Shown here one piece after another: positions 1 to 29,675 of a DNA stretch of 29,675 nucleotides. Below the pieces are notes generated by a model. The model was not told where the DNA came from. It worked only from the letters and a program-made list of their open reading frames with translations, and did not search any database. Source of the DNA: a virus; the IMG/VR virus record IMGVR_UViG_3300032116_010335, positions 1 to 29,675 of that record, one strand, 5' to 3'. A program made the translations under genes and the position numbers. Position 1 is the first letter of the stretch, and every line of letters starts with the position of its first letter.

Positions 1-1
1 T

Positions 2-169
2 TGGTGCGGTCATAAACGAGACCGATCAATCCCGAATACTGATCGTATCAATGTTCCGGGGTTTGATGAAAGCAACTATGACTGGCATGGAGACCTTACC
101 GATGCAAGTACTACCGGCGACGATCATAATCCCATGGAAGGACAGGGACGATCGGAAACCCCTGTTTGA
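2..169 (+). CDS. 3' end of an unidentified gene (5' end outside window)
   Basis: An open frame enters from the left edge and runs to a TGA at 167-169. The 55 readable residues are rich in Asp, Gly, Asn and Thr (for example NVPGFDESNYDWHGDL) and look like ordinary protein rather than antisense noise. The frame overlaps the start of the downstream glycosyltransferase by about 68 nt, longer than usual even for a phage, so one of the two boundaries may be wrong. No family is recognised. It is oriented like the adjacent glycosyltransferase and opposite to everything else, so it may belong to a plus-strand operon lying mostly outside the window. Confidence 0.35.
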   Translation, partial: WCGHKRDRSIPNTDRINVPGFDESNYDWHGDLTDASTTGDDHNPMEGQGRSETPV

Positions 170-743
170 ATTCGTTCTGAACTGGGCACGGTGCCGTTTC
201 GATCAGGTTATTGTTGCGGCTGATACAAGCCCGGCTCCGTTCTGCAAATCCAAACTGGTAAACCTTGCCGTATCGGACGCGCGGAACGCTGTGGTAGGCG
301 TGCTGGACGCTGACAGCATGGTATCCGGAAACCAGTTATCAGACTCCGTATCCTACGCGGAGAAGTCCGGGAAACTGGTCTATCCGTACCAGCATTGTCT
401 GCGACTTGATAATGAGCAGACGCAATTGCTTCTGAAGCAGAACCCAACATCGCCCACGTTCGAATGCAGCAACTATGTATGGCGAACAAAGAACCGCAGA
501 CTTCCGGTCACTCCGGGTGGGTTTATTCTTATCCATCGCGACCTGTATACTCAGGTTGGTGGGATGTGCGAAGAGTTCGTAGAGTGGGGCTGTGAGGACA
601 ATCACTTTCGGGACTCATGCAGAAAGGCGTTCGGACACGAAGTGCGGTTCGGTGGTTATCTATACCACATGTTCCACAAGTCGAATCCGATACGCCCGAT
701 GATGAATCAAATCCTTTATCGTGCAAAGTTCCTGCGACGTTAG
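102..743 (+). CDS. GT-A-fold glycosyltransferase
   Basis: Predicted nucleotide-sugar glycosyltransferase of about 213 residues. The N-terminus has the GT-A opening strand (TIIIPWKDRDD). A DxD-type metal site (VLDADS) lies near residue 80, and a GGF(I)LIHRDLYTQVGG segment followed by EWGCEDNHF resembles the WG.ED acceptor/catalytic region of beta-1,4-galactosyltransferase-like and polypeptide-GalNAc-like enzymes. The start at 102 is preferred because GGAG lies at 89-92 and the GT fold begins right after it; the frame is open back to the window edge, with another ATG at 51. It converges with the SbcC C-terminal gene, and the two stop codons overlap (740-743). The acceptor is unknown: DNA, a virion glycan or the host surface are all possible. 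It could be a second sugar-transfer step for modified DNA, but nothing here proves that. Confidence 0.75.
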   Translation: MQVLPATIIIPWKDRDDRKPLFEFVLNWARCRFDQVIVAADTSPAPFCKSKLVNLAVSDARNAVVGVLDADSMVSGNQLSDSVSYAEKSGKLVYPYQHCLRLDNEQTQLLLKQNPTSPTFECSNYVWRTKNRRLPVTPGGFILIHRDLYTQVGGMCEEFVEWGCEDNHFRDSCRKAFGHEVRFGGYLYHMFHKSNPIRPMMNQILYRAKFLRR

Positions 744-1315
744 TCAATGTTAATGACTGTTCCAGATATCAGCTCGTTGATATGTGTAACGATGACGAAC
801 TGACAATTAAGTTCTGTCGCCAGTTCCTGAACGAGCTGTTCTGCTGACTCGCGGTACTCCTGACTGAGAAACCGGAAAGGTTCGTCCAGAATAAACAGAC
901 TGCGACTTTCCGGTCTTTTCATTACCATAGCGGCAATCCGCAGAGCGAAGCTTACAATGTCCACGACTCCCCCACCCGTGTCGCTCATTGGATCGTATTC
1001 TTCTTCGCCGTCCATCAACAGTAATTCGACTTGAGTCTTTCCGGCTTTCTGGGTGTAGTTCAATTTGAGTTGATACCGGGAACCCAGTGCCGTCGAAAGA
1101 CATTTCGAAACGACTGCAGCAAACTGATCAAAGCAAGATGACTGAATACTCGACGCAACCGATTGTGCAATCCCTCTCGCCTCTACGACTGTTTCATATT
1201 TACTGTAGAGTTCCTTGAGACGGTACTTCGATTCGGTGTAGTGCGACTTCAGTGTGGAGTAACGCTCTTTCGATCTGTCAATGATCTTAGCGACGTTCTC
1301 CAGTGCCTCAGTCAT
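740..1315 (-). CDS. SbcC/Rad50-type ATPase, C-terminal half
   Basis: C-terminal half of an SMC-like recombination ATPase (SbcC, Rad50, T4 gp46), about 191 residues. It opens with a coiled coil, then has the ABC signature region (DTGGGVVDIVSFALRIA), Walker B (LFILDEPF) and an H-loop-like VTHINEL. It has no Walker A, which is encoded in the separate N-terminal-half gene at 2439-3461; the two must assemble to form a working ATP site. Start ATG at 1315 overlaps the stop of the preceding coiled-coil gene by 8 nt (ATGACTGA). The longer frame upstream to 1375 lacks coding logic. With SbcD it would process DNA ends for recombination-dependent replication. The absence of a zinc-hook CxxC in this half is notable. 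Confidence 0.85.
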   Translation of the reverse strand: MTEALENVAKIIDRSKERYSTLKSHYTESKYRLKELYSKYETVVEARGIAQSVASSIQSSCFDQFAAVVSKCLSTALGSRYQLKLNYTQKAGKTQVELLLMDGEEEYDPMSDTGGGVVDIVSFALRIAAMVMKRPESRSLFILDEPFRFLSQEYRESAEQLVQELATELNCQFVIVTHINELISGTVINID

Positions 1316-1556
1316 CTCTATCGATAAACTCTCCGTAGGTTTTAACAAAGTTTCTGAGGGCGAGCTTAAACTCATTTTCTTTTTCCTCGGTCTGAAGTTT
1401 CAGTTTCCTGAGATGTTTTCTGGCGGCTTTCTCGCCGGTCAGGTTGAACTCGTTGTGTAGCTGTTCAAGGATTCCATCACGACGGGCTTCCGCCTGATGG
1501 ATCTTTTTTTGAAGTGCTTCCGCTTTCCGTTTCAGTTCGTTGATATCACGACTCAT
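1308..1556 (-). CDS. small coiled-coil protein, probable detached arm of the split SbcC
   Basis: About 82 residues, nearly all predicted helical and highly charged (RDINELKRKAEALQKKIHQA onward), consistent with a coiled coil. It lies exactly between sbcD and the C-terminal half of SbcC, overlapping sbcD by about 11 nt at its start and the C-terminal half by 8 nt at its end. This position and composition suggest that it supplies part of the returning coiled-coil arm of a fragmented SbcC. No catalytic motif is seen. The ATG at 1556 is preferred; a TTG at 1562 is possible. It could instead be an unrelated accessory subunit of the complex. Confidence 0.6.
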   Translation of the reverse strand: MSRDINELKRKAEALQKKIHQAEARRDGILEQLHNEFNLTGEKAARKHLRKLKLQTEEKENEFKLALRNFVKTYGEFIDRDD

Positions 1557-2469
1557 CGTCAAGCACCCCCAGCAGATAGTTACGAATTTCTTTGAGCACG
1601 TTATTCTTTCGCATTGTATCTTCCATCATCACACGGTAGTCGCTGTTGCTGGATTCCAACAAGCGAAGCTTTCCAATCCATGATTCGGCGTTCTCCTGAA
1701 TTGCTTCAAGCTCTTTTGCCATCATCATGGGAAGGTGGGTATCTTCTCTTGTATCCAGATGATATGGAATCACTTTCATGTTCTCATACACAATCCCCAC
1801 TCGTGGTTGATAATCAACCTGATCGCTGTTTCTGCGGAAGAATCCACCACAGTTGAAGACGTTGTACTTCTCTGCGTAGAACCCTTTGTGATTATCCCCG
1901 CAGACAACCAGACGCGAATCATACTCTTTAGCGATTGCTTTCGCATTTGAGGTTGGTGGGGCACCGGGAAACTTGCAGTCGCCAGACCACACGTAACGAT
2001 GGATAATTGAGATTCCGTTGAACTCGTGTTTACGTTGTGGTGGTTCCTTTTCCCATGCGTACCAGTCGGTTTTAATTTCTGGTAGTAGTATTGCAGCGTC
2101 ATTAGGAGAGAACAATCGAATCCCTTCTAACGAACGGTACGCTGATTTATCCATCTCGTCATGGTTGTGATTTGGGATGTCGTGCTGTCCCGGAATCGAA
2201 TACATCTTTGGAAGTCCCTTCATCGCGAAATTGATGAGCTGCGGTGGGCTGTTCCATTTGTCGAACACATCGCCGGAACACAGGACCGGGAGTACGGGAC
2301 AGATCGTGTCGTCCTGTACATTCATGCGAAGCATTCTCAGTTCAGTCAGACTCCTCCACATTGCTTGATACCAGTCTGGTTCGACAGATCGCCAGATTGG
2401 TGCTTTGTGTGACAGGTGCAAGTCTGCACATACAATTGCTATTGCTCGTCCGAAAGAGTTTTCCCGCAT
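1546..2469 (-). CDS. sbcD: SbcD/Mre11-type nuclease subunit
   Basis: Metallophosphoesterase nuclease of the SbcD/Mre11/T4 gp47 family, about 307 residues. Visible metal-binding motifs in order are ADLHLSH (DxH), CSGDVFDKW (GDxxD), IPGQHDIPNHN (GNHD variant with Gln), then VWSGDCK and VVCGDNHKG near the end of the catalytic domain. The partner ATPase is encoded on both sides, N-terminal half upstream and C-terminal half downstream. The start is uncertain. ATG 2469 gives the shortest N-terminus before the catalytic strand and overlaps the SbcC N-half by 31 nt; ATG 2541, preceded by a purine-rich AGAAG, would extend it by 24 residues. The protein would nick or resect DNA ends and hairpins together with the SbcC halves. 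Confidence 0.85.
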   Translation of the reverse strand: MRENSFGRAIAIVCADLHLSHKAPIWRSVEPDWYQAMWRSLTELRMLRMNVQDDTICPVLPVLCSGDVFDKWNSPPQLINFAMKGLPKMYSIPGQHDIPNHNHDEMDKSAYRSLEGIRLFSPNDAAILLPEIKTDWYAWEKEPPQRKHEFNGISIIHRYVWSGDCKFPGAPPTSNAKAIAKEYDSRLVVCGDNHKGFYAEKYNVFNCGGFFRRNSDQVDYQPRVGIVYENMKVIPYHLDTREDTHLPMMMAKELEAIQENAESWIGKLRLLESSNSDYRVMMEDTMRKNNVLKEIRNYLLGVLDDES

Positions 2470-3461
2470 GTGGGACAAACCCGAATTGCTTTTGAGACTT
2501 TCGATATCGTAGTATTGATCGCCTGTAACTGGTTTCGACATTCTTCTAACTCCTGTTCGTATTGGGAAATGGAATCCAGACACTCTTCCAATCGCTCTAT
2601 TGGTTTGTGGTCTGGTTGCAACGATAACACTTCATTCAGAACTTCCATCACGTTGTCATCAGGAAGCCCACTAAGCGACTCTAATTCATCCAGCAGTTCT
2701 GATAGACGATCGGCGTAGTTTTTTGTGTGCTCGATAGCGGTCTGCTGCTGGATCAATCCACGCAATCCAGCGTACACGGCTCCGTTGATTTCCAGCGTAC
2801 TGGATAAACTGCTCAGACTATCTATCAGAACGCGGAGCCGTGTTTGCTGGGTGGTCAATCCATCGAGGACAAAACGTATCGACAACAGGGATTCAAACGC
2901 TGCGGAAACATCCTTGACCGGTCGTAAATCCTGTAGATGCTTTTTGTATTCGGTACGCCGCTCGTCTTCGTACTCGATTTGGCTTTTCAGCTTGCGTTCG
3001 TCATTCTGTATCCGCCGCAGAACTTTATCCATCAGTTCCATATTGACGATGGAATTCAGTTGCTTCCCAACTTCGGTGGGTGTAAGCGATAGCCAGAAAC
3101 TTGCGTCATGTTGTTTCTGGAAGTTGAGTTCAGTGACTTTCAGTACATCTTCAATCGGCGATGGTACGTTATTCCCAAACGCTTTGAAAATCTGATCGTC
3201 TAACTGGTAGTAGTTTCGTTTGCCTTTTGATCGCTTGATAATGCGACCATCAATAGAAACCGACACGGAGCAATTACTCGCCCCGTGTCGGATGTACTTC
3301 TTACCCCGTGGCTGATTCAGGAACAGCCAGCGAAGTGCTCGAATGATTGCAGACTTCCCGGCATCAGTTGAGCCGACTATCGTCGTCACCTGCCCCAGTG
3401 TCAGTTTCAGGTTGCGATGCTTTTGGAAGTTTTTCAGCCTGATCCAGTTCAGCATAGTCAA
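2439..3461 (-). CDS. SbcC/Rad50-type ATPase, N-terminal half ending at the zinc hook
   Basis: N-terminal half of the SbcC/Rad50 ATPase, 340 residues. It begins with the family pattern (NWIRLKNFQKHRNLKL), then Walker A (VGSTDAGKS) at about residues 30-38, followed by a long coiled coil. The last 15 residues contain a CPTCG zinc-hook motif, then stop. The break is therefore at the hook apex, where Rad50 would turn back. The translation start may be TTG 3461 (AAGG six bases upstream) or ATG 3455. The start lies inside the end of the DUF3310 gene (about 95 nt overlap). The returning arm and the signature/Walker B lobe are encoded beyond sbcD at 740-1556. Confidence 0.88.
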   Translation of the reverse strand: MTMLNWIRLKNFQKHRNLKLTLGQVTTIVGSTDAGKSAIIRALRWLFLNQPRGKKYIRHGASNCSVSVSIDGRIIKRSKGKRNYYQLDDQIFKAFGNNVPSPIEDVLKVTELNFQKQHDASFWLSLTPTEVGKQLNSIVNMELMDKVLRRIQNDERKLKSQIEYEDERRTEYKKHLQDLRPVKDVSAAFESLLSIRFVLDGLTTQQTRLRVLIDSLSSLSSTLEINGAVYAGLRGLIQQQTAIEHTKNYADRLSELLDELESLSGLPDDNVMEVLNEVLSLQPDHKPIERLEECLDSISQYEQELEECRNQLQAINTTISKVSKAIRVCPTCGKTLSDEQ

Positions 3462-3708
3462 TCGGAACCTTTACACCGTAATCGTATTCGGCGATCATCT
3501 GCAGAAAGTGAATAGCTTTCCGTATGTCCTGTACCCCGTTCTTTTGTTTGTGTCGTGTGACGTACTTCACGACACTAAACTGCATCGCATCCAGGTTGTT
3601 CTTTCGAGCATACTGAATAGGTTGAATGGGGTACTGTTTGTAGTGGTCGCCGCCTACTTGGATGGCGAAGGCAGATTGATCCCCAGTCGTTCCAGTTTCT
3701 TCAGACAT
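3364..3708 (-). CDS. DUF3310 family phage protein
   Basis: A 114-residue protein with the conserved phage DUF3310 core: QVGGDHYKQYPIQPIQYA, then FSVVKYVTRHKQKNGVQDI and KAIHFLQMI. Homologues are frequent in phage nucleotide-metabolism regions and are sometimes annotated as nucleotide-kinase-like, but the activity is not established. It overlaps ThyX by 55 nt at its start (AAGAAG just before ATG 3708) and SbcC by about 95 nt at its end, so it is deeply embedded in the operon. The C-terminal 30 residues (rich in Asp, Pro, Thr) are outside the conserved domain and are read in the overlap. Confidence 0.8.
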   Translation of the reverse strand: MSEETGTTGDQSAFAIQVGGDHYKQYPIQPIQYARKNNLDAMQFSVVKYVTRHKQKNGVQDIRKAIHFLQMIAEYDYGVKVPIDYAELDQAEKLPKASQPETDTGAGDDDSRLN

Positions 3709-4508
3709 TCTTCTTTTTCTCGCTTGTTGGTGAAATGGTTAAGTGACTGTGTCTGGATTGCGTAACAATCCAAAGCAGACAAAGTCATTGCATTCAATTG
3801 GTAATCCAGAAACGCTTGATACGACTGCGGGAACAGCGGGTGGATGATTTCTCTGGCAATGATAGTCGCGTACTGCCGGATTTCCAATTGTGCGTGACTG
3901 TCCATCCGCAGTCCGAGGAAGTGAAAGATATTTCGCAGATCGCACTTCCAATAGGCTTCCGTGTAGGTGGAGAGCGGAAGATCCTTCCGGGCTTGTTCGC
4001 GTGCCACCCCAGCTTGAAGTCGTATTTGGTAAATGTTCTTCGCTTCTTTATGGAAACGATCCTCTATGTCTGATAAGTCTTCTCCGTCCATCCTAACAGG
4101 ATTATAGCGATTCAGGAACCCATCGCTTCCCTGCTTGTTGTTGTCTGACTGGAGTCGCCATTCGTCTGCGGCGGTTATCGCCATGCTGTCGATTGCTGGT
4201 TTGTAACGAGTGGAGTACTCGTTGACATTGGCGGTTCGATGGCGAATCCACTGCCGCCAGGTATCCATCGGTACTCGAACAAGCAACTTGACTTCACACA
4301 TCTCGAATGGGGTTCCATGGTTGTGTCTCATGAGATAACGAATCAGACCTTCGTTATCGTTTTCCTTTCCATCACGTTGGTCATTGCCGTAGGAAACTGC
4401 CGCAGCCTGTACTACGGAACTATCATCGCCCATTACGTCTACTAAGCAGACGAATCCATCAGAACCGACTGGGAATCTTTTCCAACGCAGATCATCAACA
4501 ACACTCAT
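3654..4508 (-). CDS. thyX: flavin-dependent thymidylate synthase ThyX
   Basis: ThyX converts dUMP to dTMP using FAD, NADPH and methylenetetrahydrofolate. The 284-residue protein shows the diagnostic ThyX motif RHRTANVNEYSTRY near residues 90-105, preceded by HNHGTPFEMCEVKLLVRVP, and the C-terminal LRNIFHFLGLRMDSHAQLEIR block that lines the active site. A loop of about 30 residues after the motif (QSDNNKQGSDGFLNRYNP) looks longer than in bacterial ThyX. ATG 4508 has a good AGGAG. A terminator-like hairpin ends about 20 nt upstream, so expression needs readthrough or a promoter not recognised here. With the MazG-like protein and DUF3310 it fits phage dNTP provisioning. Confidence 0.95.
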   Translation of the reverse strand: MSVVDDLRWKRFPVGSDGFVCLVDVMGDDSSVVQAAAVSYGNDQRDGKENDNEGLIRYLMRHNHGTPFEMCEVKLLVRVPMDTWRQWIRHRTANVNEYSTRYKPAIDSMAITAADEWRLQSDNNKQGSDGFLNRYNPVRMDGEDLSDIEDRFHKEAKNIYQIRLQAGVAREQARKDLPLSTYTEAYWKCDLRNIFHFLGLRMDSHAQLEIRQYATIIAREIIHPLFPQSYQAFLDYQLNAMTLSALDCYAIQTQSLNHFTNKREKEECLKKLERLGINLPSPSK

Positions 4509-4527
4509 TTTACTACTCCTGAAATGT

Positions 4528-4580
4528 AAAAACGAGTAGGTGTACGGGGCGGTTTCTCAGTACCACGTACACCCGACTCG
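4528..4580 (-). terminator. rho-independent terminator-like hairpin upstream of thyX
   Basis: On the minus strand an imperfect stem (GAGTCGGGTGTACG against CGTACACCTACTC, one bulged base) is followed by TTTTT at 4532-4528. It lies between the DUF1508 gene and ThyX, only about 20 nt before the ThyX start, so it may terminate the upstream transcript or act as an attenuator. Confidence 0.65.
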
Positions 4581-4584
4581 CTAA

Positions 4585-4608
4585 CCAACACCACAACGAG
4601 TGGTGTGG
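4585..4608 (-). other. second hairpin after the DUF1508 gene
   Basis: A short inverted repeat, CCACACCAC with GTGGTGTTGG around a five-base loop, begins right after the stop codon of the DUF1508-like gene. No U-tract follows. It sits in tandem with the terminator-like hairpin and could stabilise a 3' end or help fold the thyX leader. Confidence 0.4.
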
Positions 4609-4794
4609 TTATACTGGTACGAGCAGAGAACAGTTAAGTGCGTTCGCCAATTTCTCTGCAGAGTTATTCACACCGGCTTTGGTTTTGTACGTTTCGCTGG
4701 TACAGATGACTTTCCCGTTTGATCTGGAAAGTAGCACAAACCAATAACAACCCTTCGCACCTCTGACTTCGATTCTGTAAGGACTCATTTTCAC
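4609..4794 (-). CDS. small DUF1508/YegP-like protein
   Basis: About 61 residues with the YegP/DUF1508 repeat pattern: a strand, Gly-aromatic (AKGCYWFVLL), NGKVICTSETYKTKAG and an Asn-Ser-Ala helix. Proteins of this family usually carry one or two such repeats; function is unknown. The start is GTG 4794, in a GTGA overlap with the previous stop and with GAGGG upstream, or ATG 4788. It is the last gene before the tandem hairpins preceding thyX. Confidence 0.65.
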   Translation of the reverse strand: MKMSPYRIEVRGAKGCYWFVLLSRSNGKVICTSETYKTKAGVNNSAEKLANALNCSLLVPV

Positions 4795-4979
4795 TTGACC
4801 CTCTGTCTGTAAATACGCTCGATGATGTCTTCCTGCTTTTCCGAGTAGTAGGAAGGCGGATTGTCAATCAGATTAGCGATGAAATCGATTTCCCAATCGA
4901 TTAGATTCTCGCCGTCATTATCAATTACACGCACTCGTTCCTTCAGATCCTCGTGCCGTTTGTCAGGCTTCCTGCTCAT
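4791..4979 (-). CDS. small acidic phage protein, unknown function
   Basis: A 62-residue charged protein (RKPDKRHEDLKERVRVIDND at the start, then a helical DWEIDFIANLIDNPPSYYSEKQ segment). No family is recognised. It overlaps the zinc-ribbon gene by about 17 nt at its start and the DUF1508-like gene by 4 nt (GTGA) at its end. Such coupling and plausible amino acid usage support a real gene. It has no transmembrane segment or signal peptide. Confidence 0.6.
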   Translation of the reverse strand: MSRKPDKRHEDLKERVRVIDNDGENLIDWEIDFIANLIDNPPSYYSEKQEDIIERIYRQRVK

Positions 4980-5721
4980 CTACAAGTTTCCGTATGTAGG
5001 GTTTCAGATTCAGTTGACGCATTGCGATGTTGCAATGCTGACGTGTCAGTGGTCCGAGTTGTCGCTTCAGTATCATGTTAGCGACTTTTCGCAACGCTGG
5101 ATCTAATTCCTGAAGCATCGCCCACCACTGCATAGCCCCTTCGACTGGTGAGATGGTCTTACACTGCAGGGCAGTTAGAATTGTGAATAAACCCATCGGG
5201 ATTGATTGCCGCGATGGGTTCAGGAGCATTTTCAGATGCTTCGGCTTCAGACCGTATTTACGATTGAGATCGTAGGTCGCCCTGAAGTAAGTGGAGATCC
5301 AAGGATGACGTTCAAGTGTTTCTAGCAGTATCTCATGATAGCACTCCTCTTCTAGGTTTTCCAAAGTGTCCAACAACGCTTTAATGACGGCCAGTTCCTG
5401 ACAGCGAGTTCTTCCAGTAAACCCCCCGACACGATCACCAACTTCTTTGGATGCTTTTTTGCTGATTTTGGGTTCCATGTGAAGTGGTCCGGTGATCGTG
5501 TCGATGACTGAAAGCGGGGGAGAAAACCACTGCGCTACACCGACGAACTTAACGCAGTAGCATTGTTTGATATCATCCCAGTACAGAGGTGATGTCTCAC
5601 CGTTCCATTTGATTGCGACTCTACAATCTGTGCAGAACGGCATACCCGGAAATCCCGGTGGACCTTTCTCGACGACGGTTAGCTTGCGGCTTCTGCAGAT
5701 TGGGCAGCGAGCTGTTGGCAT
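4963..5721 (-). CDS. protein with N-terminal zinc ribbon, unknown function
   Basis: 252 residues. The first 35 carry a CPICRSRK...CTDC pair of Cys knuckles typical of a zinc ribbon. The remainder is largely alpha-helical, with Trp-rich stretches (GAMQWWAMLQELDP) and basic patches, and a conserved-looking RHPWISTYFRATYDLNRKYG block near the middle. No enzyme motif is recognised. A zinc ribbon plus helical body in this region could mean DNA binding or transcription control, but that is inference. Start ATG 5721 overlaps the preceding small gene by 43 nt. Confidence 0.7.
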   Translation of the reverse strand: MPTARCPICRSRKLTVVEKGPPGFPGMPFCTDCRVAIKWNGETSPLYWDDIKQCYCVKFVGVAQWFSPPLSVIDTITGPLHMEPKISKKASKEVGDRVGGFTGRTRCQELAVIKALLDTLENLEEECYHEILLETLERHPWISTYFRATYDLNRKYGLKPKHLKMLLNPSRQSIPMGLFTILTALQCKTISPVEGAMQWWAMLQELDPALRKVANMILKRQLGPLTRQHCNIAMRQLNLKPYIRKLVDEQEA

Positions 5722-5945
5722 CGTTTCATTGCTTTCTTCTTGGACCGGAACACGTTGTCATATTGCTGACCGGCTGGAATGTACCCGTGCCACGAGTTCG
5801 TCTTGTTGCACATAATACCATCCAGCAGACCGTCGCTGTCGAAGTCCAGTGCGACGATTGTGGTCTGAATGGTTCTCCACATTGCGTCTGGCGTGCATGA
5901 AATGTCCACAACGAAATTGATAACGTCACCGACTTTGAGTTTCAT
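5679..5945 (-). CDS. small hypothetical protein
   Basis: 88 residues from ATG 5945, chosen because GGGAAAG lies 6 nt upstream; a longer frame to 5999 has no comparable ribosome site. The protein starts KLKVGDVINFVVDISC, like a small beta-barrel, and contains FDSDGLLDGIM and HGYIPAGQQYDNVF, then a basic/Ala-rich tail. No family is recognised. It overlaps the upstream small gene by 20 nt and the downstream zinc-ribbon gene by 43 nt. Confidence 0.55.
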   Translation of the reverse strand: MKLKVGDVINFVVDISCTPDAMWRTIQTTIVALDFDSDGLLDGIMCNKTNSWHGYIPAGQQYDNVFRSKKKAMKRCQQLAAQSAEAAS

Positions 5946-6114
5946 TGAACTTTCCCAGTAAGACTTTTTGAAATCTCCAGGCACCTCGCCTGAATTCATA
6001 AAGATCGTGACCGGCTCGAAACTCTTCTCTCTGTTTCGGTTTGGTGGTAGACTCCAGCAAACTTCCGTCGCAGTTGCCGCCGATGACTCTGTGCCTATAG
6101 GTTTTTGACGTCAT
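5926..6114 (-). CDS. small hypothetical basic protein
   Basis: 62 residues starting at ATG 6114, with AAAGG about 9 nt upstream and a 20-nt overlap with the end of the nuclease gene. The sequence is basic and aromatic (TYRHRVIGGNCDG, LYEFRRGAWRFQ). No known family is seen. A copy of the putative promoter element lies 60 nt upstream, inside the nuclease gene, so this may be the first gene of a transcript running toward thyX. Confidence 0.55.
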   Translation of the reverse strand: MTSKTYRHRVIGGNCDGSLLESTTKPKQREEFRAGHDLYEFRRGAWRFQKVLLGKFNETQSR

Positions 6115-6661
6115 CTGGATTTACCTTTTTGAGAAAAGTGTTCAGCCGGACTCCGAATATCCAACCCCCATATAGTCGCAGTGATGGTAACTTTGCTCCA
6201 AAGAAATACTTAAATTTTTCGGAATTTATTCCGGCAGACCAAAGCGAATACGGCATGTACACCATGGCTTCCCGGCGGTCTCTTTTGTGAATAATCATCC
6301 AGTACGGAACCCCCGCTTCCTTTGCAGAGCGATGGGCTTGTTCAATGAAACCCAGAAAGTCAGATGACTTCGGTGCAGCAGCAGCATCAACCAGATCGCC
6401 GACCTGTGCTTTGCTGTACCCGCGTTTAATCTCGATGGCGATACGATCTATCAGCGGCTGTCCGATTGGGTTCGATGCCTGTATGTCGCCGTGGTTTCCA
6501 AAAGTGGTCTTCCCCTTTTTACTTCGCTGGGTAGCTCGACCACCAGATGAAGCGGTACGCCAGAAGATATCATCATCTTTCCCATGCGACCACCAAAGCG
6601 ACAACTGTTTACAGATCTCCCGTTCGTACGCTCCGCCTTTAGCCTTCGTATTCTTAGCCAT
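6095..6661 (-). CDS. Holliday-junction-resolvase-like PD-(D/E)XK nuclease
   Basis: 188 residues. The N-terminus (KAKGGAYEREICKQLSLWW) is like the first helix of Hjc/archaeal-type and phage resolvase-like nucleases. A catalytic pattern is visible: GDIQASNP then IAIEIKRGYS, matching the D...ExK core with Glu-Ile-Lys. It probably cuts branched DNA or acts as a repair or host-DNA nuclease. It sits immediately after the 5' nuclease gene (8-nt overlap), which fits a role in recombination intermediates. Specific substrate cannot be read from sequence. A promoter-like repeat is embedded in its 3' part. Confidence 0.7.
   Translation of the reverse strand: MAKNTKAKGGAYEREICKQLSLWWSHGKDDDIFWRTASSGGRATQRSKKGKTTFGNHGDIQASNPIGQPLIDRIAIEIKRGYSKAQVGDLVDAAAAPKSSDFLGFIEQAHRSAKEAGVPYWMIIHKRDRREAMVYMPYSLWSAGINSEKFKYFFGAKLPSLRLYGGWIFGVRLNTFLKKVNPDDVKNL
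6174..6192 (-). promoter_or_regulatory. conserved 19-bp element, intragenic copy
   Basis: Minus-strand AGTTACCATCACTGCGACT followed by ATATGG. It matches the intergenic copies at 17 or more positions but lies inside the nuclease coding sequence. It is 60 nt upstream of the start at 6114, the same spacing as the intergenic copies, so an internal promoter for the small-gene/ThyX segment is possible. Confidence 0.5.
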
Positions 6662-7505
6662 CTCTGAACCTCGGTTCTGCTCGCGTTAAAGAATTCATCC
6701 CTAAATCCCGGACAGCCTTATTCCACTTTTTGCGATCAACCTGATCCGTGGTTGATTCGCATCGCGGAGTTCCCGGTAGCGGCAGAGTAACAAGTTTCAG
6801 ATTACGTCGTATAGTCTTCTCGGACTCCATGATCGATTCATATTGCTTCCCCGATGGTTTCATTTCCCCACGCAGGAACTTCGCTGCTGTCTTTTCTCCA
6901 ATCCCCGGTGCGCCCGGTATATCGTCCGAAGAACACCCCGCGATAGCTTTTACCATACGCCACTGACGCACGGATAAACGCCAGTCCGCTAAGTAATCCT
7001 CAACCCGATAGATTTCCCGTCTGGTGGGATTCCACAACGAGACACGCTTTGTCAGGCATTGGTATAGGTCATGGTCTGCCGACACGATAATACATTCCGT
7101 GTCGCTGTGCGTCTGGACAAACGACGCTATCAGATCATCTGCCTCATACCCTGACTCAGCGAATAGATTCCGGAACCCCATGTCCGGCAGGGTTTGCGTT
7201 TGAAGTCGTTTGATCTGTTTGATCATTTGAATGTACTTCAGCCGATCATCTTCAGACATTTCCGATTTCTTCTTTTCTCGATTCGCTTTGTAACCGGAAT
7301 AGATTTCCTTTCGTTTTGATTCCAGTCCATCGAAACAGAAAGCGATGTTAGTTGTCGAGAACTCCTGCTGGAATGTTCCAATGTCCCGAAGCAATCCAAA
7401 CATCACACCAGTGGGGATATCGTGATGAGTTAGATCTCGCATTCCGCTATGATAGTTCCGCCAGCAAAGATAGTTGACGTCACACACGATCCAGCGATTA
7501 CTCAT
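6654..7505 (-). CDS. 5'-3' exonuclease / flap nuclease (T4 RNase H-like)
   Basis: 283-residue member of the FEN1/PolI 5'-nuclease family, which removes RNA primers and 5' flaps. Visible motifs are VCDVNYLCWR (first Asp), FCFDGLESKRKEIYSGYKA (second acidic site and arch region), GYEADDLIAS, IVSADHDLYQCL (SADxD) and a helix-hairpin-helix SSDDIPGAPGIGEKTAAKFL. All acidic metal ligands seem present. A family A polymerase without a 5' nuclease domain is encoded elsewhere in the window, so this stand-alone enzyme supplies that role. It overlaps the RecA-like gene by 8 nt and the resolvase-like gene by 8 nt. Confidence 0.92.
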   Translation of the reverse strand: MSNRWIVCDVNYLCWRNYHSGMRDLTHHDIPTGVMFGLLRDIGTFQQEFSTTNIAFCFDGLESKRKEIYSGYKANREKKKSEMSEDDRLKYIQMIKQIKRLQTQTLPDMGFRNLFAESGYEADDLIASFVQTHSDTECIIVSADHDLYQCLTKRVSLWNPTRREIYRVEDYLADWRLSVRQWRMVKAIAGCSSDDIPGAPGIGEKTAAKFLRGEMKPSGKQYESIMESEKTIRRNLKLVTLPLPGTPRCESTTDQVDRKKWNKAVRDLGMNSLTRAEPRFRDG

Positions 7506-8577
7506 AGCGAGGTTTCCTTTTCGGTTTCAAAGACTCACGCAGTTCATTCCAAACTTCCCCGACCAGTTCCTGCAGACGGTAGTGACCGTTCTTTGTTTCC
7601 TCAATCGTCTGAATCAGTTTCTCGCGTCCGAGCGGAACCTCGCTGAACTCTGGTGCTGTGATCTTTTTTCCTTTGTTCCAGTGTTCATTCTCGACCAACC
7701 AGTCAACACACCCACCAATGTCGTCGAATCCGTATCCAGCTATGATGGGGATATCAGCCTGTCCCACGAAGTCTGTGTGACGGTTTTTCTTTACGTCCAT
7801 CCGGGTAATGATTCCGTACTTTCGCTTCTTACCACGAACTTCTTTGGTGAGTGTTTTGATTACACTCGTCCAGATTTCAGATGTCGCGTAGAACTTCAAC
7901 GCACGTCCACCGGAGCGAGTCTTCTCGCTGAACGTCATTCCAAGGTTGTCGCGAGTCTGCACAACGATGATCAGAATGGAACCGCTCTGTTTCATGGGTC
8001 TGATCAAACTGCGAAGTTTCTTGCTGTTGATCTTCGCCTTCCCATCCGACATCTCCCCGGTAACTTTCTTTCCTGCCGCAGCTTCCTTCTCCTGTGCCTC
8101 TTCTTTCTTTTCTTCCTGTCGGGAAGTCAGGGCATCGATGCTGTCGAGAATGTAAATCGTTGGACCCCTGCGGAATGCAGCCTTCGCATGTTTGTAGAAG
8201 TCTTCGATGTAGGCTGAGCAACACGGCTCACCGTTTTCATCGACTGCTGGTGCCCGTAGTCTTTTCGCTACTTTCTTCCCGAAGTAACGATCAACATCAA
8301 ACAGTACACCGTCTTCTGTGTTGTCGTGGATGAATGTGTAGTCGTCGAATGCGGGGTCGATGGATGCTTCAGCAAATGCACACATCGTAAAAAACGACTT
8401 ACCGGATTGAGAATCGCCCACGAAGAAATAGTACTTCCCTTTCTCATACGCACAAAAGGGATTGTCTGTCAGACTGCAGTTGAGAAGTGTCGATGCACTG
8501 CTCAGGAAGTTTTCCGGATCGAACACATACTTGGGCGACTTCGTTTTCATAAAGCTGAGTAATCTTTCTGTTTTCAT
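7498..8577 (-). CDS. RecA/UvsX-like recombinase
   Basis: 359-residue RecA-fold ATPase. Walker A is VGDSQSGKS (about residues 52-60), Walker B is IYILDSIDAL, and the RecA-type segment VVQTRDNLGMTF...GGRALKFYATSEIW corresponds to the Gln switch and second DNA loop. A Lys/Glu-rich insertion (EEKKEEAQEKEAAAGKK) follows Walker B. It should form filaments on single-stranded DNA and drive strand exchange, working with the DNA-binding protein and UvsY-like candidate upstream. The start at ATG 8577 has GGTGA nearby, immediately after a terminator-like hairpin. A radical alternative is a KaiC/RadA-like ATPase, but the GG.ALKFYA block favours RecA. Confidence 0.85.
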   Translation of the reverse strand: MKTERLLSFMKTKSPKYVFDPENFLSSASTLLNCSLTDNPFCAYEKGKYYFFVGDSQSGKSFFTMCAFAEASIDPAFDDYTFIHDNTEDGVLFDVDRYFGKKVAKRLRAPAVDENGEPCCSAYIEDFYKHAKAAFRRGPTIYILDSIDALTSRQEEKKEEAQEKEAAAGKKVTGEMSDGKAKINSKKLRSLIRPMKQSGSILIIVVQTRDNLGMTFSEKTRSGGRALKFYATSEIWTSVIKTLTKEVRGKKRKYGIITRMDVKKNRHTDFVGQADIPIIAGYGFDDIGGCVDWLVENEHWNKGKKITAPEFSEVPLGREKLIQTIEETKNGHYRLQELVGEVWNELRESLKPKRKPRYE

Positions 8578-8585
8578 AGTTCACC

Positions 8586-8621
8586 GAAAAAGCTGGGTGA
8601 ACCGTTAAGTCCACCCAGCTT
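8586..8621 (-). terminator. rho-independent terminator-like hairpin upstream of the RecA-like gene
   Basis: A perfect 10-bp inverted repeat (AAGCTGGGTG / CACCCAGCTT) with a 12-base loop is followed on the minus strand by a run of five T (two of them in the stem). The hairpin ends 9 nt before the RecA-like start codon, so it also abuts that gene's ribosome site. Confidence 0.75.
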
Positions 8622-8662
8622 CTGAGTTACACAAGCGAATCGTCAACCGTGATCAGAGAGAA

Positions 8663-9187
8663 CTACTTCTTGTCCTTTTTCTTGCTGAAGGCTTTCTTGA
8701 AGTCCTCGTCATCATCATCGTCGTCGTCATCATCGTCTTCGTCGTCCTCGTCCGTAGTCTTGGCAGCCTTCGCAGAAGATTTGCCCCCCGATGATTTGCC
8801 GGAACCCTTCGCCGCAGCTTTGGCAGACTTTTTTGCTGGCTTCTCGTCTTCATCATCATCGTCTTCATCATCATCATCATCGTCATCTTCGTCCTCGTCG
8901 TCATCGACTGGGACTACCTTGCCACCTTTGGCCGTGCTCTTGCTCGCTGCCTTTGGTGGTGACTTCTTTGAAGATTTCTTTGCGGGCTTTTCATCTTCGT
9001 CATCATCGTCATCGTCTTCGTCGTCCTCATCATCGTCATCTTCGTCTTCATCCACTGGCGGCTTACCCTTCTTCGAAGGTGCCGCAGCACCCTTTGCCGG
9101 AAGATTCAGATGTTCAATCAGCACAGTGAGGGCATCTGCGTGATTCTTGATAGATTCAAGTGCCTGAGCCAACGTCATTTTCGCCAT
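8663..9187 (-). CDS. acidic low-complexity protein with alternating Asp/Glu and Lys/Ala blocks
   Basis: 174 residues. A 30-residue N-terminal helix-like segment (LAQALESIKNHADALTVLIE) is followed by three long Asp/Glu tracts separated by Lys-Pro-Ala-Ser linkers such as EDEKPAKKSSKK. No catalytic domain. The linkers are almost identical to those in the tail of the neighbouring single-strand DNA-binding protein, so segments may have been exchanged or amplified by repeat slippage. Polyanionic proteins in phage replication regions may mimic DNA or act as chaperones for basic proteins, but here the role is unknown. A terminator follows the gene. Confidence 0.7.
   Translation of the reverse strand: MAKMTLAQALESIKNHADALTVLIEHLNLPAKGAAAPSKKGKPPVDEDEDDDDEDDEDDDDDDEDEKPAKKSSKKSPPKAASKSTAKGGKVVPVDDDEDEDDDDDDDEDDDDEDEKPAKKSAKAAAKGSGKSSGGKSSAKAAKTTDEDDEDDDDDDDDDDEDFKKAFSKKKDKK
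8704..9053. repeat. imperfect trinucleotide (GAC/GAT) tracts encoding poly-acidic blocks
   Basis: Three runs of TCATC/GTC triplets on the plus strand (about 8704-8755, 8842-8907 and 8991-9053) encode the Asp/Glu tracts on the minus strand. GAC, GAT and GAA/GAG are mixed, so the repeat is maintained at the protein level as well as by slippage. Confidence 0.85.
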
Positions 9188-9233
9188 TGTTACTTACTTC
9201 CCAACTGGAACAAATCGTACAACCAAAACACAA

Positions 9234-9252
9234 GTTCAGCCACACACTGAAC
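9234..9252 (-). terminator. weak hairpin after the single-strand DNA-binding gene
   Basis: GTTCAG and CTGAAC pair around a seven-base loop, starting at the stop codon of the DNA-binding protein gene; the following TTGTGTTTTGG is only moderately T-rich. It may be a weak terminator or simply a 3'-end stabiliser. Confidence 0.3.
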
Positions 9253-10265
9253 TAGAATGGAACATCGTCATCATCATCATCATCGTCATCGTCATCATCC
9301 CGACGCTTTTTCTTGGATGACTTTTCCACCTGTTTCTTTTTGTTTTTAGGTGGTTCGTCATCATCATCATCGTCATCTTCGTCCTCGTCGTCATCATCGA
9401 CTGGTGGTTTCTTCTTGGATGACTTTTTTGCTGGCTTTTCATCTTCCTCATCATCATCATCGTCATCATCATCATCGTCCTTGGACTTCTTTTTCTTCGG
9501 TGGTGCCGAAGTCTGGAAGTACATGTCCGACAAGTCTTCATAGGATGGCAGGACGATCATCGCATCCACGTCGATTTCGTGTTCGATCACCTCTTCCGGC
9601 AGATCTTCTTTTCTTGCACGGAACAGGATCGACGATGCCGGGAACCATGGGCGGGTATTGCCTGTCGGTTTTTCTTCGAACGAAATACGAAGAACCTGCC
9701 CACCTTCGAAGTCGGCGTAAAAGTTCTCTTCGTCATCCGGGTCAAAGTTTTTCAACTGAGCATCCAGCAGTTTCCCGAATCCGTGGAAACTGTAGTCGAA
9801 GACCTGAATCCCGCTGTCGCGATCCTCTTCGTCGAGAATCAGCATGATCTGGCGTTCCTTGACTGCTAACGCCTTTGTCTGTTCATCGCTTGTGTCTGGA
9901 TCTTGAAGCAGTTTGTTGCGATGGTCACATATCGGACATCGCATTCTGTGCTTCGGCGAAAGGTGCTTCGTGTTGTGATATGGACACGGAACAAGCGACT
10001 GCTCTGGTCCTACGTTACCATGAGCGAAGTAAGTCCGTTCGGCGTAGAGTTTACCGACACGGTCATATTTGTACGCTCCCGGATTGGCTTCCGTTGCGAT
10101 GAACGGAATGATACTCCATCGCTTGTTGCAGGTAGCTTTGATCTTGACGACCTTCATGCCGTCAGGCAGCGTCAACGCACCCTTACCCTGCCCAGATGAG
10201 TGTTCTTCCGCACGCTGCCTCATTGACAGGCGTTCGGCTTTTTTGGCTTTATTCTTTTTCGCCAT
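9252..10265 (-). CDS. gp32-like single-stranded DNA-binding protein with zinc site and poly-Asp tail
   Basis: 337 residues. The core carries a zinc-binding arrangement CPYHNTKH...CPICDHRNKL like T4 gp32-type proteins, flanked by a strand-rich region with several aromatic residues. The first 35 residues are basic (KKNKAKKAERLSMRQRAEEH), resembling the cooperativity segment. From about residue 255 the protein becomes alternating Lys-rich and Asp-rich blocks and ends DDDDVPF, strikingly like the protein-docking tip of bacterial SSB. It should coat single-stranded DNA and recruit replication partners through the tail. Position among polymerase, RecA-like and UvsY-like genes supports this. The gp32 family is assigned by layout, not by alignment. 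Confidence 0.8.
   Translation of the reverse strand: MAKKNKAKKAERLSMRQRAEEHSSGQGKGALTLPDGMKVVKIKATCNKRWSIIPFIATEANPGAYKYDRVGKLYAERTYFAHGNVGPEQSLVPCPYHNTKHLSPKHRMRCPICDHRNKLLQDPDTSDEQTKALAVKERQIMLILDEEDRDSGIQVFDYSFHGFGKLLDAQLKNFDPDDEENFYADFEGGQVLRISFEEKPTGNTRPWFPASSILFRARKEDLPEEVIEHEIDVDAMIVLPSYEDLSDMYFQTSAPPKKKKSKDDDDDDDDDDEEDEKPAKKSSKKKPPVDDDDEDEDDDDDDDEPPKNKKKQVEKSSKKKRRDDDDDDDDDDDDVPF
9264..9480. repeat. trinucleotide tracts encoding the acidic tail of the DNA-binding protein
   Basis: Runs of ATC/GTC triplets on the plus strand at about 9264-9299, 9356-9400 and 9439-9480 encode the poly-Asp blocks. They share linker sequence with the tracts in the neighbouring acidic gene, offering sites for slippage or recombination between the two genes. 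Confidence 0.85.
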
Positions 10266-10389
10266 GACGAAACCTTATGAAACGATTCCATGCTGCTTCT
10301 CCGGCGAGAATACCATACTTGCCGAGTCTGCAGTTCAAATAAGTAATCAGTGGGGATAACCCCAAAACGACCCAAAATTCCCAGTACAT
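10249..10389 (-). CDS. 46-residue small protein, possibly membrane-associated
   Basis: ATG 10389 has AGGAG at good spacing and the frame ends in TAA overlapping the start of the single-strand DNA-binding gene by 17 nt. The N-terminal half is hydrophobic (FWVVLGLSPLITYL) and could cross or touch a membrane; the C-terminal part is basic (RFIRFRHGEKE). It fills a 126-nt gap between two replication genes. No family is recognised. The clear ribosome site and the coupled overlap make it more likely than chance, but it may only be a leader peptide. Confidence 0.5.
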   Translation of the reverse strand: MYWEFWVVLGLSPLITYLNCRLGKYGILAGEAAWNRFIRFRHGEKE

Positions 10390-10398
10390 GACGAACTC

Positions 10399-10872
10399 CT
10401 AACGTACACCCCCCTTCGACCTTGAAGCAGTCTTATTGATCGATTCGATCTCCTCTCTATCAGCAGTGACTTCTGAGTAGTAGTCCATGCTGTATAATGT
10501 GATCAGACCCTTGAGCATATCGCGTTTGTGATTCAACGCGGTGACTCCGGCCTGAATGATATCAACGTCGTACAAACACTTGTCCCGGAGTTCTTTTGCT
10601 TCCTGATAGTCGCTGCTGTTCCGCATTGCGTTCTGTACAGCGACTTCGGTGATCTTCATCAGTTTGAACTTTTCAGGATTCTTCCGGACTTTCGCATCCA
10701 GTTCCGCCTTAACAGCGACGTAGGTCTGCTCAGCCTCAGCCAATGCGAGCTTTGCATCAGCCAGTTGACACATCAGTTTATGAACGTCTGCGACGTGCAG
10801 AACACATTCCCGGTCCAGACGATTGGGATCAATCCGGAAGATGTTTCGTGGTTCTTTAGCGACTTTTGCCAT
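10399..10872 (-). CDS. helical coiled-coil protein, candidate UvsY-like recombination mediator
   Basis: 157 residues, mainly helical. It opens NIFRIDPNRLDRECVLH and continues with heptad-like LADAKLALAEAEQTYVAVKA, then basic NPEKFKLMKITEVAVQNA and a terminal helix. I recognise the general pattern from phage proteins encoded beside single-strand DNA-binding protein and RecA-like genes. Size, coiled-coil nature and location would fit a UvsY-type mediator that loads recombinase onto coated DNA, but sequence similarity to T4 UvsY is not visible to me. It begins 32 nt after a conserved promoter-like element, so it may head a transcript including the DNA-binding protein and the small ORF. Confidence 0.65.
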   Translation of the reverse strand: MAKVAKEPRNIFRIDPNRLDRECVLHVADVHKLMCQLADAKLALAEAEQTYVAVKAELDAKVRKNPEKFKLMKITEVAVQNAMRNSSDYQEAKELRDKCLYDVDIIQAGVTALNHKRDMLKGLITLYSMDYYSEVTADREEIESINKTASRSKGGVR

Positions 10873-10903
10873 ATCGGACTTTCTGAAAAAGTGTTTTATT
10901 TAT

Positions 10904-10922
10904 AGTCGCAGTGATGCTAACT
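10904..10922 (-). promoter_or_regulatory. conserved 19-bp element, likely phage promoter
   Basis: Minus-strand AGTTAGCATCACTGCGACT followed immediately by ATAAATA. It overlaps the stop codon of the clamp-loader gene and lies 32 nt before the next start at 10872. The downstream A/T-rich hexamer is in a suitable place for a -10 element. Confidence 0.6.
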
Positions 10923-11864
10923 TTTAATTCCAAAAACGTTGTAAGCCATAAGTACAAGTCCCGCCTTGCCGGAATCAAAAACGTTGCTTTCGAACGCTTC
11001 GAGCACCAGCGCAGCCCTGGCACTGATCTTGCTGGGTTTGCTCTGGTTCAGGATTATCGCAGACGCATACCCCAGAACGCAACGGCGTACCCCTTCAGCG
11101 TCCTGCTCGATGGACTTCAGAACCTTTGCGATGTCACCCCATGTGGAACGCAGGTCCATAAGTTTACGAGCAAGATCAATCCCCACTGCCTGAACATCAC
11201 TCTTGAGGATTGCCGCTTTCTGATCGTCTTCGTTTTCCAGATCCTGTATCTGATGCAGGATGACGAGGGCTTTCCTTGCACTGCCATCACTTGCAGTAAT
11301 GATCATGTCACGAACGTCGTCACTGAGGTTGATCTTCTCTTTCTTGCAAACACGTCGAATGATCTTCGTCAGACCGTCTGTCGTGAAACTCTTCACCTGT
11401 ATGTCGGTGCAGCGTGTCTTGATGGTCTCTTTCAGCTTCTGGGCATTCGTAGTATTCAGAACAAAGATCACATGCTTTGGGGTGTCTTCCAGCACCTTCA
11501 ACAGCGAGTCCTGTGCGGCGGCTGTTAACTGATGGCACTCGTCCAGCAGGAACATTCGCCACTTGCCATTCAGGGGACTGGCATGAATTCGGCGTTTGAT
11601 ATCCCGGACCATATCGATCCCGTTATTGTCCGCACAATCGATCTCCTGATAGTCCTGATCGGAGATCACCAACATCTCTTTGATGATGCGGGCAATGGTA
11701 GTCTTCCCACAACCGGATGGACCCGTAATGAGAATAGTTCGTGGGATCTTATTGTTCGTTAACATTGCCGACAGTTGACGCGATGCACCTTCCTGTCCTA
11801 CCAGTTGATCCCAGTTCGTCGGACGATATTTCTTGTACAATTCAAATTCAGTATCGTTTGCCAT
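10917..11864 (-). CDS. clamp-loader ATPase subunit (T4 gp44/RFC-like)
   Basis: AAA+ clamp loader of about 315 residues. It shows the RFC box at the start (ELYKKYRPTNWDQLVGQEG), Walker A (TGPSGCGKT), Walker B with DECH (FLLDECHQL), sensor 1 (VLNTTNA) and the SRC-like arginine finger region (KTRCTDIQ). It would load the sliding clamp at primer ends. The start ATG 11864 has AAGGA upstream and follows the polymerase stop by 11 nt; GTG 11879 is unlikely. No gp62-like small subunit is recognisable here. The gene ends in the conserved promoter-like element. Confidence 0.92.
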   Translation of the reverse strand: MANDTEFELYKKYRPTNWDQLVGQEGASRQLSAMLTNNKIPRTILITGPSGCGKTTIARIIKEMLVISDQDYQEIDCADNNGIDMVRDIKRRIHASPLNGKWRMFLLDECHQLTAAAQDSLLKVLEDTPKHVIFVLNTTNAQKLKETIKTRCTDIQVKSFTTDGLTKIIRRVCKKEKINLSDDVRDMIITASDGSARKALVILHQIQDLENEDDQKAAILKSDVQAVGIDLARKLMDLRSTWGDIAKVLKSIEQDAEGVRRCVLGYASAIILNQSKPSKISARAALVLEAFESNVFDSGKAGLVLMAYNVFGIKS

Positions 11865-11875
11865 TGCAGTATCCT

Positions 11876-13294
11876 TCACAGTGCTGTTTTTGGAACCCAG
11901 ATCCCCTTGGAGTTAATGTCGTATGGTTCTTTCGCGAACCATGAGGCATCAATCGGGGCGACGTCGGCTTCTACCACCATCGGAACAATAATCCATTTCC
12001 AGTGACGTGGTAGTTCTACTTCCATGATATACTTCCATTTGTGAAGCACATCCTGGAGTTCGCTAGGGACAGCATCTAACACGACGGAGTCGTGGATCTG
12101 TCCGATAATGAGTGTTTTCATCTTGTGCTTTCTCAGCCACTTCTGCAGGCGAATCAGACCCCACAGCAGACAGTGGAAAGCACTCCCCTGAATCGGATGG
12201 TTTGTTACGTCGTTCTTGGAGTAGATCCCAGTGACCTGAAATCCTGTTTTGGTTTTCCAGCCACCAGTTTTCAGATACTGGGCGAACGTATCGAACTTCC
12301 ACTTGTCGTATCCCCGGAACCGCTCTTTCCAGAATATCTTTTCTACCGTCCGGATGTGATCCATGAACGTGCCGGGTTCTGGTTCGGTACTGGTTCCGCG
12401 TTCTGTGATTCCCTTTTTGGCCAGATGCTTCCGGATAGATCGCTCTTTGCCGTTGATGTTCAGGGTGATGTTCCGCATTTCCATTACGTCCCACAGATCG
12501 CTGCCTACAGTCTTGTAGTACGAACCGTAAAACTCTGGAAACACGAAGCTGTTCTTGCTGGCAGTTCTGGCAGCTTTCGTCACCTGCTCTGGTTTACACA
12601 GAAATATGTCACATGCTGTATCTCGGTGCATATCCGTAGATGGATCTTCGATATAGCGAATCATCGCCGGGTCTTTGTGATAGCACGCACTGATACGAAC
12701 TTCCACACCGCTACAGTCGATTTCCGCAATACAACGACCTTTCCGTGGGATGAAGCAACTCCGGATCAGACGTGCCATCTCGCCTTCCCGGATTGGCAGA
12801 TTCTGGAAGTTGACTGCTTCTGAACTTGATCGCCATGTTTTTGTTGTGTGAAGGTTAAAGAACACTCGGAGAAACCCACCACGTGTCTCCCGCTCGATCC
12901 CGGCAAGGAATGTGCGGTCGCTCTTGATCAGCTTACACATACGACTGTAATCCCGCACGAAAGGATCATCGATCTTTTCAAGTGCGAGTGCATCTGTAGA
13001 TGGTTTCCCTTTGTCGGTGTACGCGGTAGGCTGATATTTGAGTTCCTTGAACAGTAACTTGCCCAACTGATCGGGCGACGTCAGTTTGGCTTTCTCGCCG
13101 TATCTCTTTTTCCAGAGTCGCCAGTAATCGTGTTCCTTGAGTTCTTTGGTGACGTTCTTGATTTCTTCCTGCATCTTGAGACGCGAGTTAGAAAGGAACT
13201 CGGTATCAATGCGAAATCCATTGGAAGAGATTTCGCTCATCACTATTGCACCTTCGTGCATCAGGTTATACGCTTCCGGTTCGCACGGTATCAT
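11876..13294 (-). CDS. family A DNA polymerase, polymerase domain only
   Basis: 472 residues holding the PolI-type palm, fingers and thumb. Motif A appears as AEIDCSGVEVRISA near residue 190 (DxSxxExR with Cys after the Asp), motif B as RTASKNSFVFPEFYGSYY near 245-260, and motif C as QIHDSVVLD near 400. The NFQNLPIRE block before motif A is typical. There is no 3'-5' exonuclease domain in this polypeptide; it is encoded by the gene just upstream, which ends in an ATGA-type overlap with this start. The two products probably form a complex. The clamp loader follows. Confidence 0.93.
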   Translation of the reverse strand: MIPCEPEAYNLMHEGAIVMSEISSNGFRIDTEFLSNSRLKMQEEIKNVTKELKEHDYWRLWKKRYGEKAKLTSPDQLGKLLFKELKYQPTAYTDKGKPSTDALALEKIDDPFVRDYSRMCKLIKSDRTFLAGIERETRGGFLRVFFNLHTTKTWRSSSEAVNFQNLPIREGEMARLIRSCFIPRKGRCIAEIDCSGVEVRISACYHKDPAMIRYIEDPSTDMHRDTACDIFLCKPEQVTKAARTASKNSFVFPEFYGSYYKTVGSDLWDVMEMRNITLNINGKERSIRKHLAKKGITERGTSTEPEPGTFMDHIRTVEKIFWKERFRGYDKWKFDTFAQYLKTGGWKTKTGFQVTGIYSKNDVTNHPIQGSAFHCLLWGLIRLQKWLRKHKMKTLIIGQIHDSVVLDAVPSELQDVLHKWKYIMEVELPRHWKWIIVPMVVEADVAPIDASWFAKEPYDINSKGIWVPKTAL

Positions 13295-14505
13295 ATCATC
13301 TCCTCATACGCTGGGTGTTCCATCAGGCGAGCTTGTTTGACCGCTACCTTGTATTCCAGAAGTGAGTCAAGTCCGCAGTAGACTAACAGTTCGTGCATTG
13401 GGATATCCTGTACGATCCTGTTGACAGCATGACTGTCATCTTCTTTCTTATCGTCGCTTGTCATGAAGTCATGGATCTTGTCGTTGTAGCTGGGTTGACC
13501 CAACTGAACAAACGACTGGAACTTGATACTGGTGACTCCCTGCCGATTGTCCAGACTGTGAGCTGCCTGCATGGTATCCCACAACCAGCCACGAACACGG
13601 GTTTTCAAGATCGCTTGAGTCCACCGATGTTCAAACTGCAGGTTACTGGCAATTTTCTTTACACGGGGGCTTCTGCAGAACGCTCTAACGGCTTCTGCAA
13701 CCCGTTCCGACCACGCAACGGCAAAAGTATACTTTCCGCCTACGCAGAAGCTAACGGCCAGAATCCGGGCTTTGCTGTGCTCCGGTTTCAGGCTGTTGGT
13801 TTCGTAGTCCCACGCAACCGTACCACCATTCTCAGCCAGATGGTTGATACATCTGATTGCTTCCTTTTCATCGAGGATATTAACCTGAGAATGGAAGTCT
13901 GGGATCTTGTTCTCTTTGTAGGGGTGCTTCCTGCGTTTCAGTGCAGAAGCGATCTGCTGTTCGAACAGTACGCCGGAACACTGCCGTTCCTCATTCGTGG
14001 GTTCAATCACGGGACAGACCCAGCAGTTCGTTAACTGTGCTGGAATCTGATAACCATACCAGCGATGTGGATCGCCTGCTGGTTTATTCCATGTGAACTG
14101 GATAACGTTCCTGACTGCGGCATCCCCGATAGCAATCACTGTATGGGGTTTCAGTTCCTTGATCGATTCGCGTAGTTTGAAACTGCAGGCATCAATCTGT
14201 TCGCTTGTGGGTTTATTGGTATGGCAGATTGTGGCAGCAGTGACGTAGCAGTTCTTCGGACTGATGTTCATATCCAGAAGTACGTCGCGTACTTTAGTAC
14301 CGACAGAAGACATCATAAAAACACCGCTGTCATCCGCAGGTTTACTGATCGGCGGCAGTACAATCATCACACCAGTGGAACCACTTCCCTGCGGTTCCAG
14401 CTTGGGTGACTTACAGTGTTTGTACAGACCGCACGCCCCACAGCGAGCAGATGCTGAATAAACCTTTGTCCGCATTAAAGTCGCGGCCTGAAACAAACCC
14501 TTCAT
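13291..14505 (-). CDS. UDG-like domain fused to a DnaQ-like 3'-5' exonuclease (N-terminal part of a split polymerase)
   Basis: 404 residues with two domains. Residues 1-200 resemble the Fe-S uracil-DNA glycosylase superfamily: a CGACGLYKHC cysteine cluster at 22-31, MIVLPPISKPADDSG where family 4 has its GEAPG motif, and VIEPTNEE where the HPS motif would be; the degenerate catalytic motifs suggest a structural role. The C-terminal half is a proofreading exonuclease with Exo I VAWDYETNSL, Exo II SNLQFEHRW and Exo III YCGLDSLLEYK. The stop overlaps the polymerase ATG. This matches the layout of phage PolA proteins with an N-terminal UDG-like domain, here split from the polymerase. Start ATG 14505 directly follows the previous TAG. 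Confidence 0.85.
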   Translation of the reverse strand: MKGLFQAATLMRTKVYSASARCGACGLYKHCKSPKLEPQGSGSTGVMIVLPPISKPADDSGVFMMSSVGTKVRDVLLDMNISPKNCYVTAATICHTNKPTSEQIDACSFKLRESIKELKPHTVIAIGDAAVRNVIQFTWNKPAGDPHRWYGYQIPAQLTNCWVCPVIEPTNEERQCSGVLFEQQIASALKRRKHPYKENKIPDFHSQVNILDEKEAIRCINHLAENGGTVAWDYETNSLKPEHSKARILAVSFCVGGKYTFAVAWSERVAEAVRAFCRSPRVKKIASNLQFEHRWTQAILKTRVRGWLWDTMQAAHSLDNRQGVTSIKFQSFVQLGQPSYNDKIHDFMTSDDKKEDDSHAVNRIVQDIPMHELLVYCGLDSLLEYKVAVKQARLMEHPAYEEMI

Positions 14506-14901
14506 CTATTGCCCTTCCGGTTTGTCCGCACGGGCAATCGCTGCCGCGTCGGAGTACTGTTTGTCCTTGTAACGAACTGCCAGTTTCTCGTTGTTCTGAA
14601 TCAGTGTCCTCGTCCGAGAGATGTCCAGAACTTGCCGGAACCCTTCCATATAGAATTCCAGATCACCCAGTTCTTCGATCAGGTTTTCGCGATCCAGGGA
14701 CTTCCCGTACATCGTATACGCCTTGACCGTTGTCAGCAGCTCGCCAACCTCGGTTGCCAGTCCGAGTGCCATGTGAAGTAGATCGCACTTCACAAGATCG
14801 AGTCCAGCCATTACGGCTTCTGGCGACTTCTTGAGACAATCAACCTTCTCCTGATGTTGGAGTTCCAGCAGATACGCTTCGTGACTTACACTGCCCTGCA
14901 T
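14506..14901 (-). CDS. MazG-like nucleotide pyrophosphohydrolase
   Basis: 131 residues of the MazG/all-alpha NTP-PPase superfamily. It has the paired acidic motif ALATEVGELLTTVKA (written here as GLATEVGELL) and IEELGDLEFYMEGF, which bind magnesium. Such phage enzymes hydrolyse nucleoside triphosphates such as dUTP or alter (p)ppGpp-linked signals; the exact substrate is unclear. It lies between the sliding clamp and the UDG/exonuclease gene with one-base or zero spacing, consistent with a role in dNTP pool quality. Confidence 0.85.
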   Translation of the reverse strand: MQGSVSHEAYLLELQHQEKVDCLKKSPEAVMAGLDLVKCDLLHMALGLATEVGELLTTVKAYTMYGKSLDRENLIEELGDLEFYMEGFRQVLDISRTRTLIQNNEKLAVRYKDKQYSDAAAIARADKPEGQ

Positions 14902-15920
14902 TACTCTTCGCCTTTCTTTTCATCGACCACACCCAGTGCGGAAATATACGAATAGTTTCCGCCAGAAACTTTCAGAATGCCATCACAGATTTCGCAGTCG
15001 TTGTGCTTCTCAGCCACGGTGCGAAGTAGTTTGGGTACTGCCCGGAACTGAATCACCGGACCATCGTATTTGATCTTTTTGGTTTCGCGAGACCAGCCGG
15101 AGTTGCCTTCGCCATACACTACCAGCTTCCCCGGTTTCAGCGTAATAGTGATCTCGTTCTTGTCTGCGTTCTGACTGGAAAAGATTTCAGCCAGATCCGC
15201 CGCTTCGCCCAATGCTTTCGGAAGTCTGACACGTTCCCCGGAGCGACTGAACAACCCCTCTGTATCCGGGAAGTTCTCGATGTGCTGACGACAGGAAATG
15301 ATCAGACCGATTGGACTGCGGAAATGCACCCAGTTATCGGTCACTGATACTTTGGTAACTCCGAACGGAATCACCTGTTTGATCGTGGCGGCTCGAATCA
15401 GGACGAACTTTTCAATGGGTAGTTCCATCCGGTACTGTGCAATCTGCAGGTCGTCGGTAGCCTGAACCCATTCGGGGTGTAACTGAACACAGGTGATGCT
15501 GAACTTGTTTTCATCCTTGCCAGCACAGGAGATCACCATTTCCAGACCGTCAGAGAAGTCTTCGGGAAGTTTCTTCCACTTGCCGGGTGGTTCGATTGAA
15601 TCGACAGGCAGTTGAATCTCTGCCTCACGACGAACGCCAATCTTTTTGTTCTTACCCACAAGTACGACTTGAGATTCTTCGATCTGAATCTCGATGACTT
15701 CCTCTTTCATTTTGCGAAGTGTTTCGAGAAGCGTGTTTGCATGAATGGCTCCATCGAGTTCAATCTCGGTGGGTATTCGACAAGCAACCTCGTCATTGTA
15801 GGAAAGGATAAACCCTTCCCGGAAGACGACGCAACTGGACTGTTCGACAATCTCTTTGTTGCTGATACCGGGGGCGACGATTTCGAGTTGTCTGAGTAAC
15901 GCTTCGCGATCAATTTTCAT
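14901..15920 (-). CDS. DNA sliding clamp (beta/DnaN-like)
   Basis: About 339 residues in a DnaN-like arrangement: an N-terminal KIDREALLRQLEIVAPGIS helix, alternating beta strands, a middle RMELPIEKFVLIRAATIKQV segment and a closing strand YSYISALGVVDEKKGEE. No catalytic motif is expected. It would encircle DNA and tether the polymerase. Start ATG 15920 was chosen because AGAGG lies 7 nt upstream; the frame to 15992 is part of the upstream gene's overlap. It overlaps the HNH endonuclease gene by 11 nt. The assignment rests on overall pattern and its replisome neighbours. Confidence 0.8.
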   Translation of the reverse strand: MKIDREALLRQLEIVAPGISNKEIVEQSSCVVFREGFILSYNDEVACRIPTEIELDGAIHANTLLETLRKMKEEVIEIQIEESQVVLVGKNKKIGVRREAEIQLPVDSIEPPGKWKKLPEDFSDGLEMVISCAGKDENKFSITCVQLHPEWVQATDDLQIAQYRMELPIEKFVLIRAATIKQVIPFGVTKVSVTDNWVHFRSPIGLIISCRQHIENFPDTEGLFSRSGERVRLPKALGEAADLAEIFSSQNADKNEITITLKPGKLVVYGEGNSGWSRETKKIKYDGPVIQFRAVPKLLRTVAEKHNDCEICDGILKVSGGNYSYISALGVVDEKKGEE

Positions 15921-16620
15921 TCTGTTTACCTCTTCTTTTAATGTGGCGGAAGATTCTCGTCTTAGTGTCGCCTCGCATCTCGTAGACTTCATAGAACGTC
16001 AACATGATATCCGGCCCCTTCCCGTTGTGCTTGTCTTTTAAAGCCTGTTCGGGAAGTGATTCCCCGGAAGTACTCCCGGAGTAGAACAAAAGCATTTTAC
16101 GTGATCTGTTCTTTTTCATATTCAGAACAGCTTGACCAATGAACTCGCGTCCATGGTTTTCGTGGTAACCGTTCTCTACTTCGACCTGTTTTCTCTTCTC
16201 AATTGCTTCGCCTTCTGATTGATAGCAACCAATGTATTTCTTTCCGAGTTTAACAATCCATCGTTTAATTCGTTTGTCGAAAGAAACTCCGCTGACCCCA
16301 GTCTTATTATTTGACTGGAGTTTGACGTTCTTTTTGTTTTCTTGTCTTGTGACATCCCGTAAATTGCTTATTCGGTTATTTGATGGATCTCCGTCAATAT
16401 GGTCGATTTCTCCTGTGGGCCAATACCCATAAACAAAACGCCAAGCAATATGATGGGCGTAGTATGATTCATTTTGAAAGGAGATCTTTGTATAACGTCC
16501 CTTTTTCGGATTTCCTGCCGTCTGCCCTTTCATCGCTCTTGGAGCGACATCCACCCTCCATGTGAAGTGTCCGGACTCTGGATTGTATTTGAGTACTTTT
16601 TTTAGTTGTTTCGCACTCAC
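15910..16620 (-). CDS. HNH homing-endonuclease-like protein with a DpdA-like N-terminal segment fused at its C-terminus
   Basis: 236 residues from GTG 16620, which overlaps the previous stop (GTGA). Residues 1-100 form an HNH nuclease (VSAKQLKKVL, TGEIDHIDGDPSNNRISNLR). Residues 100-155 look like an AP2-type DNA-binding domain (NKTGVSGVSFDKRIKRWIV) ending YHENHGR, where such proteins normally stop. The last 70 or so residues then read MLLFYSGSTSGESLPEQ, GPDIMLTFYEVYEM and RIFRHIKRRGK. That pattern fits the N-terminal strand and loop of DpdA-type proteins, the very part missing from the upstream DpdA gene. No good ribosome site precedes an internal ATG, so it is probably read as a fusion. Confidence 0.75.
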   Translation of the reverse strand: MSAKQLKKVLKYNPESGHFTWRVDVAPRAMKGQTAGNPKKGRYTKISFQNESYYAHHIAWRFVYGYWPTGEIDHIDGDPSNNRISNLRDVTRQENKKNVKLQSNNKTGVSGVSFDKRIKRWIVKLGKKYIGCYQSEGEAIEKRKQVEVENGYHENHGREFIGQAVLNMKKNRSRKMLLFYSGSTSGESLPEQALKDKHNGKGPDIMLTFYEVYEMRGDTKTRIFRHIKRRGKQNEN

Positions 16621-17660
16621 AAGTATAACCCTACTTTCCGTTCTTTCTTGGCAACGAACGGCCAAGGCCAATCTGGCAGGGATTCAACCATCATTTCATA
16701 AAAGCGAAGATTGCAGATTTTTCGTGCCCCGTGATAATTGATGACGCCTTGCTCAATCGTGGACCCATTACTGTCGCAACGACCTAAAGTTTGGCCGCAA
16801 CTTTCTACCCATTTTTTTACGACTGCCTGTTCTGCTTTCTTCAGAGTACTCAGATTCCGTCCGGCACGGTGTTTCGTGGGAGACAACACAGAGCAGTTCA
16901 GTGTGTAGGGTGGACTCAGGAAATCAAACTTCCCGCCGGTCATCCTTGGAACATACAAACGACCGAAGCCACCAGCCTTCGCCCAGCTTGCCGAGTCAAC
17001 ACTGTACCACGGATAGCGAATAAGAAGCTGGTGGGCCGTCATCGCAAACCCGTGAGTCTTGACCAGTGGTAAGTGAGTTTCTTTATCACACAGAACTGTG
17101 AATACTTTGTCTGCCCACTCATAGTAGTTGGCTTTGGTGATCTCCTGTCCGAGTCCACCGATTCCGATGTAGTTGTAACCTTCGTCTAAGTAGCGATGAA
17201 CCCATCCGATGTCTGTGTTGTAGTGGATGACTGGAACTGGGAATAAGCCCCATTCGTTTTCTATGTGTTTGAGAATGTTGTAAGACATCTCTGGATTGAA
17301 CAAAACATCAAGTGTTGCGAATGCGTCAATTGAATCTTTGTAATCGATCACAAACTGACAGTATGTCGCTAAGTAGTCGTAGAACTCTTTGGACTTGTAA
17401 TAATCATACGAAGTCTTACGCTTACTTCGAAACAGGCTGGGAGAGCGTCTGCGTGCTGCAAACCTTTCCATCGGAGTCATCTTGGACATTCGATCCTTCA
17501 TGTCCTCGGTGATGCTGCCGTGGTGACCGATATGTTTGTTGTACAGCGAGTGTGCCCCAGAGTCCAAAAAGAAAAAGCGAACGCGTTCTTCAGCACGTTC
17601 GCCTTTGGTCTTCCTTGTCCTGCATGGGGGAATGTGTCGGGATTCCCCTAATCGAGTCAT
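16617..17660 (-). CDS. dpdA: DpdA-type (TGT-like) DNA base transferase, lacking the usual N-terminus
   Basis: 347 residues. It resembles the phage DpdA family of tRNA-guanine-transglycosylase-like TIM barrels, which exchange guanine in DNA for 7-deazaguanines. Family-like blocks are FFFLDSGAHSLY (residues 29-40), DAFATLDVLFNPEMSYNIL, VPVIHYNTDIGWVHRYLDEG, YIGIGGLGQE, VKTHGFAMT and RYPWYSVDSASWAKAGGFGR, with a C-terminal YHGARKICNLRFYE and WPWPF. Before LDSG a typical member has about 60 residues with a first strand and MLSYY-like segment; here that is replaced by 28 basic residues. Start ATG 17660 overlaps the glycosyltransferase stop (TAATG) with AGGAG upstream. Asp residues in LDSG and VDSAS are candidate catalytic residues. 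Confidence 0.78.
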   Translation of the reverse strand: MTRLGESRHIPPCRTRKTKGERAEERVRFFFLDSGAHSLYNKHIGHHGSITEDMKDRMSKMTPMERFAARRRSPSLFRSKRKTSYDYYKSKEFYDYLATYCQFVIDYKDSIDAFATLDVLFNPEMSYNILKHIENEWGLFPVPVIHYNTDIGWVHRYLDEGYNYIGIGGLGQEITKANYYEWADKVFTVLCDKETHLPLVKTHGFAMTAHQLLIRYPWYSVDSASWAKAGGFGRLYVPRMTGGKFDFLSPPYTLNCSVLSPTKHRAGRNLSTLKKAEQAVVKKWVESCGQTLGRCDSNGSTIEQGVINYHGARKICNLRFYEMMVESLPDWPWPFVAKKERKVGLYL

Positions 17661-18874
17661 TACTCCTGCTTTCCTTCCGATGGTCCGGGAACATTGACAC
17701 CCAGACAGTTCATCATGCGGTGCCATGTGGAATCGTGACGCTCCACAATCGTATTGAACAGTTTGGCTTTGAAAATCATATCATTGCTGTCGGCGATTTG
17801 CAAAGCGTCCTGAATGTACTCGTTGATTATCTCAATCTGGCGTTTCGGGTTAACCTGCAGACCCGCTGGGTAGAGCAGCGTATTGAATTCTCCGAATGCG
17901 TCCGGGAAACTCCGATAGTTTGGATACACCGGGACGCAACCGAACGAGACGGACTCCAGCAGACAGAAACTGATCCAGTCTTGTAAGCTGGTTGAGAGTT
18001 GTACCGCAGACTCCTGCAGGATGGTGTAGTACTGACTCTTATCCAGTTCGTCCCGGATTTCCAGAAACTCCGGAAATCGCTGTTCAAGATCCTTTGCCCG
18101 ATCAATTGCGGTCTGATCGTCGCTTCTGAACTCTGTTCCGGAGCATATGATGAAGTTGACGTCATCATACCGACAACCGTGTCGGTTGTTGATGTACCAC
18201 TCAACCACGTCCAGAAACAGATGAGGTTGCTTCTCAGAATCGAATCGCGAACTGAACACAACCTGATTCTTTTTCTTGTTGTCGCGATGGGGGATACTGC
18301 TGATAACACTTTCGCTATCGAATACATGCCCCACACAATGCTTCTCAGCGTGCGACTGCGGAAACGCGACATCCAGTAGTTCCGCCAGTATTGGACTATT
18401 CACGAATACATGCGAATAGATATCCATTGCTGCCGCTTCCGCATGTCGTATCCACGGTTGCATTCTTGTCGTGAAGTCGTACTGGTCAACCGACTGAGCA
18501 TGACAGAACGCCCCCATTCGTATCCAGTCTCTGACCTGCTCCATTGCCATAGCGATCTGTTCGATTCCGGGGTGCCAGAAGTCATCGAACAGGATACGGT
18601 CGTTGTTTGTGATCTTTCCATCGAGTATCATAGTTACGAGCGTTTCGGTCTGCTTAAATGCCCACCCAAGACGACGTTTCAGATTCAGAACTTTTCCTTT
18701 CCCCATTTCCTGAGAATGGGGGGCGAATGCGGTTTCGTGTCCGATACTACCTTCGATACGCTCGTATTCAACCTTGTTCTCGATCCACTTCCTTTCAAGC
18801 CACCCCACACGCGGGGCAGACCATTGTGAAGTGTACCGGGTTTTGTAAGACTCCAATGGGACGTAGTACAACAT
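17660..18874 (-). CDS. GT-B glycosyltransferase coupled to dpdA (queuosine-glycosyltransferase-like)
   Basis: 404 residues. The C-terminal half shows the GT4 donor-binding pattern: VVFSSRFDSEKQPHLFLD, VNFIICSGTEF, then LSTSLQDWISFCLLESVSFG with two acidic residues and GCVPVYPNYRSFPDAF. That last block resembles the GC.P..P..LSYPE element of the DUF3524/GTDC1 family, whose characterised member mannosylates queuosine in tRNA. The N-terminal half has IGHETAFAPHS, ILFDDFWHPGIEQ and YSHVFVNSP, which fit a GT-B acceptor domain. Start ATG 18874 has AGGAG. The TAATG junction with dpdA implies coordinated synthesis. I infer sugar addition to a deazaguanine in DNA; a virion or host glycan acceptor is the alternative. 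Confidence 0.75.
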   Translation of the reverse strand: MLYYVPLESYKTRYTSQWSAPRVGWLERKWIENKVEYERIEGSIGHETAFAPHSQEMGKGKVLNLKRRLGWAFKQTETLVTMILDGKITNNDRILFDDFWHPGIEQIAMAMEQVRDWIRMGAFCHAQSVDQYDFTTRMQPWIRHAEAAAMDIYSHVFVNSPILAELLDVAFPQSHAEKHCVGHVFDSESVISSIPHRDNKKKNQVVFSSRFDSEKQPHLFLDVVEWYINNRHGCRYDDVNFIICSGTEFRSDDQTAIDRAKDLEQRFPEFLEIRDELDKSQYYTILQESAVQLSTSLQDWISFCLLESVSFGCVPVYPNYRSFPDAFGEFNTLLYPAGLQVNPKRQIEIINEYIQDALQIADSNDMIFKAKLFNTIVERHDSTWHRMMNCLGVNVPGPSEGKQE

Positions 18875-18911
18875 AGATCAAACTCCTGAAATGAATGGAA
18901 ACAGAACCGGA

Positions 18912-19865
18912 TCAGATAGCGAAGTCTTCAGTAAACCGCTCGTCATTGTAGGGTGTTGAAAATATGTAGTCGTCATCACCTCCTTCGGGATGAGCAGTAA
19001 TCCAAGTGATGCGTTCCTTTCCGAACAACTTAATTGCGAAGCAATCAGATATTATGATGTCATCTGGATTCCTCGATACGAGGTATTTATCCAGATCGGA
19101 GTACTGCTCACGATTCCACAAATTTCCGAAGTTGTTGAGAAACTCGTTTACTGACTCCACTTCAACAAACAATCGCGTATCTTTTCCTGACCGGCTAAAA
19201 CTCGCAAGTTTGTCCAGTACATACTCGATTGTCGCCTCTCTGTGGTTCAGATCGTTATCGGCACCCAGATAGACCGGAATAACGAACTGTTGTTTTCTGA
19301 TTTGATGCAATCTTCCGATGAAACGATCAAAGCTAGTCTTCAATGAAATCCCTGTAAGATACGATCCGGGAATGAACAGTGTTACCTGTTCTCTCCAGTC
19401 GTATGGTCCTTCGCACTCCTTGCCCATGAAGCAGGAACCCTTGAAACGGTTTCCGTTTGGGTTGGAGACTTTTATTTCTTCCTCTTCCTCGAATGGATCG
19501 CTCTGCTCGATTGGTTTCGCTAGTAAGGGGAAATGCTCCATTATCGTAACGCGACCGCCGTTTTCCCCATCCTCAGAAACTTCACAAGAATCAAGATCGA
19601 ACTGTTCCAGCAGTTCTTTGGCCATCATTTCGCACGACAACGTCGTTGGTTCGGCCCCATATGTAAAATGGCAATACGAAGCCATATCGCGTTTGAGTTG
19701 GATAAACTCAATATCACGGTTGTCGTGGGTTACTCGCTTCCATGCTGATACATGGAACATATGGCGATGCACAGTTTTCAGATATGCGTGTTGTTCCGGA
19801 GCATCCGGCCAATTGTGAAATGCTTCGAACTGGAAACGACAAACAATATGGGATCTGGTGGTCAT
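18912..19865 (-). CDS. degenerate QueD-like protein with a long C-terminal domain
   Basis: 317 residues. The first 130 follow the QueD/6-pyruvoyl-tetrahydropterin synthase layout: FQFEAFHNWPDAPEQH, VHRHMFHV (zinc His ligands), RDIEFIQLKRDM and LSCEMMAKELLEQF. The catalytic Cys before the HxH is absent and the Asp-His pair seen in the other QueD of this window is not found, so normal QueD chemistry is unlikely. Residues 145-317 (GSCFMGKECEGPYDWREQVT, QQFVIPVYLGADNDLNHREA, DIIISDCFAIKLFG) form a separate domain I do not recognise. It lies between FolE and the glycosyltransferase, so a later step in deazaguanine processing is plausible. Start ATG 19865 has AAAGG. Confidence 0.7.
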   Translation of the reverse strand: MTTRSHIVCRFQFEAFHNWPDAPEQHAYLKTVHRHMFHVSAWKRVTHDNRDIEFIQLKRDMASYCHFTYGAEPTTLSCEMMAKELLEQFDLDSCEVSEDGENGGRVTIMEHFPLLAKPIEQSDPFEEEEEIKVSNPNGNRFKGSCFMGKECEGPYDWREQVTLFIPGSYLTGISLKTSFDRFIGRLHQIRKQQFVIPVYLGADNDLNHREATIEYVLDKLASFSRSGKDTRLFVEVESVNEFLNNFGNLWNREQYSDLDKYLVSRNPDDIIISDCFAIKLFGKERITWITAHPEGGDDDYIFSTPYNDERFTEDFAI

Positions 19866-19871
19866 GATTAC

Positions 19872-20648
19872 TTAACCTTTGATAAGAGAAAACAATTCGG
19901 CACGGGTTGCTGGTGTATTGAACGCACCAGTGATACAGGAAGTGACCATAACGCTGTTGGGTTTCTGCACACCACGACATGCCATGCACATATGCTGCCC
20001 CTCGATGATACATGCCGCCCCACGGGGAGACAGGTGCTCATTCAGGGTATCGACAATCTGCTTAGTGAGGCGTTCCTGATTCTGCAGTCTGCGGGAAAAG
20101 GCTTCCACAAGACGAGCCAGTTTGCTGAGTCCGACGATCTTCGTTCCGGGGATGTATGCAACATGAGCTACCCCGTAGAACGGAAGTATGTGATGTTCAC
20201 ACATACTGTAGAAGTGAATGCCACGCAACAAAACCATTTCGTCGTACTGTTCTGCATCGAATGTAGTGAACAATGACGGAATGTCAACGGCATAGCCGCA
20301 GTACAACTCCTCCCACGATTCAATGACACGACGTGTGGTATCTTTCAAACCCTCACGGGTAGTATCTTCCCCGATAGCATCGAGGAAGTCGCGTATGCCC
20401 TGTGCTGATCCATTGAAGTCTGCTCGCTCTGCGATAGTATGCCGCAGATCAACAAACTCACGAAACTCTTCATCCGTCAGGATCAGAGGATCACTGTGAA
20501 CGTTTGCTTCTGTGGGCATTACCGGCATATTGCCGTCATCGTCGAACTGTGGCAGGTCTGACTCTGCTGATTCAGAGTCATCAGATTCAGGGATAAACGG
20601 TTCTGAAAATTCACGCTCGTCATCGGGTTCCTCAAATGGCGAATTCAT
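19872..20648 (-). CDS. folE: GTP cyclohydrolase I (FolE)
   Basis: 258 residues. The catalytic domain (from about residue 75) has all the hallmarks: FYSMCEHHILPFYGVAHVAY with zinc Cys and His, IVGLSKLARLVEAFSRRLQ, QERLTKQI, and a later CMACRG zinc Cys. It opens GTP to dihydroneopterin triphosphate, feeding QueD. The first 70 residues are an unusual acidic extension (EEPDDEREFSEPFIPESDDS) not needed for catalysis. The gene begins 64 nt after a promoter-like repeat and is followed by the degenerate QueD gene. In phages this enzyme typically supports 7-deazaguanine synthesis. Confidence 0.95.
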   Translation of the reverse strand: MNSPFEEPDDEREFSEPFIPESDDSESAESDLPQFDDDGNMPVMPTEANVHSDPLILTDEEFREFVDLRHTIAERADFNGSAQGIRDFLDAIGEDTTREGLKDTTRRVIESWEELYCGYAVDIPSLFTTFDAEQYDEMVLLRGIHFYSMCEHHILPFYGVAHVAYIPGTKIVGLSKLARLVEAFSRRLQNQERLTKQIVDTLNEHLSPRGAACIIEGQHMCMACRGVQKPNSVMVTSCITGAFNTPATRAELFSLIKG

Positions 20649-20711
20649 TGTTCTGTTTCAAGGCACATTCCATGCCGGGTAAAAGTGGGTAAAACTTGAA
20701 CCAACCAATAT

Positions 20712-20730
20712 AGTCGTAGTGATGCTAACT
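20712..20730 (-). promoter_or_regulatory. conserved 19-bp element upstream of folE
   Basis: Minus-strand AGTTAGCATCACTACGACT followed by ATATTGG. It overlaps the stop codon of the queE gene and lies 64 nt before folE. It matches the copy at 10904 at all but one base. Confidence 0.6.
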
Positions 20731-21493
20731 ATGGCAAGCCCACAATTTTCTGGATTTGCAGACAAAGGGTATACCCGTACTTCATGCACGACTGGACGCA
20801 GGCTTCCATGTTTCGGCGATTGGTTTCCGGATCTTTGGAATCTTCCGGTTGCAGGAACACACGACGACGATTGGATTCCATGATCCATTCTGTTGGGCGA
20901 TGCGGTCGTATGCACTGCCCCAGTACGCGAGTGGGAAGTCCATCGATCCCACAAACACCATCAGCAGACATCACGTATTTCCAGAAGTCAAACAGTTCTG
21001 TATCGTCATGCGTGATATGACTTGTTTTGGGGGAAACAACGTAAATGACGTCAACGTTACAAAAATTGTCAAGAAAGGGGGAGTAGACTCCATTCGTTTC
21101 TATCTGTATACGAATGGCACGACGCTCTTTGATCAAATACGAGTCCAGACGTTCGATACAATTGATCAACGCTGCCGTTTGACGAAGTGGTTCTCCACCA
21201 GTAATGACGTACAAATCAACATCTGGATGCTTCACGATGGTGTTATGTACGAATGCTTCGTCTGTCCAGAACTCCCGGTGGCTGGTGTAATCCGTGTCAC
21301 ACTTCGGGCACTGCAGGTTACACCCAGCCAGTCGAATAAACAGGGCTTTTTGTCCGGTACACGGACCCTCTCCCTGAATAGTTACGAAGGTCGAATGTAC
21401 ACCCAGTTCATACGGGGTTGTCGATTCACGTTCCGGGGGTTGTGCGTTTACGAAGTTCGGATCGGTAGAGGAATCGGGTTTTTCCACATTCAT
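20729..21493 (-). CDS. queE: 7-carboxy-7-deazaguanine synthase QueE (radical SAM)
   Basis: 254 residues. The radical SAM cluster motif is AGCNLQCPKCDTDYTS (CxxxCxxC) near residue 57, preceded by FVTIQGEGPCTGQKALFIRL and followed by LYVITGGEPLRQ and IQIETNG, all typical of QueE. It converts carboxy-tetrahydropterin to 7-carboxy-7-deazaguanine. The first 30 residues are a Pro/Glu-rich extension read in the overlap with queD (about 68 nt), so an internal start is possible. The C-terminal FLQPEDSKDPETNRRN fits the family end. It stands between queD and folE, forming the CDG pathway core. Confidence 0.93.
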   Translation of the reverse strand: MNVEKPDSSTDPNFVNAQPPERESTTPYELGVHSTFVTIQGEGPCTGQKALFIRLAGCNLQCPKCDTDYTSHREFWTDEAFVHNTIVKHPDVDLYVITGGEPLRQTAALINCIERLDSYLIKERRAIRIQIETNGVYSPFLDNFCNVDVIYVVSPKTSHITHDDTELFDFWKYVMSADGVCGIDGLPTRVLGQCIRPHRPTEWIMESNRRRVFLQPEDSKDPETNRRNMEACVQSCMKYGYTLCLQIQKIVGLP

Positions 21494-22004
21494 CGCATTT
21501 CACCTTTAAAGGGTCAGAGAAATCACATTCGTGGGGGACGCGGTTGATACGCACGAGGTCTTCTTCGTAGTCGTGGGCACTGTAACAGACAGTCGAACTG
21601 TCCGTCTCCTGTATCTCCAGTGTGATGAGTGGCCAGTCTGCCGCGAGATCATCAAAGATAGTGAAGCAGATGTTCTCGACGCTGGGGATTTCGTCAAGAA
21701 CTACTCGTTTCATTGGAATCGGGAAGTTCGTTTCTTCTACCTGTTGGAACAGTGGAAGCAACGGATCATCCTTGTCGATGATGTGGGCATGATCCCACTT
21801 CTCATTGAAGTACCGTCCGACCCGTTCGAAATCTGAAAAGGGAATCGATATGTCCGGGTTCCCAGAATCACGAACGGCCTGGAAGTATAGCGTAATGCCG
21901 TATCGATGACCATGAATGGAGAAGCATTTGTCCTCCATATTTCGATTACGGTGAGACGCATAAAATTTGAACGTTTTCTTGATAAGCATGACGTGGTGGT
22001 CCAT
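21426..22004 (-). CDS. queD: 6-carboxy-tetrahydropterin synthase QueD with a C-terminal zinc tail
   Basis: 192 residues. Zinc ligands and the catalytic Cys are intact: FKFYASHRN, then KCFSIHGHRYGI (Cys four residues before HGH), followed by WDHAHIIDKDDPL with the Asp-His pair and a late LEIQETDSS Glu. It makes carboxy-tetrahydropterin from dihydroneopterin triphosphate. The last 35 residues (HECDF, KCDECGKTRFLYRSELRKR) add a Cys-rich element absent from standard QueD. The start is ATG 22004 or ATG 21989; neither has a strong ribosome site, and a terminator-like hairpin ends about 8 nt before the first. It overlaps queE. Confidence 0.92.
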   Translation of the reverse strand: MDHHVMLIKKTFKFYASHRNRNMEDKCFSIHGHRYGITLYFQAVRDSGNPDISIPFSDFERVGRYFNEKWDHAHIIDKDDPLLPLFQQVEETNFPIPMKRVVLDEIPSVENICFTIFDDLAADWPLITLEIQETDSSTVCYSAHDYEEDLVRINRVPHECDFSDPLKVKCDECGKTRFLYRSELRKRTTPGT

Positions 22005-22014
22005 TCATAGCAAA

Positions 22015-22044
22015 AGAGCACCGGACATTTCGGTCCGGTGCTCT
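22015..22044 (-). terminator. rho-independent terminator upstream of queD
   Basis: A perfect 12-bp stem (AGAGCACCGGAC / GTCCGGTGCTCT) with a six-base loop is followed by TTTTGC on the minus strand. It lies about 30 nt after the stop of the charged winged-helix gene and directly before queD. Confidence 0.85.
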
Positions 22045-22072
22045 GTGATGGTTACTGGTGTTGTACTGAGGA

Positions 22073-22813
22073 TCAATCCTCAGACTTCGCTACCTTGACA
22101 ACCTTGTAGCGATCTTTGGCGTCGCGGTCGATCAGACTCGATACCAGATGCAGACGGCGGAGATGGGCGTTAACGCGATCCTTCGTGATGCTGTCATCAA
22201 CTTCGACGACCGCTTCGTGGATCTGTGCCGCAGTGAGTCCGTTCTTGCCCGCCTTGAACAGAACCGAATTGATCAGATAAGCGGAAGATCCTTCACGGGA
22301 ACCCCATCGGTCGGTGTTCGCTTTCTCGGCCTTCTCAGCTTTCTTCGCTGGCTTCTTGTCTTTCTTGCCGGACTTCTTGGATGACTTCTTCGGTGCTTCA
22401 TCCTCGTCATCTTCGTCGTCCGCTGGTTTGGCTTTCTTTCCGGACTTCTTGGACTTCGTTGGCTTTTCGTCCTCTTCCTCCTCTTCCTCGTCGTCTTCGT
22501 CCTCTTCCTTTGCAGGCTTCTTGCCCTTCGCTGGCTTCTCAGCCTTTGCTGCTGGCTTCTCAGGTTTGGATGACTTCTTTGGAACGGTCGGGTCGTCGCC
22601 GGAGACTTCAATATCCTTTTCTGCATCACGGGCAGCGGCGATGTCGGCGAGAACTTCGATCTCGTACTTGCCGTCGTCTTCGTGGTCTTCCATGTTTTCT
22701 TCAACAAGGGCGAGCAACGCTTCGTTGCTGATAGGTTTACCCTTGACGGTTGTCTTCAGACCCATCTCGTCGGCGGCTGCTTTGAGATCCTTACGTGAAA
22801 TCTTTTTGGACAT
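22073..22813 (-). CDS. charged linker protein with C-terminal winged-helix-like domain
   Basis: 246 residues in three parts. An N-terminal SAP- or LEM-like helical segment (KDLKAAADEMGLKTTVKGKP, NEALLALVEEN) is followed by about 90 residues of Lys/Pro/Ala and Asp/Glu blocks (EEDEDDEEEEEEDEKPTKSK). The last 75 residues look like a winged helix (SAYLINSVLFKAGKNGLTAA, TKDRVNAHLRRLHLVSSLID). DNA binding is likely; a nucleoid-like or transcription role is inference. The DEKP/KKSSKK linkers resemble those in the single-strand DNA-binding protein and the acidic protein. A promoter-like element lies 70 nt upstream and a strong terminator downstream, suggesting a single-gene transcript. Confidence 0.75.
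   Translation of the reverse strand: MSKKISRKDLKAAADEMGLKTTVKGKPISNEALLALVEENMEDHEDDGKYEIEVLADIAAARDAEKDIEVSGDDPTVPKKSSKPEKPAAKAEKPAKGKKPAKEEDEDDEEEEEEDEKPTKSKKSGKKAKPADDEDDEDEAPKKSSKKSGKKDKKPAKKAEKAEKANTDRWGSREGSSAYLINSVLFKAGKNGLTAAQIHEAVVEVDDSITKDRVNAHLRRLHLVSSLIDRDAKDRYKVVKVAKSED
22398..22509. repeat. low-complexity tracts encoding acidic blocks
   Basis: Plus-strand TCATC/GTC and TCTTCC runs at about 22398-22423 and 22467-22509 encode the Asp/Glu blocks of the winged-helix protein. They are shorter and more Glu-rich than those at 8704-9480. Confidence 0.7.
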
Positions 22814-22882
22814 GGTACTGGTGTTCCTAAACGAACTGAAAAACTGTTTGCCAAAATTGGCGCGGAGCGTACACTAATAAAA

Positions 22883-22901
22883 AGTCGTAGAGATGTTAAG
22901 T
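22883..22901 (-). promoter_or_regulatory. conserved 19-bp element upstream of the winged-helix gene
   Basis: Minus-strand ACTTAACATCTCTACGACT followed by TTTTATTAG, which contains a -10-like TTTATT. It begins 2 nt after the stop of the preceding gene and is 70 nt before the start at 22813. Confidence 0.55.
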
Positions 22902-22902
22902 T

Positions 22903-23394
22903 TCAATCTGCGGATTTTTCAGAATTTTCCGAAACTGGTTCCGGAGACGGCAGTTCCATCACGTTTGTCATGGAATCCAGAACAAAAGTATTGTGAGCCG
23001 TTTCTTCCGCTGGTGGACCGGCTTCCGGTGCTGGCATCGAAGGGAGTGCTGCCGCTCTTTCTGTTGGTGGGGTTGCCAGCGATTCGATAATCGCTGCAGT
23101 TAGCCGCCTCCAGTAGAATTGACGATGTTTCGATGGTACACGTTCCCCCATCATGACGATGCCGTCCCGGACAGCTTCGCGTTCTTCGTGCGTTAGCTGA
23201 GAGTAAATCTTGTCGCTGTAGTAGCGGGCAATCTGAGAAATCAAAACGGCTTCAGGCGATTTGGCGTGTTTTGTCATCATCAATGAAAGTTGAATGCGAA
23301 CTTTCAAATTGGTATCAACCACAGTGAGCAACGGATCACTATACCCCTCTGGTGGGTATTTCATTTCGGGTATATCGGTGAGGTCGATCTTCAT
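22903..23394 (-). CDS. hypothetical phage protein
   Basis: 163 residues with GGAG ahead of ATG 23394. The N-terminal 100 residues are mixed alpha/beta (DPLLTVVDTNLKVRIQLSLM, LISQIARYYSDKIYSQLTHE), and the last 60 are a Pro/Ala/Glu-rich, probably disordered tail (PSMPAPEAGPPAEETAH). No family is recognised. It lies between the replicative helicase and the winged-helix gene, each boundary carrying a promoter-like element, so it may be expressed from its own transcript. Confidence 0.65.
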   Translation of the reverse strand: MKIDLTDIPEMKYPPEGYSDPLLTVVDTNLKVRIQLSLMMTKHAKSPEAVLISQIARYYSDKIYSQLTHEEREAVRDGIVMMGERVPSKHRQFYWRRLTAAIIESLATPPTERAAALPSMPAPEAGPPAEETAHNTFVLDSMTNVMELPSPEPVSENSEKSAD

Positions 23395-23441
23395 TTACTT
23401 CTCCAAGGAATGAAACTACGGAAATGGAACCACTATTCTGA

Positions 23442-23460
23442 AGTCGTAGAGATGCGGATT
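23442..23460 (-). promoter_or_regulatory. conserved 19-bp element after the helicase gene
   Basis: Minus-strand AATCCGCATCTCTACGACT followed by TCAGAATAG with a -10-like CAGAAT. It is the most diverged copy at its 5' end, begins just after the helicase stop and is 48 nt before the next start. Confidence 0.5.
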
Positions 23461-23461
23461 T

Positions 23462-24886
23462 TCATTTACGGAATTTACTGGATTTTCTTTCTGACGTCTC
23501 CAGCTTCCGAGGAACCCATATCGCACACTTTGCCGGGGAATAGGTCGCAAGGTCAGATGCTACGTAGATCGAGCGAGACTTGGAACCAGTGCGGCGGAAT
23601 GTGTATGAGAGTTTGAAGATGCTTTCGTGAATCTCGGTGCGGTCGATACCGATCTCCGCCGTGATGAAAGCTCTCTTTGTCTTTGATTCGCTGAAAGACT
23701 TTTCTGACAGTTCTTCTGAGTACGCAGAAGCATTCGCTTGCGTAGCGGTAACCAGTGCCAGTTTGTACGACTGGGACAGTGTACGCAGATCGCCCCAGAT
23801 TTCTGTAACAGCGAATCGATTGTCCTGATACTTACTCTTGCTCGCTCCGAGAATGTCCGCGTAGTCAACAACGACTACATGGATCTGGATACCGCGCATA
23901 GATAGAGAATCCAAAATGGATCTAATGGTTGAGACGGTAAGCATACCTCTGGGGAAGTTACGTGAGAAAAAACGATTTCTACACGCCTTTTTGAGTCGCT
24001 TCTTGATGCGATTGATTTCATCCTGAGTAAGTGCTTCCGCTGTCTCAACTTCCTCAACGTCGAAGATGACTTCGTTACCTTCCGACGTGAGGTCATTCCA
24101 GATCCACCTTGGCCCCTCTTTGTATGGCTTCCCCGCAGACCTCGCCGCGAACCTGAGAAACACCTGTTCATCCGTCATATCCCCCGCGTCAAGGTAGAGA
24201 ACGTTTTTGTTGGACTTCAGAGCAGAAATAGTCGTTTCAAGTAACCACTGGGACTTCCCACGTTTTTCAGGAGCAAGGAACGCGGTGAATGTACTCGGTG
24301 CAAACGTGTCGTCGAAGAACTTGTCAACTACTTCATTATCGAAATGGAAGACGGGGGCTGAAATCTTTGAGATGTCCGTGCCTACGTTCGGATCGTCAAA
24401 GATCGAATCGTATTCAGGTTCCCTTGTCAGCGTTACCGGCATTGCTCCCGGTACAATGTCAACGATGTTATCCGCAGAAGAACTACCACCCATTCTGTCA
24501 GAAGCGATCAGCACCTGCTGCCGTCGTAGTACTTCCTCAGTGATATCAAATAGCTGGTCTCTGCGGAACGTAGTCCCTTCCCACGCTTCAGCCACAGACA
24601 GTCGCAGGTTATCAATAGCTTCGCAAAGATCCCCACCACCGGACTTCTCTTCGAACGGTTCGAGGTACTGCATACGAAGGATATCATCGCCGGGGGCTTT
24701 ACCTGCTTTCACATAATGCTTCAGGCACCACTTGACTATTCGCTTTGGGGCATCAGCCAGAAACAGATCGTCTTCGTGCTGTGCGTGCCACACTGCGGCA
24801 GAGTGCAGAACCTGCGAATCATTTATCATCGCCCCCAGAACGATCAGATCGCGTTTTTGATTCTTGCTGGTTTCTTTGATTTTCAT
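23462..24886 (-). CDS. DnaB-like replicative helicase
   Basis: 474 residues. The N-terminal region (RDLIVLGAMINDSQVLHSAA) fits the DnaB N-domain. The RecA-like motor has a modified Walker A, FLAPEKRGKSQWLLET, in which the first Gly is Ala, a Walker B-like VVVVDYADILGASKS and motif VTATQANASAY. A late RRTGSKSRSIYV supplies a candidate arginine finger. It would unwind DNA ahead of the polymerase and interact with the primase encoded two genes upstream. It overlaps the preceding gene by 68 nt at its start. The KRGKS type of P-loop occurs in other phage DnaB-like proteins. Confidence 0.87.
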   Translation of the reverse strand: MKIKETSKNQKRDLIVLGAMINDSQVLHSAAVWHAQHEDDLFLADAPKRIVKWCLKHYVKAGKAPGDDILRMQYLEPFEEKSGGGDLCEAIDNLRLSVAEAWEGTTFRRDQLFDITEEVLRRQQVLIASDRMGGSSSADNIVDIVPGAMPVTLTREPEYDSIFDDPNVGTDISKISAPVFHFDNEVVDKFFDDTFAPSTFTAFLAPEKRGKSQWLLETTISALKSNKNVLYLDAGDMTDEQVFLRFAARSAGKPYKEGPRWIWNDLTSEGNEVIFDVEEVETAEALTQDEINRIKKRLKKACRNRFFSRNFPRGMLTVSTIRSILDSLSMRGIQIHVVVVDYADILGASKSKYQDNRFAVTEIWGDLRTLSQSYKLALVTATQANASAYSEELSEKSFSESKTKRAFITAEIGIDRTEIHESIFKLSYTFRRTGSKSRSIYVASDLATYSPAKCAIWVPRKLETSERKSSKFRK

Positions 24887-25673
24887 TATTGATAGTTCTC
24901 CTGATTACTGCATTTACGACTGCATCGGCAATGTAAGGGTTTTCCTGTCCTGCTCGCGTTGATCTGAGCATCGCTTGTAACTCTGCCACCATCGGCTGTG
25001 GGTTCTTGTACGAGATGTTGTGTACCGATCCACCCAGCGAACCATTCCATCCACTCCAGCTCACTTTCGATTTGAGATTCTTGATGAATGGAATAGTGTA
25101 ACTTCTTTCGAACACGTCAATCAGTGCCGGAGTGACAACGTCGAAGAACACCTGAAACTTATTCTCTTTCTTCAGGTTCTCACGATACTGTTCTGCCGCT
25201 TCGATAATGTCACCGCAGAACTCCAGATACTCCCACGCTGCGTAGATCAGTTCTTCTTTCGAAGTTGTCAGACCCTGAACCTCTCGTCGTGCCTGACACA
25301 TCAACTTTTCTGGCAGATGTGGATGAATCGTTCGGTATGACGGCAGATCCCATTGCTTTGTCTGGTTGTGAGCGTGTTTGTACATCCAGACAACATCATC
25401 CCACTTAGCCCGGAGTGCTCTCGCTGACTGTACCATCGCTTTCAATTTTGGGTCTGTCGAGTAGACATTGCAGAACCAGTCGAATACTGGTGGGAAGTTG
25501 TCTTCCGACTCGGATAAAAGTCTCAATACTCTCGACCATTCCGTCAGAGACGTTTTCCGCGAGAGTCCAATTCCAGCCTTGATGAGACACGAATGTAACT
25601 GTGTTGCCAGAGTCTCCGATTCCTTTGTCGAAACGGGTCGTGTCGATTTGTTGTGGTGGAACAGTTTGTCCAT
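24819..25673 (-). CDS. unknown protein, candidate helicase loader
   Basis: 284 residues, mainly helical, with Trp-containing stretches (SLTEWSRVLRLLSE, AKWDDVVWMYKHAHNQ) and no nucleotide-binding motif. The C-terminal 30 residues are polar and Arg/Gln-rich (NNENQRNQQESKTRS). Its place between the primase and the helicase, and the long overlap with the helicase start, suggest a helicase loader or primosome accessory. That is inferred from context only. ATG 25673 has AGGAG in front. Confidence 0.65.
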   Translation of the reverse strand: MDKLFHHNKSTRPVSTKESETLATQLHSCLIKAGIGLSRKTSLTEWSRVLRLLSESEDNFPPVFDWFCNVYSTDPKLKAMVQSARALRAKWDDVVWMYKHAHNQTKQWDLPSYRTIHPHLPEKLMCQARREVQGLTTSKEELIYAAWEYLEFCGDIIEAAEQYRENLKKENKFQVFFDVVTPALIDVFERSYTIPFIKNLKSKVSWSGWNGSLGGSVHNISYKNPQPMVAELQAMLRSTRAGQENPYIADAVVNAVIRRTINNENQRNQQESKTRSDRSGGDDK

Positions 25674-25688
25674 CGCTTTGCTCCTGTG

Positions 25689-26567
25689 TTATTTCAATAA
25701 CTTCCTGAGAGATTTAAGTTCGCTGGTATCAGCACTGTCGGGATCTTTTGCTTCCAGTTCAATAGTGAATGTCTTTCCGGGCAGCAGAGATAATTCTTCT
25801 GCCAGTCGTTGCATATACCGTTCCGCACCGTGGTCGTAACAGATGTACCGTTTTGGATACTTCGCTAACTGTTTGATCTGGGCTTTGCTGACTCGCGTTC
25901 CGAGTGTACCTAATGCACCGGGACCGATAGCCCACACGTCAAACAATCCTTCCACGACGACCACACTGTTCCGGGCATAGTCGTGACCGTAGAGCAACTT
26001 CTTATGATCGATCATCTCTTCTGATTTGCTGGCTGTCAGATAGCGAACAATATCTTCTGACTTTGCAATAGAGCGAGTGGTCCAGCTTACGACACGGTCG
26101 TTGTATTCAAACGGTATGAATATCCGCCACTGCAAACGACCACCTTCCAGACCGATTCCCTGTATGTGCCAGAGTTCCTGTAAGCGAAGCCATGAGTACC
26201 CCCGATCTCTCAGGTACTGCTTATGACAATCCTGCAACGGACCAATCCCATCCGGCAGTTTAAGAACTCCTGAGGCTTCGATTCCCTGTTGTAGATTCTT
26301 CTGTCTGGGTAGTTCGGCCACTATCTCACGGACTACAGCGAGACTGGCCCCTGTTAACGCCTGCAGCGTGCTTTCCAGATGTTTTCCACCACAACGCCAG
26401 CAGGAAAACCTACCGATCGCAACGTTGTATCCAAGGTGAAACTTATTACTGCCGGGACCGCAGTTGTAACAGTCAGTTTGTATCCAGCCGCGACTGGTGT
26501 GTGCTCCGTGGGTTCGATATGGGATTCTGTACTTTTCGCAGATTTGGATGAAGTCCATAATTCTCAT
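25689..26567 (-). CDS. DnaG-like DNA primase
   Basis: 292 residues. The N-terminus has a zinc-binding domain (TDCYNCGPGSNKFHLGYN and SCWRCGGKHLES). Residues 130-180 match a primase N-domain (RLQWRIFIPFEYNDRVVSWT), and the TOPRIM motif follows (VVVVEGLFDVWAIG, YICYDHGAERY). It makes RNA primers for the replisome. It is short compared with bacterial DnaG and lacks a helicase-binding C-terminal domain, which the next gene might supply. The start is ATG 26567 or ATG 26558, both without a strong ribosome site. A promoter-like element lies 60 nt upstream. Confidence 0.9.
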   Translation of the reverse strand: MRIMDFIQICEKYRIPYRTHGAHTSRGWIQTDCYNCGPGSNKFHLGYNVAIGRFSCWRCGGKHLESTLQALTGASLAVVREIVAELPRQKNLQQGIEASGVLKLPDGIGPLQDCHKQYLRDRGYSWLRLQELWHIQGIGLEGGRLQWRIFIPFEYNDRVVSWTTRSIAKSEDIVRYLTASKSEEMIDHKKLLYGHDYARNSVVVVEGLFDVWAIGPGALGTLGTRVSKAQIKQLAKYPKRYICYDHGAERYMQRLAEELSLLPGKTFTIELEAKDPDSADTSELKSLRKLLK

Positions 26568-26626
26568 TACACGGTGGAATTGAAATTGAGAACCGGGGGC
26601 TGTTTAATTCCGCCCGAACATTAGAC

Positions 26627-26645
26627 AGTCGTAGCGATGCTAACT
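26627..26645 (-). promoter_or_regulatory. conserved 19-bp element upstream of the primase gene
   Basis: Minus-strand AGTTAGCATCGCTACGACT followed by GTCTAATG, containing the -10-like TCTAAT. It begins 2 nt after the SNF2 helicase stop codon and lies 60 nt before the primase start. Confidence 0.62.
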
Positions 26646-26646
26646 T

Positions 26647-28026
26647 TCATCGGAATAATGTTTTTTGTGACTGGGCAAGTTGTTCCAGCAGTTCGATAGA
26701 TTCGCCTTCTCCACCGTCCAGAATCTGATTCAGGTTACCAGACTTCTCTTCGACCACTGACACAATCCGTTCTTCTACCGTACCCTGTGCCACAAGGTAA
26801 TAGATGAAGCAGTGGTTGTCCTGCGAGATACGATGGATACGTGCTTCGCCCTGTGCGTGTCTCGCTGGAACCCAGTCAATTTCAAAGAACGCTAGATGAC
26901 TGGCTGCAGTCAGGGTAAGTCCTTCGCCTGCCGCTTCGATGTTCCCGATGAACAAACGGCAGTTCGGATCGTTCTGGAATTTGTCAACTGCCAGTTTCCG
27001 CTTTTTCATGCTGGTGACTGTTCCGTCAACTCTCACATGCACCTTTGCGTACCTCTTACAAAGTTGCTCAATTGGTTCAGTGTGACATCCTAACAATACG
27101 AGTTTCTCGTCCGACTCGTGTAAGAAATCATCTATCCAATCTATCACATACTTCATCTTGTTCTTGATGATCAATCGCCTCAAATATCCAGTCTTCGAAA
27201 GAGACTGAGACTTCTTGGCTTTTAGCATCGCCCCCTTCCCATAGGTCTGTCCGACCCATGAAAGGAATTGCTTCTCTGCTTTCTTGTACTCGGCTTTATG
27301 TTCGTAAGGGAGTGGGATGATCTGTCTTGTGTATTCCGGCAGGTCTTTCAACACGTCTTTCTTCAGACGACGGAACATACACAGACGAGTCAGGTTACGG
27401 TGAAGTGTGTCAAGGTTCTGTGCTCCCCTGAATTCCAGCTTGCCGCGTATCACTTCAGCCTTACAGTACTTCGTACCGAACTTGACATACGAAGCATATC
27501 GGTCTGGTCTGAGCATATTGAGAACCGGCCACAGTTCGATGGGACGGTTGCGTAGTGGAGTACCGGACATAGGCAGGAAGTGATCACAATTCCACCGAAG
27601 CTGGTGTGTGAATTTATACTGGTCCGTTCTGCGGTTCGCTACTCCTTGGCACTCGTCAAGGATCAGGACTGCCGGTTCGATGTCACACAGTACATCGACC
27701 CACGCACCCAGAATAGCGAAGTTCAGAATGATGATCTCTGCTTTCTTTACCGCTCTCCGTCCGGCTTTGTTTACTTTACGACCTTCGAGTACCAGAGCAT
27801 GTTTGCCAAAGTGATGGCGTGCCTCATACTCCCAGTTGTACTTCAACGATGCTTTGCATACGATGACGCACGGGAACTTGCCTTTCTGTACGGACCACAG
27901 AAGAGACAGAAACGATTTGCCGAGACCCATCTCATCACCAATTAAAACGGTTCCACGAAACTTTTCAATCAGGTGGAACCCTTCGACTTGATGTGGGAGT
28001 GGTTTAGTCAGAGACTTCCACTTCAT
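26647..28026 (-). CDS. SNF2-family DNA helicase/translocase
   Basis: 459 residues with the full SF2/SNF2 motif set: Q-region PLPHQVEGF, motif I IGDEMGLGKS, Ia IVCKASLKYNW, motif II ILDECQGV (DECQ), motif III MSGTPLRNRP, motif IV region VLLGCHTEPI, motif V AAGEGLTLTAAS and motif VI RIHRISQDN. It is closest in architecture to short SMARCAL1-like phage helicases, which remodel forks or promote recombination. It follows a small gene with an ATGA overlap. Precise function in the phage is unknown. Confidence 0.93.
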   Translation of the reverse strand: MKWKSLTKPLPHQVEGFHLIEKFRGTVLIGDEMGLGKSFLSLLWSVQKGKFPCVIVCKASLKYNWEYEARHHFGKHALVLEGRKVNKAGRRAVKKAEIIILNFAILGAWVDVLCDIEPAVLILDECQGVANRRTDQYKFTHQLRWNCDHFLPMSGTPLRNRPIELWPVLNMLRPDRYASYVKFGTKYCKAEVIRGKLEFRGAQNLDTLHRNLTRLCMFRRLKKDVLKDLPEYTRQIIPLPYEHKAEYKKAEKQFLSWVGQTYGKGAMLKAKKSQSLSKTGYLRRLIIKNKMKYVIDWIDDFLHESDEKLVLLGCHTEPIEQLCKRYAKVHVRVDGTVTSMKKRKLAVDKFQNDPNCRLFIGNIEAAGEGLTLTAASHLAFFEIDWVPARHAQGEARIHRISQDNHCFIYYLVAQGTVEERIVSVVEEKSGNLNQILDGGEGESIELLEQLAQSQKTLFR

Positions 28027-28328
28027 ACGTATGATACCTTTGCTCGTTGTAGTGACTCAACTCGGAATGTGAGAATCGGTTCACCACTGGGAGTATTAAA
28101 TATGCGATAACCGTCGTCTACTTTCGTCATGGGTTGTGTGTACTCAAAGTTGTTGAGAATGCAACGATCAAGTACAATCGTCTTCAGCACCTTCTCTTCT
28201 TTGATTATACCCAAAGCGAGCATCCACCATTTGTCGCTTTCTTCATACTCGACAAACTTCTCTTTTGGCGGTTCTCCTGCGATAGTGTCTTCCATGTTAA
28301 TGATGATCTGGCAAAAATCTGTTGTCAT
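28023..28328 (-). CDS. small hypothetical protein
   Basis: 101 residues, mixed alpha/beta, with ESDKWWMLALGIIKEEKVLK and FEYTQPMTKVDDGYRIFNTP. No family is recognised. It has ATGA overlaps with both the sigma-like gene before it and the SNF2 gene after it, which supports a real, co-translated gene. Confidence 0.65.
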   Translation of the reverse strand: MTTDFCQIIINMEDTIAGEPPKEKFVEYEESDKWWMLALGIIKEEKVLKTIVLDRCILNNFEYTQPMTKVDDGYRIFNTPSGEPILTFRVESLQRAKVSYV

Positions 28329-28840
28329 CGGAGTGCCTCTCGTATTTCGTTACAGATATCGTGCAACTGTTCAGACGACCAGTTAAAGTGCTCCCGCACA
28401 ACCTTTAATACGCTTCTGGCTTTCGGCGTTCCGTCCAGAGCATACTTTACCCCGTCCGGCGGTTCCAAAGCCACCAGAACCGCGCCTGCGGCTTCCTGGG
28501 ATAGCTCAGAAAGAAAGTCCGGGAATGAAAATCGGGCACGGTCTTGCATATCGAACTTGTCGGAAATACGTCGCATGGGGTGTTTGGCTTTTCGATTGAC
28601 TTCGATGCGACGGGCAGCGTAGGTATCATCCCATACGACTTTGTACAGATATGCCTTGAACGCTTTACCGGCAGCAGGTCGATAGAAGCGACAGGCTTTG
28701 TCATACAGTAACCAGAGCGACGCTTTCATTTCTTCGAGATCACCGCCGATCTGGTTATGGACAGAATACAAAGCCTTCATCATATAAGGAATGTGCTTCT
28801 GGTACTCTTCAAGCGACAATGCTGGTGCAGAATTGGACAA
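28325..28840 (-). CDS. sigma-70-like (ECF-type) RNA polymerase sigma factor
   Basis: 171 residues. Residues 33-85 resemble sigma region 2: DLEEMKASLWLLYDKACRFY, then AFKAYLYKVVWDDTYAARRI. The C-terminus (RSVLKVVREHFNWSSEQLHD) looks like a small helix-turn-helix that would serve region 4. Phage sigma-like proteins of this size are known to redirect host RNA polymerase to middle or late genes. The start is TTG 28840 with a strong AAGGAG seven bases upstream. It overlaps the next gene by ATGA. It is the best candidate in the window for recognising the repeated promoter-like element, but that pairing is inference. Confidence 0.7.
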   Translation of the reverse strand: MSNSAPALSLEEYQKHIPYMMKALYSVHNQIGGDLEEMKASLWLLYDKACRFYRPAAGKAFKAYLYKVVWDDTYAARRIEVNRKAKHPMRRISDKFDMQDRARFSFPDFLSELSQEAAGAVLVALEPPDGVKYALDGTPKARSVLKVVREHFNWSSEQLHDICNEIREALR

Positions 28841-28888
28841 GTGCGAACTCCTTTTGCTGGGTGAAGTGTCAGATGTTTGCGGGCGTAC

Positions 28889-28917
28889 AGTCTAGCAAAT
28901 TTCAACGCAGAACGCAA
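28889..28917 (-). promoter_or_regulatory. candidate sigma-70-type promoter upstream of the sigma-like gene
   Basis: TTGCGT and TAGACT are 17 nt apart on the minus strand, with TGC just before the -10. It directly follows the stop codon at 28918 and is about 50 nt before the sigma-like start. Part of the upstream sequence weakly resembles the repeated 19-bp element. Confidence 0.4.
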
Positions 28918-29670
28918 CTAGGCAGTGGCTGGTGCCGCTTCGCTTTCGAGCGGGTATTCAGACCGTACTTCGACACGATTCACAACCGTTTGCTTCTGCC
29001 CCCGGTATTCTCCGTGTTCCTTGACCGTTACCCGGACAACGTACTCTCTGTTGTACTCCAGCCAGCGAGACGTGCCCGATGCAAACCAGACCAGCAGGTT
29101 ACCAGAGACGTCTACCATACGGTGAAGACATTTGGAATCGCGGAACGTATTATATGGGTGAGTTCCTGTCACCTTGACTCTCAGGTCAAAGCGACTACCA
29201 ACAAGGCCAATATGATCAGATACAGTTTTCCCAGTCGATTCTTCCATACACTTCTGGTATGAAACAACCGCACTCGCCGCGTACCCGATGGTCTTCCATG
29301 TGACGTATTCATTGTGGGCAATCACTTTCAGGTTGCTGTAGTAGTTGTTGCCGTCGGCATCGAGCGACTTCATCCAGTCGATAACCTTCGCTGCAAACGT
29401 TACGTCGTATTCTTCAGTTTCGATTGTCTCGATCTGCATACCGCGAGGGGGATGAAACTGATCGAAAGCGACAATACTGGTGGGCAGTTTGCATTCGTCT
29501 TCTGCCCTCGCTTTGTTGACGTATCCGGTACTGCGGACAATGGAAACTACGACTGCCATGTACTTCTGAAGATCGGCACACGCCAATTCTCTCGGCAGAC
29601 GAAATGATTCATCATCGTCAACAGTAAGTTCACTTTCCAGATGGAGCATACACGACGCCCACTCTGCCAT
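28918..29670 (-). CDS. phage protein with C-terminal OB-fold-like domain, 5' end possibly outside window
   Basis: 250 residues readable from ATG 29670; the frame stays open to the window edge, so the true start may be farther upstream. The last 100 residues follow a pattern I know from other phage proteins: HIGLVGSRFDLRVKVTG, HRMVDVSGNLLVWFASG, then RVTVKEHGEYRGQKQTVV. This looks like a beta-barrel domain, possibly nucleic-acid binding. The middle part (IDWMKSLDADGNNYYSNLKV, EYVTWKTIGYAASAVVSY) is not recognised. No catalytic residues are identified. Its role is unknown; replication or DNA binding is suggested only by position upstream of the sigma factor and helicase. Confidence 0.7.
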   Translation of the reverse strand: MAEWASCMLHLESELTVDDDESFRLPRELACADLQKYMAVVVSIVRSTGYVNKARAEDECKLPTSIVAFDQFHPPRGMQIETIETEEYDVTFAAKVIDWMKSLDADGNNYYSNLKVIAHNEYVTWKTIGYAASAVVSYQKCMEESTGKTVSDHIGLVGSRFDLRVKVTGTHPYNTFRDSKCLHRMVDVSGNLLVWFASGTSRWLEYNREYVVRVTVKEHGEYRGQKQTVVNRVEVRSEYPLESEAAPATA

Positions 29671-29675
29671 TGCCA

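Follow-up and report, generated by a model that had tools for sequence, protein, structure and literature searches.

Phage sigma factors and the nearest relatives of the protein

In known sigma factors, region 2 is the part that binds core RNA polymerase and melts the promoter around -10. Two phage sigma factors that use the host core, phi32_gp36 of phage phiEco32 and gp47 of phage 7-11, serve as points of reference: in an account of them (PMC8948821), phi32_gp36 is said to be without region 4 homology but is a working sigma factor that serves middle and late genes from a promoter with a single element, tAATGTAtA, and gp47 recognizes a bipartite promoter, GTAAtg-(16)-aCTA, with mapped late promoters. 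Closer to the protein considered here are B7L88_gp045 of Rhizobium phage RHEph10 and HTE81_RS00040 of plasmid pLM21S1, both of a phage and phage-plasmid family that has the Pfam Sigma70_r2 domain, with which it shares region 2 homology. Sigma factors of the RHEph10/pLM21S1 type are 21-32% identical to it, are longer (211-213 aa versus 171) and are likewise encoded close to replication genes. In six plasmid and phage records a gene of this sigma family lies directly behind a MoxR-, CobS- or AAA-type ATPase gene, whereas here the preceding gene encodes a phrog_2319 protein of unknown function, and Pfam and PHROGs searches recover no ATPase gene directly upstream. A DNA polymerase III alpha gene is found slightly downstream of the sigma-family gene in three of those six ATPase-neighbor records.

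The DNA analyzed here (hereafter the window) is a complete IMG/VR virus record, 29,675 bases long. We propose, with a probability of roughly 0.7, that a gene near one of its ends encodes a divergent phage sigma factor, which would steer the host's core polymerase towards a set of phage promoters. In gene content the locus resembles the Nanhaivirus phages Dinoroseobacter R5C and Pseudanabaena Pan1, which have similar replication and deazaguanine genes in a broadly or partly similar order; in the stretches compared (36.0-77.9 kb of R5C and 23.0-72.0 kb of Pan1) there is no sigma region 2-like ORF among those that start with ATG and encode at least 100 aa.

The sigma-like gene and its likely operon

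The gene occupies positions 28325-28840 on the minus strand and encodes 171 aa, with a TTG start preceded by an AAGGAG ribosome-binding site. Its codon usage scores 0.186 bits per codon, akin to the other genes of the window (0.158-0.320 for the 14 that formed the reference, these being training genes scored without leave-out). The same-strand alternative frames score -0.002 and -0.099, the opposite-strand frames -0.037 to 0.008, and a competing plus-strand ORF at the locus 0.044 bits per codon. The gene is thus real, as the first-pass annotation of this DNA, made from the letters alone, had assumed.

Downstream, and each overlapping its predecessor by 4 nt, follow a 101-aa ORF with no family match (28023-28328, minus strand) and a gene for an SNF2-type helicase (26647-28026, minus strand; PF00176 at 1.6e-25, phrog_62 at 4.4e-96). 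Because of these successive overlaps the three genes look like one operon headed by the sigma-like gene, and they are likely to be co-transcribed. Two sister loci in IMG/VR are near-identical across the sigma-like gene (99.97% over 7.7 and 6.8 kb). The first-pass annotation had set the gene at the head of an array; this is true of the replication and modification block but not of the strand as a whole, as a sister contig carries further same-strand ORFs upstream of it.

The same annotation placed a host-like promoter, TTGCGT-N17-TAGACT, in the 77-nt gap upstream of the gene (28841-28917, minus strand), which also holds the ribosome-binding site. The pair agrees with the consensus at 7 of 12 bases (3 + 4), a level equaled or bettered at 400 of 29,640 minus-strand positions at a spacer of 17, and five further pairs with seven matches lie within the same 170 nt. 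A stricter promoter scan omits the pair altogether and finds nine promoter-like sites in 20000-29675, no excess over the shuffle mean of 9.7. The proposed promoter is therefore unsupported, being no better than chance.

Homology to sigma region 2

Direct searches with the protein were empty in Pfam (E up to 5), PHROGs (E up to 0.5), NCBIfam (E up to 5) and, using phmmer, the PDB sequences (E up to 10), as were the converse searches of the record with PF04542 (Sigma70_r2; E up to 10), phrog_351 and phrog_3741. Since it has no direct match to Pfam Sigma70_r2, we speak of a divergent relative and not of an annotated member of that family. Its closer relatives in IMG/VR are confined to the two near-identical loci and there are none in the genome_contigs collection; likewise, a local tblastn over 32 loci recovered near-identical homologs only, the next best match having an E-value of 0.57. 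A tblastn search of the phage collection gave nothing at E up to 1, and three terminase matches (E 6-8) in the search extended to E 10 were judged spurious.

The connection to sigma factors emerged from plasmids. A tblastn search at E up to 10 matched six records, among which two long matches, not significant by themselves (residues 19-151, 26-27% identity, E 7 and 10), fall in one gene family that is annotated as a sigma factor in one of the two. The bridging plasmid gene is itself recognized by Sigma70_r2 at 2e-6 and by phrog_351 (RNA polymerase sigma factor) at 9.7e-13. Further relatives were collected from IMG/VR, phages, plasmids and one bacterial genome. In an alignment of these termed A5, Sigma70_r2 recognizes 13 of the 14 members at E-values of 1 or less, the lowest being 3.3e-10; the window's own protein is the one it misses. 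Used as a profile against the PDB sequences, A5 lists 37 matches at E up to 10, of which 33 are named sigma factors; the best E-value, 0.044, is tied by a non-sigma protein.

Profile-profile comparison with hhalign links the protein to this family consistently, all E-values being those of single comparisons: the first alignment gave a probability of 91.9 and an E-value of 7e-7, the N-terminal part against 16 sequences 95.3% and 2.2e-8 (0 of 100 shuffles as good), and the N-terminal part against 23 sequences 95.7% and 9e-9 (0 of 150 shuffles), with residues 34-72 of our protein as the strongest segment. Against the 13-sequence family the score is 51.8, with 26.2 as the best of 300 shuffles, and among 303 ORFs from six sources, each starting with ATG and encoding at least 100 aa, the sigma-like ORF ranks first with 49.2, followed by a runner-up at 24.6.

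It might be argued that this similarity is a coincidence of a short helical sequence in a protein of some other function, given the empty direct profile searches and the fact that the strongest match spans just 37-39 residues. We consider this quite improbable: the score is about twice that of the next of the 303 ORFs and of the best of 100-300 shuffles, and in pairwise comparisons of the N-terminal part with three relatives, none of 1000 shuffles was as good in any of them.

Thus, by profile comparison with an intermediate family that matches PF04542, the protein can be placed among the sigma region 2 proteins as a divergent member. The first-pass annotation had ascribed sigma features to it and had proposed a profile search against region 2 and region 4 models, taking a lack of similarity as a refutation; such a lack is what the direct searches in Pfam, PHROGs, NCBIfam and the PDB returned, and for region 2 it is overturned through the sigma family that bridges to Sigma70_r2. 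The protein is thereby an example of a sigma-like protein missed by standard profile libraries.

The C-terminal part and the predicted structure

The C-terminal ~65 residues are predicted to be helical. In three relatives no Pfam region 4 domain is detected at E up to 5 with the HMMER filters on. Compared with the 16-sequence family, the C-terminal part scores no better than chance, 9 of 100 shuffles equaling it; the 23-sequence family is matched over almost the full length of this part with a score of 16.3, the best of 150 shuffles being 16.0 and the probability 3%. Pairwise comparisons are uneven, with 15, 92, 544 and 22 of 1000 shuffles equaling the score in a first set and 20, 10, 93, 11 and 607 of 1000 in a second. 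The alignment displays an LS..A...PP stretch in register with the RHEph10/pLM21S1-type family. To a C-terminal 'LS.DA' motif of phage sigma factors we attach no evidential weight. The C-terminal match to this phage and phage-plasmid sigma family is therefore suggestive only; the domain may be the same as that of the family, and possibly a degenerate region 4.

As it is region 2 alone, and not region 4, that is supported, the protein might also be a regulator with a region 2-like domain that binds the host polymerase without choosing promoters. We regard this as unlikely, for its nearest family carries sigma factor annotations and phi32_gp36, for all its reported want of region 4 homology, works as a sigma factor (PMC8948821).

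A structure model built from the single sequence reached a pLDDT of just 44, a poor value. When 13 region 2 rows from the relatives were supplied the overall pLDDT rose to 60, with ten-residue blocks at 61-81 over residues 1-80 and at 42-65 beyond. Foldseek returned 130 PDB matches for the model at E up to 10 and none at 0.001, the best being a sigma factor at E 0.13. With VIA-align, Z reaches 7.8 (74 residues, 2.4 A) for the isolated N-terminal domain of SigE, with no value of at least 8, and the matches to sigma region 2 structures fall mostly on model residues 1-83. Z values of such size are common for helical models. For this reason, and because the alignment rows came from sigma proteins, the predicted fold is counted as fitting and not as proof: it is consistent with sigma region 2.

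A repeated element in the replication block

The pattern GTTAGCATCNCTRCGACT, derived from the six copies themselves, matches the window six times at up to 3 mismatches, always on the minus strand; the mean in 100 shuffles was 0.06 and no shuffle reached six. Read in the direction of transcription, the first copy directly follows the sigma operon and precedes the primase gene (26626-26644). The others lie before the ORF at 22903-23394 (23441-23459, the weakest, with 3 mismatches), before that at 22073-22813 (22882-22900), before the GTP cyclohydrolase gene (20711-20729), where the clamp loader gene ends, ahead of the ORF at 10399-10872 (10903-10921), and within the tail of a RusA-like ORF, with 175 nt separating it from the next listed start (6173-6191). 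In five of the six the element core sits at a stop codon, and 32-70 nt separate its end from the next listed gene; the stop ends 2 nt before the core in three, overlaps its first base in one and lies inside it in one. Five of the 15 minus-strand gaps of more than 30 nt between listed genes contain a copy. The element, which the first-pass annotation had reported as a conserved 19-bp repeat in front of downstream genes, is real.

Both pattern and matrix scans found no copy before the sigma-like gene itself. A degenerate copy considered there was rejected, with 504 of 1000 shuffles aligning equally well. The sister contigs, which extend past the window on both sides, have three copies each, at the same six sites by sequence, and no extra one. 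In ten other loci the best matrix score is 17.1, versus 32.6-38.9 for the six copies and up to 15.2 in 20 shuffles with a matrix of slightly shorter length; the separation from background is partly circular, as both matrices were built from those copies. The R5C and Pan1 stretches defined above likewise contain no good match, their best matrix scores being 13.0 and 9.5. A control with the reversed pattern gave four matches in the window, one of them elsewhere and three that are the element shifted by one base, since its middle is close to a mirror image of itself. As an RNA structure the element was rejected: the six copies have no consensus pairs, and the window has no Rfam match at the gathering score.

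Rhizobium phage RHEph10 has a repeated intergenic element of its own, a palindrome around TCAATATTGA. The repeat, searched as a 9-mer with up to one mismatch, occurs in 18 of 56 hand-listed gaps in the first 100 kb, with a maximum of nine in five shuffles. A palindrome is more in keeping with a dimeric regulator than with a promoter, and we therefore do not count this repeat as support.

What reads the element

Under our main reading the sigma-like protein, with residues of about 10-80 serving as region 2, would bind the host core polymerase and direct promoter-specific transcription, and the element-bearing replication and modification genes would be among its targets. This last step, that it acts on the element-bearing genes, we advance tentatively and at less than even odds. 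The link is weakened by the two cases described above: neither the single-element promoter of phi32_gp36 nor the bipartite promoter of gp47 (PMC8948821) resembles a contiguous block of 17-19 bp.

A TATAAT-like hexamer (4-5 of 6 matches, AT-rich) begins within 2 nt after each of the six copies, and a TTGACA-like hexamer precedes the element with 4-5 of 6 matches in four copies and 2 of 6 in two, and is the weaker evidence of the pair. In 20,000 random draws of six positions the -10-like or -35-like sum was never reached. Such flanks would be expected if host sigma-70 served the element genes, with the 17-bp core as a spacer site for another phage regulator; the sigma-like protein would then be a factor for other promoters, such as late ones, for which gp47 of phage 7-11 with its mapped late promoters is a precedent (PMC8948821). 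An offset scan agrees in part, with a TATAAT-like peak right behind the core, but the best TTGACA match lies inside the core at a spacing foreign to sigma-70. Moreover, the range and register of the hexamers were picked after inspection, three of the -35-like hexamers include the stop codon of the preceding gene, two of the best -10-like hexamers would require a 19-bp spacer, and the window yielded no regulator of this kind. We hold this explanation to be a serious possibility, if somewhat short of probable.

A contiguous conserved block of 17-19 bp in a single orientation also recalls the promoters of T7-kind single-subunit RNA polymerases, which are contiguous blocks of about that length; the sigma-like protein would then have nothing to do with the element. 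However, a PHROGs search of the 30 window proteins turned up no such polymerase, and we rate this as very improbable.

Returning to the divergent sigma factor, the layout of an element-free sigma operon followed by an element-bearing unit fits the cascade proposed in the first-pass annotation, which is plausible; it fits equally well with host sigma-70 promoters that have a regulator site in the spacer. The most specific form of the proposal is that region 2 and a non-canonical C-terminal domain would together read a long contiguous element of 17-19 bp without a canonical -35/-10 pair and thereby control, in a Nanhaivirus-like phage, all of the block for replication and DNA modification. We consider it rather unlikely in this full form. 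The main reading, if true, would provide a compact test case for how far phages strip down or rebuild sigma factors, and would explain how a phage with deazaguanine-type genes turns on its replication block as one unit.

Gene content of the replication and deazaguanine block

PHROGs matches in the block identify genes for QueD, primase and a DnaB-like protein; for QueE, GTP cyclohydrolase, a queuine tRNA-ribosyltransferase-like protein, a MazG-like protein, a clamp and a PolA-like protein; and for a clamp loader, a UvsX-like protein, a RusA-like protein and thymidylate synthase. The DNA polymerase I-like gene (11876-14505, minus strand) consists of two adjoining ORFs, which match positions 527-844 and 835-1237 of phrog_17 in succession. 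Long runs of GAT/GAC-type codons encode acidic repeats in ORFs at 8663-10265 and 22073-22813 (minus strand), and two of the three ORFs of this kind (8663-9187 and 22073-22813) weakly match phrog_15004, a single strand DNA binding protein. A strong terminator-like hairpin (22044-22015, minus strand) of 12 pairs, eight of them G-C, immediately precedes the QueD-like gene.
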